Shown here in pieces: positions 1 through 64,000 of a stretch of DNA of 64,000 nt. The stretch lies in contig JAQWRV010000003.1 in assembly GCA_029243545.1 (NCBI GenBank), positions 62,001 through 126,000 on the forward strand, read 5' to 3'. The translations under genes were made by a program, and so were the position numbers. A model generated the notes under the pieces. The model saw nothing but the letters and a program-made list of their open reading frames with translations, ran no database searches and was not told the DNA's origin. Numbering within the stretch: the first letter of the stretch is position 1; every line of letters begins with the position of its first letter. This DNA is from Rhodospirillaceae bacterium (lineage in GTDB: Bacteria > Pseudomonadota > Alphaproteobacteria > Rhodospirillales > Rhodospirillaceae).

Positions 1-106
1 GCCACCCCCTGCCGACTTTTGTTGCAGTGTGACGGGTCTCTCAGCCAGGATCGATCCCTTTTTTGTTGGGCTCTGCGGCGTTAGGGTGGCTTAACTGTAT
101 GAGAAA

Positions 107-1222
107 GTGATCGTGTACTCTTCGTTTTCCAGTGCACCCAATGAACCGCGTGAACCTGAATCCCAGCCACCGCTAGAGCGGGCTGGGTTCAAGCCCATTG
201 CGTTATCTCTTGGTGTGGGTGCAGTTGGTGGGGCCGTGTTTTCCGCGCTGTCAGTGCCGTTGGCATGGATGCTCGGGCCCATGATCGTCAATATCGTCGC
301 TTCAGTGCGGGGAGTGCCGGTGCTCGTGCCCCACAGTGCGCGGGCGGCGACACTCTGCATCGTTGGTGTTTTTCTCGGCGGTTCGTTCTCCCCCGACCTG
401 ATGTCGCGTCTCGGTGAGTGGGCTTTGAGCCTGCTCATGATGGTGGCATTTATTCCACTGATTACCCTGATTGCCAGCATTTATTATCATAAGCTTGCCG
501 GGTTCGATGGCCTAACCGCTATGTTCTCTGGCACGCCGGGCACGCTGACCGCCATGGTCATCATTGGCGGCGAATCGGGTGCTGATGAACGGATGATTGC
601 GCTGACTCAGGGCCTGCGAGTCGTGATCGTTGTGTTTCTGATGCCGCTTGTCGTCGTTGCCGTAACAGCAGCCGGGCCCCTATCAACCAACATCTTGCCT
701 GAGGGCGGGCCTTTTCTGTGGCGTGATGGTGCTTTGCTGTTGGCGGCGGCATTGACAGGCTTCGGCCTGGCCCGTGTCCTTAAATTACCGGCGTCAGCCA
801 TGACGGGATCGATGTTGGCCTCTGCTGCACTTTATCTCAGCGGCCTTGTGCACTGGCGGCCGCCAGATGCGGCCCTTTGGGTTTGTCTGTGGGTTCTCGG
901 ATCGGCGATCGGTTCCCGGTTTTCCACTGTGCCGCCCCGTACCTTTTTTAAGGTCAGCCGTCATGCCGTCGTTGCGACGGCGGTGGTCATCCTTATTTCA
1001 GCGGCATTCGCATTGTTGGTTAGTCAGTTGACCGGCATGGCCTACATGACGGCGCTTCTCTCTTTCACGCCGGGCGGTGTTGCTGAAATGTGCTTGATCG
1101 CTATCGCTTTTGATATTGATCCCGCGACCGTCGCAATTCATCACCTGGTGAGAATCGTAGTCCTCATTACTGCGGCGCCGTTTGCCGCGTTGTGGCTGAA
1201 AGCACGTCAAATCCAAATTTAG
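107..1222 (+). CDS. AbrB-family (putative ammonia monooxygenase-type) membrane protein
   Basis: A 371-residue, very hydrophobic protein with about ten predicted membrane helices arranged as two similar halves, as in the AbrB/PF05145 family. A Gly/Ala-rich helix near residues 40-60 (LAWMLGPMIVN) and the late motif SFTPGGVAEM (about residue 319) are family hallmarks; the first half carries the matching FSGTPGTLTAM near residue 139. The family sits in the inner membrane. Members have been linked to transport or to regulation of aidB-like genes, but the substrate is unknown. The start is a GTG, because the ATG at 99 runs into a stop after three codons; no strong ribosome site is visible. It converges with the VOC gene, overlapping its stop by 4 bp. 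Confidence 0.8.
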   Translation: MIVYSSFSSAPNEPREPESQPPLERAGFKPIALSLGVGAVGGAVFSALSVPLAWMLGPMIVNIVASVRGVPVLVPHSARAATLCIVGVFLGGSFSPDLMSRLGEWALSLLMMVAFIPLITLIASIYYHKLAGFDGLTAMFSGTPGTLTAMVIIGGESGADERMIALTQGLRVVIVVFLMPLVVVAVTAAGPLSTNILPEGGPFLWRDGALLLAAALTGFGLARVLKLPASAMTGSMLASAALYLSGLVHWRPPDAALWVCLWVLGSAIGSRFSTVPPRTFFKVSRHAVVATAVVILISAAFALLVSQLTGMAYMTALLSFTPGGVAEMCLIAIAFDIDPATVAIHHLVRIVVLITAAPFAALWLKARQIQI

Positions 1223-2124
1223 CTTCGAGACTTTCCCCAGGCCGTGCGTGCTGCGCGATCTTCAATGCGATGGGTGCGGGTGTCGTCGGGGTCGTAGGCT
1301 TTGCGCTCCTGAAATCCAAACACATGCCCTTCCGGGTCCGCGTAGTAATTTAGCGAACCTGCTCCGAGGGTCAGTTCATTGACGATAGGGACTTTTGCGT
1401 CCGCCATAGCGCTGGTGAATCCGTCAAACCCGTAACCCCGTAGAATCCAGACATCGGGCAATTCTTTTCTATCTTTTGCGACCTCTCTGGATGAACCGCC
1501 CGGACACAATTCCAAAGATGTCGTTCCGCCTAAATGGAGACTCACGCCATTTGCCCCGTTGTCTTCTAAGAGGTCTAATCCGACGGTGCGGCAATAAAAC
1601 GGGACCAGCCCATGTGGATTCACAACATGGATCCGGAGCCAACCGATACCTTGTATGTCAGTGGGCATGGGTTGGGTGTCGGGTAAGGCAACAGTCCCTT
1701 CGCGCCAATTCCGATCCGCTTCGATATCTGGTGCTAAATCAGAGCCTGCTGTCGGTGCGCGGATGCCAGCAATAAAACCGTCGGGATCTGCAAAATAAAT
1801 TGTTTCATCGCCGGGTTCGGACGCTGGGATGAACCGTGTGCCGGCTTGCTCAAGCCGTGTCTTCACAGCTTCAAGATTGCGAACCCTAAATATGGGAATA
1901 ACTTCGGCGTCTTCAATCTTTGCGACCGGGGGATGGGGATTGCCCAGCCAGATGGTTTCCAGCGCTGAATAATTGCCCATCCAGACCATGATATTCCGGG
2001 CTTTGTCCGTATCGCGCCGGCGTAGTTCCGGCAGCCCGAGAACATCGCGGTAGAATTCTCCCTGCGGTATAGGGTCTCTAGTCCGGCGCACCACCCAGCC
2101 AAGCATTTGGATATGATCGTTCAT
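1219..2124 (-). CDS. Two-domain VOC (glyoxalase/bleomycin-resistance fold) protein
   Basis: A 301-residue protein with two VOC modules. The first begins near residue 5 (LGWVVRRTRDP, then FYRDVLGLPEL) and the second near residue 158 (IGWLRIHVVNPHGLVPFYC). Each ends in a strand of the YFADPDGF or YYADPEGHVFGFQE type, which in this superfamily often supplies a metal-binding Glu. The two-module length fits extradiol dioxygenase-like or glyoxalase-like members. The exact substrate cannot be read from sequence. It is divergent from the FAD flavoprotein at 2253, with 128 bp between the starts, so the two may share regulation. Confidence 0.75.
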   Translation of the reverse strand: MNDHIQMLGWVVRRTRDPIPQGEFYRDVLGLPELRRRDTDKARNIMVWMGNYSALETIWLGNPHPPVAKIEDAEVIPIFRVRNLEAVKTRLEQAGTRFIPASEPGDETIYFADPDGFIAGIRAPTAGSDLAPDIEADRNWREGTVALPDTQPMPTDIQGIGWLRIHVVNPHGLVPFYCRTVGLDLLEDNGANGVSLHLGGTTSLELCPGGSSREVAKDRKELPDVWILRGYGFDGFTSAMADAKVPIVNELTLGAGSLNYYADPEGHVFGFQERKAYDPDDTRTHRIEDRAARTAWGKSRS

Positions 2125-2252
2125 TTATGTGTTCCTGTATGGGTCTTGTTCTCAACCAATGTACTGACGGGATGGGCCGGACCCAAGCGCCGGTTTTTCT
2201 TGTTGTGCCACGAGGCCTCGCTATGATCGCGGCCAATCCTTAGGAGTATGAC

Positions 2253-3647
2253 ATGTCCATCTTGCCGGTCCCAGAAAACCGTTTTGATATCACTGTGCCC
2301 GTGGTTGTGGTCGGTGGTGGCGCTTGCGGGCTCACTGCGGCCTTATCTGCGCGGGAGGCCGGGGCCGAGGTCTTGATTCTTGAGCGGGATGCAACACCGC
2401 AAGGAACGACGTCCATGTCGCAAGGGACCATGTGCGGGGCCGGCACGGAGGCCCAAAAAAGAGCAGGCATCGACGACACACCGGAACAATTCTTTGAAGA
2501 CGTCATGACTAAGGTAGAGGGGCTTACGGACCCTGATCTTGTGCGTGTCATTACCCGTGAAGCGGGTCCGACGATTGATTGGCTCAGCAGCGAACAAGGC
2601 ATCCCCTTTGAAGTGGATACGTCTTGGAAAGGGTTGGGTCATACGGTTCAGCGCCTCCATGCGCCGCCTGAAAAAACGGGCGAAGATCTGATGGGGCGGC
2701 TATTGCAAGCCGTCGAGCGCGCTGGTGTGGATCTCCTGACTGATGCACTCGTCACCGACGTATTTGCCGACTCAAACTCTCGCGTTCTTGGTGTGCGGGC
2801 AGCACGTCCCGACGGCACTACCGAAGATATCGGCTGTGGCGCCTTGGTGTTGGCGACGTGCGGTTTTGCGGCCAATCCCGACATGATTGCCGAGTTCATT
2901 CCAGACATGGCCGGCGCCCATGTGTTTACTTGGGAAAATAGCCGCGGTGATGGAATCCGATGGGGCATGGAGCTGGGCGGTGAGACGGCTGATATGACGG
3001 CGTTTCAGGGCTACGGTGCCTTGGCGCATCCTCAAGAACTTCTGTTCAATTACCAGTACGTCATCGATGGCGGCGTGATGGTGAACCGCGACGGTGAACG
3101 TTTCTCAAATGAGGTCGCCGATGTTTCCGGACAGGGTGTCAACGTGATGCGTCAGCCCGGCAGCGTAGCCTATATGATTTACGATGAAGAACTGCACAAT
3201 CGGTACAAGCATCTCCATGAGACACGGGAGGCCCTAGATGTAGGCGCCATCAAGAGCGGCGTAACCAGCAGCGATCTATGTTCCTCTTTAGATTTGCCAA
3301 TGGATAAAGTCGAGTCTGTTCTCGCGGTGCTGCACGACGCAAAAGCCGGTATGGCTAAGGATGCCTGGGGACGGGACTTCACCGGAACCAAGCAACTCGT
3401 GCCGCCCTATTACGGCATACAGGTGACCGGCGCGCTCTATCACACCCAAGGCGGTTTGACGGTGGACGAAACGGCCCGCGTGAAAAGAACAAGTGGAGGC
3501 TTGCTGCCTAACCTGTTCGCCGGCGGCGGTGCGGCCCGTGGTATGACGGGGCCGACCTGTTCCGGCTACATTCCAGCATCAGGTATCTGCATGGCCATGA
3601 CTCTTGGTCGGTTGGCGGGCCGTGGTGCTGCGAAGCTCACAGTCTAG
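2253..3647 (+). CDS. FAD-dependent fumarate-reductase/3-ketosteroid-dehydrogenase-type flavoprotein
   Basis: A 464-residue soluble flavoprotein. The N-terminus has the dinucleotide fold VVVVGGGACGLTAA (residues 10-24) with the acidic end ILERD. It is followed by the substrate-side loop GTTSMSQGTMCG and a C-terminal FAD segment LFAGGGAARGMTG...SGYIPASG near residue 425. This layout is typical of the FAD_binding_2 family (fumarate reductase, tricarballylate dehydrogenase, ketosteroid dehydrogenase). The length is short, with a compact capping domain. No heme, FMN or iron-sulfur partner lies nearby, so a respiratory-chain role is not supported. An AGGAG ribosome site lies 7 bases before the ATG. 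The substrate is unknown. Confidence 0.8.
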   Translation: MSILPVPENRFDITVPVVVVGGGACGLTAALSAREAGAEVLILERDATPQGTTSMSQGTMCGAGTEAQKRAGIDDTPEQFFEDVMTKVEGLTDPDLVRVITREAGPTIDWLSSEQGIPFEVDTSWKGLGHTVQRLHAPPEKTGEDLMGRLLQAVERAGVDLLTDALVTDVFADSNSRVLGVRAARPDGTTEDIGCGALVLATCGFAANPDMIAEFIPDMAGAHVFTWENSRGDGIRWGMELGGETADMTAFQGYGALAHPQELLFNYQYVIDGGVMVNRDGERFSNEVADVSGQGVNVMRQPGSVAYMIYDEELHNRYKHLHETREALDVGAIKSGVTSSDLCSSLDLPMDKVESVLAVLHDAKAGMAKDAWGRDFTGTKQLVPPYYGIQVTGALYHTQGGLTVDETARVKRTSGGLLPNLFAGGGAARGMTGPTCSGYIPASGICMAMTLGRLAGRGAAKLTV

Positions 3648-3712
3648 GTTTGCCCATCCAGTTTTCTTTGGCCTGACGAAGCACCAATCGTCAAAGTCCA
3701 GAAAGCTAATTT

Positions 3713-6085
3713 TCAAACTGAGACACTGCCAGGACTTCCCACGCCGGCTTGCTGCACAATGACGTCAGCGACGGCATCTACGACGGCCTCCGAGTCAATA
3801 CCGTATTCGGCATAGAGGCCGGCGATATTGCCGGCTTGTCCAAACCGGTCGACGCCCAACGCCTCACAGCGGTGACCATGAACGGAGCCGAGCCAGCCGA
3901 GAGCAAGTGGGTGGGCGTCATGCACGGTTACAATGGAGGCGTCGTTTGAAAGGTCTGCCAGGAGGCGCTCAATAGGACTCCTCACATTGCCGCGCCCGCC
4001 TTTGCGGGCCCGTGCCGCGGCCGACCAGCCGCCATGGAGGCGGTCTGGCGATGTGATGGCCAGAAGCCCGGCGCCCGGGAGATCTTCGCGTATGATGTCA
4101 AAGGCGGCTCTGGCTTCTGGCGCGACGACGCCGCAATAGGCCAGTGCGAAGTCGGACCTTGGGTCCGGCGGCACAGCCCAATAGGCCCCCGCAAGGACGC
4201 CGGCCTCAAGATCATGGGTCATGGCGCGGTCCGGTTGCTTTAAGGGCCGAGTTGAAAGCCGTAGGTAGACCGAGCTGCCGTCGGGCTTTTGCATGTAGTT
4301 GAAACCCCAGGCCATGATCGTTGCCAACTCATCTGCGTAGGCCGGTTCGAATGAGGCCAAGCTGGCATGTCCTATACCAATCAGCGGCGTAAAGATGGAC
4401 TGATGGGCACCCCCTTCGGGCCCGAGTGAAATGCCGCTGGGTGTGGCGACCAGCATAAAACGGGAATCCTGATAGCAGGCGTAGGTCATGGCATCGAGAC
4501 CTCGGGCGATGAAGGGGTCATACAATGTGCCTACCGGAATAAGCCGTTCGCCGAAGAGGTCATGGGATAGGCCAAGCGCGCTCAACAAGAGAAAGAGATT
4601 GTTTTCAGCTATACCCAATTCAATATGTTGCCCTTGCGGTTGCTGACTCCACTTTTGCGGTGACGCCACGTGCATCTGCCGGAAAATATCTTCCCGGCGG
4701 TTGATGTGGAATGGGCTGCGCTGGTTGACCCAGCCGCCGAGATTGGTCGAGACGGTCACGTCCGGCGACGTGGTCACAATCCGGGAGGCGAGATCAGACG
4801 ACCCGCGGCCAAGGTCATTCATAATTTTCCCGAAGGCTTCCTGCGTTGACTGCGTTTTTCTGTTGGGTGGCTTAAGCGTTGGGACGGACAACGTCGCTGC
4901 GACCCCTGCTCTCTGTTCACGTGGTATGCGTTGAGCGTAAGGAACTTTGGACAAGAACGTGGTTAACTCTTTGTCAGTCATGCCTAGGCCAGCGCGAATG
5001 TGCCACTCTTGTCCTTCGGCAATTCCGAGGGACGCACGGTATTGTTCGATCTGGCTATTGTTGAGAATGCCAGCATGGTTGTCTTTGTGGCCAGCGAGTG
5101 GGAGGCCGTAACCTTTAATGGTGTAGGCAATAAAACAGTGGGGCCGTTCATCCCCTTCGGCTTCAGCAAAGGCCTGCAGGATAGCCTCCATGTCATGACC
5201 ACCCAGATTGGTCATCAAGGCGTGAAGACTGTCATCATCATGTTCGTCGAGAAACGCATGAAGACCTTTGGCGCCTTTAAGGTTGGCCTTTAGCGTGTCC
5301 CGCCATGCCTTGCCGCCCTGGAAGGTCAGCGCGGCATACTTTTGATTAGGGCAATCATCGATCCAAGACTTAAGGGCTGGGCCGATGGGCGTTTCGAAAA
5401 CGGCCTGTAGTTTGAGGCCATATTTCAACAACACCACATTCCAGTTCACCGCGGAAAAGAAGCCGATGATGCGATTGAACAGGCGGTCATTGACCACGCC
5501 GTCTAAGCTTTGGCGGTTATAGTCGATAATCCACCAGCAATTGCTGGCTTCATGTTTCCAGCCTTCAAGCAGGGCTTCGAAGACGTTGCCCTCATCAAGT
5601 TCCGCGTCACCCATGAGGCCGATCATGCGGCCCTTTGGTGTATCAGCCTCAACCAATTCGTGCGAATGGATATAATCCTGGGCCATTGAGGCAAACAACG
5701 TTTCCGCCACGCCGAGGCCGACAGATCCTGTCGAGAAGTCGACGTCGGCTTTGTCTTTAGTCCGTGACGGATAGGGTTGCGCACCCCCCAAGCCGCGAAA
5801 GTTTTTTATCCGCTCTAAAGTCTGATTACCAAAAAGATATTGAATGGCATGAAACACTGGACCCGCATGAGGTTTGACGGCAATACGATCTTGTGGTCGC
5901 AACGTATGCATAAACAATGCAGTCATAACTGTGACCATCGACGCGCATGAGGCTTGATGGCCGCCGACTTTAACGCCGTCAGATTCTGGCCGGATGTTAT
6001 TGGCGTGATGAATCATCCAGGTAGCAAACCAGAGGAACCGTTTTTCCAATGTTTTAAGCGTGGCAATGATGTCGGCTGAAGGCAT
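3713..6085 (-). CDS. Thiamine-diphosphate E1/transketolase-like enzyme (homodimeric 2-oxoacid dehydrogenase type)
   Basis: A 790-residue thiamine-dependent enzyme. The diphosphate-binding motif is visible at GLMGDAELDEGNVFEAL (about residues 176-192), with the continuation IIDYNRQSLDG, as in AceE-type E1 proteins. The pyrimidine-binding half contains the catalytic Glu region ELGIAENNLFLLLSALG (about 494). The C-terminal transketolase-like domain follows. AceE proteins are usually near 880 residues, so this one is shorter. No E2 or E3 gene lies in the window, so an independent role in 2-oxoacid or ketol metabolism is possible. It is divergent from an Lrp/AsnC regulator (124 bp between starts), which suggests control by an amino or keto acid. 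Confidence 0.8.
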   Translation of the reverse strand: MPSADIIATLKTLEKRFLWFATWMIHHANNIRPESDGVKVGGHQASCASMVTVMTALFMHTLRPQDRIAVKPHAGPVFHAIQYLFGNQTLERIKNFRGLGGAQPYPSRTKDKADVDFSTGSVGLGVAETLFASMAQDYIHSHELVEADTPKGRMIGLMGDAELDEGNVFEALLEGWKHEASNCWWIIDYNRQSLDGVVNDRLFNRIIGFFSAVNWNVVLLKYGLKLQAVFETPIGPALKSWIDDCPNQKYAALTFQGGKAWRDTLKANLKGAKGLHAFLDEHDDDSLHALMTNLGGHDMEAILQAFAEAEGDERPHCFIAYTIKGYGLPLAGHKDNHAGILNNSQIEQYRASLGIAEGQEWHIRAGLGMTDKELTTFLSKVPYAQRIPREQRAGVAATLSVPTLKPPNRKTQSTQEAFGKIMNDLGRGSSDLASRIVTTSPDVTVSTNLGGWVNQRSPFHINRREDIFRQMHVASPQKWSQQPQGQHIELGIAENNLFLLLSALGLSHDLFGERLIPVGTLYDPFIARGLDAMTYACYQDSRFMLVATPSGISLGPEGGAHQSIFTPLIGIGHASLASFEPAYADELATIMAWGFNYMQKPDGSSVYLRLSTRPLKQPDRAMTHDLEAGVLAGAYWAVPPDPRSDFALAYCGVVAPEARAAFDIIREDLPGAGLLAITSPDRLHGGWSAAARARKGGRGNVRSPIERLLADLSNDASIVTVHDAHPLALGWLGSVHGHRCEALGVDRFGQAGNIAGLYAEYGIDSEAVVDAVADVIVQQAGVGSPGSVSV

Positions 6086-6170
6086 AGGGGTCCTCGCTGT
6101 GTGAGGGTAAACTCTACATCAGCTTTGCTGGCATATCCTTGCGAAGACTTGCGTCGAGGTATGTAACTGC

Positions 6171-6181
6171 GCAATTATTGC
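6171..6181. promoter_or_regulatory. Palindromic candidate operator between the E1 and Lrp genes
   Basis: GCAATTATTGC is a perfect 5+1+5 palindrome in the 124-bp divergent gap. A TATATT hexamer, a possible -10 box, follows at 6184-6189, about 20 bases before the Lrp-type start codon. AT-centred palindromes of this kind are common Lrp/AsnC targets, so autoregulation and control of the E1 gene are plausible. This is inference from position and symmetry only. Confidence 0.4.
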
Positions 6182-6209
6182 TCTATATTAGTTTGGATCA
6201 GGGTGAATT

Positions 6210-6704
6210 ATGCCAAATATGACCCTAGACGATATTGATCTTAAAATCCTGCGCCACATGCAGGCAGACGCCCGTCTCACCAATGTGGAGCTGGCGGACC
6301 GGGTTGGGTTGTCACCGTCTCCCTGTTTGCGCCGGGTTCGGCGGCTAGAGAAGGGCGGCGTCATTGATGGTTACATGACGTTTGTTGACCAAACCAAGGT
6401 CGGCTTGCCTGTCAGTGTGTTTGTTAGCGTTGCGTTGAAGGAGCAGTCCGAGAAAGCTCTGGAAGAGTTCGAAGGGGCCATTGGAGCGCTGCCCGAAGTG
6501 ATGGAATGTTATTTGATGACAGGAACCAGTGACTACTTACTCCGTGTTGTGACCAAAGACCTGGCCGACTACGAGCGATTCCTTAAACATCACCTAACGC
6601 GCATCCCGGCAATCGCTAGCATCCAATCGAGTTTTACTTTGAAGCAAGTGATTTATCGGGCTGCCTTGCCTCTGTCCGAGTCTGAGAGTCTCTCTCAAAT
6701 GTAA
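6210..6704 (+). CDS. Lrp/AsnC-family transcriptional regulator
   Basis: A 164-residue protein with the standard two-domain plan. An N-terminal winged helix-turn-helix has DIDLKILRHMQADAR, then ELADRVGLSPSPCLRRVRRLE (residues 8-50). A C-terminal RAM/AsnC ligand domain contains VMECYLMTGTSDYLLRV near residue 110. Members form dimers and higher oligomers and sense amino acids or related effectors. Its placement back to back with the thiamine-dependent enzyme gene, across a short gap with a palindrome, makes that gene the most likely target. The downstream acyl-CoA ligase is on the same strand, about 70 bp away, and may be cotranscribed. Confidence 0.9.
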   Translation: MPNMTLDDIDLKILRHMQADARLTNVELADRVGLSPSPCLRRVRRLEKGGVIDGYMTFVDQTKVGLPVSVFVSVALKEQSEKALEEFEGAIGALPEVMECYLMTGTSDYLLRVVTKDLADYERFLKHHLTRIPAIASIQSSFTLKQVIYRAALPLSESESLSQM

Positions 6705-6775
6705 GGTGGATGAGCATCGTCTCTGCCTCTACGATAAGGTGATGGCAGGCCGGTATGGCGAGTATGGGGGATCCT

Positions 6776-8404
6776 ATGCAGGGTCTAATGATGGATATGC
6801 CGCTTCTGATCACGTCGTTGATTCAGTTTGCGGCTCAATATCACGGCGACACGGAAATCGTATCCCGTAGCGTCGAGGGGCCGGTGCGCCGGACGACCTA
6901 CCGCCAAGTGTTTGCCCGCGCTCAGAAATTGGCCAATGCTCTGACCGCGTATGGCATCCAATCCGGTGATCGTGTGGCCACGCTGGCTTGGAACACGGAC
7001 CTGCACTTGGAACTGTATTACGCCGTGTCGGGCATCGAAGCGGTATGCCATACAGTGAACCTGCGCTTAAGCGATGAGGAATTGATTTACATCATCAATC
7101 ACGCCGAAGACCGCATACTGTTTTTTGATCTCGACCTTGCTGAAACAGTAGATCGCATTGCTTCAAAGCTCACGACCGTTGAGCGCTACGTGGTTATGAC
7201 CGGCCCTGATCACATGCCGGCGCGTATTCCAGATAATACCGTTGCTTATGAAACACTCATTGGCGAAGAATCGGAGCGCTTCGCATGGCCTACATTCAAC
7301 GAAAATACGGCTGCGTCCATGTGTTACACGTCCGGCACGACGGGCAAACCCAAGGGCGTACTCTACAGCCACCGGTCAACGGTATTGCATGCCATGGCTA
7401 GCTGCTATGCCAGCACGCTTGATCTCCGCACCCACGATGTTGTGCTGCCAGTTGTCCCAATGTTCCACGTCAATGCCTGGGGGGTGCCTTACTCAGCCCC
7501 CATTGCCGGCGCGCCCTTGGTTATGCCGGGGCCTAAACTTGATGGTGAGAATCTTTTTAATCTTATGGACGCAGAAGGCGTATCCATTGCGCTTGGCGTG
7601 CCGACGGTGTGGATGGGCCTGCTTGACCACATGGATGCGGTGGGTCGCAAACCCAATGGGTTTGATCGCGTTATCATCGGTGGGGCTGCGGCGTCGGAAA
7701 CAATTATAGACCGGTTTGAACTGGATCATGGGGTTAAGGTGCATCACGCCTGGGGTATGACGGAAATGAGCCCCATCGGTGTCGTCAATACTTTGAAGCC
7801 GAAGTTTTCGGATATGTCTCGAAAAGAGCAGATGCCTATCAAGGTTAAACAAGGCCGTATTGTGTATGGCGTGGATATGCGAATCGTCGACGACGCTGGA
7901 TCCGTAATCCCCAACGACGGCCAATCGTCGGGGCGCTTGCATGTGCGTGGCCCATGGATCGTCGATACGTACTTCAAAGCGGATGAAAGTGCGTTAACGG
8001 AAGACGGTTGGTTCGATACCGGTGATATCGCAACTTTGGATGCCGACGGATACATGCATATTACCGACCGGGCAAAAGATATTATCAAATCGGGAGGCGA
8101 ATGGATTAGTTCTGTCGGCCTGGAAAATGCGGCTATTGCCCACCCAGCCATCAAGCTAGCGGCGGTGATCGGCATTCCTCACCCGAAGTGGCAGGAGCGG
8201 CCCCTCCTAATCTGTGTGGCCGAGGAAGGTGAGGAATTACCCTCCTTAGCCCAGGTGAAGACTTTCCTGAGCGATCAGGTGCCGAAGTTATGGCTACCAG
8301 ATGCCCTGGAATGGGTTGATGAATTACCGCTCGGAGCAACCGGGAAAATCTTAAAGGCCGATTTAAGGTCCAGCTATGCGGGTTATACTTTGCCAGAAAA
8401 ATGA
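6776..8404 (+). CDS. Long/medium-chain fatty-acyl-CoA ligase (ANL superfamily)
   Basis: A 542-residue adenylate-forming enzyme that makes acyl-CoA from a fatty acid, ATP and CoA. Visible motifs are the phosphate loop [11 protein letters not shown] (about residue 185), [10 protein letters not shown] (about 322), GWFDTGD with [17 protein letters not shown] (about 417-447), and the C-terminal catalytic Lys in ATGKILK. I start at the ATG beginning MQGLMMDMP because related ligases begin that way and GGGGGA lies just upstream; an in-frame ATG at 6755 would add seven residues. It is probably cytosolic and used in fatty or aromatic acid breakdown. Confidence 0.88.
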
Positions 8405-8555
8405 CAGCTTTCTGCTGATTCATGCCTTATAGCGGGCACCATGTATTCGTACTCAAGCAGAAACAATGTGCTTTCCCAGCCATCCATTTTCTGGAGACCA
8501 GATCGAAAAAATACGAGCCCCATCCAAACAGGTTTTGTTTTACAGAACAAATATA

Positions 8556-8743
8556 TTAACCAGTTAATTTTCGCATTAGTGATTCAAATATTCCTCGCCT
8601 AAACCATCGCGACCAAAAAAATGCATATATAGTTCCTAAAATACAAAATATTAGTGCAGCAAAGAACGCTTGTGATGAAGTTTGGCAATAAGGGGGCTGG
8701 TCAATCCTGTGATTTTTCTAGCAAGTGAAGCTGAATCCGTCAT
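8556..8743 (-). pseudogene. Decayed small gene or remnant after bufC (31-codon ORF plus membrane-helix fragment in another frame)
   Basis: Most of the 364-bp gap between the acyl-CoA ligase and bufC is explained by a remnant. A 30-codon ORF (8743 to 8651, MTDSASLARK...) has a good GGAGGAG ribosome site immediately downstream of bufC. A second minus-strand frame, open from 8717 to a stop at 8556, encodes a membrane helix (FFAALIFCILGTIYAFFW) followed by WFRRGIFESLMRKLTG. That ending resembles the C-terminal tail of DUF418-type membrane proteins. A frameshifted or internally deleted gene would explain both pieces. The family assignment is weak; the small ORF might also be a genuine short peptide gene. 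The rest of the gap is AT-rich with nothing recognisable. Confidence 0.35.
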
Positions 8744-8768
8744 GGCTAATTCTCCTCCGCCCAAATAT

Positions 8769-9545
8769 TTAGTTTTTTATTGACACGATATGTGCGTCTG
8801 TAAACGCACCTTCCGCCAACAGAAGGTGCAACGTGTCTTGTAAATCAAAATTAGTTGATCCCACGGCGACCAGCGCTGTTGCTTCACCTAATGCTAGCCC
8901 CGTAGTGATACTCCTAAGCCATTGATAAGCGGCTTCATTCAGAAGCCGCTGCACAACGGTCTGGTCCCGCCGCATGACGAGGCCGCACTCGGCGTGCCCA
9001 AAATCGATTCCCGGTATTACGTCGTGATCCGCCTGATTAACTGCCCAGATTTCGAATATTGGGAAGGCTGAGTCTATAAGCCTTAGGGCGGGGTGAAGTG
9101 AGAAGGATACCTGGCTCAGCATCTCTGGCGCGATCTCTGCCAATTGCGTTGGGTCCATGGGCGCACGATCTTCAGCGAAGTAGGCCTCGATGCGCGCCCA
9201 TTCCAAACGCGCGACATCTGCCAGGTAAGGCATCGATTTTGCAGGCGGAAACGCACCTAAGAATTTAGGTAAGTCATGGCCATAACGAAATAGGGTCGGT
9301 TGTGTTGGCGGATGGGCCTCGATAAAAACTTTCGCCATGGCAACGAAGAACCGATCGCCCACGATACGTGCAACAACCGGGAATGCGGCCTTTAAGACGT
9401 CCGTCAGACTCACGATTGTGTTGGTGTGATAGACGCCCAAGCGCCGCTCGGGCGTGCCACGTGCCGCTTGAACTCGCCCTAGTAACGCTGCTTTGTTGTT
9501 GCTTAGCGCAATGGCTGCAAAATCTTTTTGCAGATCATGCAACAT
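8769..9545 (-). CDS. bufC: DUF2063 protein, bufferin-biosynthesis partner BufC
   Basis: A 258-residue protein of the DUF2063 family, often labelled putative DNA-binding domain protein. The N-terminal helical part has LLGRVQAARGTPERRLGVYHTN (about 20-41), then LKAAFPVVARIVGDRFF, and FRYGHDLPKFL follows. In bufferin systems this protein pairs with the MNIO enzyme BufB and acts as its partner in recognising the precursor leader. It overlaps the end of bufB by 11 bp, which implies translational coupling in an operon read bufA-bufB-bufC. The DNA-binding label is historical; a RiPP-recognition role is the better inference here. Confidence 0.85.
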   Translation of the reverse strand: MLHDLQKDFAAIALSNNKAALLGRVQAARGTPERRLGVYHTNTIVSLTDVLKAAFPVVARIVGDRFFVAMAKVFIEAHPPTQPTLFRYGHDLPKFLGAFPPAKSMPYLADVARLEWARIEAYFAEDRAPMDPTQLAEIAPEMLSQVSFSLHPALRLIDSAFPIFEIWAVNQADHDVIPGIDFGHAECGLVMRRDQTVVQRLLNEAAYQWLRSITTGLALGEATALVAVGSTNFDLQDTLHLLLAEGAFTDAHIVSIKN

Positions 9546-10431
9546 CAGACGCTCTCAAATCTGTTCCCATGCGGCGCTGGGCCTGTTCAGCCTCTGCCAG
9601 CAGAACATCTAAGGCGGGAATGTCTGTGTCCCACTCTATCAATGTCGGGCGCGGCCCTATTATTTCCAGTGCCGCCTCATACACGGCCCAGACCGCTTCA
9701 GCGACAACATCACTGTGCGTGTCGATGAGGAGTTGTTCTTCTCCTTCGCCGTCAACCAAATGACCCGCGAGATGAATTTCATGAACGGCATCGCCTGGAA
9801 TATTCTCAATGTATTGATTCGTATTGAAGTCGTTGTTCTCGGCGCTGACATAAATATTGTTAACGTCGAGCAGTAAACCGCACCCTGTTCTCTCCACGAG
9901 CGCTGACAAGAATTCCCACTCCGGAATTACTGACTCAGCGAACGTCAAATAAGACGACGGATTTTCGACCAATAATTGACGGCCTAAGGTGGACTGAACG
10001 TGACCCACATTGCGCACCATGATTGCCAATACCTCTTCGGTGTAGGGCAACGGCAGTAGGTCGTTGACATAGACACCGTCGACGACGCTGAAAGACAAAT
10101 GTTCTGAAACCAAACCAGGTTCGATCCGGTTTACCAAGGTGCTCAAGGTTGAGAGGTGGTTTTCATCTATTCCCTCAGCGGATCCAAGTGAAAGCCCGAC
10201 CCCGTGACAACTCACTGGGTAATGGCTACGCACAGCATCAAGCTCTGCAAGGCGAGGCCCGCCGGGAGCAAAAAAGTTTTCGCTATGGATTTCGACCCAA
10301 GCTGTTTTGGGCGTCCCTGCTACAAAATCAGACATGTGGGGATGACGAAGCCCGACCCCCGCTTCTACGGGGATCGGGCTTAGCCTGTCAGAGCGAGTCG
10401 AAAGGTGGTTGTCGGGCGGGGGGGAGGTCAC
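9535..10431 (-). CDS. bufB: DUF692 multinuclear non-heme iron oxidase (MNIO), BufB
   Basis: A 298-residue TIM-barrel-type protein of the DUF692/MNIO family. Family metal ligands are visible in order: His in SCHGVGLSLG (about 74), Glu in VENPSSYL (about 131), Asp in LLDVNNIYV (about 162), His in EIHLAGH (about 191), IDTHSD (about 209), and Glu in LIEWDTDIP (about 242). MNIOs use a mixed-valence iron centre to modify Cys residues in precursor peptides; bufferin enzymes make copper-binding thiooxazole-type products. The start is a GTG, as no ATG precedes the conserved VGLRHPH block. It lies 30 bp downstream of the precursor gene bufA. Confidence 0.9.
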   Translation of the reverse strand: MTSPPPDNHLSTRSDRLSPIPVEAGVGLRHPHMSDFVAGTPKTAWVEIHSENFFAPGGPRLAELDAVRSHYPVSCHGVGLSLGSAEGIDENHLSTLSTLVNRIEPGLVSEHLSFSVVDGVYVNDLLPLPYTEEVLAIMVRNVGHVQSTLGRQLLVENPSSYLTFAESVIPEWEFLSALVERTGCGLLLDVNNIYVSAENNDFNTNQYIENIPGDAVHEIHLAGHLVDGEGEEQLLIDTHSDVVAEAVWAVYEAALEIIGPRPTLIEWDTDIPALDVLLAEAEQAQRRMGTDLRASDVA

Positions 10432-10461
10432 CTTCGACGCTCAATCAAAAGTTAGGTCGGC

Positions 10462-10767
10462 TCAGCCGGCCTTCATTTTTGCTTCTTCGTTAACGCCTTC
10501 GCCCGGCGCAAGATCGCCGCCCATTTGGACGCAGCTGCCTTCGCCAACCAGTTTCCATTCACCGCTATCAAAGTCGACGGTGGACTGACCGGCACATGAG
10601 TGAGTACCCGCCGCATTGGCGCAGGCATTCTCGCCGGCCTTAGAAACGCCGTAGCATTTTTCTTTACCTTGGGCAGATGCCGTTGAAGGAATGGTCATCG
10701 CGGCCAATGAAACCGCACCAGCGACAGCGGCGGCTAGGGAAAGTGTTGATACTTTAGTGTCTGACAT
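10462..10767 (-). CDS. bufA: DUF2282 bufferin precursor (BufA1-like copper-binding RiPP)
   Basis: A 101-residue secreted-type precursor. Residues 1-32 form a long Ala-rich signal peptide ending PSTASA before QGKEK. The mature part has four Cys, at residues 38, 49, 58 and 79, in the DUF2282 contexts KCYGVSKAGENAC, HSCAGQS and GSCV. These are the Cys sites modified by MNIO enzymes in bufferins, which bind copper in the periplasm. I chose the second ATG (MSDTKV) because GGAG lies 6 bases upstream of it, and that GGAG overlaps the earlier in-frame ATG at 10779. First gene of the bufABC operon. Confidence 0.9.
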   Translation of the reverse strand: MSDTKVSTLSLAAAVAGAVSLAAMTIPSTASAQGKEKCYGVSKAGENACANAAGTHSCAGQSTVDFDSGEWKLVGEGSCVQMGGDLAPGEGVNEEAKMKAG

Positions 10768-10820
10768 TGTGTTCTCCATCTATGTTGCCGCGGTTGGCGG
10801 ACAAAAAGGTATCTCCTATT

Positions 10821-10843
10821 CTGCAGGGTCGTTGGACCCGCAG
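10821..10843. promoter_or_regulatory. Inverted repeat upstream of bufA
   Basis: CTGC-a-GGGTC / GTTG / GACCC-GCAG forms a nine-pair inverted repeat with one bulged base, 54 bp upstream of the bufA start. It could be an operator or a 5'-leader hairpin of the bufferin operon. Copper-stress control is expected for such operons, but the sequence does not identify the regulator. Confidence 0.35.
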
Positions 10844-10949
10844 CTACACATGGATAATAGAAAAAGCACCAGAAGTCGCCAATCACACGCCCGTGAAACC
10901 CTCTCACAGGGCTGTATGGTGGCTGTTAAAAGGCCGGAACCCGTTGTCT

Positions 10950-11390
10950 TTAGGCGATTTCCTGGGTGAGCCCGAAGGTCTGGCCCATGCTGTCTAGGTA
11001 GAAGGCCATCAAATCTTTGATGCTATCAACGGCATCAATCGGCGACTCGTAGGCCCAGACAGCGTTGTCTGCTGAGCTATCATCCGATCGCAGGGTCCAA
11101 TAAGAAGCATCGCCTTTGTAAGGGCAATGGGTTGCGTGATCGGTTCGTTCAAGAACATCCAACCTCACGTCGCTTTGGGGAAAATAGAAAACTGTATCAT
11201 GGTTGCGCTCTAACAGCTTTAGGGTGTGATCGCTTTTCGCAATAACCTGACCATTCCATAGTATTCGCGCTGACCCGGTATGTGGCTGCAATTCGATGGT
11301 ATGCTCTGGGTCCAAAGTATAGTCAGCAAACCGTGCTCTTTGCGCTGCTGCATTATCCTGCCATCGTTGTGCGCGAGATGTATCGTCCAT
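10950..11390 (-). CDS. DUF427 domain protein
   Basis: A 146-residue protein from the start chosen here. The DUF427 beta-rich core is clear: GSARILWNGQVIAKSDHTLKL, VFYFPQSDVRLDVLERTDHATHCPYKGDASYW and WAYESPIDAVDSIKDLMAFY. The family is widespread in bacteria and fungi and has no settled function. An upstream in-frame ATG at 11477 would add 29 residues, but MDDTSR at 11390 has GGAGA at good spacing and starts near the domain. Transcribed away from the small hypothetical at 11486; not obviously part of the buf operon, although it lies just upstream of it on the same strand. Confidence 0.8.
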   Translation of the reverse strand: MDDTSRAQRWQDNAAAQRARFADYTLDPEHTIELQPHTGSARILWNGQVIAKSDHTLKLLERNHDTVFYFPQSDVRLDVLERTDHATHCPYKGDASYWTLRSDDSSADNAVWAYESPIDAVDSIKDLMAFYLDSMGQTFGLTQEIA

Positions 11391-11485
11391 GAGTCTCTCC
11401 ATTGGTACGCAGAGGTGTGAGTATATCATGCCTTGCGGTGAGCGCTCATATACCTGGTTGACGAAACAGCGGGGCAACCCGGAAT

Positions 11486-12088
11486 ATGATTAACTTTATA
11501 CCTAATACTCTTTGGCTGAGGTCCATGCCGCGTCGTCTTCGCATTGTTATTTATAGCGCCCTCCTTACTTTGGCTCTGTACATGTATTGGGTGTCTGGGC
11601 ACCAGCCGGTGCCTGAACAGGCGCCGGTGAAAACCGGTGCAGCCCTGATTGACCCACTGAATCCAAGCGGCAGCCTCAACGTCAAGCGCGGTGCGTTGAC
11701 CTCTGTCTATGAAAAAGCACCGTTCAATCTGAAATTCGACTACATCCCTTTGGCAGATGGCCGGTCTCGTGTGGTAGGCCGGTCCAAAGATGGCTCCACC
11801 GTAATAGAGCTGGTCGGTCCGCCGGAAGGCGTGACATCCATCAACTTGATGGCGTCTTTGTCAGATGAGCACCCTCTCATACGGCTTAAAAACCTAAATG
11901 CTATTTTGTTTCTTATTGAGGTAACACTCGCAGATTGGGCTGGAGCGCCGGCGTGGGTAGTTAGCAACATTGATGAAGCCTTTGCCGGAAATGGCGCTAC
12001 GACGAGCGCCAATGGTAAGGCGATAAGCATCTCAGTAGCGCCTCAAACGCAGACCCTTGTCGTGACCATAATTGGCCCGACTCTTTAG
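11486..12088 (+). CDS. Hypothetical protein with one N-terminal membrane anchor
   Basis: Not recognised. The 200-residue product has a basic N-terminus (SMPRRLRI) followed by one hydrophobic helix (VIYSALLTLALYMYWVSG, about 22-39). A presumably periplasmic domain follows, with beta-strand-like alternation (FNLKFDYIPLADGRSRVVGRSKDGSTVIELVG). A second moderately hydrophobic stretch lies near residues 138-155. It may start at the internal Met in MPRRL. It ends 10 bp before the convergent alpha/beta hydrolase. No function is proposed; codon use looks like its neighbours. Confidence 0.6.
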   Translation: MINFIPNTLWLRSMPRRLRIVIYSALLTLALYMYWVSGHQPVPEQAPVKTGAALIDPLNPSGSLNVKRGALTSVYEKAPFNLKFDYIPLADGRSRVVGRSKDGSTVIELVGPPEGVTSINLMASLSDEHPLIRLKNLNAILFLIEVTLADWAGAPAWVVSNIDEAFAGNGATTSANGKAISISVAPQTQTLVVTIIGPTL

Positions 12089-12097
12089 AGTTTCCGC

Positions 12098-12943
12098 TTA
12101 TTCCGCATCAAGAAATGCGATAACACGGACCGCTTTTTCGGCGAGATCTCCCGGCGTGCGCTCTCCCGGCAAGATCTCCTGAATTGAATCAGGCACCAAA
12201 GCGGCCGCATCAGCAACGCCAGCGCTTAGAGGGTCGGTTTCAGATGCCGCGCAAAAGGTGCGCTGAGTAATTAAAGGGAGACGTTCACGATCGGGGTGAC
12301 GAAAGGCGGCGCGGTAACCCTTGTGATAGGTCGTTAGGCCCTTCAGCACGTCAAGGACAATGGGTTGAATAGCCTCTGGCGATGGCATCGACGCACCGGG
12401 CTGACGGAACTCTGGTGTTCGGCGGAAGTACGGGAAATGAAGCACTTGATCGCGCACGAAATTCCACGCCCAGATGAGATGTTGTCCAAATTCATCCAGA
12501 TGTACCTCTGGCGCGTAGTTCTCCAGAAAATCTGCCTTGTCTTCTCCTGAAAACATACCGATACCATCAAAGACTAGGCGGCGCACGCGGTCAGGGTGCA
12601 AAATCGCCAGTTCGCAGGCGATGTGGGCACCGGTATGGCTGCCGTAAACATCACAGGTTTCTAGCTCAAGAGCATCCATCACTCTTACAACGCTTTCGGC
12701 ATAGTCCTCTGCATTGGGCACGTCTTGGGTGGGCGGAGGAGAATCGCCGAATCCGAGTGTGTCTGGTGCAATGACACGGCGGCTGGCACCAAGTTCGCCC
12801 ATCAGCGGGGCCAAATTGTTGGAGGCCGCCGGTGAGGCATGGATCATGTATAGAGGAAGGGCATTGGTGTCGGCCCCTGGCCCGCACGTTCTATAATGCA
12901 CCTGTCCTTCTGCGATGCGTACAAATGCGCGATCAATCTGCAT
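12098..12943 (-). CDS. Alpha/beta-hydrolase-fold protein with atypical nucleophile elbow
   Basis: A 281-residue alpha/beta-hydrolase. The oxyanion-hole strand YMIHASPAASNNL (about 32), PDTLGFGDSP (about 59) and the strand-5 elbow DVYGSHTGAHIACELA (about 97) are visible. The elbow reads G-S-H-T-G, so a His sits where the usual G-x-Ser-x-G nucleophile is expected. Related sequences with HTG elbows are annotated as hydrolases; whether they hydrolyse by the standard mechanism is uncertain. It lies just upstream of, and divergent from, the sphingolipid region. Substrate unknown. Confidence 0.75.
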   Translation of the reverse strand: MQIDRAFVRIAEGQVHYRTCGPGADTNALPLYMIHASPAASNNLAPLMGELGASRRVIAPDTLGFGDSPPPTQDVPNAEDYAESVVRVMDALELETCDVYGSHTGAHIACELAILHPDRVRRLVFDGIGMFSGEDKADFLENYAPEVHLDEFGQHLIWAWNFVRDQVLHFPYFRRTPEFRQPGASMPSPEAIQPIVLDVLKGLTTYHKGYRAAFRHPDRERLPLITQRTFCAASETDPLSAGVADAAALVPDSIQEILPGERTPGDLAEKAVRVIAFLDAE

Positions 12944-13000
12944 TCCAGAGGTCCCCCAATTGCTTTTTGTCAGTAATCTTTGGCATGATTTTAGGCAAAA

Positions 13001-13034
13001 GATAAGGGTCTAGGCGGGGAGCCGGGCCCTTATC
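13001..13034. repeat. Inverted repeat (8-bp stem) upstream of the sphingolipid operon
   Basis: GATAAGGG at 13001-13008 pairs exactly with CCCTTATC at 13027-13034 around an 18-base GC-rich loop. A second short hairpin, GGGTGA...TCACCC, lies at about 13047-13064. They sit in the 365-bp gap between the hydrolase and the acyl-AMP ligase. No T-run follows either, so they are not simple terminators. Confidence 0.45.
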
Positions 13035-13152
13035 AGTTGAAAGATGGGTGAGAGGTATCACCCTTAACCTTCCGGAGATTGAGACCTGAGATGCCTCTAC
13101 GTAAAGGCGGCCTCCTTTTCTTGGAGATTATGTTTCCAATATGCCCGAGAAG

Positions 13153-13180
13153 CCACAACTCACGACTGCGTGAGTTGTGG
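13153..13180. repeat. Perfect 12-bp hairpin CCACAACTCACG/CGTGAGTTGTGG
   Basis: A flawless 12-bp stem with a four-base ACTG loop in the same 365-bp gap, about 130 bp before the acyl-AMP ligase start. It lacks a following T-run. It could be an operator, a leader-RNA structure or a mobile-element relic. The rest of the gap (12944-13308) shows no coding potential that I trust. Confidence 0.55.
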
Positions 13181-13308
13181 TTCAGACTCAATGCGCGTGG
13201 CCGTCCCCGTGATGTTGTGAAAGACTTGTTGCAAAGGTTGATTTGACCCTCAACCGTGACTGAGGTGACACATAGTTCTAATAATTCTGGGTTCCTACCT
13301 GACGCCAT

Positions 13309-15060
13309 ATGTTCCAAGCTACTCCCACAGATAACGGGGCTCTTCCCAAACGTTTGGCTGATTTTTCCACGTTGCCGGAAGCGCTCGACTATGCTGCGCG
13401 CGGTGAGACCGGGTTCAATTTCTATACGGCCCGTGGCAAGCTGACGGCTGTCCTGCCATTCTCTGAACTCAGCGCACAGGCAAAAACCGCGGCACATCAC
13501 ATTCTCGGGAGCGGTGTCAATCCGGGCGACCGTGTTGCTCTGCTGGCTGAAACGGCCCCAGCTTTTTTAATCGCATTTTTCGCCTGCCAGTATGCCGGAG
13601 CCATCCCGGTGCCAATGCCGACCCCGGTCGCATTCGGCCGTCGCGACTCTTATGTGGGCCAAATTCGCAATCAGATCACGTCGTCAGATGCGGTAATGGT
13701 CATCGCGCCCTCTGACTTCCTGCCTTTCGTCAAGGAAGCGGCGGATCATCTCGATTTGCTGATGGTTGGTAATTTGGATGATTTAATAAGCCAGCCAACT
13801 AAACCTGCGTTGTCTCCAGGCGGCCCAAGCGACCTGTGTTACATCCAGTACAGTTCAGGTAGTACGCGGTTCCCTAAAGGAGTGGCGGTAACTCATACAA
13901 ATCTTATGGCGAACTGTGCGGCCATGAATAAAGCGGTCGGCAATGCGCCCGGTGAACGTGGCGTATCTTGGTTGCCGTTTTACCATGACATGGGCTTGGT
14001 CGGATTCATGATCGGCTGCCTCACGTCGCAAACGACTGTTGATTATCTCCCCACCGAAGAATTCGCCCGCCGTCCACTGACCTGGCTTCGCATTATCAGT
14101 GAGAACAGCGGAACAATGTCCTATAGCCCCAGCTTCGGCTATGAGCTCTGTGCCCGACGCTTTGGCTCTGCATCTGCAACGGCGCCTGATCTTGATTTGT
14201 CCAGTTGGCGTATCGCCGGCATCGGCGGCGAAATGATCAAACCCAAGGTAATGCAAGCCTTTGCGGAGGTGTTTACCCCCCATGGGTTTTCTGAGCCTGC
14301 GTTCAACGCGTCATATGGTCTGGCGGAATGTGTGGTGGGCGTTTGCTTCAGTGCGCCGGGTACGGGAATGATTCTCGATCACATTTCCAAGCAAGAACTC
14401 GGCGATAATCATATAGCCGTTCCGGTGGCAGATGACGAAACGGGTATTGGCCGCACCTTTGTCGCCTGTGGTTTAGTGATTGAAGGTCATACAGTCGAAA
14501 TAAGAGACGATGACAGTAAGGTCTTAGCCGACCGCGAGGTGGGTAAAGTCTTCGTCTCTGGCCCGAGCATCATGCAGGGCTATTATGGCGACCCAGACGC
14601 GACAGCCGAATGTATTATTGATGGTTGGCTGGACACTGGCGACCTTGGCTATTTCCTTGGCGACCAACTGGTTATTGTCGGCCGCGCCAAAGATATGATG
14701 ATCGTCAATGGCCGGAACTACTGGCCACAGGACATTGAGTGGACTGTCGAACATATGGACGGAATGCGCTCTGGAGATGCTGCAGCGTTTACTTTGGAAC
14801 GCGATGACGGCTCAGAACAGCCAACGATTCTCGTCCAATGCAGGCCATCCGACCCTGAGAGTCGTAATAAAATTTTGGCGAACGTGAGAGCCCGGGTGCA
14901 GGGTCAGGTGGGACTAGCGTGCGATGTTGTTCTCGTGCCCCCAAGGACGTTACCCAAAACATCATCGGGTAAACTGGCGCGCGGCAAGGCTAAAGCGGGT
15001 TTTCTTAGCGGTGAAATAGAACCGTTTCCTGCAAGCGCATGGCGACGGTTAGTTGAATAA
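13309..15060 (+). CDS. Fatty-acyl-AMP ligase/acyl-ACP synthetase of the sphingolipid cluster
   Basis: A 583-residue adenylate-forming enzyme of the FAAL type. Motifs are YIQYSSGSTRFPKGVAVTH (about 181-199), the FAAL-like SWLPFYHDMGLVGFMIG (about 221-237), YGLAECVVG, and the late GWLDTGDLGYF...VGRAKDMMIVNGRNYWPQDIE. FAAL-like enzymes load fatty acids onto an acyl carrier protein rather than CoA. In Caulobacter-type loci the equivalent acyl-ACP synthetase feeds serine palmitoyltransferase. Only 2 bp separate it from the following SDR gene, and the ACP and SPT genes come next, which supports that role. Probable first gene of the operon. Confidence 0.85.
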   Translation: MFQATPTDNGALPKRLADFSTLPEALDYAARGETGFNFYTARGKLTAVLPFSELSAQAKTAAHHILGSGVNPGDRVALLAETAPAFLIAFFACQYAGAIPVPMPTPVAFGRRDSYVGQIRNQITSSDAVMVIAPSDFLPFVKEAADHLDLLMVGNLDDLISQPTKPALSPGGPSDLCYIQYSSGSTRFPKGVAVTHTNLMANCAAMNKAVGNAPGERGVSWLPFYHDMGLVGFMIGCLTSQTTVDYLPTEEFARRPLTWLRIISENSGTMSYSPSFGYELCARRFGSASATAPDLDLSSWRIAGIGGEMIKPKVMQAFAEVFTPHGFSEPAFNASYGLAECVVGVCFSAPGTGMILDHISKQELGDNHIAVPVADDETGIGRTFVACGLVIEGHTVEIRDDDSKVLADREVGKVFVSGPSIMQGYYGDPDATAECIIDGWLDTGDLGYFLGDQLVIVGRAKDMMIVNGRNYWPQDIEWTVEHMDGMRSGDAAAFTLERDDGSEQPTILVQCRPSDPESRNKILANVRARVQGQVGLACDVVLVPPRTLPKTSSGKLARGKAKAGFLSGEIEPFPASAWRRLVE

Positions 15061-15062
15061 CC

Positions 15063-16013
15063 ATGGATGAGCGGGTAGCGCTAACAATCGCTGTCACGGG
15101 GGCCACAGGTTTTGTCGGTGAACACCTCACCCGTCGCTTACGCAGAGTGGGCCATGTCGTCCGTGCGCTAACGCGGCGTCGTAATAATGATGACTCGGAC
15201 CCAAAATTAATCTGGATTCAAGGTGACCTTAGTTCCGGGTCATCCTTAAAAGACTTGGTGTCAGGCGCCGATGTGGTGGTTCATGCGGCAGGGGCGATCA
15301 AAGCGCTCAGTCGTTCTGCATTCTTCAAGATTAATAAAGACGGAACACAATCCCTTGTTGAGGCAGCGCTTAACGCCAAAGTGCCGCGCTTCATTTTGGT
15401 GTCCTCTCTCGCCGCACGAGAGCCGTCTCTTTCTCCTTACGCGGCAAGCAAGCGAGCCGGTGAACTCGTGCTTGATAGGTTTAGGGATCGCATTGAGTCA
15501 GTAGTCCTGCGTCCGTCGGCCATATACGGACCAGGAGATCAGGAAACAGGGCGCCTGTTCCATATGGCCAACAACGGCTTTATTCTGGCTCCGGGCAGTC
15601 CGGCGGCGCGACTTTCACTTGTCCATGTGGGCGATGTTGTTACTGCGATACAGGCCTGCTGCGAGTTGGGTCAGCCCAGCCGCCCGCTTGAAATCGATGA
15701 TGGCGCGCCGGGCGGATACACGTGGCGAGAGCTGGCGGACGTCGCCGGTGGCGCGGTTAACCGGCCGCCAAAATTAATTTATCTGCCCCCTGTGATGGTC
15801 TGGCTGGCCGGCGCGGCAGGAACAGCGATTAGCCTCATTACACGAAAACCATCTATCTTAACTCTCGCAAAAGTACCAGAACTTTTGCACACTGACTGGC
15901 ACGCGCGTGGTTCGCGGCCTAACGGTTGGAAGCCTGCCTGGGCCTTGGGCACAGGCTTTAATGACGCAGTGGATTGGTATTCCTCACAAAATATTTTGAA
16001 ACGTTACTTTTAA
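15063..16013 (+). CDS. cerR: NAD-dependent epimerase/dehydratase-type SDR, probable ceramide reductase (CerR-like)
   Basis: A 316-residue extended SDR. It has the Rossmann motif VTGATGFVGEHL (about 12-23), ADVVVHAAG, a SSLAAREPSLSPYAASKRAGE active-site stretch with the YxxxK pair (about 123-136), and RPSAIYGPGD. In Caulobacter, CerR reduces the 3-keto group of the sphingoid base or ceramide and is encoded beside SPT. The same arrangement here, immediately after the acyl-ACP ligase and before ACP-SPT, makes this the likely function. Alternative: another sugar or sterol SDR. The reductase call rests mainly on context. Confidence 0.75.
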   Translation: MDERVALTIAVTGATGFVGEHLTRRLRRVGHVVRALTRRRNNDDSDPKLIWIQGDLSSGSSLKDLVSGADVVVHAAGAIKALSRSAFFKINKDGTQSLVEAALNAKVPRFILVSSLAAREPSLSPYAASKRAGELVLDRFRDRIESVVLRPSAIYGPGDQETGRLFHMANNGFILAPGSPAARLSLVHVGDVVTAIQACCELGQPSRPLEIDDGAPGGYTWRELADVAGGAVNRPPKLIYLPPVMVWLAGAAGTAISLITRKPSILTLAKVPELLHTDWHARGSRPNGWKPAWALGTGFNDAVDWYSSQNILKRYF

Positions 16014-16117
16014 AGTTACTTGTCACCTTTCTGTCATTCCCCCTAAGTGTACCCTGTAAAGTGGAGTGGGATTCGGGACTCAGGGCGATTCTGATCCCCA
16101 TTTGAAGGGTTAAATGC

Positions 16118-16390
16118 ATGTCAGCAGCACCTGGCAGTAGCGGGTCTTCTGATGCGCGTGCTGCGGTTTTGGAGGTCCTCGGACCGTTCAATAAGACCGC
16201 AGTCACTCTAGAAGACGGGACGCGATTTACCGAAGACCTGAATTTTGACTCGCTTCTTGTGATGGAGTTCATCGCAGCACTGGAAGACCGGTTGGATATT
16301 TCAGTGCCGCTTAATGTGCTCCCCGATATCGAGACCGTTGGCCAGTTGGTTGTGGCGGCGCAAGAGATCGTTAGGGAAGAGCATGGCTGA
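16118..16390 (+). CDS. Acyl carrier protein dedicated to sphingolipid synthesis
   Basis: A 90-residue acyl carrier protein. The phosphopantetheine site is the Ser of NFDSLLVMEF (about residue 46), followed by the acidic helix II and LPDIETVGQLV. Its stop overlaps the start of the serine palmitoyltransferase gene by 8 bp, so the two are translationally coupled. It probably carries the acyl chain from the acyl-AMP ligase to SPT, as the AcpR-type protein does in Caulobacter. It is distinct from the primary fatty-acid-synthesis ACP, which normally sits between fabG and fabF. Confidence 0.9.
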   Translation: MSAAPGSSGSSDARAAVLEVLGPFNKTAVTLEDGTRFTEDLNFDSLLVMEFIAALEDRLDISVPLNVLPDIETVGQLVVAAQEIVREEHG

Positions 16391-17615
16391 TCTGTTTGAT
16401 CGTTTTGAATCTCTGCGGGCACGCCGTGATGCGTTGGTCGGTGATGGTGGGCACGATCCGTTTCAAGTCCAGATGGACGAGGTGCTGTCTCAAACAGAGG
16501 CTATGATCAACGGCCGCAAGACCATTCTTGCTGGTACGAACAATTACCTTGGATTGACATTCGCTCCTGAAGCGCTGCAAGCGGCACATGATGCGCTTGA
16601 GGCTGCGGGCACCGGAACAACAGGGAGTCGTGTTGCTAATGGGACCTATGCGGGTCACAAAGCACTCGAAAACAGGCTGTGTTCATTCTTCGAAAAAGAA
16701 CAAGCCATCGTGTTCTCGACCGGGTACCTCGCTAACCTGAGTGTTCTGTCGACGCTTGTCGGCTCCGACGATTACATCCTCATGGATGCAGATTGTCATG
16801 CCAGCATCTACGATGGCGTGCGTATGGGTGACGCGCAGATTATCCGTTTTAAACACAACGATGCGGCAGATCTCGATAAACGTTTGGCGCGTTTGGCCAA
16901 GAAACCAGGCAATAAGCTGATCGTTATCGAAGGCGTTTATTCCATGCTTGGCGACAAGGCGCCGCTCTCCGATATCGTCGAAGTTAAAAACAAATATGAC
17001 GATGTGTATTTGCTGAGCGATGAAGCGCACTCCGTTGGTGTGCTCGGGCGTTATGGACGTGGTCTCCCTGAAGAAACCAATCTCGAAGATGATGTCGACT
17101 TTATAGTTGGAACGTTTTCAAAGAGTGTGGGGACAGTCGGTGGCTTCTGTGTCTCTAATCACCCGCAATTTGATCTCCTGCGGCTTGCCTGTCGTCCCTA
17201 CATCTTTACAGCCTCGCTTCCGCCCTCCGTGGTGGCTTCGGCACGCGTCTCTCTGGATCTGGTGGAGAAGGGGGGGGCCCTGCGCAAACGCCTCATGCGC
17301 AATGCCGAGCGTTTGCACTCCGGATTATCTGCGCTTGGATTTACTCTGGGTGGCGATGTGAGTCCCGTGGTCGCCGTCGTGGCGTCCGATGTCGAAGTTG
17401 GTGTAGCATTTTGGCGCGGGCTTATGGACGCCGGCATCTATGTTAATCTCGCTCTGCCGCCGGCAACACCACATAACTATACGCTGTTACGCTGTAGTTT
17501 GTGTGCCGCACATACGTCGGCCCAGGTTGACCGTATAGTCGAAATCTTTGCGGAAGTGGCGGCTGATCTTGACGTTCTGCCGCCTATTTCCAAAAAGAAG
17601 ACTGCCCTGGCGTAA
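16383..17615 (+). CDS. spt: Serine palmitoyltransferase (alpha-oxoamine synthase family)
   Basis: A 410-residue PLP enzyme condensing serine with an acyl thioester to give 3-ketosphinganine. Visible features are NNYLGLT, GSRVANGTY, FSTGYLANLSV, DADCHASIYDG, DEAHSVGVLG (PLP-ring Asp and His) and the PLP-Lys loop VGTFSKSVGTVGG (about 244). Alternative family members (AONS, KBL, ALAS) are possible on sequence alone, but the coupled ACP, acyl-AMP ligase, CerR-like SDR and ceramide synthase-like gene nearby favour SPT. The start is the ATG overlapping the ACP stop; a longer upstream reading merely traverses the ACP gene in another frame. Confidence 0.88.
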   Translation: MADLFDRFESLRARRDALVGDGGHDPFQVQMDEVLSQTEAMINGRKTILAGTNNYLGLTFAPEALQAAHDALEAAGTGTTGSRVANGTYAGHKALENRLCSFFEKEQAIVFSTGYLANLSVLSTLVGSDDYILMDADCHASIYDGVRMGDAQIIRFKHNDAADLDKRLARLAKKPGNKLIVIEGVYSMLGDKAPLSDIVEVKNKYDDVYLLSDEAHSVGVLGRYGRGLPEETNLEDDVDFIVGTFSKSVGTVGGFCVSNHPQFDLLRLACRPYIFTASLPPSVVASARVSLDLVEKGGALRKRLMRNAERLHSGLSALGFTLGGDVSPVVAVVASDVEVGVAFWRGLMDAGIYVNLALPPATPHNYTLLRCSLCAAHTSAQVDRIVEIFAEVAADLDVLPPISKKKTALA

Positions 17616-17621
17616 TCCAGA

Positions 17622-18530
17622 TTAGCGGTTGTGATCTTGTGACTGGCTAAACAGCAAGCGGAGCCCAGTCCACAAGGGATATGCGCGCTCGCGGTCGGTG
17701 AGTTCTATTTTCTCGCCGCGGTGCCGTTCCAACTTCCACACGGCATAATTCAGCCCTCCTTTGAAAGTGAAGGCGGCTTTAATGAGCCGTAAAACGTTGA
17801 GCAAGCGCCCCCATATACTGCGCAAGCGCCACACCCACTTGGCCATCGGCTTGGGAAAACGCGAACTAAAAGGGTCGGCGCCCATTTCCGCCAAGGCTGC
17901 CGTGCCGACAGCGTCAAACCGCTCTGGATTTGCGTCAATAAGTTCGTCTGCTTTGGTCGGTGGTTCTGGTCTTAGCTCTGCCTCATAGGTTGATCTTAAT
18001 GCTTTCACCCAAAGATCACGTGTTGAGAACGGGCCCGTCATGAGGGGAAGCGTTTTACTGATCAAACTGTTCACAGCGCGTGCCAGTGCTTCTTTTGTTG
18101 CGTCGCGGGCACGGTCATCCGACGCATAGACAATGGCTGCGGGTTGGGCAAATCGGGCCCAAATTGCCGACGCGAAGGTTGTGTTTGCTGTTCCACGCAC
18201 GAAAGCACCGAACGCCATTACGGCCACTTTTGCCCGGATGGTTCGGCCTTCGAAGTCGCACTCGTGGTAATATATATTGGGCGGAAGAACAGTGCCCATC
18301 GCGGCGCTAAGGGGATGCTTAAGTGATTGCTTAAGGCTGCCGACCAAAACGTACAGATCTAGCATCAAGTCTTCATCAGTTCCCATACGCAGGCAAGATC
18401 CATAAAACACGACGGCGCGCACACTAGATCCATAAACTGTACGCACATGATCAACCATTGCCGCAGCAGCAGGAAACGGTTGCTCCCGGCTTTCCGTTTC
18501 GATCAATTCATTCAAAGTGGAATTTACCAT
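17622..18530 (-). CDS. Nucleotidyltransferase-fold protein of the sphingolipid region
   Basis: A 302-residue protein whose first 100 residues carry a nucleotidyltransferase-like core: VVFYGSCLRMGTDEDLMLDLYVLVG (about 39-63), with the Gly-Ser turn and an Asp-x-x-x-Asp pair. The C-terminal half is helical and basic (KWVWRLRSIWGRLLNVLRLIKAA), suitable for membrane contact. It overlaps the upstream lipid kinase gene by 7 bp and ends 6 bp from the convergent SPT stop. In Caulobacter, genes beside SPT build the ceramide phosphoglycerate head group, so this may be a head-group transferase. The assignment is by context, not by a recognised family name. Confidence 0.6.
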   Translation of the reverse strand: MVNSTLNELIETESREQPFPAAAAMVDHVRTVYGSSVRAVVFYGSCLRMGTDEDLMLDLYVLVGSLKQSLKHPLSAAMGTVLPPNIYYHECDFEGRTIRAKVAVMAFGAFVRGTANTTFASAIWARFAQPAAIVYASDDRARDATKEALARAVNSLISKTLPLMTGPFSTRDLWVKALRSTYEAELRPEPPTKADELIDANPERFDAVGTAALAEMGADPFSSRFPKPMAKWVWRLRSIWGRLLNVLRLIKAAFTFKGGLNYAVWKLERHRGEKIELTDRERAYPLWTGLRLLFSQSQDHNR

Positions 18531-19627
18531 CGGATGAACCGCATGTTTTGATGGCTGCTCAATGTGAGCGGCTGGTCGGGCCGCATGGTGTATAGTTCGC
18601 CATCCAATGTGTATTGGCCTGACGATTTTAGCGTTACCGAATTGGTCCGCTGTACGGTCCGTGCTTGGCTCGGTGAGATTCGCCGGCGCACCAAACTCGG
18701 AATAGTTGATAGCACAGGCCCGGGTCCGGCGCGGAGGCTTATGTAATGCAAAGGGCCCTTGCCGTTCACCGGTGCCGGCTGAACGCCTAACAGCATGCGG
18801 TCCATAGTGGTTACAAGAACAACAAAGAATCGGCCTTCTTCACCAATATCTGATCCATCGAACCGGACTGACAATGCGTCGGTATTTTGTCCTGCAACAA
18901 GGGCGCGCCATAAAAGTATAAAAACAGCTGCGCTGTGAGAAATGACATTGGGGAGGCCCAAAGGGTAGACGGCACGGCGGCAATAGAGAATGCCTTCCAC
19001 CACGTCTGCGCCGCCAAAAAAAGCACCGTGGCGAGAGGGGGTGGCTTCGCCGTCGTCAAGAGTGATGATTGCCCGGGAGTGAATGTTGCCATCCAATGAG
19101 CCGTCTTTGTGTTTGTGGATGAGATGATCCAACGCGGTCTGCCGGTTGCCGTTTAGACTCCATGCTTGTGCCGTCATATTTGTCTTACCCGACGGTAATA
19201 ACGCCAAAGCAGGAAGGGTTTTGTAAGGGCTGTCATTGAGAAGCCCAGAGAAAACCAGCCCGGCAGTACCATCACCGCCATCTATGGCCAGTGTGCCTAT
19301 GCCAGCATCAGCGCATTTTGAAAGAATGCCTGGTATGTCATCGATTCGGTCAAAGGCGAACCGTCGCACCCAAGAATGGCCTGAGACGATGCTGTTGAGC
19401 CAATCCGCGTCTTCCCTGTTCCGGGTGCTGAGGTGATTGCTCAGTATGGCAATAGGCGCTGGGGTCAATGAGGGTCTGCCAAGTTGAAAGAGGGTCCTGA
19501 AACACGTGCCGATAAAGCACCCGAAACAATAATAGCTGCGACGGCCGCACCATACATAATGTTGCAAAATCTTTGATTTGACGACCTTGCTTCTGAGTAC
19601 CAATGTGAGATAGCTCAAAAACCGCAA
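18524..19627 (-). CDS. DAG-kinase-family lipid kinase, probable ceramide kinase
   Basis: A 367-residue protein with the diacylglycerol/sphingosine kinase catalytic loop GTLAIDGGDGTAGLVFSGL (about 116-134). The following motif is LLPSGKTNMTAQAWSL rather than the more common GTxND form. In Caulobacter a kinase of this family, CpgB, phosphorylates ceramide on the way to ceramide phosphoglycerate; its position beside SPT suggests the same here. The first 50 residues are Cys- and Tyr-rich and poorly kinase-like, so the true start may lie closer to PAPIAILSNHLST. Operon with the downstream nucleotidyltransferase-fold gene; divergent from the LptF-like gene (93 bp). Confidence 0.75.
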   Translation of the reverse strand: MRFLSYLTLVLRSKVVKSKILQHYVWCGRRSYYCFGCFIGTCFRTLFQLGRPSLTPAPIAILSNHLSTRNREDADWLNSIVSGHSWVRRFAFDRIDDIPGILSKCADAGIGTLAIDGGDGTAGLVFSGLLNDSPYKTLPALALLPSGKTNMTAQAWSLNGNRQTALDHLIHKHKDGSLDGNIHSRAIITLDDGEATPSRHGAFFGGADVVEGILYCRRAVYPLGLPNVISHSAAVFILLWRALVAGQNTDALSVRFDGSDIGEEGRFFVVLVTTMDRMLLGVQPAPVNGKGPLHYISLRAGPGPVLSTIPSLVRRRISPSQARTVQRTNSVTLKSSGQYTLDGELYTMRPDQPLTLSSHQNMRFIRW

Positions 19628-19720
19628 GGAATACCGGCCAATTTCAGGCTGGCGCGAAATTAAGGCATAGACTCAGGGATTCAACAGCACGGACGCCGCA
19701 AGCAGGTCACGCCGATACAG

Positions 19721-20962
19721 ATGTTTAAATCACTCGACATTTACCTCTTACGTCAGATTATGCCGACTTTGCTGGTGACGCTTATGGTCACTGCCATCAT
19801 TTTGGTGTTGGAGCGCATGCTGCGTTTGCTGGACTTTGCTGTGGGCAATGGCGTTTCGACGCTCGTTGTCTTCCAGATGCTGTTCAATCTAATTCCCCAC
19901 TACATAAGCCTGGCGTTGCCGGCGGCGTTGTTTTTGGGAGTTTTGCTGGCCTTTCGTAAATTGTCTTCCCAGTCCGAACTTGACGCTATTCATTCGACCG
20001 GGATTGGCCTTAGCCGCTTTATTCGCTCAGCTGTATTGCTCGGCCTGCTGCTGATGATGGTGAATCTCATACTACTTGGTTACGCCCAGCCCTTCAGCCG
20101 TTATGCGTATCGGGCTTTGTTGTTCAATGTCACCAGCGGTGTATTGGAATCCGGCATCGGCGAAGGCGTATTTATGGACCTTCCCAATGGCTATACCCTT
20201 CGCGTAGAGCAGTCGCGCGGTGCTGGCCGTAAGCTTTATGGTGTCTTCGCCCATCAGCAAAAAGAAGACGGCACGATTGTGACGTTAACTGCCAAACGCG
20301 GCGAGTTGGTGGCAGGTGGAGCTGATCGGGCAACTAGTCTTAGGCTTTATGAAGGCAATCGGTCTGAGTGGTCACCGGGTGTAACCTCGGCCAGTACGGT
20401 CCACTTTGACGCCTTTGACTGGCCTCTGAATCTGGAAGACCTCATACGGTTCCGTTTGCGTGGCGGCGATGAACGTGAACTGACGCTGAGCGAGCTCGTC
20501 CGCGGCTATGTGAAAAACATGGCCGACGAGCAAGGCGGGTCACCTACCGGGGCGGCGAGCCCGGAAGCCCCTCCTGAAGATCGCGTCACGCCTGCGGCCA
20601 TTGCTGCGGAGTTGCACGGCAGAATTGTGTTCTCCTTATCTATTCTCTTTTTACCCATGCTGGCCGCACCGCTTGGCATTATGACTCATCGGGCGAGCAA
20701 ATCCTTTGGCCTTGTATTTGGGCTCCTTGTTCTCGTCGTCTACCATAAGATTCTGGAATTCAGTGAAGCCTACGCCACGGTTGGGGGGGTGCCCGCCGGT
20801 CCGGCGCTTTGGCTTCCGCTTGCTTTCTTTATAATGGCGACGTCTTATTTGTTTTTGAAAACGGAGACCATCGCCGGAGCAACACCCATGCAGCGTTTGG
20901 AAGATCGGTGGGGTGGCATGACCAGTGCCGTAGCCAAATTAATATCCGGATTCCGCCGCTAA
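19721..20962 (+). CDS. LptF-like (YjgP/YjgQ) permease
   Basis: A 413-residue inner-membrane protein of the YjgP/YjgQ family. Helices lie at about 13-33, 60-80 and 103-123, followed by a periplasmic beta-rich domain (about 130-270) and three C-terminal helices. The start MFKSLDIYLLRQIMPTLLV is typical of LptF. LptF and LptG form the transmembrane core of the LPS exporter with LptB. This pair is divergent from the ceramide-kinase-like gene and upstream of a lipid hydroxylase, not beside lptD or other LPS genes, so a sphingolipid-dedicated exporter is possible. It could equally be the cell's only LptF. Confidence 0.85.
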   Translation: MFKSLDIYLLRQIMPTLLVTLMVTAIILVLERMLRLLDFAVGNGVSTLVVFQMLFNLIPHYISLALPAALFLGVLLAFRKLSSQSELDAIHSTGIGLSRFIRSAVLLGLLLMMVNLILLGYAQPFSRYAYRALLFNVTSGVLESGIGEGVFMDLPNGYTLRVEQSRGAGRKLYGVFAHQQKEDGTIVTLTAKRGELVAGGADRATSLRLYEGNRSEWSPGVTSASTVHFDAFDWPLNLEDLIRFRLRGGDERELTLSELVRGYVKNMADEQGGSPTGAASPEAPPEDRVTPAAIAAELHGRIVFSLSILFLPMLAAPLGIMTHRASKSFGLVFGLLVLVVYHKILEFSEAYATVGGVPAGPALWLPLAFFIMATSYLFLKTETIAGATPMQRLEDRWGGMTSAVAKLISGFRR

Positions 20963-20966
20963 TCTT

Positions 20967-22031
20967 ATGACCCTATCCTGGTACCTAACCAAAGCGTATC
21001 TGACACGCTTCTTTGCCTTGCTTGTTGGGCTTGTTGTATTTTTGCAAATGCTGGATTTACTCGCGAATGCCGACGCAGTGCTGGACGGAGGTGGCGCCCC
21101 TGTTGGTTCTCTTGCGCGCTATATCATATATCGGGTCCCGTCGATTGTCGAAACCGTCGCGCCGTTGGCGGGTCTGCTCGGTGCTCTAACGACTCTGGTC
21201 ATTTTGGCACGTAACAGTGAGATCATTGCCATGCGTGCGGCCGGCCGCTCGGTGCTGAGTCTGATTGGTGGCTTGGTTGTGGTGGGATTGATGTTGGCCG
21301 TCGTTCTTTTTTTCTTCTCTGATCGCATCGTGGTGCGTTTTAACGCACAGCTGGAAGATTGGAAAAGCGCTGGCTACAAACCAGGTGGAGAAATCATCGA
21401 CGGTAGTGAGGCTTGGGTCATAGAGGGAGAGACCATCGTCCGCGTTGGTCATGTGTTGCGCAACGGTGCTGTCCTCAATGACATCCGCGTCTTCCATCAA
21501 GCAGAATCCAACGCTGTCGCTGATATCGTCAATATTCGATTAGCGATCTGGGAAGACGCCGCCTGGAACTTATTTGAATTCGAGCGGGTCGGCGGGGATG
21601 GCGGCGCTGATGACCCGCCAGCCTGGGTTACGAAACTTAGACCTGACGATTTTAACAAACTGGCAAATCCGCCCAGCGAGTTGACCTTTGATGAGCTGGA
21701 GCACTACGTCCGGGAACTCGCCCTTGGCACGCGTCCCGAATACTACTACGACACCTGGCTGCAGCGGAAATTGGCCGGGCCAGTGGTGTTGGCGTTAATG
21801 CCTTTACTGGCCGCGATCGCTGCCTTTGCCCACCACCGCCAGGGCAGCGCGGTTATGGTGGTGGTCTACGGCATTACCCTAGGTTTCGTGTTCATCCTCA
21901 CAGACAATATGCTGTTGGCCATGGGGCAGTTCGGCGCTTTGCCGCCGATTGTTGCTGCTTGGCTGCCCTTAGCGCTGTTTGCCACCATCGGCCTCTGGAT
22001 TGTGCTAAAATTGGAAAACCAGGGCGCATAA
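20967..22031 (+). CDS. LptG-like (YjgP/YjgQ) permease
   Basis: A 354-residue partner of the preceding gene, 4 bp downstream. N-terminal helices include FFALLVGLVVFLQMLDLL, and the conserved NSEIIAMRAAGRSVLSLIG coupling segment (about 81-99) corresponds to the cytoplasmic helix that contacts LptB in LPS exporters. A periplasmic jellyroll-like middle and three C-terminal helices follow. No ATPase gene accompanies the pair, so it would have to borrow LptB or a similar ATPase. See the LptF-like entry for the sphingolipid hypothesis. Confidence 0.85.
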   Translation: MTLSWYLTKAYLTRFFALLVGLVVFLQMLDLLANADAVLDGGGAPVGSLARYIIYRVPSIVETVAPLAGLLGALTTLVILARNSEIIAMRAAGRSVLSLIGGLVVVGLMLAVVLFFFSDRIVVRFNAQLEDWKSAGYKPGGEIIDGSEAWVIEGETIVRVGHVLRNGAVLNDIRVFHQAESNAVADIVNIRLAIWEDAAWNLFEFERVGGDGGADDPPAWVTKLRPDDFNKLANPPSELTFDELEHYVRELALGTRPEYYYDTWLQRKLAGPVVLALMPLLAAIAAFAHHRQGSAVMVVVYGITLGFVFILTDNMLLAMGQFGALPPIVAAWLPLALFATIGLWIVLKLENQGA

Positions 22032-22138
22032 ATAAAATCCATTGATCACGTTGCAATCAGCTGGAATCGCGCTACATCAACGCTTCATCCGGCCCATCGT
22101 TCGTCATAGGCTGGGCGTATACACGAACGGGAACTGTT

Positions 22139-22951
22139 ATGGTCTTCAAAATCGGCTTTTGGTCTGACCGGGATTATCACCTTGATCGTATGAATCTGGG
22201 CGATCTGGCTGCGGCGTACCTACAGTATTACGCTATAGCGGCTTATCTGGCCTTAGCGGCAGTTTCCGCCGCGTTCACCGGCTGGGCTTTTCTCAATGGG
22301 ATGGCGACGTTTATCGGACTGGCGGCCTCTGTCGTGGCGACGATGCTGATGTATCCGCTGGTGTGGTACACGCTTCATCGTTGGATTTTGCATTCACGCT
22401 GGATGTGGAAACTCAAGATGACCGCACCTGTATGGAAACGTATTCATTACGATCATCACTCTGATCCCAATAGTCTCAAAGTGCTGTTTGGCGCGTTATA
22501 TACTACTCTGCCCATTGTAGCCTTGGCGACGGCTCCGGTTGGGTTTGCTCTGGCCGGTTGGCCTGGAGCTACGGCGGCCTTGTGCATGGGAGTGCTGCAG
22601 ACGTGTTTCTATGAATTCATTCATTGCATTCAGCATCTTGGATACGCGCCAAAATGGGGCTGGGTCAAACGGATGAAGAGACTCCATATGGCGCACCACT
22701 TCCACAACGAGAATGGAAACTACGGCATTACGAATTATCTATGGGACCGCCTGTTTGGAACTCTTTACGGTCAAGTCAAGGACCGGCCGCGATCTGCCAC
22801 GGTTTTCAACCTCGGCTATGACGAAGAAGTGGCGAAGCAGTATCCCTATGTGGCTGCGATGACTCCCAACTGGCCACATACGGCCAACCCGGTGCATCGC
22901 CAACGTGAGTATGCACAGCCTTCTGAGTCCGAAGCGCACTCGTCGCTGTAA
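22139..22951 (+). CDS. Membrane di-iron fatty-acid/sphingolipid hydroxylase (sterol desaturase family)
   Basis: A 270-residue protein with four to five hydrophobic helices and the His clusters of the fatty-acid hydroxylase family: LHRWILH (about 80-86), HYDHHSD (about 102-108), HCIQH (about 162-166) and HMAHHFHNENGNYG (about 183-196). These ligate a di-iron centre that inserts oxygen into lipid chains. Between the LptFG-like pair and the ceramide-synthase-like gene, the likely substrate is the acyl chain or long-chain base of the cell's sphingolipid. Position of hydroxylation cannot be read from sequence. Confidence 0.85.
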   Translation: MVFKIGFWSDRDYHLDRMNLGDLAAAYLQYYAIAAYLALAAVSAAFTGWAFLNGMATFIGLAASVVATMLMYPLVWYTLHRWILHSRWMWKLKMTAPVWKRIHYDHHSDPNSLKVLFGALYTTLPIVALATAPVGFALAGWPGATAALCMGVLQTCFYEFIHCIQHLGYAPKWGWVKRMKRLHMAHHFHNENGNYGITNYLWDRLFGTLYGQVKDRPRSATVFNLGYDEEVAKQYPYVAAMTPNWPHTANPVHRQREYAQPSESEAHSSL

Positions 22952-22972
22952 TCCAATAGCGCCCTAGTTCAT

Positions 22973-24127
22973 ATGTCAGTTTCGGAAATTACTGTTCTGC
23001 CAGTAGAGGGCCGCGCCGGCATGCGCTTGTTCCTGGACGTGCCTGCCCTATGTCAGGGGGGCGACCCGGTTTGGGTTCCGCCATTTGAGATGATGGTCCG
23101 CGGCCAGCTTAGCCCAAAAAAGAATTCTTGGTTCTCCCATGGCGAAGCAGAACTTTTTGTTGCGATGAGAGACGGCGCGCCGGTGGGGCGCATCTCAGCG
23201 CAAATAGACCACACCCATTTGGAATTGCGCAAAGATACAACGGGTTTCTTTGGTTTTTTCGAATGCATTGATGAGCAGCCGGTCGCAAATGCTTTGTTTC
23301 AGGCTGCACAAGAGTGGCTGACACGGCAGGGTATGACCCGGGTACGCGGGCCATTTAGCCTCAATATAAATGACGAATCGGGTCTGCTCGTTGAAGGCTT
23401 TGAAAGTCCGCCACGCATGATGATGGGGCATGCGCCCAAGTACTATCAGACTCTTGTCGAGAATGCCGGTTTTGAAGGAGTACGCGACTTGCTGGCGTAT
23501 CTTACGCCCATGGATACCGCGGTGCCCCTTAAGCATATCAAACTGTTGCAGCGTTCCATTGACCACAATCCGGAACTAGAGTTCCGCCATCTTGACCCTA
23601 ATAACTATGACCGGGACATTCGCATCCTGGTTGATTTGTTCAACGGTGCTTGGGCCGAAAACTGGGGATATATTCCGTTGACGGAAGAAGACGCCCGTCA
23701 CATGGCGAAGGAATTTAAGCACATAATAATACCGGAATTGGTTTGGTTCGCCTTCTATGAAGGTGAACCTGCTGCGATGGCAGTCGCATTGCCGGACTTC
23801 AATGAAATGATAGCCGATCTTGGTGGCCGTCCCTCCCTCGGAGGCTGGTTCAAACTCGGCTGTCGTCTCCTCACACGACGCTCGTGGTCATCCCGGACCC
23901 GTGTCCCATTAATGGGCGTGGCACCCCGTTTCAAGAATAAGTCCTTGGGGTCTGTTTTGGGGTTGATGGTTATAGGGTCCATCCGTCGTGAGTCTTTGAA
24001 ACTCAACCTGCCGATCTGTGAAATGAGCTGGGTCTTGGATGACAACGGGCCCACACGCCATTCCATCGAAACCCTTGGCGGGCGCATCTACAAAACCTAC
24101 CGGGTCTACGAAAAGGCTATCTCGTAA
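22973..24127 (+). CDS. GNAT-like acyltransferase, probable bacterial ceramide synthase (bCerS)
   Basis: A 384-residue GNAT-fold protein of the family once mislabelled dATP pyrophosphohydrolase. Conserved stretches are DPVWVPPFEMMVR (about 33-45), VGRISAQIDHTH, GFFGFFECI, VRGPFSLNINDESGLLVEGF (about 124-143), MMMGHAPKYYQ, and late MGVAPRFKNKSLGS. In Caulobacter a protein of this family N-acylates the sphingoid base to form ceramide. It starts 22 bp after the hydroxylase gene and completes the ceramide pathway encoded by the neighbouring SPT, ACP, CerR-like and acyl-ACP ligase genes. Confidence 0.8.
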   Translation: MSVSEITVLPVEGRAGMRLFLDVPALCQGGDPVWVPPFEMMVRGQLSPKKNSWFSHGEAELFVAMRDGAPVGRISAQIDHTHLELRKDTTGFFGFFECIDEQPVANALFQAAQEWLTRQGMTRVRGPFSLNINDESGLLVEGFESPPRMMMGHAPKYYQTLVENAGFEGVRDLLAYLTPMDTAVPLKHIKLLQRSIDHNPELEFRHLDPNNYDRDIRILVDLFNGAWAENWGYIPLTEEDARHMAKEFKHIIIPELVWFAFYEGEPAAMAVALPDFNEMIADLGGRPSLGGWFKLGCRLLTRRSWSSRTRVPLMGVAPRFKNKSLGSVLGLMVIGSIRRESLKLNLPICEMSWVLDDNGPTRHSIETLGGRIYKTYRVYEKAIS

Positions 24128-24155
24128 CCAGGTTTGTCTCACGCTACAGTATCTC

Positions 24156-24959
24156 ATGGATAAAACCCCTGGCGTGTACCGCACCTATATCGACGGCCTG
24201 TTTGGTCAGATGCACCTGCGCATGACCAAGCCAGAGACTGTGACGGCCCGGCCTCTGCTGTGTATCCATATTAGCCCGCTCTCGGGCATTGTTTTTGAAA
24301 AGTTCCTCAGTGAAATCGGTACGGACCGTATCGCTGTGGCGTCTGATACACCCGGTTATGGTATGTCCGATGGGCCGGATTGCGCGCCCAATATTGAAAC
24401 CTATGCCGCTGCCATCGGTCGGGTGCTGGACGCGCTGAACTTCGAGACCGCCGACCTCATAGGTTACGGCACGGGTTCAAAAATCGCTTTTCAAATAGCG
24501 TTGGATAACCCGGATCGCATTAAACACGTCACCCTGATCTCCGCACCCGATTACACCGAAGACGAGGTGGCGCATATGCGGTCCACCCTCGGCCGGGTTA
24601 TTGAGCCGGTCGAAGATGGCTCTCACCTTTTGGCTAACTGGAAACAAGTTACGGGCTTTCCCAATAACGAACTGCGCATGCGTGTTTTTCCTGAGCACAT
24701 CCGGTCCGGTGCTCGCAAACCTTGGGGGCCGCGTGCAGCGTTTGCGTTCCGCTACCGGGATCGTCTCGACGAACTCAAACCACCGCTTATGGTTCTCAAT
24801 ATCAATAATGAGATCACTAAACCCACGCGTCGCCTCAGCGAAGTCTTGAAAAATGGACGCTATGTCGAGCGCCTGGATTGGCGTCACGGATTTTTAGAAG
24901 ACTCACCCGGAGAAGTTGCCGCATTGGTGCGTGAGTTTGTTGACCGAGATCTGTCTTAG
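24156..24959 (+). CDS. Alpha/beta-hydrolase-fold protein lacking the usual nucleophile Ser
   Basis: A 267-residue alpha/beta-hydrolase with the oxyanion strand LLCIHISPLSGIVFEK, SDTPGYGMSDGP and a catalytic-His region at WRHGFLED near the C-terminus. The nucleophile elbow reads IGYGTGSKIAFQIAL, so Gly occupies the place of Ser in G-x-Ser-x-G. It resembles the hydrolase at 12098 in the following T-G. I start at MDKTPG because longer readings overlap the ceramide synthase gene in another frame. It follows that gene by 28 bp and may belong to its operon. Function unknown. Confidence 0.75.
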   Translation: MDKTPGVYRTYIDGLFGQMHLRMTKPETVTARPLLCIHISPLSGIVFEKFLSEIGTDRIAVASDTPGYGMSDGPDCAPNIETYAAAIGRVLDALNFETADLIGYGTGSKIAFQIALDNPDRIKHVTLISAPDYTEDEVAHMRSTLGRVIEPVEDGSHLLANWKQVTGFPNNELRMRVFPEHIRSGARKPWGPRAAFAFRYRDRLDELKPPLMVLNINNEITKPTRRLSEVLKNGRYVERLDWRHGFLEDSPGEVAALVREFVDRDLS

Positions 24960-25162
24960 TGGTTTTCAACCAGAAAGAACTTCCAATTGCGCCAGCGCTT
25001 GCCATCTTTGAACTCATAAAGATTGAGCGTGCGGACGTTTTGGATGGGGTGAGCGCGGAATTGGCGGTGGCAGGTGCAAAGTTCCCGCGCGTTAAGCCAA
25101 ATACATAGGTTTGTATTAGCCCGCTTTCTCTCCAATGCTGACCCACCACGGGTAAGGCCCAA
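24956..25162 (-). pseudogene. C-terminal remnant of an NTF2/SnoaL-like protein
   Basis: About 45 codons on the minus strand downstream of the methyltransferase read CHRQFRAHPIQNVRTLNLY, then EFKDGKRWRNWKFFLVENH and stop. This looks like the last strand pair of an NTF2/SnoaL-like fold. No N-terminal domain precedes it; the open frame merges into the methyltransferase 3' end in another frame. It is best read as a truncated relic. The family match is by eye only. Confidence 0.35.
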
Positions 25163-26201
25163 AGAAATTCTTGGCCCCGGAATCCTCGGTTGCTAGCGTT
25201 CGGCTGACCGCTTTGTCGTATGCCGTTTCAAATCCTCCGTTGCTGATCATCTCAACCCGGTCGCGCTTGAAGAAGCCAGGCAAGTAGGGGTCAGACATAC
25301 GCTTGCCGGTGGAATCCAGCATGAAGGCCGACAGCGGACTGTGGTTTTCCTCAAGCTCCTTGAACGGCGGGCCCTCCATCAGGGCAAATACGCCGCCTGG
25401 CTTGAGGAGCCGGTATGCTTCTTTCACGACTGCATCGGCCACTGGGTTAGGAATTTCATGGAACAGCCACAGAGCTACTATGAGGTCAAAGGATTCGTCG
25501 TCGTAGCCTGTGTCTTCGGCCAGACGCTGTGAAAAGTGCACCTTCTTCTGCCGTTCTTCCGCGAACTTGTGGCCGTATTTTAGCATGGGCGCGGCGTAAT
25601 CAATGCCCGTCACCTCAGCGTCAGGGAACAGGTCGCAATAGGGAAAGGTGCTCTTGCCGATCCCGCAGCCCATATCGAGCACACTGGTGTAAGGTTTTCT
25701 CGGAACGGCATTGGCGAGCGCCCAGCCCATGCCATCTTTGTCATCGCGGTGGACCAGAAAGGGGCCGATCATCCAGTGATACATCAGGCCGGCATAGGGA
25801 CTGCCGTGGTAGCTGCCCGGCTGCGTATGAATTTCTATGCGGTCGTAATAGTCGGGAACGCCAACGTCGGGGTTCAGGTCCAGACTGCCGAGAGCGCCTG
25901 ATTTGTTGTCGTCATCCAACCAGGCCAGCACCTCATCGGCCCGCTCGCCGACGATATCCAGTGTGGTGTCAAACATCATGGCGTGGTTATGGCGCTCAAA
26001 GAATGAGGCAAACTTATAAATCGGTGCATCGTTGATGATCTGACCAACGTCCTTGGCGGATTTGATAGTGGCTTTGCGGCGCTCAACGATATTGGCGTAG
26101 TCCTGCTTCAGCTTCGGCCCGATGTTGATTGAATTGAACGCCATCAGGCTGTCGATGAAATCCCATTCCGCGTTCTCGCGCCGGGTAAATTGGATGTCCA
26201 T
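25116..26201 (-). CDS. Class I SAM-dependent methyltransferase
   Basis: A 361-residue methyltransferase. The SAM motif is SVLDMGCGIGKSTFPY (about 174-189), with the acidic motif II VTGIDYAAPML and the post-motif DLIVALWLFHEIPNP and LLKPGGVFALMEGPP. A long N-terminal helical domain of about 160 residues, rich in Asp, Tyr and His, precedes the catalytic fold. It is 23 bp downstream of the MFS carrier gene on the same strand, so the two probably form an operon with the small protein at 27589. The methyl acceptor is unknown. Confidence 0.85.
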   Translation of the reverse strand: MDIQFTRRENAEWDFIDSLMAFNSINIGPKLKQDYANIVERRKATIKSAKDVGQIINDAPIYKFASFFERHNHAMMFDTTLDIVGERADEVLAWLDDDNKSGALGSLDLNPDVGVPDYYDRIEIHTQPGSYHGSPYAGLMYHWMIGPFLVHRDDKDGMGWALANAVPRKPYTSVLDMGCGIGKSTFPYCDLFPDAEVTGIDYAAPMLKYGHKFAEERQKKVHFSQRLAEDTGYDDESFDLIVALWLFHEIPNPVADAVVKEAYRLLKPGGVFALMEGPPFKELEENHSPLSAFMLDSTGKRMSDPYLPGFFKRDRVEMISNGGFETAYDKAVSRTLATEDSGAKNFFGPYPWWVSIGEKAG

Positions 26202-26224
26202 GATGTATCCTCGTATTGCAGACG

Positions 26225-27574
26225 TTATGCCACTTCAGAAGTCGTTCGTTGCAGTCTATCAGCGGTTTCTCGATACGGCTTGTAACCCATGCGAATCAAC
26301 ACCACCGCGATCGGGTTGAAGATGACGACAACTGCGATTAGCGAGTAACGTATCATCGCCGGGTCGCCGAACACATAATCTGTAAACAAGGCCACGGCTG
26401 TAGGGCCGAGGCCCAGCCCAATCAAATTTGTGAGAAACAGGTAGAGGGCCGAAGCTTGAGCACGCATTTGATTGGGGGTCATTTCCTGGGCGATGGATGC
26501 TACAGGCCCGGCCGCCATGGAGCCGGCGAAGAACGTGACGCCCAGGCCAATAACAGCGAGTTTCGCCGATGGCATCAACGGGGTGATCAAACCGGCGGGG
26601 ACGAGGATTAAGCTACCGATCCACATGACGCGCGTTTTGGCGTAACGGTCACCACGGCTGGCGAGGAAGTCTGCCAGCCATCCGCCGATAACCGATCCCA
26701 GCAGCCCGCTTATGACGATAGTGACACCGATCATGTAACCGGCTTCGCTGGCAGTGAGGCCAAAGGTGCGGATGTAGAACGTTGGTGTCCAGGTGGCCAG
26801 GCCGTATGCGCCAACAGCAGTCATAGTAAAGCCGCCATAGACGGTCGCGTAGGCTTTCCAGTTGGTGAGGAAGTACGCAGCAACTTCTCGCAAAGGCACA
26901 GAGTCGACTGCGCCATCCCCTCTTTTAATCCGGCCGCGGCGTGCTGGTTCGCGTACGCTCGCCATTAAGGCCACGATAACAACGCCGAGGGCGCCGACAA
27001 TTACAAAGGTGCTTTGCCACGGCTGCAGCGCGCCGATGCCGGGTAGTTGGAGCGTGCCATAGGCCTCGATGGCATCGATCACCGCCGCGCCCGCGATGAG
27101 GGCGATGCCCATGCCGCTGGTCACACCGGCAACAAACACGCCCATAGGAAAAGAAAGTTTCTCCGGCGGGAAGTAGTCACTCATCATCGAGTGTGCGGAC
27201 GGCGAAAGGCTGGCCTCGCCTACACCCACACCCATACGCGTGAGAAATAGCACACCGAAACTGCGGGCCAGGCCGCAGGCCGCCGTCATCAAGCTCCAAA
27301 TGGAAACGCCGATGACGATTACCCATTTGCGGTTCTTACTGTCGGCCAGCCGGGCGATGGGAATGCCCATGATGGAATAAAAAATAACGAAGGCGAATCC
27401 TTGCAGCAGACTGATTTGCGTATCTGAGAGACCTAGGTCGGCGCGTATCGGCTCCACCAGAAGCGAGAGGATCTGCCGGTCGATAAAGGAGACCGTGTTG
27501 GCCAGTGTAAGAATGACCACCACATACCAGGCGTATTTCAGGTTAGGCCAGGGTTGTATAGGACGGTCACTCAC
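26225..27574 (-). CDS. Spinster-like MFS transporter
   Basis: A 449-residue carrier with about twelve predicted helices. The first helix ends in NTVSFIDRQILSLLVEPIRADLGLSDTQISLLQGFAF, the signature of the spinster-like MFS group. The inter-helix 2-3 motif is GIPIARLADSKNRKWVI. In eukaryotes spinster proteins move sphingolipids or lysolipids; bacterial homologues are widespread and handle diverse organic molecules, so the nearness of the sphingolipid locus is only suggestive. Lies between a small hypothetical gene and the methyltransferase gene, all on the minus strand. Confidence 0.85.
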   Translation of the reverse strand: MSDRPIQPWPNLKYAWYVVVILTLANTVSFIDRQILSLLVEPIRADLGLSDTQISLLQGFAFVIFYSIMGIPIARLADSKNRKWVIVIGVSIWSLMTAACGLARSFGVLFLTRMGVGVGEASLSPSAHSMMSDYFPPEKLSFPMGVFVAGVTSGMGIALIAGAAVIDAIEAYGTLQLPGIGALQPWQSTFVIVGALGVVIVALMASVREPARRGRIKRGDGAVDSVPLREVAAYFLTNWKAYATVYGGFTMTAVGAYGLATWTPTFYIRTFGLTASEAGYMIGVTIVISGLLGSVIGGWLADFLASRGDRYAKTRVMWIGSLILVPAGLITPLMPSAKLAVIGLGVTFFAGSMAAGPVASIAQEMTPNQMRAQASALYLFLTNLIGLGLGPTAVALFTDYVFGDPAMIRYSLIAVVVIFNPIAVVLIRMGYKPYRETADRLQRTTSEVA

Positions 27575-27588
27575 TGGTTGCGCACTCC

Positions 27589-27855
27589 CTATGGGTCGAG
27601 GTCGACGCGGTCTTGCACGATGGGACCCATTACTTCACCGATGAAACGGTCGGCATCCGCTTTTGAAACGGCCCGTTGTTCGTCCGTTGGCTGGTGGGTT
27701 TCAATATCAGCACGGGTCACATGACCCTTTTTATCCAACAGGGTTTCGATCAAAGCCATGCGGTCTTTCATCACATAGGTTTCGCGCGCCAGGGCGACAA
27801 CCACACGCATAACCTTGTCGACGGTCGGATGATCGAGGAAATAGTCTTTGGCCAT
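27589..27855 (-). CDS. Small hypothetical protein, 88 aa
   Basis: Not recognised. It is a soluble, mostly helical protein (KDYFLDHPTVDKVMRVVVALARETYVMKDRMALIETLLDKKG) with an acidic C-terminus. Its stop lies 14 bp before the MFS carrier start, so it is likely the first gene of the 27855-25116 operon. The pattern VVALARETYVMKDRMALIE resembles small proteins that accompany oxidoreductase genes, but no function is claimed. Confidence 0.65.
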   Translation of the reverse strand: MAKDYFLDHPTVDKVMRVVVALARETYVMKDRMALIETLLDKKGHVTRADIETHQPTDEQRAVSKADADRFIGEVMGPIVQDRVDLDP

Positions 27856-27965
27856 CAGCGTTCACTCCCACTACTGTAGCGGACGCTACGGTAGTGGAAT
27901 AATCTTTCCAGACCAACGCAATCCGCAGATGATTGTCCATAGAAAAACCCCAGGAGACGCGCGCG

Positions 27966-28619
27966 ATGAGCAAGGAAGTCACAATCTATGGGACTATCAC
28001 GTCACCCTACGTGAACAGGGTCGTCCTCGCCTGCCGCCGCAAAGGTCTCAATCACCGGGTATTTTTGCCGGAAGGCGGCAGCAAATCGCCGGAGATTTTG
28101 GCCATTAACCCGCTTGGCAAAATCCCCACTATTAAGGACGGCCGCACGGTGCTGTTCGAGTCCGGGGTCATCGTCGAATACCTAGACGTCAAGTATCCAA
28201 AAAACCGCCTTATCCCTGCCGGCGCCAATGCCGGTGCGCAGGTGCGGCTGATCGGTGCCATGTGCGAGAATTACATCCTTCTCATGCTGATTCGCTTGTT
28301 CGTGCAATACATGAACGGTAAGCCGGACAAAGCCATCGTCGCCGACACCATCAAAAAATTGGATGACTGCCTGGATGCGCTCAATCAGTTCATTCAGCCC
28401 GGTCCGTACGCCTTCGGTAAATCGTTCAGCGCGGCAGACTGTTATGCTGTCTCGGCCATGGTGTTTCTGGAGCGAATCGGAAAAATGATGGGCGGTACAG
28501 ACCTACTGGGTAAAAACCGCCGCAACCTCAAACGCTATTGGACGGCGATTAAGAAAGAGCCCATCGTCAAACAAACGATGGCCGACATCAGAGCTTATGC
28601 CAAAAAGACGGGGCGGTAG
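27966..28619 (+). CDS. Glutathione S-transferase family protein
   Basis: A 217-residue protein with the two GST domains. The thioredoxin-like N-terminal part has TIYGTITSPYVNRVVLACRRKG (about 6-27), NPLGKIPTIKDG with the cis-Pro, and FESGVIVEYLD, where Glu-Ser binds glutathione. The C-terminal part is all-helical (FGKSFSAADCYAVSAMVFLERI). The start chosen is the ATG at MSKEV, with AGGAG upstream; a TTG 11 codons earlier is less likely. Divergent from the small hypothetical at 27589. Probable detoxification or conjugate cleavage. Confidence 0.85.
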   Translation: MSKEVTIYGTITSPYVNRVVLACRRKGLNHRVFLPEGGSKSPEILAINPLGKIPTIKDGRTVLFESGVIVEYLDVKYPKNRLIPAGANAGAQVRLIGAMCENYILLMLIRLFVQYMNGKPDKAIVADTIKKLDDCLDALNQFIQPGPYAFGKSFSAADCYAVSAMVFLERIGKMMGGTDLLGKNRRNLKRYWTAIKKEPIVKQTMADIRAYAKKTGR

Positions 28620-28630
28620 CCCGCCTCAGG

Positions 28631-29647
28631 TTAAGGCTGGTAACTGGCTTTCGCTTCTAGTACGAGATCGTAAATTTCCTGCGCACGTCCGCCGATATTA
28701 TCGATAAGGGTGCGATGGCTCGGCAACGCAACCGCTTTCCAGCGTTCGCGCATTTCAGGACTAAGTTCGTGAATGGTCACGCCGCGTTCGGCATATTGCC
28801 GCAGAAAGCGCTGTTCGTCGGCGCGCATGGGTGTGCTCCACTTATGGCGAGGGGTGAGCGCCTTGTCGATGGCCTGATGTTGCTCGTTCGTCAGGCTGTC
28901 CCACCACCCTTGATTGGCGACGAAGCCCGTGATCGAGGGCACATGGTTGGTCAATGTCAGATGGGGTGCCTCGGTGAAAACGCCATTAAGCAGATAGACG
29001 AAAGAGTTGGTCTCTCCGGCATCGATCAATCCCGTTTGCAATGATGGAATGACATCTGTGGCTGAAAGGTGGATGACATCCGCATCCAGGGTCTGGAGAA
29101 AGAGGATTGAGCTTTCATCGATGCGCGACCGCATGCGCACGCCTTGTGCATCTGCGGGCCATAGAATGGGGGTTCTGCCATAAACGATATGCCAGCTCGC
29201 GGTGTTCTGACCCAAGCTGTGGAGCCCCACGTTCTCAATCATCTCGTTGATGGTGTCTTTCAATCCAGTCGCCAAGACGAAATCCAACTCTTCATAGCTA
29301 TCAAACAAAAAAGGAGCGTTGAGCACAGCCAGTTCGGGGATGGCGGTGGAAATTGCACCGTAACTCACACCGCCCAATTGCATGCGGCCACGGCGAACAG
29401 AGTTAAAGTTTTGTTCGTCCGACCCGCCTTCGCCACGCACCATCAATTTGACGTCAAAGGGTGAACCTTGCACCGACAACGCATCACCGAATTCATGGTA
29501 GAGCCGGTCCGACGCCAAACCGATCATCGCCGCCGCGCCCACGGTCAGGGGAATCTTTTTCTCCTGCGCTGACGCGTCCGGGTTTACATTTAAAGGGCCC
29601 ACACATAAGAATGCGGCAAGAACGATAAAGTGGCGTTGCACGCTCAC
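28631..29647 (-). CDS. TRAP-transporter DctP-type solute-binding protein
   Basis: A 338-residue periplasmic binding protein with an N-terminal signal sequence (FIVLAAFLCVGPLNVNPDASAQ). The DctP fold is indicated by MQLGGVSYGAISTAIPELAVLNAPFLFDSYEELDFV and by LSATDVIPSLQTGLIDAGE. TRAP systems use it with DctQ and DctM membrane proteins to import carboxylates, but neither lies in this window, so it is an orphan here. It is followed on the same strand by an alpha/beta hydrolase gene that starts upstream, 1 bp apart, so the two are cotranscribed. Confidence 0.85.
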   Translation of the reverse strand: MSVQRHFIVLAAFLCVGPLNVNPDASAQEKKIPLTVGAAAMIGLASDRLYHEFGDALSVQGSPFDVKLMVRGEGGSDEQNFNSVRRGRMQLGGVSYGAISTAIPELAVLNAPFLFDSYEELDFVLATGLKDTINEMIENVGLHSLGQNTASWHIVYGRTPILWPADAQGVRMRSRIDESSILFLQTLDADVIHLSATDVIPSLQTGLIDAGETNSFVYLLNGVFTEAPHLTLTNHVPSITGFVANQGWWDSLTNEQHQAIDKALTPRHKWSTPMRADEQRFLRQYAERGVTIHELSPEMRERWKAVALPSHRTLIDNIGGRAQEIYDLVLEAKASYQP

Positions 29648-29648
29648 G

Positions 29649-30482
29649 TCAGCTCTGCCCTGCCGTTAGCAGTTCATGTAGTTTCTCCACCGTTTCCTTT
29701 GGCTTGGTGATCATGCAGTAGGTGCTGCCGGCGCCTTCCACGACGCCGATGGTTGCGTCGGGCTTCAACGCGAGAAAGTCCGTCGTCAATTTGTCGAAGC
29801 TAGCGGCTTTTTTATTTTCCATATGGTTGAGCGCACTGTCGTTGCCGAGCAGTAGATACACGGGCACCTGTAGATTCTTTATGTCGCCGGTGAGGTCGAC
29901 GTTTGACAGCGCGTCTAACGTGTTGCGCAACGTCGTCATGTTGACGTTGGCTTCGTATTTATCGCCGGACCAGGTTTCGTATTCGATCTGTGCCGGTGTG
30001 TATTGCAACGATTTGGGTAGAACTGAGCCGGCAAAGATGCGCGACAACGCACGCGGACTAAACATGCGGCAAATCCCATCCACCGCATCGAACAGGTCAA
30101 TCCAATAGCGATCGGCCTTGTACCAGGGATACGTGAGCAGCGCGTTGACCCGGTTAGGATACTTGGCGGCAAAGCGTGTGCCAATCACCGAACTGGTCGA
30201 CGTCGCCCATATTGTGGTTTTTTCAATCCCAGCGTCATCCAGCACCGCACGTAGGTCTTCGACCCAGTCTTCGATGCAATAGGGCCGCACCAAGGTCCAG
30301 TCAGACTTGCCCGAGCCGCGATAATTCCAATTTATGGTCTGGTAACCGTGTTCATGCAGATTGGGCAGGCAGAGCTCAAATTGATCGTGCAACAGCGCGA
30401 ACCCGCCAATCAGCGTCAGCGGCTCGCCCGTTCCCTGCACGTCATACCAAAGTTTGTGGCCGTCATTCTGTGCGTACGCCAT
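29649..30482 (-). CDS. Alpha/beta-hydrolase-fold protein
   Basis: A 277-residue alpha/beta-hydrolase with the oxyanion strand LTLIGGFALLHDQFELCLPNL, NWNYRGSGKSDW and a strand-5 elbow reading TTIWATSTSSVIGTRFAAKYP (about 95-115). The nucleophile Ser is present but the flanking residues are Ala and Ser where Gly is usual. A catalytic Asp region LLLGNDSALNHM is visible; a late catalytic His is not obvious, since the C-terminus reads VEGAGSTYCMITKP. Cotranscribed with the downstream TRAP binding protein gene, 1 bp away. Substrate unknown. Confidence 0.78.
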   Translation of the reverse strand: MAYAQNDGHKLWYDVQGTGEPLTLIGGFALLHDQFELCLPNLHEHGYQTINWNYRGSGKSDWTLVRPYCIEDWVEDLRAVLDDAGIEKTTIWATSTSSVIGTRFAAKYPNRVNALLTYPWYKADRYWIDLFDAVDGICRMFSPRALSRIFAGSVLPKSLQYTPAQIEYETWSGDKYEANVNMTTLRNTLDALSNVDLTGDIKNLQVPVYLLLGNDSALNHMENKKAASFDKLTTDFLALKPDATIGVVEGAGSTYCMITKPKETVEKLHELLTAGQS

Positions 30483-30650
30483 GGTTCACCCCTTTTGCCT
30501 TCTTCATCTTGGGCGCGTTGTCCGGACCGCAAGCCTAGACAGTCTAAGACAAAGCGGAGTGACCCGTGAGTGTTTTGTCATGTCCATAGTCCCTAAAGCA
30601 TTTCAAAATGCGTTGGTTTTCTGGGGAAGGACGGTCTTCGTTGAGAGAAG

Positions 30651-30758
30651 TCACAAAAAAAGCCGCCTGTCCCAGGCGGCTGTGGTTGCGCATGCGCAAT
30701 AAGCTGCCGGTAAGTCAATGAGCCAATAATAAAAGACGGGTTGTATTTGCGTTTTCAT
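30651..30758 (-). other. Possible leader mini-ORF running into a terminator
   Basis: A 35-codon minus-strand ORF (MKTQIQPVFYYWLIDLPAAY...) begins at 30758. It crosses a perfect palindrome TTGCGCATGCGCAA (30686-30699), enters the terminator hairpin and stops just after the U-run. GGCAGCT, just before the palindrome, could pair with AGCCGCC of the terminator stem, with one mismatch. This is the geometry of a transcription attenuator. The next gene on this strand starts 170 bp further on (alpha/beta hydrolase). It could instead be a short independent RNA. The ribosome site is weak. Confidence 0.35.
30655..30681 (-). terminator. Intrinsic terminator, minus strand
   Basis: AGCCGCCTG / TCC / CAGGCGGCT gives a perfect 9-bp GC-rich stem with a three-base loop. 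Seven A residues flank it on the left (U-run on the minus strand). It is one of the strongest terminators in the window, yet no full-length gene lies just upstream on this strand, which points to a short RNA or a leader. The rest of the 30483-30860 gap shows nothing recognisable. Confidence 0.75.
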
Positions 30759-30860
30759 GTTGATTCTTTTAACGCGCGGTTTTTCGCGCATCTCCTTGGC
30801 GCAAGCAAGTCTCAAGCAGGCTGGACTTAGCAGCGGTTTTTCCTCACAAACACGCCTACC

Positions 30861-31667
30861 ATGGAAGAGTTTTGGATTCCCTTGTTGATACGCATGGTGG
30901 TCACGGCCGCTGTTGTCCTTGTAGCAACGGCTGCTGCGGAGCGCGTGGGCCCGTTTTGGGCAGCCCTCATCGGCGCCTTTCCAACCTCCGCGGGTCCGGC
31001 CTATGTCATGCTGGCGCTGAAGGAGAATGCTCTGTTCATTGCCACCAGCGCGGTGACCAGCCTGGCCAGCATGATTGCCATCGCACCGTTTGTAGTTTCA
31101 ATTATTTTTTTGGCGCCGCGCTTCAATGTGTTCGTCACGGTCGGGGGCGCGTTTGTGGTCTGGGCCCTATTCGCCATTCCGCTCACGTTCCTATCCTGGA
31201 CCCCGATGACAGCCATGGCCGGGAACTTTGCCATGTATGGCGCTTGCTTCTGGCTCACCCGCAAAATGACTTTCACTTTCGACGACATTAAGTCGACCAA
31301 ACCGCGCTGGTTTGAAATGCCCCTGAGGGCGTTTGTCGTTGGGCTGTTTGTTGCAGTGGTGGTGACCTTGTCTGACACCTTGGGGACCGTCGGCACCGGG
31401 TTGGGAGCGGTTTTCCCCATCGTATTCTTGAGCCTCACCGCAATTCTGCACATCCGGCTTGGCGGTGCGGCGTTGGCCATGACCATGCAAAGCGCCTTGC
31501 GTGTTGTTTCCGTGATGATCTTCGCATTGCTTGCCCTACACTACGGCGTGCTGGGGTGGGGTAAGGCCGTCGGCCTGAGTTTGGCGCTGGTAGTGTCAAT
31601 CGTTTGGGCGACGATGTTTGTCTTGCTTAACCACCGCAAAGCAGCAGCGGCTAAGGCGGTAAGCTAA
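30861..31667 (+). CDS. Hypothetical polytopic membrane protein, 268 aa
   Basis: Not assigned to a named family. About eight hydrophobic helices are spaced through the whole length, with a tight GPFWAALIGAFPTSAGPAYVML segment at about 30-51 that resembles re-entrant or pore-like turns. A second Gly-rich stretch lies near residue 180 (GTVGTGLGAVFPIVFLSL). The two halves may be a weak internal repeat. It is probably a small transporter or permease. It stands alone on the plus strand and overlaps the 3' end of the decayed reductase gene by 4 bp. Confidence 0.7.
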   Translation: MEEFWIPLLIRMVVTAAVVLVATAAAERVGPFWAALIGAFPTSAGPAYVMLALKENALFIATSAVTSLASMIAIAPFVVSIIFLAPRFNVFVTVGGAFVVWALFAIPLTFLSWTPMTAMAGNFAMYGACFWLTRKMTFTFDDIKSTKPRWFEMPLRAFVVGLFVAVVVTLSDTLGTVGTGLGAVFPIVFLSLTAILHIRLGGAALAMTMQSALRVVSVMIFALLALHYGVLGWGKAVGLSLALVVSIVWATMFVLLNHRKAAAAKAVS

Positions 31668-32170
31668 AACGTTCGCTGTGCGCCGTAGGTCAGTTTAACC
31701 ACCCCGCTGGGATACACGTGGCTGTCCTCTAGGAGCATTTCCACACCGGTGCCTTTGCCGGGGAACAATTTTATCCCATCACCCAGTACAATCGGCATGA
31801 TGAACAGTTCAAAGCGGTTCACCGCCCCGGCATCGAGAAACGCACGCTGGGTGATGCCACCGCCGACCACCCACCACCATCGTCTAGCATGCGCAATCGC
31901 GGAATGAGCTTGCTTGCGGCGTCGGCCCGTTTGGCTTCGCTGTGGTTGGTGCTGATCTGGTTGGAGGAGAGCACTTAAGCCCGCTTGCCTTTGTAGGGCC
32001 ATTGGCCGAACTTTTTCACTTGGTCGTAGGTGTTGCGCCCCGGCACAATAGTGGCGATTTCTGCGAGAAATTCATCGAAGTCTTAGTCGCCCTTGAAGCG
32101 GTAGAGCCAGCCGAAACTGCCATCGGGCGTGGCAATGTATTCATCTAAACTTGCGGCAATATACAAACGA
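31664..32170 (-). pseudogene. Broken dihydrofolate-reductase-family (RibD C-terminal-like) gene
   Basis: The minus strand encodes a recognisable reductase in pieces. RLYIAASLDEYIATPDGSFGWLYRF is followed by an in-frame TAA at 32083-32085, then DFDEFLAEIATIVPGRNTYDQV and GQWPYKGKRA, a second in-frame TAA at 31975-31977, and VLSSNQISTN. A frame change near 31880-31900, inside a GGT-rich run, leads into VVGGGITQRAFLDAGAVNRFELFIMP and VLGDGIKLFPG to the stop. Two nonsense codons plus a frameshift make function unlikely. An intact copy would be about 165-170 residues. Confidence 0.85.
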
Positions 32171-32196
32171 AATTTTGGTGCGGCTATAGTCAGATA

Positions 32197-34563
32197 CTAA
32201 CGCGATTGAGGGGGTGAGGGTTGCTGTATAATCTCCGGCGGTTCAAACGCCCGTATCGGCGGAACAGTTCCCTCAAACTTCTCCAGCTGCACCAAACAGG
32301 TTTGCGCGCTGGAGCCTTGGGCCATGTGCGAGGTGCCGGCGTCGCGGGTCAGCACGTTAGGATTGCCGTGCACGCAGATGGAGCCGATCTCGCCCGGGGT
32401 TTCAGGGTCATACCAGGCGCCGGTAGACAGCTGCAACACACCGGGTCGGACCATGTCGTTCACCACGGCTCCTGCTAAACAAGTGCCACGATCGTTGAAC
32501 AGGCGCACCACTTCACCGTCTGCAATGCCGCGCGCGTTGGCGTCTTCTGGATTGATCCACACCGGTTCCCGGCCTTGCACTTTTGACGCCTGAGCATAAC
32601 CGCCGTTGTCATACTGGCTGTGCAGCCGGGTCGCCGGCTGGTTGGACATCAGATGAAGCGGATAAGCTTTCGCCGTACCGCTGCCGAGCCATTCGCTGGG
32701 TTCATGCCACACTGCGTGGCCGGGCAGGTCCGGGTCATTCCACGCTGCTACGTCTTCTGAAAACAGTTCCAGTTTTCCGGATGGCGTTTGCAGGCGGTGT
32801 TTATTTGGGTCGCTGCGGAAGGCCTCGAACAAATTACGCTCAGGGCGCGATGGCCACTCGAGCATACCCTCCTGCCAGAAGGTGTCGAAGTCGGGTGTGT
32901 TGATGCCCTTTTCGGCAGCACCGGCGCAGGTGTCGTCATAAATCCAGCGCACCCATTCCATTTCCGAGCGGTTTTCGGTGAACGTGTCTTCCAGCCCTAA
33001 GCGCGCCGCGATACCTCTGAAGATCTCATGGTCAGAACGCGCTTCGCCCACTGGGTCCACAGCCTGATGCATGGCCATGATCTGCAAAGACAGCGGCGAG
33101 GCCGTGACATCGTTGCGTTCCAGCGTCGTTGTCACCGGTAATACGATGTCCGCATGGCGTGCCATGGGGTTCCACCACGCTTCGTTGACGATGATGGTCT
33201 CCGGCTTGCGCCAAGCCTTGAGCATTTTGTTGAGGTCTTGATGGTGGTGGAAAGGATTACCACCGGCCCAATAGACCATGCGGATGTCCGGGTAGGTCAG
33301 CCTGCGCCCGTCGTAATCCACCGTGCCGCCGGGATTCAGCAGCATGTCGGAAATACGCGCTACGGGAATGAAAGTACGCACAGGGTTTTCGCCCATGGGT
33401 AGACGGGCCGGGGTCACCATGGTGCCAGGGCCGCCCATACCGGCGGCACCTGCATAAGCAAAACCGAAACCGCCGCCGGGCAAACCAATCTGCCCCAGCA
33501 ACGCGGCAAGCGTAATGGCCATCCAGTAGGTCTGCTCTCCGTGGTCGGCCCGCTGTAGTGACCAGCTCACGGTAATCAATGTGCGCCGCCCCGCCATCTT
33601 GCGCGCCAGGTTATTGATAGATTCTGCGCTGAGGCCTGAAATTTTTGCCGCCCATGCGGCGTCTTTCTCCTGTCCGTCCTCGCGTCCCATCACATAGGCA
33701 ATGACCTGTTCGCCGCCGGCACAATGGCTTTCCAGGAAACCGGCATCGTGCAGTTTTTCGCTTATCAATGTGTGGGCGATACCGAGCATGATTGCCACAT
33801 CTGTTCCTGGCCGCGCTGCCAGCCACGTGGCCTCCAGGAAATCCGCCGCATCATTCCGGATGGGACTGATGTTGACGATATCAACGCCGTTGTCGCGGCA
33901 TAGCTGTAAGGCGTCGCGGGCGATGTGACGGCCCAAGCCGCCGCCATGCACTTGCGAATTCTTCAAGGCCAAACCGCCAAAGGCGACCACCAGTTCTGAA
34001 TTGTCGGCGATGGACCCCCAAGTGGTGTTGCTGGAGTAGCAAACATCGCCCCAGCTTCCGGCCACATGAGGCACGATCACCTCTGCCGCGCCCGAGGAGT
34101 ATGTGTTCATGGAATAGGTGTTGCCACCGAACAGATTGAGGAACCGGCGCATCTGGCTTTGGGCATGGTGGAAACGTCCCGCCGAGGCCCAGCCGTAAGA
34201 CCCGGCGTAGATCGCTTTATTGCCAAAGGTTTCTTTCACGCGCGTGAGCTCGGCGGCGACCATATCGAAGGCTTCATCCCAGGGCACGGCGACGAAAGGG
34301 TCTGATCCTCTTCCGTTGGTGTCGCCGCCGGGCGTGCCGGCCCTTAAGCCATCGAGCCAGCCACGGCGGAACATGGGCATGGCAATGCGCGCCGTGTCAT
34401 CAATGGCCTGTGGCATGCCGGGGCCGATGGGCGAGGGGTCTGGATCTTCGGGGTTGGGCTCCAGCGCTGTCACACGGCCATTCTCGACTCGGGCCGTATA
34501 GGCGCCCCAGTGGGTGGCGGTGGGCAGCAGTTTCACATCAGGATTTGAAGCGTCGGGCATCAA
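32197..34563 (-). CDS. Molybdopterin oxidoreductase of the DMSO-reductase type III group (BisC/TorA-like)
   Basis: A 788-residue Mo-bis-MGD enzyme. It has AIYAGSYGWASAGRFHHAQSQMRRFL (about 118-143), then NTYSMNTYSSGAAEVIVPH, where Ser is the expected Mo ligand, DVVN-type loops and the C-terminal MGD-binding domain with MSNQPATRLHSQYDNG and the late DRGTCLAGAVVND. There is no N-terminal Cys cluster for an iron-sulfur centre and no Tat signal, so it is probably cytosolic, like biotin sulfoxide reductase. It reduces an S- or N-oxide of unknown identity. Divergent from the secreted VOC protein gene (77 bp). Confidence 0.85.
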   Translation of the reverse strand: MMPDASNPDVKLLPTATHWGAYTARVENGRVTALEPNPEDPDPSPIGPGMPQAIDDTARIAMPMFRRGWLDGLRAGTPGGDTNGRGSDPFVAVPWDEAFDMVAAELTRVKETFGNKAIYAGSYGWASAGRFHHAQSQMRRFLNLFGGNTYSMNTYSSGAAEVIVPHVAGSWGDVCYSSNTTWGSIADNSELVVAFGGLALKNSQVHGGGLGRHIARDALQLCRDNGVDIVNISPIRNDAADFLEATWLAARPGTDVAIMLGIAHTLISEKLHDAGFLESHCAGGEQVIAYVMGREDGQEKDAAWAAKISGLSAESINNLARKMAGRRTLITVSWSLQRADHGEQTYWMAITLAALLGQIGLPGGGFGFAYAGAAGMGGPGTMVTPARLPMGENPVRTFIPVARISDMLLNPGGTVDYDGRRLTYPDIRMVYWAGGNPFHHHQDLNKMLKAWRKPETIIVNEAWWNPMARHADIVLPVTTTLERNDVTASPLSLQIMAMHQAVDPVGEARSDHEIFRGIAARLGLEDTFTENRSEMEWVRWIYDDTCAGAAEKGINTPDFDTFWQEGMLEWPSRPERNLFEAFRSDPNKHRLQTPSGKLELFSEDVAAWNDPDLPGHAVWHEPSEWLGSGTAKAYPLHLMSNQPATRLHSQYDNGGYAQASKVQGREPVWINPEDANARGIADGEVVRLFNDRGTCLAGAVVNDMVRPGVLQLSTGAWYDPETPGEIGSICVHGNPNVLTRDAGTSHMAQGSSAQTCLVQLEKFEGTVPPIRAFEPPEIIQQPSPPQSR

Positions 34564-34640
34564 TTTATTATAGCGACTCTGGGTCTGCGCGCCTATGCTG
34601 GGTTCACCTCATACAATGGCAAAATCAAGGAGACGCCCCC

Positions 34641-35168
34641 ATGCGCGTCGTATTTGCGCTGCTCGCTTTTCTAATCATGCCCCAAACATCCTGGGCTGAC
34701 AGCCACGAAGGTGGCGAGGGTTACGCCAGCTTTATCCGCACCACCGTGCTTGCGCGTTTGTCCGATCTGGAGCCTTCCATCACTTTCTGGCGTGACGTCA
34801 TGGGCTTTGAGTACACCGGCGATCCCGAACCGCGCACGGGCTTCGCCAGCCCCCTCGGCTGGAACGAAGATTCAACCACCTATTTCACCACTTTCACTTC
34901 AACTGACGGCGCCATGTTCGCCCTATTGATGGTGGAGGACACGCCCGATTTTCCGTCCCTGACGCTGCCCGAAAAAGGCACAGCCTACGGCGGTGTGGTC
35001 CTAGTGCACATGGGCAAAGACATTGGCGACGTCTGGGAGCGTGCGGTCGCCCATGGTGTGGAGGTTCTCAAACCTTACGGCCCGTCCCGTACCGGGCTCT
35101 CCATGCAGATGGTCTTGCGGGCGCCCACCGGGCACGCGGTCGAAGTCTATGAAATGGTCGAGCAGTAA
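34641..35168 (+). CDS. VOC-fold protein with a signal peptide
   Basis: A 175-residue protein. The first 20 residues form a signal peptide (VVFALLAFLIMPQTSWADS). The rest is one VOC module: TTVLARLSDLEPSITFWRDVMGFEYTG, FALLMVEDTPDFP, VVLVHMGKDIGDVWERAVAHGVEV and QMVLRAPTGHAVEVYEMVEQ with the final Glu. Secreted VOC proteins are less common than cytosolic ones. AAGGAGA lies 8 bases before the chosen ATG; the longer open frame upstream crosses the promoter region. Divergent from the molybdoenzyme gene. Confidence 0.82.
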   Translation: MRVVFALLAFLIMPQTSWADSHEGGEGYASFIRTTVLARLSDLEPSITFWRDVMGFEYTGDPEPRTGFASPLGWNEDSTTYFTTFTSTDGAMFALLMVEDTPDFPSLTLPEKGTAYGGVVLVHMGKDIGDVWERAVAHGVEVLKPYGPSRTGLSMQMVLRAPTGHAVEVYEMVEQ

Positions 35169-35390
35169 GAACATCCACGATGCCCGACACGAAAGTAGAC
35201 TCAACGGTCATCAACACCAGTAGCCCCCAGCCGCCACACGTTGATTATGGTTCTGACGGAAGAGAACGAACTCTTTCCAACCGCCATGGCGGATGTCGAG
35301 CCCAACGCGCCGCGGGTTGCCATAAGCACGTCAGGCACCGAAGCCAACTGCACCGCCAACGACAGTATGGATCCGGCGCGGTTCTATGAT
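35169..35390. other. Intergenic stretch with no recognised gene
   Basis: Between the VOC gene and the MDR gene. Short open frames exist on the plus strand (for example from 35180 and 35241), but they lack ribosome sites and recognisable domains. One frame, TEENELFPTAMADVEPN, could be a relic. Nothing is claimed. Confidence 0.3.
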
Positions 35391-36380
35391 TTAGCCGTTT
35401 GGCAGGATGATGATCTTGCCTTGCCGGTTTGCGCCGGTTCTGGCCTGGTGTGCAAACGCTTCTTGCGCCTGCTCTAACGTGTAGGTGCCGGCGATTTTGG
35501 CTTCCAGCTCACCAGCCACCGTCATGTTTGCTAGGTCTTGTAGCACCGCTTTGCGTTCCATGGCGGTGCGGTCTGAACTCATGTTCATGCCCTGCAAAGT
35601 GATGCTCTTGAGGAACAAGTCCTGAAACGCCATTTCTGAACTTTTGCCTGTCATGAAGCCGTAGTTGATGACGGTACCGGATTCGCGAAGACAGCGGGCA
35701 ATAGTCACGGTGCCGGTGGACGCAACACAATCGAAGCCGCAGCGAATATCTGCGCCACCGGTTGCTTCCTTAACCAAGGCCGCTGTTGCATCCGGGTCGC
35801 CCGCGTCGACAATTACGGCATCTGCACCAGCCGCTTTAAGTTCTTCAATCAGCTCTGGCCGGCGCACAATGTTGACGGTCTTCGCGCCCCGCTTCTTGGC
35901 TATGGCGATGACAAATCGGCCACAGGATGAGTTGGCGCCGTTTTGAATGATCCATTCGTCCTTCGCAGGTGCGGAGATGTCGTTGACGAGGATAAACGCC
36001 GTCATGGCGTTGAGAGACATCAGCACTAGCTGAATCTCATCTCCTTCAGGTGCTGGTGTGCAATCATCAGCTTTTGCAGCAACCTTTTGGCAGAATGTGC
36101 CGGCACCGACCGGTAGAAAAGCCCGGTCGCCAATCTCAAATCCTTTCGCTTGATCCCCGAGTGCGACGACTCGACCCAAACCTTCATGGCCAGGAGTGCG
36201 CGGCATCTCGAACCAGCGAAAGCCGGGGTCACCATTGATGAATTTGAGGTCGGCCAAGTGCATGGCTGCTGCTTCCACCTCGACCACGATTTCTGTTGGT
36301 CCTGGAGTGGGCGCGTCCACGTCAATGAGGGCCACCACCTCCAACGGTGGCCCGTAGGCGGACTGTTGTAACGCTTTCAT
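35391..36380 (-). CDS. Zinc-independent MDR oxidoreductase, MECR/enoyl-reductase-like (copy 1)
   Basis: A 329-residue medium-chain reductase. GroES-like part: MKALQQSAYGPPLEVV, AAMHLADLKFINGD, PGHEGLGRVVALG. Rossmann part: DEWIIQNGANSSCGRFVIAIAKKRGAKTVNIVRR (about 138-171), the MECR (trans-2-enoyl-CoA/ACP reductase) pattern with NADP-type GANSSCGR. No zinc-binding Cys set is seen. I start at MKALQQ, with a G-rich ribosome site, rather than 15 codons upstream, because the paralogue at 36422 starts the same way. Tandem duplicate of that gene; the two end with the same KGKVI/KGKII-LPNG tail. Confidence 0.85.
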   Translation of the reverse strand: MKALQQSAYGPPLEVVALIDVDAPTPGPTEIVVEVEAAAMHLADLKFINGDPGFRWFEMPRTPGHEGLGRVVALGDQAKGFEIGDRAFLPVGAGTFCQKVAAKADDCTPAPEGDEIQLVLMSLNAMTAFILVNDISAPAKDEWIIQNGANSSCGRFVIAIAKKRGAKTVNIVRRPELIEELKAAGADAVIVDAGDPDATAALVKEATGGADIRCGFDCVASTGTVTIARCLRESGTVINYGFMTGKSSEMAFQDLFLKSITLQGMNMSSDRTAMERKAVLQDLANMTVAGELEAKIAGTYTLEQAQEAFAHQARTGANRQGKIIILPNG

Positions 36381-36421
36381 TGTGATCCCCGTATTAGACG
36401 TGAGGCGTAGAGTAGCGGCCT

Positions 36422-37420
36422 TCAACCGTTAGGCAACAAAATAACCTTGCCTTTACGGTCATCCCCCGTGCGCACGGCATGGGCAAAGGCTTCCTTGAAC
36501 TGATCGAGCGGATAGGCGCCTGCGATAGCAGCCTTTAATTCACCGCTGCCCATTTTCTCCGCCAGCATGGCATAGGTCATGCGGATTTCATCTTGGCTGC
36601 GTTTCGCAACACCGCGCCAGGCACTCATGCCGGTGAGAGTGATGTTCTTTTTGGATAAATCGCGAAACGAAATTTGACACTGTTCACCTGAAATGGACCC
36701 GTAGTTCACCACTGTGCCACCATTGTCCAGGCAGCGCGCTATACGGCCGGTTGCCCCGCCTGCTGCCAGGTCGAAGCCGATGGGGATATCTGCTCCATCC
36801 GTTGCTTCACTAACACGACTGGCGAGTTCATTTGCATCACCCGTATCGACAACACAGGCGTCCGCACCCAATGCATATAGTTCATCGAACAATGTTTCCC
36901 GGCGCACCACGTTACAGGTTTTGACGCCGCGTTCTTTAGCAAGGACGATCAAATACCGGCCGCAACTTGAATTGGCGCCGTTCTGGATTATCCAATCGCT
37001 TTTCTTTAAATCGGCGAAATCTTCCAGCAAACAAACCGATGTTATGCCGTTGACCATCATCAGCGCCAGTTGCTTAGGGTCACCCTCCGGGGCTGGTAAA
37101 GCATCTTCAGCTTTGGCACACACTTTTTCGGCAAAAGCGCCGGCTCTCCACCATGGAAACGCGCGGTCACCGGTCTTGAAAGACGTAACATTAGATCCGA
37201 CCGCTGTAACCCGGCCTACACCTTCGTAACCAGGTTGGTTGGGAAGCTGGTAATTCCGAGAGCCCTCTTCGCCGGTGAACCGGTGAATGTCGGCCAAATG
37301 CACCGCTGATGCTTCCATGGCGATGACGATTTCGTCCGCCGCCGGTTCAGGGTCGGGTAGCTCGATCAGTTTTACGACATCTGCCGGGTCGCCGTAGGCG
37401 ATTTGTTGCAAAGCTCTCAA
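36422..37420 (-). CDS. Zinc-independent MDR oxidoreductase, MECR/enoyl-reductase-like (copy 2)
   Basis: A 332-residue paralogue of the gene at 35391. It begins MRALQQIAYGDPADVV, with ASAVHLADIHRFTGEEG, PGYEGVGRVTAVG, SDWIIQNGANSSCGRYLIVLAKERGVKTCNVVRR, and ends KGKVILLPNG. Many residues match the other copy in the cofactor domain, while the substrate-side residues (for example RNYQLPNQ against RWFEMPRT) differ, consistent with duplication and divergence to two enoyl or quinone-type substrates. The intervening gap is 41 bp, so both are probably one operon. Confidence 0.85.
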   Translation of the reverse strand: MRALQQIAYGDPADVVKLIELPDPEPAADEIVIAMEASAVHLADIHRFTGEEGSRNYQLPNQPGYEGVGRVTAVGSNVTSFKTGDRAFPWWRAGAFAEKVCAKAEDALPAPEGDPKQLALMMVNGITSVCLLEDFADLKKSDWIIQNGANSSCGRYLIVLAKERGVKTCNVVRRETLFDELYALGADACVVDTGDANELASRVSEATDGADIPIGFDLAAGGATGRIARCLDNGGTVVNYGSISGEQCQISFRDLSKKNITLTGMSAWRGVAKRSQDEIRMTYAMLAEKMGSGELKAAIAGAYPLDQFKEAFAHAVRTGDDRKGKVILLPNG

Positions 37421-37502
37421 AGGATTATCCAGACCGGAATATTTGTACGGACAATTTCATAGCACACTCTGGCTCGCTGTCATGTCGCACTCACTCAATC
37501 GG

Positions 37503-38483
37503 TCAAGGTATGGTCAGGGCGCGGTTGAACGTCACGTCATCCACATTGCCGCCAGATAGAATGATTGCCACGTTTCGGCCCTGGCACTCATGTGTGCCAT
37601 TCAATGCGGCAGCCAAGGCAATGGCGCCACCGGGTTCCAGCTTCATCTTCAGATGCTGGTACGCAAAGGCCATGGCGCTAAGAACATCTTCTTCATTCAC
37701 AGCGTATCCACCGTCGATCTGGGTTTGATTAATAGCCCAGGTCAGCGCCCCCGGGCTCGGCGCCAAAAGGGCATCGCACAAAGACCCTGAGGCCGAAGGA
37801 TTGGTTTCGCGCTGCCCCGACGCCACTGATCGTCGGTGGTCGTCAAAGCCTTCCGGTTCCACCGCATACAGCCGCGCGCTAGGGCAATGATGCTTGAGGG
37901 CCAAGCCAACACCGGCAATCAACCCTCCGCCCGATACAGGCACAAGCACTTCATTAAGGCTGACGCCCAAATCATTCGCCTGCTCTACTATTTCCAGTCC
38001 GACAGTGCCTTGACCGCTGATGATGTCGGCATCGTCGTAGGACGGCACCAGTACCCGGCCTTCGTCTTCTGCAATTCGGTGTCCGATAGCTTCCCGGTCC
38101 TCTGTCGCGCGATCATAAAAAGCGATATCCGCGCCCAACTCTTTCGTTCCGTCTATTTTGGCTTGCGGAGCATCTGACGGCATGACGATTTTAGCTGTCG
38201 TGCCCACCAGTTGGGCTGCCGCTGCTACACCCTGTGCATGGTTGCCGGATGACCAGGCAACGACCCCTTTGCGCCGTTGTGTGTCCGATAATCTTAAAAG
38301 ACGGTTGGTGGCGCCTCGGATTTTGAAAGACCCCGTGCGCTGCAAGCATTCCGCTTTCAGAAAAAAATGTCCGCCGGTCTTAGCGTCAAGTGTCGCGCAC
38401 TGAAGAAGAGGCGTGCGGATGATGTGCGCATTTATACGATACGCCGTAGCTTCTATGTCCTGCATGGTTGGTATTTTCGCCAT
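37503..38483 (-). CDS. PLP threonine/serine dehydratase or racemase-type protein
   Basis: A 326-residue fold-type II PLP enzyme. The PLP Lys lies in LQRTGSFKIRGATNRL (about 46-61), the substrate loop in SSGNHAQGVAAAA (about 79-91), and the phosphate-binding loop in PVSGGGLIAGVGLALK (about 182-197). The length without an ACT regulatory domain suggests catabolic threonine dehydratase, serine racemase or hydroxy-aspartate dehydratase rather than biosynthetic IlvA. Reaction: elimination of water from Ser or Thr, or racemisation. It lies 82 bp upstream of the MDR pair on the same strand. Confidence 0.85.
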   Translation of the reverse strand: MAKIPTMQDIEATAYRINAHIIRTPLLQCATLDAKTGGHFFLKAECLQRTGSFKIRGATNRLLRLSDTQRRKGVVAWSSGNHAQGVAAAAQLVGTTAKIVMPSDAPQAKIDGTKELGADIAFYDRATEDREAIGHRIAEDEGRVLVPSYDDADIISGQGTVGLEIVEQANDLGVSLNEVLVPVSGGGLIAGVGLALKHHCPSARLYAVEPEGFDDHRRSVASGQRETNPSASGSLCDALLAPSPGALTWAINQTQIDGGYAVNEEDVLSAMAFAYQHLKMKLEPGGAIALAAALNGTHECQGRNVAIILSGGNVDDVTFNRALTIP

Positions 38484-38573
38484 GGGTCAGCATATCTTCT
38501 TTTCCACATCATCAGCTAGCTTGGCCCGGCTCGCTTGACCTGCCTTTAGCCCAGCAGTAGTTATGGGCTTAGT

Positions 38574-38755
38574 GAAGGTGTGTTCGTTCTCGCTAATTTG
38601 AGAACGAACCAAGAGGGAATCCGGTGTGAAACCGGAACTGCCCCCGCAACTGTAAGCGGTGAGTCCTCCACCAAACGTACCACTGGAGCATTTGTTCTGG
38701 GAAGGTCGGTGGATCGACAGAGACCCGTCAGTCAGGAGACCTGCCGTCACAGCGT
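38574..38755 (+). ncRNA. Cobalamin (AdoCbl) riboswitch
   Basis: The core is plain: AAGAGGGAATCCGGTGTGAA, ACCGGAACTGCCCCCGCAAC, TGTAAGCGGTGAGTC, then CCACTGGAGC, GGGAAGGTCGGTGG and CCCGTCAGTCAGGAGACCTGCC. An extra 9-bp hairpin TTCGTTCTC/GAGAACGAA precedes the core at 38583-38608. It lies directly upstream of btuB, so B12 binding should shut down the uptake operon. Confidence 0.95.
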
Positions 38756-38855
38756 CACCTATCCATGGGGCGGGGTGTTCCTGTGGAGCGGCAATCCGTA
38801 GCGGTGACGCGCACGAGGTGGTGCCGTCAAAGGTGATGCGGGTTCGGACTCTCTT

Positions 38856-38912
38856 TCCGTTTCGTTTTCTCCGCTGTTCGGCAACGCCACTTGCGTTGAA
38901 CCGAAACGGAGG
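38856..38912 (+). promoter_or_regulatory. Ribosome-site-sequestering hairpin downstream of the riboswitch
   Basis: TCCGTTTCG at 38856-38864 pairs without mismatch with CGAAACGGA at 38902-38910. The second arm runs into the GGAGG ribosome site (38908-38912), six bases before the btuB ATG. It is a likely expression platform acting on translation rather than by termination; no T-run is present. Confidence 0.7.
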
Positions 38913-38917
38913 CCGTT

Positions 38918-40852
38918 ATGACTCGAAGTCCATACATCATTCTTACTGCGGCCGTTGCGCCATTTACGGCTTTTGCCGCCGAAAACCCGATTGAGACTCA
39001 AGACGAGATTATCGTTACTGCAAGCCGTGTGGCCCAAGACCGTCTTGAGGTCGGTAGCGCAGTCGATGTCTTGAACGAAGATGACATTCAAGCTCGTCAG
39101 CAATCTTTCATCAGTGATCTGTTGCGTGACCTTCCTGGCTTGGCTGTCAATCGCACGGGTCCGGCAGGGGCCTTTACGCAAGTGCGCCTACGCGGAGCAG
39201 AGGCCAATCATACGCTGGTTGTAATTGATGGCATTGAAGTCGGCGATCCATTCAATGCTGGTGAGTTCGAGTTTGCCCATCTCCTGTCAGACGATGTGTC
39301 CCGCATTGAAGTTCTGCGTGGCCCGCAAAGTGCGCTTTGGGGCTCTGACGCCATCGGTGGAGTGATTAACGTATCGACGGGGTCGGAGCGGGACCAAGCC
39401 GGTCCCTGGGCCAACGGGTTCCTCGAAAGAGGCTCGTTTGGCACGGTGCATGGCAGTGCCCGCACTGGCACGTCCGGCGCGTGGGGAGGTATACGGGGCA
39501 GCCTGGCCTATATGGATATTCGCGGTATTTCCGCATCTCCGACTGGATCGGAACGGGACGGCTATGACAATTTAACGGCGAACATGCACACTGATCTTAC
39601 TGTAACGGACACGCTTTCGGTGGCCTTGTCCGCACGGCATGTTAACGCAACGGTGGATCAAGACGCTCAGGATTTCGATTTCTTGTCGCCGACCGAAGGG
39701 TTAGTGATCGACTCTGATGGGTTCCGCAAATCAAGCCGATGGTACGGCCGTGCAACCGCAGAACTATCCCTCATGGATGGTCAATGGACCCATCAGTTCA
39801 GCACCGGCTTGACGGACAGCAGCAATGACGAATTTTCCGGGGGAGAGTTTTCTTTTGGTTCCGACGGCCAAAAATGGGATGTGGAATACCAGTCCGACTA
39901 TTCGTTCTCTACCGGCGTGTCCGCTACCCATGCGGTTAGCGCTTTGCTCGAATACGAAGGACTCACGTATGAGAACTTCAGCGCTGGCGACGGACCCGAA
40001 AACCAGAAGCAGAGTGGTCATCAATGGTCCGGTGCGTTGCAATACCGTCTCGGTATGTCTGACCAGGTTTTTCTCGGTGCCGCCGTGCGGTTTGACGATC
40101 ACCAGCGTTTTGATAATGAAACAACCTACCGGTTGACGGTCGCCTGGGCCGTGCCTGAAGCGGGCTTAAAACTACGCGGCAGCTACGGGGCGGGTGCCGC
40201 GCAACCCAGTTTCTTCGAGCTGTTCGGGTTCAATCCCAACTTCTTCATCGGCAATCCAAACCTGAAGCCTGAAACGTCGGAAGGCTGGGACGCTGGTGTG
40301 GATTATGCGTTCGAAAATGGTCAGGGGTTGGCTTCTCTGACCTACTTCGACTCCAACTTGAAGAGCGAAATATTTACCGACTTCACGGTGTTTCCCTTCA
40401 CTGTTGCGAACCGCGGCGGCACTAGTACACGGGACGGTGTGGAAGCATCACTGCGCTATTTGCCTCTCGACAGTGTGCAATTGTCCGCGTCCTACACCTA
40501 TACCGATGCAAAAGATGACAACGGTTCTCGCGAATTGCGTCGACCCCGCCATACGGGCAGCGTCAACGCGACTTATCGATTCCTGGAAGACCGTGCGACT
40601 ATCGATTCCGGACTGAACTACAATGGCACGATGCATGATAGTGAGTTCATATTCGCTACGCCGGAGACTGTTGTTACGCTTGATGACTATATTCTTGGAA
40701 CCGTAGCGGCCTCCTACGCATTGTCCGATTCTGTTGAACTTATCGGCCGTGTGGAGAACTTGTTTGATGAGAACTACCAGGATGTCTTTGGTTTCGCTTC
40801 TCCAGGCATTGGGTTCTACCTTGGCGTTCGTGTCGGGTTTAGGGGGCAATAG
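38918..40852 (+). CDS. btuB: TonB-dependent outer-membrane vitamin B12 receptor
   Basis: A 644-residue outer-membrane receptor. The signal peptide (SPYIILTAAVAPFTAFAA) is followed by a short TonB-box-type segment DEIIVTASR, a plug domain (LLRDLPGLAVNRTGPAG, then RIEVLRGPQSALWGSDAIGGVINV) and a beta-barrel ending in RVENLFDENYQDVFGF...GVRVGF with the terminal aromatic region. The preceding cobalamin riboswitch and the btuFCD genes that follow identify the substrate as cobalamin or its precursors. First gene of the operon; btuF starts 9 bp after its stop. Confidence 0.92.
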   Translation: MTRSPYIILTAAVAPFTAFAAENPIETQDEIIVTASRVAQDRLEVGSAVDVLNEDDIQARQQSFISDLLRDLPGLAVNRTGPAGAFTQVRLRGAEANHTLVVIDGIEVGDPFNAGEFEFAHLLSDDVSRIEVLRGPQSALWGSDAIGGVINVSTGSERDQAGPWANGFLERGSFGTVHGSARTGTSGAWGGIRGSLAYMDIRGISASPTGSERDGYDNLTANMHTDLTVTDTLSVALSARHVNATVDQDAQDFDFLSPTEGLVIDSDGFRKSSRWYGRATAELSLMDGQWTHQFSTGLTDSSNDEFSGGEFSFGSDGQKWDVEYQSDYSFSTGVSATHAVSALLEYEGLTYENFSAGDGPENQKQSGHQWSGALQYRLGMSDQVFLGAAVRFDDHQRFDNETTYRLTVAWAVPEAGLKLRGSYGAGAAQPSFFELFGFNPNFFIGNPNLKPETSEGWDAGVDYAFENGQGLASLTYFDSNLKSEIFTDFTVFPFTVANRGGTSTRDGVEASLRYLPLDSVQLSASYTYTDAKDDNGSRELRRPRHTGSVNATYRFLEDRATIDSGLNYNGTMHDSEFIFATPETVVTLDDYILGTVAASYALSDSVELIGRVENLFDENYQDVFGFASPGIGFYLGVRVGFRGQ

Positions 40853-40861
40853 AGAGCAGTT

Positions 40862-41707
40862 ATGAATATGACGCGGCTCTTTATACTCAGTTTTATGCTG
40901 ATCTCCGGACCAGCAGACGCGGTGGTGCCGCGCCGAATCGTCTCGATGAATCTGTGTGCTGATCAAATGGTGCTTCAATTGGCGGCGCCAGACACAGTCG
41001 TATCCGTCAGTTTTCTCACTGCTGATCCAGAAGAATCGCCTGTTGCGCATCTCACGGAAGGCCTAAATCTCAATGCGGGCCAGGCCGAGGAAGTGGTCGC
41101 TCTGGATCCCGATCTCATCGTCACCGGGCGCTATACGACCACGGCTGCAAAGATTTTGCTGCGCAGTCTCGACTATCCTGTCATCGAAGTAGACGTGCCG
41201 CTAACCTTCGCGGCCGTGCGCGCCACCTATCTCGCGTTAGGGGCAGCTCTTGGCCGTACCAGCCAGGCTGAGCAGCTCCTCGATACATTGGACCGCCGAT
41301 TTGCCGCCTTGGATCGGCGAGTCGGCGGAAGCAGGTTTGGCTCGATGCTTATTCTTGATGCCAATGGCTTTACCGTCGGCCGGCCCAGTTTGGTCGATCA
41401 GGTTTTGAGCCGGATCGGCCTGATCAATATCGCGGTGCAACTCGATGTTGGCGATTTCGGACAAGTTACGATGGAAGCGGTGCTGATTGCCAAGCCCGAT
41501 CACCTCGTGCGTATGGCGTACCGGACAAATGCGCCGTCCCTGGCCAATCTCACTCTGTCCCATCCCGCTTTAGTTAAATATTTGGGGACAAAAGAAACGA
41601 TCTCCGTGCCTCAATCTTGGCTCAACTGCGGCGGCCCCTATCTCGCCTCAGCCGCTGAGAAGGTTCTGGATGCTATCGAAGTGCGTCAACAGGCAAGCGA
41701 GCAATGA
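40862..41707 (+). CDS. btuF: Periplasmic cobalamin-binding protein
   Basis: A 281-residue class III binding protein with a signal peptide (FILSFMLISGPADA). It starts its fold with RIVSMNLCADQMVLQLA, followed by GLNLNAGQAEEVVALDPDLIVTGRY (about 63-87). The helix-linked lobe structure is usual for B12 and iron-siderophore binders. Position between the outer-membrane receptor and the FecCD-type permease assigns it to B12. Its stop overlaps the permease start by 4 bp (ATGA), a translational coupling. Confidence 0.9.
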   Translation: MNMTRLFILSFMLISGPADAVVPRRIVSMNLCADQMVLQLAAPDTVVSVSFLTADPEESPVAHLTEGLNLNAGQAEEVVALDPDLIVTGRYTTTAAKILLRSLDYPVIEVDVPLTFAAVRATYLALGAALGRTSQAEQLLDTLDRRFAALDRRVGGSRFGSMLILDANGFTVGRPSLVDQVLSRIGLINIAVQLDVGDFGQVTMEAVLIAKPDHLVRMAYRTNAPSLANLTLSHPALVKYLGTKETISVPQSWLNCGGPYLASAAEKVLDAIEVRQQASEQ

Positions 41708-42735
41708 GTTCAGCAATCTTCAAGGTTAATTCGACTGGACGCGGGCGGCCGCAAGCCATACTGCTCAGCGTCCTGGCCGTGATGGTTGTTGTATTATCGG
41801 TGGTTTCGTTGTTCACCGGGCGTCTTGGCTTTGGTGGCATCGCGGATCTCCTTACATTGCGCGCGGCCGACCCTGAAACCTTTCGGATCTTGCTTATTGA
41901 AATTCGGTTGCCACGTACGTTTTTGGCCCTCACCGTCGGCGCGACCCTTGGGCTCTCCGGTGCTGTCCTACAGGGCCTGCTGCGCAATCCGTTAGCGGAA
42001 CCGTTTATTCTTGGCGCGTCCAGTTCGGCCGCACTTGGCGCTGTCATCGTGTTCTATTTTGGCATCGCCGGAGGGTCTGCTTTGGCAACCCCCCTCGGTG
42101 GCGTTGCCGGGGCTATGGTGGCGACTGCACTTCTTCTATCGCTTGGTGGCCGCATGCAGGAGCCTCTAACACTTATCCTTGCCGGTGTTGCGATCAACGC
42201 CCTGGCGGCAGCGTTGACCTCGCTGGCGTTGAATTTAGCGCCGAGTCCCTATGCGGCTCTTGAAATCGTGTTTTGGATTCTCGGATCCTTTGCTGACCGG
42301 AGCTTGGAGCACGTCGTTTTTGCGGTGCCTCTCATGGTGATCGGATGGGTGCTGCTGTTTTCCACATGGCGTTGCCTTGACGCTCTGACTCTGGGTGAGG
42401 ATGCAGCAGCATCTCTTGGCTTTAACCTTGCGGCTATCAAAATAAGAGCCATACTCGGCTGCGCGTTTGCTGTCGGTGCGGCAGTGGCGACGACAGGCGT
42501 CATCAGCTTTGTCGGGCTTGTAGTGCCGCATATATTGCGCCCTCTCGTCGGTTACCGGCCAAGCCGGTTGCTGCCGTCTAGCATGCTTGGTGGTGCGGCG
42601 TTGATGCTTGCCGCTGACATCGGTGTGCGGCTGATTGATACACAACTCGAACTAAAGATTGGCGTTCTCACGGCACTCATCGGCACACCATTTTTCTTTC
42701 ATCTCTTGTTGGTCATACGGCGGAGTGGGTCATGA
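41704..42735 (+). CDS. btuC: Cobalamin ABC transporter permease (FecCD family)
   Basis: A 343-residue permease with about ten predicted helices. The conserved EIRLPRTFLALTVGATLGLSGAVLQGLLRNPLAEPFILG (about 73-111) and late GVISFVGLVVPHILRPLVGYRPSRLLPSSMLGGAALMLAAD are FecCD signatures; GLVVPH is the coupling region that meets BtuD. It imports cobalamin across the inner membrane as a homodimer. Overlaps btuF and btuD by 4 bp each. Confidence 0.92.
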   Translation: MSSAIFKVNSTGRGRPQAILLSVLAVMVVVLSVVSLFTGRLGFGGIADLLTLRAADPETFRILLIEIRLPRTFLALTVGATLGLSGAVLQGLLRNPLAEPFILGASSSAALGAVIVFYFGIAGGSALATPLGGVAGAMVATALLLSLGGRMQEPLTLILAGVAINALAAALTSLALNLAPSPYAALEIVFWILGSFADRSLEHVVFAVPLMVIGWVLLFSTWRCLDALTLGEDAAASLGFNLAAIKIRAILGCAFAVGAAVATTGVISFVGLVVPHILRPLVGYRPSRLLPSSMLGGAALMLAADIGVRLIDTQLELKIGVLTALIGTPFFFHLLLVIRRSGS

Positions 42736-43520
42736 TGGATTCAGCCTTGCTCCAGGCACGCAAAGTGACTGTCGGATATGATGGGTCTCCGGTATTGAAC
42801 CAGGTGGCGCTAAGTGTCGGTTCGGGTTCCCTTATCGGTTTGATCGGTCCCAATGGGGCGGGCAAGACCACTTTGATTAAAGTGCTGTCTGGACTGCTCG
42901 CACCAACCGCTGGCCAGGTTTTTCTTGATGGGAAACCTCTAGCGGCCTGGGGTCGGGATGCGCGGGCACGGGCCGTTGGATATCTTTCGCAAAGCCGCTT
43001 GGTACACTGGCCAGTCACAGTGGAACGCCTGGTTTTGCTGGGTCGATTGCCGCACCGTGGTCCATGGGATCGATTGTCAGACGAAGATGCAACTGCAGTT
43101 GATACAGCACTCCTCGCCACCGATGTGGAGTCTCTTCGTCATCGCACTGTCACAACACTGTCTGGGGGAGAACTGGCGCGGGTCTTGCTGGCCCGTGTTT
43201 TGGCGGGTGGGCCTAAGGTATTGCTGGCTGATGAGCCCGTCTCTGGCTTGGACCCTGGTCATCGGTTGCAAGTGCTTGAGGGGTTGCGGTCGTTGGCGCG
43301 CCGCGGATGTCTTGTGATGGTGGTCATGCATGATTTGACTCTGGCGTCGCGCTTCTGTGACCGCCTGGTCCTGTTGGATCATGGCCGGCTGATTGCTGAT
43401 GGTTCAGTCGATGAGGTGCTCCATATGGACCGTCTCGCATCGGTTTATGGTGTAGATGCCGTATCTGTAACGCGAGGTGACGAGCAGGCGATATTGCCTT
43501 GGAATCAGGTTCCAGGTTAG
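42732..43520 (+). CDS. btuD: Cobalamin ABC transporter ATPase
   Basis: A 262-residue ATPase with Walker A GPNGAGKTTL (about 38-47), Q-loop YLSQSR, signature LSGGELARVLLARVLA (about 140-155), Walker B VLLADEPVSGLDPG and the switch His in MVVMHDLTLA. It powers the BtuC dimer. The reading frame starts within the btuC stop (ATGA overlap). Last gene of the riboswitch-controlled operon; 64 bp further on lies the convergent tRNA-Ala. Confidence 0.92.
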   Translation: MMDSALLQARKVTVGYDGSPVLNQVALSVGSGSLIGLIGPNGAGKTTLIKVLSGLLAPTAGQVFLDGKPLAAWGRDARARAVGYLSQSRLVHWPVTVERLVLLGRLPHRGPWDRLSDEDATAVDTALLATDVESLRHRTVTTLSGGELARVLLARVLAGGPKVLLADEPVSGLDPGHRLQVLEGLRSLARRGCLVMVVMHDLTLASRFCDRLVLLDHGRLIADGSVDEVLHMDRLASVYGVDAVSVTRGDEQAILPWNQVPG

Positions 43521-43584
43521 CGACTCTGCGGGCTATACCAACGCCAGGCATATGGACCGTGATGTCCGCAATTGAAATGAATGG

Positions 43585-43657
<73 letters not shown>

Positions 43658-43789
43658 AATTTTTGCTGGGATGGACGAGCACGCTAGTATGTCTCATCCA
43701 AGCGGGGCGGACCTTAGGCAGTTCATCTTTACCCTTCAAGGGAAAAATATTTTGATTCCCGATAAGAGTACGTGCGTATTTGCGCCGGC

Positions 43790-44128
43790 TTAGACAGGGG
43801 TGTTTTTTGGCGAGTCTATGGGCCCAATAACGCCCCCGACATCATCATCATCATTGCCGAGCAGAGCATCATCCTCGTCATCGCCACCGGCTTCGATATC
43901 GTCTATATCTTCAGTGGCATCAGAATCACCGTCTTTTCTCGCTTCCGGCGCAGCGCTCTTTAGCGCCGGTTTGGGTGCAGCCGTTGCCGTTTTCTTAGCC
44001 GTAAACTTTTTTGGCCGCTCATTTTCGGCACCACATTTAGGGCACAGTGCCGGCATTTTATTTAGGTCGTAATAGCGTGCCCCGCAGCTGGAGCATGGTA
44101 GTTTTTTACCAAGGTCAACCTTACCCAC
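43790..44128 (-). CDS. TIGR02300-family zinc-ribbon protein
   Basis: A 112-residue protein. The N-terminal zinc ribbon CSSCGARYYDLNKMPALCPKCG (Cys at about 12, 15, 29 and 32) carries the FYDLN-like motif that defines this alphaproteobacterial family. A Lys/Ala-rich linker and a strongly acidic C-terminus (EDIDDIEAGGDDEDD) follow. The function is unknown; nucleic-acid or protein binding is plausible from the ribbon and charge pattern. It sits between tRNA-Ala and aroA, its usual neighbourhood in alphaproteobacteria, and is divergent from aroA. Confidence 0.9.
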   Translation of the reverse strand: MGKVDLGKKLPCSSCGARYYDLNKMPALCPKCGAENERPKKFTAKKTATAAPKPALKSAAPEARKDGDSDATEDIDDIEAGGDDEDDALLGNDDDDVGGVIGPIDSPKNTPV

Positions 44129-44378
44129 TGATGTTGTCTCCTGTTATGCTGGCCTGGCCACTGCGTGTAATGGGCAGGCCGCCGATGGCTTCGTTAAAAT
44201 CTATTCAGGAAGCGCATTAGCCAAATTAGAGCGGTGCTGTCAAAACCTATTATTCATTTTTCTAACGATTTGTGGCCCGGCTAGGTTTCAACGCGGCTCT
44301 GTGTTAAGACGCCGCAGCCTCTGGCGCGCCTCTTGAGGCCAGTAAGGCCGCCTATAAATAGCCGTTTTCAGATGCGAC

Positions 44379-45767
44379 ATGATGACCACGCCGAATAATC
44401 AAATCACGATGTCAATCCGGTCGTCGGGGCTGCGCGGAGAGATCCGATGCCCAGGCGATAAATCCATTTCTCATCGCGCCTTGATATTTGGTGGGCTCGC
44501 CGTCGGGCCAACGACCATTGAGGGTTTGTTAGAAGGCGAAGATGTTCTCAACACGGTTAAGGCCCTGGAAGCTCTAGGCGTTTCAATCGAATGGCCCGAC
44601 CAGCTTGATGGCAACGGTGTCTGGACCATTCACGGCCGCGGTGTTGGGGGCCTTGCCGAGCCTGAGACGGCGCTCGACATGGGCAATTCTGGCACGGGCG
44701 CGCGGCTCCTCCTCGGAGTCCTTGCATCGCACCCGCTATCGGCTGTGGTCACCGGTGACGCGTCCTTGAGCCGGCGGCCAATGGAACGAGTCACTGCGCC
44801 GTTGAGCCGCATGGGCGCAAAGTTTGAATGTCGCGGGGCAGGGCTGATGCCGATCATGGTGATCGGTACCGGTGACCCTATCCCGTTAATTTATGAAAGC
44901 CCGGTCGCATCCGCCCAGGTGAAATCTGCCATTCTTTTGGCTGGCCTCCATGCGCGCGGTTCGACGACGGTCATTGAACCGGCGCCAACCCGCGACCACA
45001 CAGAACGTATGTTGCGTCATTTTGGTGCCAAGGTTGAGACGATGCCGGTAAAAGAGAATGCAGCCGCATCGTCCGTCACAGTCACCGGCCTGCCTGAACT
45101 CAGCGGGCAAAGGGTTGCCGTTCCGGGAGACCCCTCCTCGGCGGCATTTCTTGTAGTGGCTGCTCTAATCACAGAGGGGTCGGATATAATCCTGAAAAAT
45201 GTGGGCCTTAATCCCTTGCGGACGGGCTTGTTTAGCACTTTGCAGGAAATGGGTGCTGATATCACAATCACTAACACTCGCGAAGAAGCCGGTGAGCCTG
45301 TCGGTGATCTCCAGGTTCGCTCTAGTCAATTACGGGGCATATCGGTGCCAGCTGAGCGGGCGCCGTCAATGATTGATGAGTACCCCATCCTCGCAGTTGC
45401 TGCGGCTTATGCTGACGGTGACACACGCATGGACGGCTTAAGCGAGCTGAGGGTTAAGGAAACAGACCGCCTTGCCGCTATTGCTGATGGGCTTGCAGCT
45501 TGCGGTGTTGAAGCGTTCATCGAAAGTGACGCCCTCATCGTTAAGGGGCGCAATGGCCAGGTGCCCGGCAATGCTGTTGTCGCCGTTCATCTTGATCACC
45601 GCATCGCCATGTCTTTCTTGGTGCTAGGCATAGCCGCAGAAAAGCCTGTTAGCGTCGACGATGATCAGGCCATAGCGACCAGCTATCCAGATTTTATCAG
45701 TCACATGAGTGCTATTGGGGCGACTCTGATCAAGGCTGATCGGACTGATGTGGACGTAAATACGTGA
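44379..45767 (+). CDS. aroA: 5-enolpyruvylshikimate-3-phosphate synthase
   Basis: A 462-residue shikimate-pathway enzyme joining PEP to shikimate-3-phosphate. Motifs are CPGDKSISHRALIFGGLA (about 25-42), LDMGNSGTGARLLLG, GDASLSRRPMERV, SPVASAQVKSAILLAGL (about 171-187), TRDHTERML, and RAPSMIDEYPILAVAAA and LDHRIAMSFLVLG. The overall pattern is class II-like (CP4-type), but Gly holds the place of the CP4 Ala beside the PEP site, and NPLR replaces NPTR. It overlaps cmk by 4 bp. The TIGR02300 gene is divergent, 250 bp away; that gap shows no gene. Confidence 0.95.
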   Translation: MMTTPNNQITMSIRSSGLRGEIRCPGDKSISHRALIFGGLAVGPTTIEGLLEGEDVLNTVKALEALGVSIEWPDQLDGNGVWTIHGRGVGGLAEPETALDMGNSGTGARLLLGVLASHPLSAVVTGDASLSRRPMERVTAPLSRMGAKFECRGAGLMPIMVIGTGDPIPLIYESPVASAQVKSAILLAGLHARGSTTVIEPAPTRDHTERMLRHFGAKVETMPVKENAAASSVTVTGLPELSGQRVAVPGDPSSAAFLVVAALITEGSDIILKNVGLNPLRTGLFSTLQEMGADITITNTREEAGEPVGDLQVRSSQLRGISVPAERAPSMIDEYPILAVAAAYADGDTRMDGLSELRVKETDRLAAIADGLAACGVEAFIESDALIVKGRNGQVPGNAVVAVHLDHRIAMSFLVLGIAAEKPVSVDDDQAIATSYPDFISHMSAIGATLIKADRTDVDVNT

Positions 45768-46423
45768 ACGCTAGTTCAAAGGTGATCATCGCCATCGATG
45801 GCCCGGCAGCATCAGGCAAAGGGACTTTGGCCAGGCGTCTCGCGGCGCATCTCGGGCTTCGATACCTGGATACGGGCAGCCTCTACCGGGCCATAGGATT
45901 GACGGTTCTAAAGGCCGGGCAAGACCCCACCAATGAAGCGCAGGCTCTGGCGGCTGCCAAAATCCTAAATCTTGACGCATTTTCTGCAGAGGAGCTGCGC
46001 AGTGAAGTCGCAGGTGTAGCCGCCTCTCATGTCGCTTTTCTCAAGCCGGTCCGCGCGGAATTGCTGGATTTCCAGAGGAAATTTGCCGAAGAGCCTGGTC
46101 CAGACGTTAAAGGGGCTATCCTCGACGGCCGGGATATAGGGACGGTTGTCTGCAAAGACACGGCTGACGTCAAAATCTTTGTCGAGGCCAGTTTGGAAAC
46201 CAGAATTCAAAGGCGAATCAAGGAGTTGCAGGATCGCGGCGAATCCTTTAAAGAACGCCACGTTCAAGCCGATATGGAGGCCCGAGACAAACGTGACCGA
46301 GATCGCTCGGTTGCTCCGCTTAAACCGGCGGATGATGCGTGGCTTCTTGATACGAGCACATTGAACGCGGATGAGGCCTTTGCAGTGGCGCTGGCCCACA
46401 TCCAAGAGACCGGTACCCTTTAA
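45764..46423 (+). CDS. cmk: Cytidylate kinase
   Basis: A 219-residue nucleoside-monophosphate kinase that phosphorylates CMP and dCMP. The P-loop is DGPAASGKGTLARRL (about 12-26), then GLRYLDTGSLYRAIGL, and the lid region is RIQRRIKELQDRGESF with Arg and Lys for phosphate contact. DGRDIGTVV is the conserved substrate loop. It starts within the aroA stop (4-bp overlap) and precedes rpsA, the classical cmk-rpsA arrangement. Confidence 0.95.
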   Translation: MNASSKVIIAIDGPAASGKGTLARRLAAHLGLRYLDTGSLYRAIGLTVLKAGQDPTNEAQALAAAKILNLDAFSAEELRSEVAGVAASHVAFLKPVRAELLDFQRKFAEEPGPDVKGAILDGRDIGTVVCKDTADVKIFVEASLETRIQRRIKELQDRGESFKERHVQADMEARDKRDRDRSVAPLKPADDAWLLDTSTLNADEAFAVALAHIQETGTL

Positions 46424-46584
46424 GTAAGTTTCCCAATAAAGGCACCGCCCCGTTGTAGAGACGCAGAAAATGCGTCCATGGGCTTGTTTGGTGCCTCGAC
46501 TGCGGTAAATCCAGAATGTTCTGGGTCCGCACAAGACCGCCGGATCCAACCGGCTGGCAAGGCGCAGAAAGAAAGGAACGCTCC

Positions 46585-48411
46585 ATGTCTGAAACGGCAA
46601 TGTCTGAACCTGCCCTCGCAGCGGCGACAGAGGATTTCGCCGCTCTCCTCGAAGAATCTTTCCACGGTAATGACGGAATTGAAGGCGCTGTAATCAAAGG
46701 TACAGTGCTAAGCGTCGAAGGTGATTTTGCCCTCGTCGACGTCGGCCTCAAATCTGAAGGTCGTGTTCCCCTCCGCGAATTTGGCCGTGGCAACGAAGAT
46801 GCTCCAGCCGTCGGCGAAGCCGTTGATGTGTTTGTAGAGCGCTATGAAGACAAAGATGGTCTCATCTTATTGTCACGCGACAAAGCCCGGCGCGAAGAAG
46901 CGTGGGATGTTCTCGAAAAGCAATTTGACCAAACCAACGCGGTCCAAGGCGTTATCTTTGGCAGGGTCAAAGGCGGATTCACCGTCGATCTCAACGGCGC
47001 CGTAGCGTTCTTGCCGGGCAGTCAGGTAGACATCCGTCCGGTGCGCGACGCCAACCATTTGATGGGCGAGCCGCATGATTTTCAGATCCTTAAAATGGAT
47101 CGCGCCCGCGGCAATATCGTTGTTTCGCGCCGCGCTGTTTTGGAAGAAACCCGCGCCGCAGAACGTTCAAAGCTGATGGAAAACATGAGCGAAGGTCAGG
47201 TTCTCGAAGGGGTTGTCAAGAACATTACCGATTACGGCGCGTTCGTCGATCTCGGCGGTGTCGATGGTTTACTCCACGTTACGGATATCTCGTGGAAGCG
47301 CGTTAATCACCCCACAGAAGCGCTGAGTGTCGGCCAAACAGTCAATGTGCAGGTGATCCGCTTCAATGTGGAAACACAGCGTATTTCTCTGGGTATGAAG
47401 CAACTCGAAACCGACCCATGGGATGGCGTTTCTGTGAAGTATCCAGTCGGCACAAAATTCAACGGCCGAGTCACTAACATCACCGATTACGGCGCTTTTG
47501 TTGAGTTGGAAGCTGGTGTTGAGGGTTTGGTTCACGTCTCTGAAATGAGCTGGACCAAGAAGAACGTCCATCCGGGCAAAATCGTATCCACGAGCCAAGA
47601 AGTCGAAGTCATGATTTTGGATGTAGATCCTGAGAAACGCCGGATTTCCCTTGGTCTCAAGCAATGCATGGACAATCCATGGACGGCCTTTGAGGGCAAG
47701 TTCGAGGTCGACACGCTGGTTGAAGGCGAGATCAAGAACATCACCGAGTTTGGATTGTTTGTCGGCCTTGATGGCGACATCGACGGCATGGTGCATCTGT
47801 CTGACCTGTCATGGGACAAAGACGGAGAAGCAGCGGTTGCCGACTTCAAGAAAGGCGACATCGTAAAAGCTAAGATTCTCGATGTTGATATTGAGAAAGA
47901 ACGGATCAGTCTTGGTGTTAAACAGCTCACCGAAGATCCGTATGCAGAAGCCATGGGCGCACTCAAACGCGGTCAAATCGTAACCTGTGTGGTTAAGGCT
48001 GTTCTTGATGCCGGTCTCGAAGTGACCATCAACGAGGGTGTGACCGGATTCATCAAGAAAAACGAAATAGCCAAAGAGCGTTCCGAGCAAAGGCCAGACC
48101 GTTTTGCGGTGGGTGAAAAAGTGGATGCGCGTATCACGGCACTCGATGCCAAGACGCGTAAGCTGCAATTGTCCATCAAAGCCCGTGAAGTGGCAGAAGA
48201 AAAAGAAGCGATGGCCGAATATGGATCGACCGATTCGGGTGCGTCGCTGGGCGATATTCTCGGTGCCGCCCTTAAGCGCAAACAAGGTGACGATGACGAC
48301 GGGCCTGATGATGAGCCTGTAGCAAAAGAGCCTGTAGCAGATGAGCCTGTGGCAGATGAGCCAGAATCAAAAGAGAGCGCTGAATCGGAGGAAAAACCGG
48401 ACGCCTCGTAA
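46585..48411 (+). CDS. rpsA: Ribosomal protein S1
   Basis: A 608-residue protein with six S1/OB domains, seen as repeated segments: GTVLSVEGDFALVDVGLKSEG, GVIFGRVKGGFTVDLNGA, GVVKNITDYGAFVDLGGVDG, GRVTNITDYGAFVELEAG, GEIKNITEFGLFVGLDGD and CVVKAVLDAGLEVTI. It helps mRNA binding on the 30S subunit. The start is the ATG at MSETAMSEP, with AAAGGAA at the right spacing; the longer open frame upstream has no S1 character. An acidic repetitive tail, EPVAKEPVADEPVADEPESK, ends the protein, followed by an intrinsic terminator. Confidence 0.95.
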   Translation: MSETAMSEPALAAATEDFAALLEESFHGNDGIEGAVIKGTVLSVEGDFALVDVGLKSEGRVPLREFGRGNEDAPAVGEAVDVFVERYEDKDGLILLSRDKARREEAWDVLEKQFDQTNAVQGVIFGRVKGGFTVDLNGAVAFLPGSQVDIRPVRDANHLMGEPHDFQILKMDRARGNIVVSRRAVLEETRAAERSKLMENMSEGQVLEGVVKNITDYGAFVDLGGVDGLLHVTDISWKRVNHPTEALSVGQTVNVQVIRFNVETQRISLGMKQLETDPWDGVSVKYPVGTKFNGRVTNITDYGAFVELEAGVEGLVHVSEMSWTKKNVHPGKIVSTSQEVEVMILDVDPEKRRISLGLKQCMDNPWTAFEGKFEVDTLVEGEIKNITEFGLFVGLDGDIDGMVHLSDLSWDKDGEAAVADFKKGDIVKAKILDVDIEKERISLGVKQLTEDPYAEAMGALKRGQIVTCVVKAVLDAGLEVTINEGVTGFIKKNEIAKERSEQRPDRFAVGEKVDARITALDAKTRKLQLSIKAREVAEEKEAMAEYGSTDSGASLGDILGAALKRKQGDDDDGPDDEPVAKEPVADEPVADEPESKESAESEEKPDAS

Positions 48412-48432
48412 CCAGTTCCCAAATATGGGTAT

Positions 48433-48467
48433 GAAAACGCGCTCTCTTAGAGGGCGCGTTTTCTTTT
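48433..48467 (+). terminator. Intrinsic terminator after rpsA
   Basis: GAAAACGCGCTCT and AGAGGGCGCGTTTTC form a stem of about 13 pairs with one G-U pair and a tiny loop, followed by CTTTT. It lies 22 bp after the rpsA stop and closes the aroA-cmk-rpsA transcript before ihfB. Confidence 0.85.
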
Positions 48468-48588
48468 AATAATGGCAAAAAATGATTACAAATGAAAGAC
48501 TTAGACTTGACTCGGACGGGTCCAATTAGCATGCTTAATCCTCGTCAAAGGCCAAAAAAGCCACTGCAATAGGTAGGGATGCCAGGGG

Positions 48589-48924
48589 ATGACGAAATCC
48601 GAACTGATCGCATGTATCGCGGAACGCAATCCTCATTTGTTCCAACGCGATGTGGAACGCATTGTCAGTACAATTTTTGATGAGATCTCTGCAGCGCTCA
48701 GCCGTGGTGATCGTGTCGAGCTACGCGGGTTCGGCGCATTCTCCGTTAAGCACCGGGATTCGCGGGTCGGGCGTAATCCGCGCACAGGCGAAGCGGTTTC
48801 TGTTGCGGAGAAGGTAGTCCCTTATTTCAAGACCGGTAAGCAACTGCGTGATCTCCTCAATGGACCAGAACCGGCACCGGCACCGGCGGAGCCGGCTGCA
48901 GACCCAACACCCCCGGCTAGTTAA
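48589..48924 (+). CDS. ihfB: Integration host factor beta subunit
   Basis: A 111-residue nucleoid protein. [33 protein letters not shown] at the start and the DNA-arm region [30 protein letters not shown] (about 44-73), ending [15 protein letters not shown], identify IHF-beta. With IhfA it bends DNA at specific sites. The Pro/Ala-rich tail of about 17 residues ([13 protein letters not shown]) extends beyond the usual length of about 95. It follows rpsA, as in many proteobacteria, and is 22 bp upstream of lapA. Confidence 0.93.
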
Positions 48925-48946
48925 ATAACTGGTTTAAGGCGGCCTC

Positions 48947-49288
48947 ATGCGACTCATAACCTGGATCATCGGCATGGCTGTGGCCCTCGTGACGGTTCTC
49001 TTCGCAGTGTCCAACCGGGACGCCATTTCAGTTACGCTTTGGCCCTTTCCGTTAGCCATTGATCTCGGTTTGTACGCCATCGTGCTGTTCAGTGTTTTCG
49101 CCGGATTTTTAGTGGGTGCCCTCGTTACTTGGGTAGCTGCCGGCAAACACCGGCGGCGGGTTCGCCGCCAAAAATCTGAGACTAGGTCCTTGGAAAATGA
49201 ACTCGATGACCTTAGAAGCCGCCTGGGCCACCAGGCTGAAAAAGCTCTAAATAAGACACCAAACTCTTCTGTGGACAAAGCCGCCTAA
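48947..49288 (+). CDS. lapA: LapA-family (DUF1049) inner-membrane protein
   Basis: A 113-residue protein with two membrane helices (LITWIIGMAVALVTVLFAV and LGLYAIVLFSVFAGFLVGALVTWVAAG). A short periplasmic loop ISVTLWPFPLAID lies between them, and a cytosolic coiled coil (RRQKSETRSLENELDDLRSRLGHQAEK) ends it. DUF1049/LapA proteins help LPS assembly with LapB and control of LpxC in enterobacteria; the alphaproteobacterial role is inferred. It sits between ihfB and pyrF, the common order. Confidence 0.85.
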   Translation: MRLITWIIGMAVALVTVLFAVSNRDAISVTLWPFPLAIDLGLYAIVLFSVFAGFLVGALVTWVAAGKHRRRVRRQKSETRSLENELDDLRSRLGHQAEKALNKTPNSSVDKAA

Positions 49289-49376
49289 TCCTTTCCGGTA
49301 CACGGCTTGATCACCAAACGCCCGCGCCGCATAGTGGCGCGACTTTGACCGGCCCCCTTATCGGGAGTGTTTCATC

Positions 49377-50108
49377 ATGGCCAATGCAGACAAAAAAGTG
49401 CGCAACCCGATTTTTTGTGCAGTCGATACCGCTGACCTCGGTGTTGCGACCACATGGGCCGCGCGAATCGGTGACCACGTTGGTGGAATCAAACTCGGCC
49501 TGGAATTTATTTCGGCGCACGGTCCGAAAGGCGTTGCGCAAGTCATGAAGGCGTCGGACCTGCCCGTTTTTCTCGACGTCAAATTTCACGATATCCCGAA
49601 CACTGTTGCCGGTGCTGTGCGGGCGATTACTGCCGTAAAACCGTTCATTCTAAATGTACACGCGGGGGGCGGACACGACATGATGCGCGCAGCCGCCGAT
49701 GCTGCCACCGAGGCTGCCTACGAACATGTTGTAACCAGACCTTTGGTCATCGGAGTAACCGTACTGACCAGCTTAGGTGACGCTGACCTGGTTGAGGTCG
49801 GCGTTGATGCTGTGGCCAATGATCAAGCGCTTCGCCTCGCTGTGCTGGCGAAAGAATCTGGCCTGGACGGTGTCGTTTGCTCACCGCGTGAAGCGGCTCG
49901 CATTCGGGCGGAATGCGGTCCCAACTTCAAGCTCATCACTCCTGGCGTGCGGCCTGACTGGGCGGCGAAAAACGACCAGAAACGCGTCATGACACCCGAG
50001 CAGGCCGTTGCTGAGGGGGCAGACTATCTTGTGATCGGGCGCCCCATTACGGCCTCTAACGACCCGGCCGCTGCGGCACAGCGCATCGTGACAGCGCTAG
50101 CTGCGTAA
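49377..50108 (+). CDS. pyrF: Orotidine 5'-phosphate decarboxylase
   Basis: A 243-residue TIM-barrel enzyme that makes UMP from OMP. The first strand is IFCAVDTADLGVATTWAARIGDHVGGIKLGLEF, and the catalytic motif is PVFLDVKFHDIPNTVAGAV (about 62-80, with the Asp-Lys-x-x-Asp set). The phosphate loop lies in ITPGVRPDWA and YLVIGRPIT. Followed 21 bp later by trpF. Confidence 0.95.
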   Translation: MANADKKVRNPIFCAVDTADLGVATTWAARIGDHVGGIKLGLEFISAHGPKGVAQVMKASDLPVFLDVKFHDIPNTVAGAVRAITAVKPFILNVHAGGGHDMMRAAADAATEAAYEHVVTRPLVIGVTVLTSLGDADLVEVGVDAVANDQALRLAVLAKESGLDGVVCSPREAARIRAECGPNFKLITPGVRPDWAAKNDQKRVMTPEQAVAEGADYLVIGRPITASNDPAAAAQRIVTALAA

Positions 50109-50129
50109 AGACGAGCAGCACCTATACCC

Positions 50130-50780
50130 ATGACCGTCGCCGTTAAAATTTGCGGGCTAACAGACGCAGAGTCCGTCGAAGCCGCCATTAAATGCGGCGC
50201 CGACTTTCTCGGCTTCGTGTTCTTTGACGCCTCACCGCGCCACGTGGCGGTGGAACAGGCTGCAGACCTGATCGAAGCGGTCCCTGAAACGGTTCCCTGT
50301 GTTGGGCTTTTTGTTGATCCGGCTGACGCATTGCTGGATGCTATTCTTGGCCAAGTGAGGCTGGATTATGTACAGCTCCATGGTTCGGAAACTCCTGATC
50401 GTGTTGATGCCATCCGCCTTGAGTATGGTGTGCCAGCGATTAAGGCGCTCGGTGTAGCTGATGAAAGTGACGTGCGCAGCGGCGATCGCTTTTTTGGACA
50501 CGCCGACCGGCTCCTATTCGATGCCAAACCACCCCCGGAGGCCGACCGTCCCGGTGGCAATGCCGAAGCCTTTAATTGGCCGCTGATGAAGGGTTATTCC
50601 GGCGTTTTGCCCTGGTTTCTGGCTGGTGGTTTAACTCCAGATACGGTCGCCAAGGCCATCGCCCAGTCCGGCGCAGCAGCGGTTGATGTTTCATCAGGCG
50701 TTGAGTCGGCGCCTGGGCAAAAGGATCCAGCTCTGATCCAGGCATTTCTTGAGGCCGCAAAAGCGGGGTGTACCCCCTAA
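50130..50780 (+). CDS. trpF: Phosphoribosylanthranilate isomerase
   Basis: A 216-residue TIM-barrel enzyme of tryptophan synthesis. It starts VAVKICGLTDAESVEAAIKCGADFLGFVFFDASPRHV (catalytic Cys in KICGLT), has VGLFVDPADA and QLHGSETP (about 89-96), and ends FLAGGLTPDTVAKAI and VDVSSGVESAPGQKD, the phosphate-binding loops. The next gene is trpB, 105 bp downstream; no terminator is visible in between, so a trpF-trpB-trpA-accD-folC run is likely. Confidence 0.95.
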   Translation: MTVAVKICGLTDAESVEAAIKCGADFLGFVFFDASPRHVAVEQAADLIEAVPETVPCVGLFVDPADALLDAILGQVRLDYVQLHGSETPDRVDAIRLEYGVPAIKALGVADESDVRSGDRFFGHADRLLFDAKPPPEADRPGGNAEAFNWPLMKGYSGVLPWFLAGGLTPDTVAKAIAQSGAAAVDVSSGVESAPGQKDPALIQAFLEAAKAGCTP

Positions 50781-50885
50781 AACCGGTCTTAACAGACTGA
50801 TTCTTCGGCCTATTCCTTTTGCTCCAGGCTTGCCCCTGCGCTATAAGTCCGGCCCGCACACAAACTCCCTCAGGACCCCGATTTT

Positions 50886-52100
50886 ATGGTGGAAGCCCGC
50901 AACACACTGCGCGACGAACCTAGCGAGAGTGGACATTTTGGTCTGTTCGGTGGGCGCTTTGTTGCCGAAACGCTGATGCCCCTGATTCTCGAGGTTGAGC
51001 AGGCCTACGCAGCCGCCCAGGCCGACCCAGATTTTGCTACGGAACTGACGGGTTTCCTCACCACATATGCGGGCCGTCCCAGCCCACTCTATTTCGCTGA
51101 ACGACTTACCGAACATTTCGGCGGCGCGAAAATCTATTTTAAACGTGACGAGCTCAATCACACTGGCTCGCACAAGATCAACAATTGCCTGGGCCAGATA
51201 TTGCTCGCCAAGCGCATGGGTAAGACCCGGATTATTGCTGAAACGGGAGCCGGTCAGCATGGCGTCGCCGCGGCAACCGTGTGCGCACGCTTCGGTCTTG
51301 AGTGCATCGTTTACATGGGCGCTAAAGACATCGAGCGGCAAAAACCAAACGTATTTCGCATGAACCTCTTGGGCGCGGAAGTGCGGCCCGTCGAGAAAGG
51401 GTCAGAAACGTTAAAAGAAGCGATGAACGAGGCGCTGCGCGACTGGGTCGCCAACGTAGACGACACCTACTACCTCATCGGCACGGCAGCGGGACCGCAC
51501 CCCTATCCGTCGATAGTGCGTGATTTCCAATCCGTCATTGGCGAGGAAGTGCGTGTGCAAATGGAAGAGGCCGAAGGCCGCCTTCCCGACACGCTGGTCG
51601 CTTGTATTGGCGGAGGCTCAAATGCCATTGGATTATTTCATCCCTTTCTCGACGACACAGATGTGCGTCTTATTGGCGTTGAGGCAGCCGGCAAGGGCAT
51701 TGCATGCGGTGAGCACGCCGCCTCCATAACCGGCGGAAACCCGGGCGTTTTACACGGCAACCGCACGTTCCTGCTGCAAGATAACGACGGCCAAATAAGG
51801 GATGCCCATTCCATTTCAGCCGGGCTCGACTACCCTGGCATTGGCCCTGAGCATGCGTGGCTTCATCTGCAGGGCCGGGTCGACTATGTCTCAGCCAGCG
51901 ATACCGAGGCCCTGGCGGCGTTCCAACTATGCTCTCAGTTGGAAGGAATTTTACCAGCGCTGGAGCCGTCTCATGCGCTCTCCTATGTGGGCAAGATCGC
52001 GCCTGAACTCGGCAACGATCATCTCCTGGTGATGAACCTCTGTGGCCGCGGCGACAAGGACGTGTTCACTGTTGCGGATGCCTTAGGGGCTAATCTGTGA
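50886..52100 (+). CDS. trpB: Tryptophan synthase beta subunit
   Basis: A 404-residue PLP enzyme joining indole and serine. The PLP Lys is in [14 protein letters not shown] (about 95-108), the carboxylate loop in [20 protein letters not shown] and the phosphate loop in [13 protein letters not shown] (about 241-253). The C-terminus has NLCGRGDKD. It overlaps trpA by 4 bp, which is usual for this pair, whose products form the channelled complex. Confidence 0.97.
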
Positions 52101-52975
52101 GCAGCAAAGTAACCAAGAGCCGAATCACGCGAAGGTTCGCCAAACTCAAAGAACAAAACCGCGCCGCGCTGGTTCCCTTTATTACGGCCAATGACCCAAA
52201 TGCAGATGTGTTTGGGCAGATTCTCGAAGGCTTACCTGCGGCCGGAGCCGACCTCATTGAACTCGGTATGCCGTTCTCAGATCCCATGGCAGATGGGCCT
52301 TCCGTTCAATTGTCGTCGCAACGTGCGCTAAAAGCTGGTGTGACCCTTCAAGGCGTTTTGGATACCGTTGCGGCCATGCGTGAATGGGAGATGGACACAC
52401 CAATTATTCTGATGGGTTATTACAATCCGATTTACCGTTATGGACCGGAAGAATTTGCAAAGGCCGCCGCTGAAGCCGGGGTCGATGGCCTCATCGTTGT
52501 CGACTTGCCACCGGAAGAAGCAGAAGAGCTTAATCAGCATCTGCGCGATAATGGGTTGCACATGATTTTTCTAGCGGCCCCAACTACAGATACCACCCGT
52601 CTGCCGCGCGTCCTCGAACACGCCAGCGGATTCCTGTATTACGTGGCGGTCAAAGGCGTGACCGGAACAAAATCAGCAGACATGGTTCAGGTCGGTGCAG
52701 CAGTTGCCGCTATCCGCAAAGAAACCAACCTTCCTATCGGGGTTGGTTTTGGTATACGCACGGCCGAACAGGCCGCGGAGATGGCCGCGTTTGCCGACGC
52801 TACAGTTGTCGGTTCAGCTATAGTCGATATTATTACCGATGGTTTAAATGACAATAGCGAAGCAGACGCAGGGCTGTCTGCCCGGGTGCTCGATTTCGTC
52901 AAGACGTTGTCTGATGGCGTGCGCGGCGCCCGGGCTAGTGCAATGACACAAGCGGCGAGCGGAGGCGGCTCATGA
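52097..52975 (+). CDS. trpA: Tryptophan synthase alpha subunit
   Basis: A 292-residue TIM-barrel subunit releasing indole from indole-glycerol phosphate. The catalytic Glu lies in [18 protein letters not shown] (about 51-68) and the catalytic Asp in [14 protein letters not shown] (about 131-144). The phosphate loop is [15 protein letters not shown] and the late [10 protein letters not shown]. Starts within the trpB stop and overlaps accD by 4 bp. Confidence 0.97.
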
Positions 52976-53985
52976 ACTGGCTGACTAATTTTGTCCGGCC
53001 GAAAATCAAACGGCTGGTTCAGCCCCGTGAGGTCCCTGACAATCTGTGGCTGCAATGCCCAGCGTGCAGTGAAATGGTCTTTCACCGCGAGCTCCAAAAG
53101 AATTTGAAGGTCTGCCCTCATTGCGATCATCACCTCAGGGTGTCTGCTAAAGAGCGCCTCGCAATCCTATTTGATAATCAAAAGTGGACTGAAATTGAAC
53201 TGCCATCGGTCCAGGTTGACCCCCTTAAATTTCGTGACCGCAAGAAATACACTGACCGTCTGAAAGAATCGCAGGCAAAGACAGGCCTTAAGGATGCGGC
53301 CGTCGTCGCCCACGGCACCATGGGTGGCCTTAATGTGGTTGTTGCTGCTTTTGAGTTTAGCTTTCTCGGCGGATCCATGGGCGCCGCCGTTGGCGAGGCT
53401 ATCGTCGCCGCCGCAGAACTCGCTGTGCTCCAAGAGGCACCGCTTATCGTTGTTCCATCGTCCGGTGGCGCCCGTATGCAAGAGGGGATTTTATCTCTGA
53501 TGCAGATGGCCCGCACCACCGTTGCGGTAGACCGTGTCCGTGAGAAGAATCTGCCCTATGTAGTCCTGCTTACCGATCCGACCACGGGCGGGGTTACTGC
53601 GTCTTTCGCCATGCTGGGGGATGTTCAGGTTGCGGAACCAGGCGCGATCATCGGCTTTGCCGGCGCGCGCGTGATCGAACAGACGATCCGCGAAACCTTG
53701 CCCGAAGGCTTTCAGCGGGCGGAATATCTCAAAGAACACGGCATGGTCGATATGGTGGTCCACCGCCAAGACCTGCGCGACACTTTGGTGCAGCTGCTCA
53801 GCTTACTGCTTCATCGCGACCCGGCAGCACCAGTGGTGGCTTTGGATGATCCAAGCCGCAAACAAAAACGGCCACGCCGCCGCATAGATGCCAAGCAGCT
53901 GACGAGCCCACCGCCTGATCCGTCGGTGCCAGATGCGGGCTTGTTTGATCCCGATAGCAATGGCGACGGGTCCGATAAGGCTTGA
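52972..53985 (+). CDS. accD: Acetyl-CoA carboxylase carboxyltransferase beta subunit
   Basis: A 337-residue subunit that moves carboxyl groups from biotin to acetyl-CoA. The N-terminal zinc ribbon is [26 protein letters not shown] (Cys at about 26, 29, 45 and 48). The crotonase-type core contains [39 protein letters not shown] (about 163-181) and [20 protein letters not shown] hydrophilic C-terminal extension of about 50 residues is common in alphaproteobacteria. It overlaps both trpA and the following folC frame. Confidence 0.96.
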
Positions 53986-53993
53986 CGGGTTAT

Positions 53994-55292
53994 ATGTCTT
54001 CTGACACTCCGGCTTTGACTGCGGCGTTAGACCGTATCAAGGTGCTGCACCCGAAAATCATTGACCTCTCTCTCGCGCGGATCGAGCGATTGCTCGCGGA
54101 CCTCGGGTCGCCCCATTTGAAAGCCCCTCCCGTAGTCCATGTCGCCGGTACCAATGGCAAAGGGTCCGTTATTGCCTTAATGCGTTCGGTGTTCGAAGCG
54201 TCAGGCTATCGGGTTCACGTTTATACATCGCCGCATTTGGTGTCCTTCACCGAGCGCATCCGCCTTTGCGGTGACCTGATTGATTCCAATTTGCTAGTTG
54301 AGCTCATCGCCCATATTGAAGCAGTTAATGGGGATGCACCGATTACTTTTTTCGAAATTACGACTGCGGTGGCTTACATGGCCTACGCGCAAATCCCGGC
54401 CGATGTGTTGCTTCTTGAGACCGGACTCGGTGGACGTCTGGACGCGACAAACGTTGTGCCCAAACCCCATGCGACCGTCCTGACCCCTATCGCCATGGAC
54501 CACATGAGCTATCTCGGCGATAGCCTGGCCGCGATTGCCGCTGAGAAAGCCGCGATCATGAAGCGCGGGGCGCCCTGCATCTCGGCCGAGCAGCGTGCCG
54601 ATGCCGCCGCTGTTATTGAAGATAGGGCTTCGTCCATTGGCGTCGACGTGGCTCTACAAGATCGTGACTGGACGATTGAAGATGATCCCTTTGGCACGGT
54701 GCGCTATGCAGATTCTGAAACGGAATGGTCCGTTCCGCGCCCACGACTTGCAGGGCCACATCAGATTTCAAACCTTGGCGTTGCCTTGGCTACGTTGGCG
54801 CGACTGCCATTCGCATTTCCGTCGTTCGGATTGCGGACCGGTATGCGTCAGGTGGAATGGCCGGGCCGCTGTCAAAACCTGACATCAGGGCCACTGACCC
54901 GTGGATTGGCCGCCGGATGGGAGCTATGGCTGGATGGTGGCCACAACCCTTTGGCCGGCGAAGCCCTGGCGGCATGGCTGGCCGACGAAACTACGGTGAC
55001 TGTCGTCATCTGCGGCATGATGGCTAATAAGGATATCGCCGGGTTTATTGAGCCACTGGTGCCCCATGTTGCGGCGTTTGCGGCTATTCCCATTCCTGGC
55101 CATGAGACCTGCGCCACGGCAGACGATCTTGCGGCACTTGCCCACGGCGCTGGCATTGCCAGCACCGCTGTTGCTGCGTCAGCTGAGGATGCTTTGGCCT
55201 TACTTCAGCCTCACCTGACAACGCATCGGGGCCGTGTGCTGATTTGTGGATCACTCTACCTGGCTGGAGAAATATTGTCCGAGCACGCATAG
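53994..55292 (+). CDS. folC: Folylpolyglutamate/dihydrofolate synthase
   Basis: A 432-residue Mur-ligase-family enzyme that adds Glu to folates. The ATP loop is VVHVAGTNGKGSVIALMRS (about 43-61), with YTSPHLVSFTERIR, LLETGLGGRLDATNVV and LTPIAMDHMSYLG (about 161-173). The late domain carries WLDGGHNPLAGEALAAWL. I start at the ATG of MSSDTP just after accD; a TTG inside the accD stop codon (53982) would add four residues. Accd-folC adjacency is typical of proteobacteria. Confidence 0.93.
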   Translation: MSSDTPALTAALDRIKVLHPKIIDLSLARIERLLADLGSPHLKAPPVVHVAGTNGKGSVIALMRSVFEASGYRVHVYTSPHLVSFTERIRLCGDLIDSNLLVELIAHIEAVNGDAPITFFEITTAVAYMAYAQIPADVLLLETGLGGRLDATNVVPKPHATVLTPIAMDHMSYLGDSLAAIAAEKAAIMKRGAPCISAEQRADAAAVIEDRASSIGVDVALQDRDWTIEDDPFGTVRYADSETEWSVPRPRLAGPHQISNLGVALATLARLPFAFPSFGLRTGMRQVEWPGRCQNLTSGPLTRGLAAGWELWLDGGHNPLAGEALAAWLADETTVTVVICGMMANKDIAGFIEPLVPHVAAFAAIPIPGHETCATADDLAALAHGAGIASTAVAASAEDALALLQPHLTTHRGRVLICGSLYLAGEILSEHA

Positions 55293-55706
55293 CTGTCCAA
55301 CAACACCACGCCCAGTTCGAGCAGTTTTCTCAATTGCTTGGAATGAATGTGCCTGACCCGGTCAGACAAATGCCCTTTGACTTCTTTGAGTGAGAGGGGC
55401 CGCCCGGCTAATACAACGTCGCCGTCATCGCTACCGATTATCTTGGACACGATTTTCATGGCGCCTTCCCAGCCCGTGAAGCTCTTACCAAGGAATGTCG
55501 TGTTCTCTAGTCCGCTGCGCCGCGACGGCGTTTCGGCCGTGCGAAAATGAGCGTTCATAAAATCGATGCCGTAGAACTGAGCAATGAGGGTAACACGCCG
55601 CAAACACATTGGCGGTGATACCGTTGCCGCAGCCGTAGTCACACCACGTAAACGGCTGATCAAGCGGACGCGCCCTGAATCCGCTAAATGCGCACGTCAG
55701 GTTCAT
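55256..55706 (-). pseudogene. Frameshifted, truncated SAM-methyltransferase gene
   Basis: Two overlapping minus-strand frames join into one fold. The upstream frame has PFTWCDYGCGNGITANVFAA, the SAM-binding motif. The next frame continues AQFYGIDFMNAHFRTAETPS and LENTTFLGKSFTGW, the acidic motif II region. A frameshift near 55600 separates them. The downstream reading, IVSKIIGSDDGDVVLAGRPL and LKEVKGHLSDRVRHIHSK, does not match the expected methyltransferase end, so part may be deleted or joined to another relic. It looks related to PKMT-type methyltransferases. The remaining gap to 55810 shows nothing else. Confidence 0.65.
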
Positions 55707-55810
55707 ATGTGTGGGAGAATGCTAGGCGTAATGCTCCGCTACATAGGCGGTATTGGCAACATACGTCGCTCATCGCATTTCCCCCGGTCTCTCCCCGTAG
55801 CGCCCGTCAG

Positions 55811-56701
55811 CTAATAGGCTGTCTCGACCAAAAGCAATTGTTTGAGAGCAGTAATATCTTCGTTCGCAAGCTTCAAGCCACGCTCAAGATAACCGCCGAC
55901 GGAGCCATAGTCGGCCTCAATGCTATCGAACATAACATTTAGGTATTCTTCCTCGACACCAACCAAAGGAAACATGGAATCAGGGTCGAGGTCACGCTGC
56001 AGACGGGCGCCAAAAGCACTCGCCATGCGCTCAACGGAATGGTTGGCGTCGACGACTGCGTTGGTGAGCATATAGTCCCTCACAATGACGTGCCGTGGGA
56101 CACCGAGCGCTGAAAGAATAAGGGCTGCTGCGATCCCGGTGCGGTCTTTCCCCGCTGTGCAGTGAAATAGCACGGCGCCGTCATCCTTGAGGATCACATC
56201 GAACAAGGCGCGGTATTCGCTGGTGGCATGGGATGGAATCGTCCGGTAGAGATCAAGAAAGGCATTGCGAATGTCGTTGTCGGAAAAAACACCTGTTCTT
56301 AAAAATCGTGAGAGAGAAACAGACCAATCCGCAGCCGTTCCGCCAATGGGATGCAGAAGGATTTCTGGCGTGCCGTTTGCTGTCCAATCTGTTTCTGCCA
56401 TGGAGCGTTCCATCGCAGACCTAAAGTCGATGACGGTAGTAATATTTCTTGCCTGCAAGGCGACTTTGTCAGCGGCGGAGAGGTTTGCGAGGTTGTCTGA
56501 CCGGTAGAGCTTGCCCCAACGCACGCTTAGGCCATCTTCGGTTATGTAACCGCCAAGGTCCCGGAGGTTACGGGTGCCGTCCAGTTTTAGAATGCGTTCA
56601 GAACTCTCTGCGCTTTGCGCAAGCCCGGCAGACGGATTCGTAATCACGCCTAACAGAGCTACAACCACAATACTTAGATTAAGACATCGCAAGAGGATCA
56701 T
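55811..56701 (-). CDS. Secreted tyrosine/serine protein phosphatase (Y_phosphatase3 type)
   Basis: A 296-residue protein. A signal sequence (LLRCLNLSIVVVALLGVITNPSAGLAQ) precedes a phosphatase domain. It opens with LDGTRNLRDLGGYITEDG (about 39-56) and continues LYRSDNLANLSAADK and TTVIDFRSAMER. The catalytic P-loop is LFHCTAGKDRTGIAAALIL (about 177-195), with the Cys-x5-Arg signature. Such enzymes act on phosphotyrosine or phosphoinositides; the secreted location suggests an extracellular or periplasmic target. The start MILLRC follows from the signal peptide; an earlier in-frame codon at 56764 would spoil it. Confidence 0.85.
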   Translation of the reverse strand: MILLRCLNLSIVVVALLGVITNPSAGLAQSAESSERILKLDGTRNLRDLGGYITEDGLSVRWGKLYRSDNLANLSAADKVALQARNITTVIDFRSAMERSMAETDWTANGTPEILLHPIGGTAADWSVSLSRFLRTGVFSDNDIRNAFLDLYRTIPSHATSEYRALFDVILKDDGAVLFHCTAGKDRTGIAAALILSALGVPRHVIVRDYMLTNAVVDANHSVERMASAFGARLQRDLDPDSMFPLVGVEEEYLNVMFDSIEADYGSVGGYLERGLKLANEDITALKQLLLVETAY

Positions 56702-56733
56702 GACTATGTCCGTTGCCTGGCCTGAGTCAGAAC

Positions 56734-56760
56734 AAAGCCCCACATTACCGGCGGGGCCTT
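56734..56760 (-). terminator. Probable terminator of trxA
   Basis: On the minus strand GCCCC (56753-56757) and GGGGC (56737-56741) form a short GC stem with an 11-base interval, followed by TTTGTT. It lies 27 bp after the trxA stop and before the phosphatase start. The stem is short and the U-run imperfect. Confidence 0.5.
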
Positions 56761-56786
56761 GCACAGATCAAAATACGCCAGGCGTG

Positions 56787-57110
56787 TCAGGCTATGGACG
56801 TTTCCACCCATTCCATAAGTTTGTTCTTAGGGAGCAACCCCACCTTGGTGGCAGCGATTTCACCGTCTTTGAATAGGATGAGCGTGGGAATACCACGCAC
56901 ATTATATTTGGTCGGCGTGTCGGGATTATCGTCGATATTGACCTTGGCGATGGTGATCTTCTCACCCATATCCTTATCGATTTCGTCAAGGATGGGCCCG
57001 ATTTGTTTACACGGCGCACACCACTCAGCCCAGAAATCCACCAGAACCGGCCCGTCGGCCTTGAGAACATCAGAATCAAAGGAATCGTCGGAAACGTGTT
57101 TCATAACCAT
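56787..57110 (-). CDS. trxA: Thioredoxin
   Basis: A 107-residue redox protein. The active site is [17 protein letters not shown] (about 30-46), the cis-Pro is in RGIPTLILF (about 74-82), and the C-terminus is [14 protein letters not shown] differs from the usual CGPCK by one residue. It reduces protein disulfides and lies between folC and addA in its usual alphaproteobacterial place. The start may also be the Met two codons downstream. Confidence 0.95.
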
Positions 57111-57241
57111 ATGTCCTTATTGGCTAAAGAATGTGAGCCCTTGGCTCATTGATACCCCAATCTAGGAAGGGGTAAGCACAGCGTCAAGGAAACCTAATCG
57201 CACAGCTCCGTGAGGTCGCATATCGCTTGAAAAACGCAGCC

Positions 57242-58342
57242 TTAACTGCGCCAGCGCAAGACGGCCGTCTCGATGGGGTTTTTGAACGGCCGGTCTTCTT
57301 TCCGTGACTGCTGCCATTCCTTTTTGAGCCGGTAGTACCAGCGAATTTGGTTGTCCGCATCTTGAACCAGCATGGTCTCGGGGTCGTAGGCCTGACCATC
57401 GCGCATGTCTGCAACCGCGTCCGCGTCCTGGCCGAGGAACCGCCCTGCCACTCTACGCACCAGCGCACGCGTCAAGCCGCCACCGGGCACGTCCCAATAC
57501 ATCACATGGTGCACATCGGTGGTCTGCGCATCAACCGGGGTGCAGGCCGTAAGTCCGCAATAGGTGAAGCGCCCAGTGGTTGCGTGCTCGATCCTTACTC
57601 CGGGAAGACTATAGGTAATTTCTGTTTCAGGGGCGCCGCCGAGAAACAACCGGTAGGCCCGGGCATTGCCTGAGGCGGTATGCTTGTCCATGCGCCATCC
57701 TAACGGCGCCGGTGAGAACTGTTTTTCTTTGGTGAGGACGTCACGATGACCACGCCACACCGTTGAGGCATGGACGAACGCCCCGTGGGCCGGATCCATC
57801 AAACCGGTAATGGCCAGGTCAATGCTGCAGTCAAACCTGCGGCGCAGATGCAGTTGAAACCGGTCACCAACAGCCGGCACTTCTGGGACGCGAGGAAGCG
57901 TCGGCAAGTTCTCCTGCGGGCGACCCAGGTGCGGGCGCCCCATGTAAAGCCAGAGGTTGCCCTGACTCTCATGCACCGGAAAGCAGTTTGTTTTTATGTC
58001 GGCGGGCTGCGGGCGTTGATCAGGCAATTGAGAGGGGATAGCCGTGCATTGCCCGCCGGAATTAAAACGCCAGCCGTGATAGGGACACTCAACCTCTTGT
58101 CCGTCGAAGCTGCCGCGGGACAGGAGTGTACCCCGGTGCGGGCAGGTGTCGCTTAGAGCAAAGGCTGCACCATCACGAGTACGGCCCAGCAGAATAGGCT
58201 CACCCATAATGACAACTGCGCACGTTTTTCCAGCCACCAATTCATGGGACGCCATGGTGTAGTACCAGAACCCCCGCAAAAACGTTAGCGCGGTGCCGGT
58301 GTCGCCATGAGGCTCCGTAAGAATAGGTGGGCTTTCATTCAT
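57242..58342 (-). CDS. Rieske-type oxygenase alpha subunit
   Basis: A 366-residue oxygenase. The Rieske cluster ligands are in CPHRGTLLSRGSFDGQEVECPYHGWRF (about 67-93). The mononuclear-iron facial set lies in GLMDPAHGAFVHAST (about 180-194, Asp-x2-His-x4-His). The family hydroxylates or demethylates aromatic or chlorin-type compounds using a separate reductase, which is not in the window. Substrate not assignable. Inserted between trxA and addA, so it interrupts an otherwise conserved order. Confidence 0.85.
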   Translation of the reverse strand: MNESPPILTEPHGDTGTALTFLRGFWYYTMASHELVAGKTCAVVIMGEPILLGRTRDGAAFALSDTCPHRGTLLSRGSFDGQEVECPYHGWRFNSGGQCTAIPSQLPDQRPQPADIKTNCFPVHESQGNLWLYMGRPHLGRPQENLPTLPRVPEVPAVGDRFQLHLRRRFDCSIDLAITGLMDPAHGAFVHASTVWRGHRDVLTKEKQFSPAPLGWRMDKHTASGNARAYRLFLGGAPETEITYSLPGVRIEHATTGRFTYCGLTACTPVDAQTTDVHHVMYWDVPGGGLTRALVRRVAGRFLGQDADAVADMRDGQAYDPETMLVQDADNQIRWYYRLKKEWQQSRKEDRPFKNPIETAVLRWRS

Positions 58343-58396
58343 AAGGCGATGGTGACGTCCGGATTAAGAAAAGCAACCCTGGTGTTTATTTGTAGA

Positions 58397-61300
58397 TCAA
58401 CCGGTGTGGCTACTTGCCAATGCTTCATCGAGTTGATCGTCGCTGAGTTCGGTTACAAAAGGCCCATCGGTCCAAAGCAGCAGGCAGCGCACGTTCAGGT
58501 TTGGATATATTCCTCTAAGAGCGGCCCGATAGTTAGCCATTTGAAACAGGTACGCTGGGCTCACAGACGCCGCATCCTGGGGTGGGGACCGGTTGGTTTT
58601 GTAATCAATCACCATTACGTCCGTGCCGGTAACGACCAGGCGGTCCACCTGGGCGGACAAAACACGGCCGTTGATTAGTCCGGTTATCGGCACTTCCGCT
58701 TTTGAGCCTGGTCCGAAAAAGGGCGCGAAAGAGTCGTTTTCAAGAACGGCTATGGTCTCATCACAAACGGCAGCCGCGTCTTTTTCAGATAACTTCCGCA
58801 CAGGCTGCGCCAAATAAGTTTCAGCGGCATTACGCTGGGTCCCGGCAGGTAAATCAGGAAGACTTTGCAGCAATCTGTGAATGAGAGATCCCCGTTTAGA
58901 CTGCGCCGAACGATTTGGATCAAGTGGCGTCGCAACGGGCTGGTCATCTGTTTCGGGACGGGACGGCGCCAGGGGTTTGGGCGGGGCTGGTTCAACTGGC
59001 GCTATCGTTAGGGCAAAGGGCGGAAGAGCATCGATATCCGGCACTTCGTCTTCGGGCCGGTCAGCCGGCTCTGGAGCAGCTGATTGCAGCGTCTCCACCC
59101 GCAGCACTTCCCCAGCGCCACCGAGCGCGTCAGCGAGAATCGGGTCTACCATTTTATCGGCGATGGGCGCCACCGCCGATTCAATCATGTTGTACCAACA
59201 AGATTCAGGCGCTGTTCGGGTTGTGTTCCAGCCGCAAATGGTGAGCCGGTCCTCTGCGCGCGTCATCGCAACGTAGAGGAGGCGGCGGTATTCCCGGTCG
59301 CGTGCTGCATCGGCAGCCGCTTTGGTATCATGCGTAAGGGTGTCGCGATCTGCCGCGCGTGGCGCCCACAACATCAGAGGCTTGCCGTCATGGCTCTCCG
59401 TCCACAACACCGAATCTCCCTGGGTCGGCGTTTGCAACGTATCAGGCAGAAAGACGATGGGCGCTTGCAGGCCTTTGGCGCCATGAACGGTCATGACACG
59501 CACGGCATCGCGGCTGGCCTGTTCAAGGTCGCGTTTTACTTCCAAACGGCCATTTTCGAGCCAATGGAGAAATCCTTCCAGGCTGGGCGTGTTCGACCGT
59601 TCATAGTCAAGAGCCTGGGCCAGAAATTCATCGATTGGATCATCGGCATCCATGCCAAGGCGGCTGAGAAGTTTGCACCGCCCGTCATGGACTGTGAGCA
59701 CATGGGCGTAGAGTGCAAAGGGTGCACGAAAATCGGTCTTGGCAAGAATCTCAGTCAACGTGGTGTAGGCCGCGCCAAAAACGGAGTCCGCACCAGCATG
59801 AACACTCAGCGCGGTCCATAAGGATTGCTCACCCCGGTCATAGGCGAGGGAGAAGAGCTCCTCTTCACTGAGCCCGATGAGGGGGCTCTTCAACACGGTT
59901 GCTAATGTTAGGTCATCTTGGGGCAACAAAAGAAAGCGGCCCAAAGCCACTAGGTCCATCACCGCCATCTGTTCGATTAAAACCATGCGGTCGACACCGG
60001 CAACGGGAATGTCCAAATCCTTCAGGGCCCGCACAAGGTCGTCGACAAAACTGGTGCGCCGCCGCACGAGCACCAAAACATCGCCGGGATGAATGGGCCG
60101 GTTTCGTGAGCCAAGTTGCTCAGTCTCACACATGTGTTTGATCTTTTTAGCAATCAGCCGTGCCAGGCGGGTGGGTGCCGACTCGCCGCTGATCCGTTCC
60201 ACCGGCGGTTTCCAAGGTGTCGGTTTGTCGGCTTCTTCGGGGTCCAAGGGCGGCCACAATTCCACCACTCCGGCCTGACCTTGCCGCTTAGCGAGATGGG
60301 TTAGAGTGCTCTCACCGATTGTCACCCCGTCCTTTGCTGGGCTCTGTGCAAACACTGCATCGACCACTCGCAATACAGCTTCGGTGGAGCGAAATGAGAC
60401 ATCGAGGTCAACGTCATCCCAGCGCCGTGTGGCATCTTCAACCCGACTGCGGAATGTGTCCCGCATAGCATCGAACCCTTCCGGGGCCGCACCTTGAAAA
60501 CTGTAGATGGATTGTTTGCGGTCACCGACCGCAAACACTGTGCGTGGCGACTCCCCGCGGTCTTCATACCGTCCCATCCCAGCAAAGAACTCCTCTGTCA
60601 GCGCCTGCACCACGGCCCATTGGTCGGGGCTGGTGTCTTGTGCTTCGTCGATCAAAACGTGATCCAGCCCGCCGTCCAATTTAAACAACACCCATGCGGC
60701 TACGCCCGGTTGCTCCAAAAGTGCGCGTGTACGTTGGATGAGATCGTCATAGTCGAGCTGCGCAGAATCCGCTTTACGGCGCTGGTAATCCTCAAGAAAT
60801 GCTTGTCCCAACGTCAGCAAAGCTTGTGTAGCGATCGCAACCTCGACCGCGCGTAAACGGCCGAACACGTGATGGATTCGGCCCGCTTCCACAAACAACG
60901 CGTCCACCAAATCGGGGTGGGTGCCGGCGATTCCTTTTGTGGCGAGTTTCGTGCGCACGGCACCGGGGGCCGTGAGATAGCTCAGAGCATAGGCGTTGAA
61001 AGAAACCGCACGGGTAGCAGGCGTTGCCGCAAGCCAGGCCCCTATGGTGGCGCTGCGGTCTTGGTCTGTCTTCGATCCACCAGCAAGGGCTTCAACCGCT
61101 GCCTTAAGCTGAGGGGCGTCAAAAGCGCTGTCACTGCTTGCGTTCTGCAAAATCGATTCGTGGGTATCGTCCTCGGCCAAGCCAAGTTTTATGCGCAAAC
61201 TCTTGATGGCGTTTGCAACGCTTCCATGTGCGTAGATCAGGCGCGACACCTTGCCCCGGGCACTGGTGAGTTCGGCCATCAATTCTGGAACCCGCAGTTC

Positions 61301-61870
61301 ATGCACCCGGCTGACGATGACACTCAGGGCTTCCGCCAAATCTTCATCGCCGCCACGGTGGGCGCGGGTAATCACCGTGTCCTTGGCTTGATCAAGCAAA
61401 TTGAACGTATCTTGATCTGTCAGTAGGTCAAAATGCGGGGCCAATCCGGCTTCCAGCGGAAATCGCCGCAGCACTGATTGGCAAAAGGCATGAAGGGTTT
61501 GAATTTTCATGCCACCCGGCGTTTCGAGCACCTTTGCAAACAATTGCCGTGCCGTGGTGAGGTCGTGTTGTTCAGGTGCGCCGGCCAGCAGCGACGTAAT
61601 CCTAGGCGCTAGCGAGTCATCATCCAATGTGACCCAGGCACTTAGTTCCTTGGCGATGCGGTTGGCCATTTCAGCTGCGGCGGCCTTGGTGAAGGTCAGG
61701 CAGAGAATGCGCTGTGGCGCCGTTCCGCTGAGCATCAAGGCCAGCACCCGGTCGGTCAGCACCTTGGTCTTGCCGGTGCCTGCGGAGGCTGACACCCATA
61801 CGGACGTGGCGGGGTCAGCGGCACGGCCTTGTTGTTTGGTGGCGATGGCGACGGGCGAAAGATCGTTCAT
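58397..61870 (-). CDS. addA: Double-strand-break repair helicase-nuclease AddA
   Basis: A 1157-residue UvrD/Rep-type helicase with a nuclease end. The Walker A box is VSASAGTGKTKVLTDRVLAL (about 27-46), the Walker B is DHVLIDEAQDTSPDQW (about 408-423), and motifs near VFAVGDRKQSIYSFQGA and VMTVHGAKGLQAPIVFLPDT follow. The C-terminal RecB-type nuclease has VDRLVVTGTDVMVIDYKTNR (about 1090-1109). With AddB it processes broken DNA ends toward RecA loading. It starts 4 bp before the addB stop, a coupled pair. Confidence 0.95.
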   Translation of the reverse strand: MNDLSPVAIATKQQGRAADPATSVWVSASAGTGKTKVLTDRVLALMLSGTAPQRILCLTFTKAAAAEMANRIAKELSAWVTLDDDSLAPRITSLLAGAPEQHDLTTARQLFAKVLETPGGMKIQTLHAFCQSVLRRFPLEAGLAPHFDLLTDQDTFNLLDQAKDTVITRAHRGGDEDLAEALSVIVSRVHELRVPELMAELTSARGKVSRLIYAHGSVANAIKSLRIKLGLAEDDTHESILQNASSDSAFDAPQLKAAVEALAGGSKTDQDRSATIGAWLAATPATRAVSFNAYALSYLTAPGAVRTKLATKGIAGTHPDLVDALFVEAGRIHHVFGRLRAVEVAIATQALLTLGQAFLEDYQRRKADSAQLDYDDLIQRTRALLEQPGVAAWVLFKLDGGLDHVLIDEAQDTSPDQWAVVQALTEEFFAGMGRYEDRGESPRTVFAVGDRKQSIYSFQGAAPEGFDAMRDTFRSRVEDATRRWDDVDLDVSFRSTEAVLRVVDAVFAQSPAKDGVTIGESTLTHLAKRQGQAGVVELWPPLDPEEADKPTPWKPPVERISGESAPTRLARLIAKKIKHMCETEQLGSRNRPIHPGDVLVLVRRRTSFVDDLVRALKDLDIPVAGVDRMVLIEQMAVMDLVALGRFLLLPQDDLTLATVLKSPLIGLSEEELFSLAYDRGEQSLWTALSVHAGADSVFGAAYTTLTEILAKTDFRAPFALYAHVLTVHDGRCKLLSRLGMDADDPIDEFLAQALDYERSNTPSLEGFLHWLENGRLEVKRDLEQASRDAVRVMTVHGAKGLQAPIVFLPDTLQTPTQGDSVLWTESHDGKPLMLWAPRAADRDTLTHDTKAAADAARDREYRRLLYVAMTRAEDRLTICGWNTTRTAPESCWYNMIESAVAPIADKMVDPILADALGGAGEVLRVETLQSAAPEPADRPEDEVPDIDALPPFALTIAPVEPAPPKPLAPSRPETDDQPVATPLDPNRSAQSKRGSLIHRLLQSLPDLPAGTQRNAAETYLAQPVRKLSEKDAAAVCDETIAVLENDSFAPFFGPGSKAEVPITGLINGRVLSAQVDRLVVTGTDVMVIDYKTNRSPPQDAASVSPAYLFQMANYRAALRGIYPNLNVRCLLLWTDGPFVTELSDDQLDEALASSHTG

Positions 61871-64000
61871 CCGTCACCACCTTCTACCGTTGCCCACTCT
61901 TTGACCCGGGCCAGATGCTGGGTGTCACCATAGGCCGGCGCCATGCCCGGATGCGGGGTAGCCGCGTAGGCCGTGTTGGGGTCATCAAAAGTGGCAATTA
62001 ACCGGAGCAGTCCTTCGAGCGCTTCAGTGCGCAACGCGTCGGCATCGGTGCCGGCAGGAGAAGACTCACCCCCATCGCCCCGGCCCGTGAGCTGCCAATA
62101 GAGCAACTCGGAAACCTGCGCTGCCTTTAGACCATTGAACCCGCCTGCCGCAGCGATGACGGCCTCCAGCGGCAGCTGAGGCGCAAATCCGGCTTCCACC
62201 TCCTTGGGTCTGGGAACTGCGCCCGTCTTGTAATCGACGATCGCTACTGTGCCATCGGCTTTGACTTCAATGCGATCCGCTTTAGCGACCAAGGTGAACG
62301 GGCCGGCGGGGCCATCCACGACAATTTCTCCACGGACTTCAGCAAGAACTTTTTTGACGTCCGTGCGGCGGTGCAACTCGGTTTTGAAAAACCATGCAGC
62401 GATGAGGTCGAACCGCGGCTGCCAGAACGCCTGTACGCCCGGTGCCAAATCGGCTTGCCCAAACCGTGCCGCTGCTATTCGCTCCAGCGCCTGCGCTGCA
62501 TCCTTTGGCCATTGATCAGGATAGGTCTCGACAAAAGTTTGCAGTATGTCGTGCACGATAATGCCGTAGTCAGCGCGGCTAGCGTCGGCATCAAGCGGAT
62601 CAAGGGCGCGCAGCTTCAATACATGCCGCGCATAAATTTCGTAAGGGTCGCGCATCCATCGTTCGATTTCGGTGACCGACAATCGCCGTGGCCGGGCTTC
62701 GACGGGTGGCTTCGGTGCCGGTGCCGGTAAAGGTGCGATGGTTGTTGGCCGCGTCAGCGCGGCTGCCAACGGCAGCCAGGCGTAACGCCCCCTCTCTGAA
62801 TGAACAGGGATGCCCGCCGCTTCCACAACTTGGTCGAAGCGGCGCCACCACCGCGATGCGACCGTCGGCGTACCCTCCACTTTGAGGGACCGGGTCATAA
62901 TGACATCCGGCGCGCCAAGGGCCTGAGCAACATCGTGTGCCGCTTTGCCAATGCGCCGCTCCGGTTGCGGCAGCCCAAACGCTTTGCGCATGGGCCGGCT
63001 CATCCATGGGTCAGCGGCAGGGTCTGATGGCCAGCTGCCTTCGTTGAGCCCCCCTAAAATTAGAACATCCGGGCGCAGCAAGCGGGCTTCCAAAGGTCCG
63101 AGAATGCTGAGACGCGGATGGCTGGGATAGGGTGGGCGTGAGACTCGTTTTTCCATGAGCGCGTCCAGGAGGCTGGGATAGGTCCGCGGGTCGATATACC
63201 CCATATCCCCCGCGGCGTGGCGTAGCTCGTCAAAGAAACGATTCAACTCACCACCGACGGGACCGGCCCACAAGTGCAGGGAGCCGTCCGTATCGTCGGT
63301 CTTAGCCAGATCTCCCGCCATGGTGAGGTGGGCCGACAAGAGGTCGTATAGCGAAACTGCGCCGGCACCCGCGAGGTCTGAAAACGGTTCAACAATTGCT
63401 GCGACTGTGGTGAGCCAGGCATCCAATGCGGGATCGTGGTCATCCTCCGCCGCCAAAGTTTGGCGCAGCCCGTCCATACCGCCGGGCGGGCGCGGGCCAC
63501 GCAAGATGGCGCGTTCGAGGGCCCGAACATGATCGCGAAATTGAGGTGGGTCGAGACCGCAAGACGCCAACGGATGCTTCAATGCCGACAACAAAGGAAC
63601 AGGTGCGCAGTTTTCGGCGATCATGGCCGCGGTCAGACGCAGGAACACGCCGTGCGGCGTCATGGCCAGAGGTTGGCCGGCAGAATCATTAACGGTGAGA
63701 GACCAGCGCTCCAGTTCTGATGCAACCCGCCGGGCGAGGTTGCGGTCTGGTGTCACCAAAGCGCCCGTTAGTTCTCCACCCTCAGCCACCACCCAGCGCA
63801 GCGCCAAAGCAATCGCCGCTGCTTCCTCCCGGGGTGTCGGCGCCTCGATTTTCTGAATACCTATAGCTGACCCAGGTTGCAGGTGCGCGAGTGCACGCCA
63901 TTTTTCACTGGTGTCCGCAGGCCGCATGATTTCACTGATGAGAACCCGCCGGTGCTCACCTGTTTCATAGGTAGTAGACTTCGGCCACGGCAATACCGCT
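61867..64000 (-). CDS. addB: Double-strand-break repair protein AddB (3' part, runs off the right edge)
   Basis: About 710 C-terminal residues of AddB; the N-terminal third lies beyond position 64000. The visible portion has VADP-type helicase-like motifs without an intact Walker A, LILGGLNEGSWPSDPAADPWMSRPMR, LSVTEIERWMRDPYEIYARHVLKL and the nuclease motif TVAIVDYKTGAVPRPKE (about 605 onward in this piece). The open frame continues through the window end; the TTG at 63993 is an internal Leu, not a start. AddB is the usual partner encoded just upstream of addA in alphaproteobacteria. Confidence 0.93.
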   Translation of the reverse strand, partial: AVLPWPKSTTYETGEHRRVLISEIMRPADTSEKWRALAHLQPGSAIGIQKIEAPTPREEAAAIALALRWVVAEGGELTGALVTPDRNLARRVASELERWSLTVNDSAGQPLAMTPHGVFLRLTAAMIAENCAPVPLLSALKHPLASCGLDPPQFRDHVRALERAILRGPRPPGGMDGLRQTLAAEDDHDPALDAWLTTVAAIVEPFSDLAGAGAVSLYDLLSAHLTMAGDLAKTDDTDGSLHLWAGPVGGELNRFFDELRHAAGDMGYIDPRTYPSLLDALMEKRVSRPPYPSHPRLSILGPLEARLLRPDVLILGGLNEGSWPSDPAADPWMSRPMRKAFGLPQPERRIGKAAHDVAQALGAPDVIMTRSLKVEGTPTVASRWWRRFDQVVEAAGIPVHSERGRYAWLPLAAALTRPTTIAPLPAPAPKPPVEARPRRLSVTEIERWMRDPYEIYARHVLKLRALDPLDADASRADYGIIVHDILQTFVETYPDQWPKDAAQALERIAAARFGQADLAPGVQAFWQPRFDLIAAWFFKTELHRRTDVKKVLAEVRGEIVVDGPAGPFTLVAKADRIEVKADGTVAIVDYKTGAVPRPKEVEAGFAPQLPLEAVIAAAGGFNGLKAAQVSELLYWQLTGRGDGGESSPAGTDADALRTEALEGLLRLIATFDDPNTAYAATPHPGMAPAYGDTQHLARVKEWATVEGGDG

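Follow-up and report, generated by a model that had tools for sequence, protein, structure and literature searches.

The window analyzed here, a 64,000-nucleotide stretch of an alphaproteobacterial genome, contains a Caulobacter-type sphingolipid locus of ten genes (positions 13309–24127) in the order acyl-AMP ligase, CerR, AcpR, SPT, CpgC, CpgB, LptF2, LptG2, hydroxylase, and bCerS (Table 1). Based upon sequence comparisons and predicted structures, we estimate a probability of about 85% that it encodes a Caulobacter-type pathway in which ceramide is made, modified, and exported. The kit is the known Caulobacter set plus an extra Scs7-like hydroxylase, without a match to the gene for the second headgroup unit. 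Every gene named in a first-pass annotation was recovered where it had been placed, the ligase, SDR, ACP, SPT, kinase, and hydroxylase matched the expected families, and the claimed 8-bp overlap of the ACP and SPT genes was exact (SPT ATG at 16383; ACP stop TGA at 16388–16390). The ceramide interpretation of that annotation was largely right, as the oxoamine synthase groups with SPTs rather than with AONS or KBL and the GNAT protein does have bCerS affinity. The locus is complete, as that annotation says, in its five ceramide genes but not in those for the headgroup, of which only CpgB and CpgC counterparts are present here; a CpgA query had no match.

Table 1. Genes of the sphingolipid locus, with window positions and the matches or motifs behind each assignment.
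Feature	Positions	Strand	Basis
Fatty acyl-AMP ligase (AasR-type acyl-ACP synthetase)	13309..15060	+	NF006624/PRK09192, 768 bits (cut-off 600)
SDR, CerR counterpart (3-keto-ceramide / 3-ketosphinganine reductase)	15063..16013	+	PF01370, NAD-dependent epimerase type
Acyl carrier protein (AcpR type)	16118..16390	+	PF00550 (PP-binding); DSL phosphopantetheine site, motif FDSL
Serine palmitoyltransferase (SPT)	16383..17615	+	NF047599, 623 bits (cut-off 500)
CpgC-type nucleotidyltransferase (NTase); predicted CTP:ceramide-1-phosphate cytidylyltransferase (CDP-ceramide synthase)	17622..18530	-	Tam41-like predicted fold
CpgB-type lipid (ceramide) kinase (CerK)	18524..19627	-	PF00781 (DAGK_cat), GGDGT motif
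LptF2, permease subunit of second, sphingolipid-locus Lpt set	19721..20962	+	PF03739, TIGR04407
LptG2, partner permease	20967..22031	+	PF03739, TIGR04408
Di-iron fatty acid hydroxylase, Scs7/FA2H-like; predicted ceramide (N-acyl 2-) hydroxylase	22139..22951	+	PF04116
bCerS-type GNAT N-acyltransferase (ceramide synthase)	22973..24127	+	39–41% identity and matching position, four named Caulobacter-type loci

The dedicated ACP and acyl-ACP synthetase adjoin SPT, and the acyl-AMP ligase lies upstream of SDR, ACP, and SPT in 7 of 13 stretches from the family, several of which stop short. The SDR carries YxxxK and TGATGFVG motifs and is ~41% identical to the SDRs of four named Caulobacter-type loci (L128, L163, and L164, named Caulobacter; L167, uncultured Caulobacterales). 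CerR of Caulobacter is reported to be periplasmic (PMC11087976), a location not obvious from the N-terminus of the window CerR. In the oxoamine synthase, GTFSKS surrounds the presumed PLP lysine. It is exceedingly improbable that this enzyme is AONS- or KBL-like and the locus unrelated to ceramide: AONS and KBL share a superfamily with SPT, the BioF (TIGR00858) and Kbl models also match the protein, but under their cut-offs, and the alphaproteobacterial SPT model NF047603 scores 529 bits, under its cut-off of 670, yet NF047599 exceeds its own cut-off, the best PDB matches are SPTs (2x8u/2jg2), the protein groups in a tree with Caulobacter SPTs apart from BioF and Kbl, and the partner genes fit SPT. 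An AONS/KBL identity was thus rejected on the NF047599 score, PDB matches, and tree. The GNAT protein falls below the cut-off of the Pfam GNAT model (19.3 bits; cut-off 20.7), and a PDB search with it gave nothing useful; we call it bCerS because of its identity to the same-position proteins of the four Caulobacter-type loci. Matches to bCerS (E ≤ 0.001) occur in 48 of 289 genomes of the class, 45 of them below 1e-80. From these counterparts we infer that the locus makes ceramide.

The likeness to Caulobacter drawn at first pass is borne out by counterparts of SPT, bCerS, SDR, NTase, LptF2, and CerK in the Caulobacter loci. L128, L163, L164, and L167 share the order and strands SPT+, NTase-, CerK-, LptF2+, LptG2+, bCerS+, with identities, beyond those given above, of 55–56% for SPT, 32–35% for the NTase, 31–32% for LptF2, and only 27–30% for CerK (found in three of the four). 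The CC_1168–CC_1152 region of C. crescentus (CPG/CPG2) likewise has the five ceramide genes, CpgB and CpgC counterparts, LptF2, and LptG2; its gene list comes from PMC11324152, and order and strands were compared with the four loci rather than with C. crescentus. Caulobacter needs genes of this set to make ceramide and ceramide phosphoglycerate (PMC11324152). Unlike the four loci, the window has a PF04116 hydroxylase gene between LptG2 and bCerS, and L164 has a CDP-alcohol phosphotransferase gene (CpgA-like, PF01066) after the kinase, whereas a CpgA-like query had no match in the window genome. Two further loci named Caulobacter have a different layout with no NTase or kinase matches (L162) or only bCerS, at an edge (L126). 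The Dongia, Niveispirillum, and Tateyamaria loci (L105, L131, L146) resemble the window in SPT, NTase, CerK, LptF2, LptG2, and a hydroxylase directly before bCerS, but L131 and L146 differ in having PF01066 (CpgA-like) and PF12804 (CC_1153-like) genes nearby. These named loci are the best 80 of 586, retrieved from a Dongia-like first sequence, and are therefore a biased sample that may overlap with the other locus sets. In the 13 family stretches, several truncated by contig ends, much of the set is conserved in the same order, although genes are missing in places and the order differs at least once, which argues that the arrangement is not chance. Among related loci, L028 and L031 have LptG2 without LptF2, and L030 lacks kinase and NTase.

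The kinase and the CC_1161-type NTase are encoded side by side; the longest kinase ORF starts at TTG, whereas aligned relatives point to a start near 19468. The NTase fold assigned at first pass is supported by a nucleotidyltransferase-type predicted structure related to Tam41, but the protein has no Pfam or NCBIfam match of its own. PF09139 (Tam41) did not match it and matched 1 of 20 rows scanned, and a single-sequence search gave nothing useful. The first five Foldseek matches of the model (pLDDT 90.9) were Tam41 (E 7e-9 to 6e-8), and alignment with 7ecd by VIA gave Z 18.9 and rmsd 3.2 over 224 residues. Because Tam41 is a CDP-diacylglycerol synthase, this fold makes it likely that the CpgC-type enzyme converts ceramide-1-phosphate and CTP to CDP-ceramide. 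The shared predicted fold spans 209–224 residues, but identity to Tam41 is just 14–17%, the window NTase sits with a ceramide kinase, and its predicted substrate is ceramide-1-phosphate. CpgB is a ceramide kinase, and the mechanism of CpgC has been called unidentified (PMC12275187). Among the matching open-licence papers listed, 'CDP-ceramide' did not occur, and no title or abstract opening linked Tam41 to ceramide.

Another possibility, quite unlikely in our estimation, is that the product is only neutral or simply phosphorylated ceramide and that the NTase attaches a nucleotidyl or glycerate group directly. Glycerate attachment to ceramide-1-phosphate was earlier proposed for CC_1161/CpgC in Caulobacter, but the same paper called direct attachment energetically not very favourable (PMC11324152). 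Sequence profiles slightly favour a generic nucleotidyltransferase domain (9xbd, E 0.0045 and 0.0079) over Tam41 (E 0.018 or absent), and aminoglycoside nucleotidyltransferases are the next matches by fold; by VIA, however, Tam41 structures outscore all others by a wide margin (Z 18.9, 16.3, and 15.9 vs 8.4), and CTP and a phospholipid are the substrates of Tam41. The null result with CpgA (CC_1159, CDP-alcohol phosphotransferase), which also favours direct attachment, comes from one query (Tateyamaria) at E ≤ 0.001; this query had matches in 6 of 13 genomes, two near 1e-50 (G016, G025), one at 1e-19, and three from 4e-5 to 7e-4. We therefore do not predict CPG2, and the final phosphosphingolipid may differ from that of Caulobacter. 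No enzyme consuming CDP-ceramide was identified, which counts against the favoured CDP-ceramide assignment. A CC_1153-like nucleotidyltransferase gene on contig C26 of this genome (34% match, PF12804), beside an MmgE/PrpD gene, was dropped as proof of CPG2, as it could be an ortholog or a paralog.

The hydroxylase has PF04116 and the histidine clusters of Scs7/FA2H enzymes, with ten histidines that do not vary across alignments of 12 and 27 rows. Yeast Scs7, a ceramide fatty acid hydroxylase, was its only clear match by phmmer (4zr0, E 4e-8) and Foldseek (top match, E 8e-4), which constrains its fold and metal site more firmly than its substrate or the carbon it would hydroxylate. Confidence in the model is moderate (pLDDT 81.9, TM ~0.54), and the VIA Z of 12.1 is below ~13, the value under which the tool urges caution for helical proteins. 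Of the two further PF04116 proteins encoded in the genome, one was searched and matched no PDB chain at E ≤ 10. Histidine motifs and fold align with Scs7, but identity is 18–23%, the match covers only the hydroxylase part of Scs7, and the window protein is bacterial and encoded in a ceramide locus. With cut-offs set at 250 bits (hydroxylase) and 150 bits (bCerS), we found the hydroxylase in 58 of 128 bCerS loci, directly upstream of bCerS in 56 (the exceptions are L093, where it is elsewhere, and L023, where it follows SPT). These counts leave out a bCerS fragment (L033, 139 bits) and hydroxylase matches of 44–58 bits (L068, L134, L138), and adjacency was taken from trimmed starts rather than stop-to-stop ORFs, so L074, L080, L089, L090, L124, and L179 count as directly upstream. 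Among 61 relatives, strong hydroxylase matches (E < 1e-100) occur in 13 genomes, 12 with bCerS and the other (G022) with the NTase; the NTase occurs in 12, 11 with bCerS plus G022, and close hydroxylase copies appear only where bCerS or CpgC is present. G012, G018, and G033 (66% complete) have bCerS without the NTase.

Scs7 is an N-acyl 2-hydroxylase, and C2 of the ceramide N-acyl chain is the most likely target by sequence and model. PF04116 enzymes use several substrates, so hydroxylation of the long-chain base at C4, yielding phytoceramide, or of a free fatty acid that bCerS would later use has to be weighed; the gene adjoins the acyltransferase in most loci but SPT in L023. We regard these substrates as rather unlikely, given that Scs7 is the only clear match and that the Caulobacter hydroxyl is on the amide-linked acyl residue, although it is made there by a different protein, CC_0202 (PMC11324152). 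Among the open-licence papers listed on bacterial fatty acid hydroxylases and ceramide genes, no title or abstract opening described this gene, and the excerpt of PMC9386255 contains nothing on a hydroxylase gene. Hydroxylation and phosphorylation of the ceramide, as suggested at first pass, are predicted from sequence and fold.

The LptF/LptG permease pair (19721–22031) was absent from the first-pass annotation. These proteins belong to the Pfam family of the LPS exporters and exceed NCBIfam cut-offs, but in trees that drew long-branch warnings they fall in 17-row clades with the LptF2 (support 97/98) and LptG2 (98/97) of Caulobacter loci, without canonical LptF or LptG and apart from the four other LptF/LptG of the genome and those of E. 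coli. LptC2/F2/G2 are proposed transporters in Caulobacter (PMC11324152). Both permeases score highly in 47 of the 80 named loci scored (the best 80 of 586); in L106, L109, L110, L114, L125, L136, and L178 the only Lpt permeases in the neighbourhood score low, and the pair of L125 falls with E. coli LptF/LptG. In the window, LptF2/LptG2 would probably move the ceramide lipids to the outer membrane. The genome has one LpxC copy, so an LPS-free host is not supported and the sphingolipid probably accompanies LPS. Contig C21 carries a further LptF-LptG-LptD-SurA set, and a second LptD was considered as a dedicated sphingolipid translocon, but only this genome (G000) among 61 has two. Contamination is simpler, because the C21 stretch (L218) diverges in tetranucleotide composition (correlation with the window 0.81–0.85, vs 0.91–0.96 for stretches of C1, C26, and C27) and estimated contamination of the genome is 3.74%.

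By analogy with counterparts, the acyl-AMP ligase would load a fatty acid onto the dedicated ACP, SPT would condense the ACP-bound acyl group with serine, and N-acylation by bCerS and reduction by CerR, whose order is disputed in Caulobacter, would yield (dihydro)ceramide. The Scs7-like neighbour of bCerS would then hydroxylate ceramide, the CpgB-type kinase would form ceramide-1-phosphate, the CpgC-type enzyme would produce CDP-ceramide for conversion to the final phosphosphingolipid by a further enzyme, and LptF2/LptG2 would extract the finished lipid toward the outer membrane. Tentatively, with odds somewhat short of even, we propose jointly that the CpgC family are CTP:ceramide-1-phosphate cytidylyltransferases, that the gene immediately upstream of bCerS in many alphaproteobacteria encodes a dedicated bacterial Scs7-type ceramide hydroxylase replacing DesA-type CC_0202 of Caulobacter, and that the hydroxylated product has its own LptF2/LptG2 export machine beside LPS. 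If so, bacteria would make CDP-ceramide as the activated lipid, mirroring CDP-diacylglycerol. The locus offers candidates for two steps of bacterial sphingolipid synthesis, the role of CpgC and hydroxylation in loci carrying PF04116. It is also a further case of a second LptF/LptG lineage beside ceramide genes, making a dedicated export route testable. Caulobacter depends on phosphosphingolipids to be sensitive to polymyxin and resistant to deoxycholate (PMC11324152), and the same may therefore hold in these bacteria.

The reading of this region as a Caulobacter-like ceramide locus, proposed in the first-pass annotation, proved real and well founded. Every ORF named there was present and correctly placed, and the serine palmitoyltransferase (SPT) start codon does lie 8 bp within the ACP gene. 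Pfam or NCBIfam matches identified the fatty acyl-AMP ligase, epimerase-type SDR, ACP, SPT, DAGK_cat kinase and FA_hydroxylase proteins, plus two LptF/LptG permeases missing from that annotation; the Pfam GNAT match of the bCerS-type protein fell below threshold, and the nucleotidyltransferase (NTase) matched no family of its own in Pfam or NCBIfam scans. The kinase and NTase genes overlap by 7 bp; TTG opens the kinase ORF, and alignment with relatives favors a start near 19468. We infer the reactions, transport and final product of the locus from its gene content, protein families, trees, co-occurrence and the predicted folds of two proteins. Alpha/beta hydrolase genes flank the locus, and the upstream one keeps its synteny in the fetched stretches L021, L022, L023, L028 and L031.

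Features of the locus, its surroundings and Lpt genes on other contigs of the same genome (G000)
Feature	Position	Strand	Remarks
Group 1, ligase-SDR-ACP-SPT	window	+	
Group 2, kinase-NTase	window	-	
Group 3, LptF2-LptG2-hydroxylase-bCerS	window	+	
NTase gene	window 17622-18530	-	
Kinase gene	window 18524-19627	-	
LptF2 and LptG2 genes	window 19721-22031	+	
Alpha/beta hydrolase	window 12098-12943	-	upstream flank
Alpha/beta hydrolase	window 24039-24959	+	downstream flank
DUF2282 small protein, MbnB/TglH/ChrH-type RiPP enzyme (PF05114, 346 bits), DUF2063 protein	window 8769-10779	-	consecutive; presumably a bufferin-type RiPP operon
Cobalamin riboswitch	window 38559-38762	+	128.5 bits
LptF-LptG-LptD-SurA (C21)	L218 9062-14685		deviating composition; probably a contaminant contig
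LptF adjoining LptD (C1)	L216 7315-10661		
LptG (C27)	L217 9584-10774		

The oxoamine synthase grouped with SPTs and not with AONS/KBL. It scored 623 bits against the SPT model NF047599 (cut-off 500); its scores against the BioF and Kbl models stayed below their cut-offs, as did its score of 529 of 670 bits against the alphaproteobacterial SPT model NF047603, and its top PDB matches were SPTs. In a 25-row tree, it fell inside a group of 19 rows that also holds SPTs from Caulobacter and elsewhere (support 98/97), outside which lay E. coli BioF, Kbl and the single further superfamily member found in G000, with long-branch warnings on branches beyond the group. The bCerS affinity claimed for the GNAT protein also held, at 39–41% identity to the bCerS of four Caulobacter-type loci (L128, L163 and L164, named Caulobacter; L167, named as an uncultured Caulobacterales). 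These four share gene order and strands with the window (SPT +, NTase -, CerK -, LptF2 +, LptG2 +, bCerS +), as do the Phenylobacterium loci L144, L175 and L182. Identity to the four was 55–56% for SPT, about 41% for the SDR, 32–35% for the NTase and 31–32% for LptF2, and 27–30% for CerK in three of them. Caulobacter-type loci carry extra ORFs between CerK and LptF2, one of which in L164 is a PF01066 CDP-alcohol phosphotransferase, and no hydroxylase match was found in any of these seven stretches. L162 (Caulobacter sp. S45) has a different layout with no NTase or kinase matches in the stretch, and L126 has bCerS alone, at the stretch edge. Loci L111, L116, L117, L122 and L143 (Burkholderiales including Rhizobacter and Variovorax; Panacagrimonas) pair bCerS with two consecutive acyl-AMP ligase matches.

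According to PMC11324152, C. crescentus requires CC_1165–CC_1162 and CC_1154 for ceramide, CC_1160 and CC_1161 for ceramide phosphoglycerate (CPG), and CC_1159, CC_1153 and CC_1152 for CPG2, to which CC_1158 contributes. PMC12275187 describes CpgB (CC_1160) as a ceramide kinase and CDP-glycerate as the CpgD product, and calls the mechanism of CpgC unidentified. Single-sequence searches with the window NTase, which is of the CpgC type, and with each of nine family members gave no relevant match. With a 9-row profile the sole match was 9xbd (E 0.0045), a generic nucleotidyltransferase domain; a 20-row profile placed Tam41 second (E 0.018) after 9xbd (E 0.0079), and one of the 20 rows matched PF09139 (E 1e-6). 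A structure predicted from a 30-row alignment of the window and named loci (pLDDT 90.9) had Tam41 as its first five Foldseek matches (E 7e-9 to 6e-8); structure comparison with Tam41 7ecd gave Z 18.9 (rmsd 3.2, 224 aligned), against Z 8.4 for the best non-Tam41 fold. A CDP-DAG synthase InterPro domain has been noted in CC_1161 and activated ceramide contemplated in PMC11324152, and the Tam41-like fold supports that idea. The CpgC-type step would then convert ceramide-1-phosphate and CTP to CDP-ceramide and pyrophosphate.

The only clear match of the PF04116 hydroxylase was Scs7, both by phmmer (4zr0, E 4e-8, histidine clusters aligned) and by Foldseek with a 23-row model (pLDDT 81.9; E 8e-4 to 2e-3, TM about 0.54; Z 12.1 by structure comparison). 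G000 encodes two other PF04116 proteins, for one of which a PDB search found no chain. The genome of Caulobacter vibrioides also contains a PF04116 match; PMC11324152 attributes acyl hydroxylation of sphingolipids there to a different protein, CC_0202.

We scored 128 bCerS loci in possibly overlapping sets (12 family, 36 class and 80 named, the last being the best 80 of 586). The hydroxylase lay within the stretch in 58 (11 family, 24 class and 23 of those best 80 named). In 56 of these the gene immediately precedes bCerS and shares its strand; the exceptions are L023, where it comes after SPT, and L093, where it has another position. Because neither kinase nor NTase was found in the stretches of hydroxylase loci such as L109, L110, L121, L125 and L133, the hydroxylase tracks with bCerS and not with headgroup genes. 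bCerS matched in 14 of 61 relatives and in 48 of 289 class genomes at E <= 0.001 (45 below 1e-80), including one (G089) with 73–85% identity to Dongia bCerS, on which ground the host is assigned to the Alphaproteobacteria. Strong hydroxylase matches (E below 1e-100) occurred in 13 relatives, 12 with bCerS and the last (G022) with the NTase beside it; the NTase occurred in 12, namely 11 with bCerS plus G022. Relatives with bCerS lacked a strong hydroxylase match in G012 and G033, and an NTase in these and G018. The G012 gene is 36% bCerS-like and the only set member on its fetched stretch, and that of G033, whose genome is 66% complete, is a fragment where a contig ends. The G018 locus (L030) has the hydroxylase and LptF2/LptG2; kinase and NTase were not found in the stretch, nor was an NTase match in the entire genome.

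The window permeases formed 17-row clades with the Caulobacter-locus pair (support 97/98 for LptF2 and 98/97 for LptG2, in a tree with long-branch warnings), outside which fell E. coli LptF/LptG and the four other LptF/LptG proteins of G000. Six LptF/LptG and two LptD proteins are encoded in that genome. Among the best 80 of 586 named loci, both permeases scored high in 47 and the pair scored low in seven, so this type of pair is not universal in ceramide loci; L125, the one low-scoring pair placed in a tree, grouped with E. coli LptF/LptG. LptG2 is present in L028 and L031, and LptF2 was not found in either stretch. The pair may act in sphingolipid transport, a role for which, PMC11087976 states, neither a flippase nor a transporter had yet been identified.

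A search of G000 with one CpgA-like query was negative at E <= 0.001. A CC_1153-like gene (PF12804, 34% identity), ortholog or paralog, adjoins an MmgE/PrpD gene on another contig, and LpxC is present. These search results point to a phosphosphingolipid that is either simpler than CPG2 or otherwise unlike it as the probable final lipid, made alongside LPS. Two parts of the locus merit testing, CpgC with its Tam41-like fold and the hydroxylase that resembles Scs7 and adjoins bCerS.
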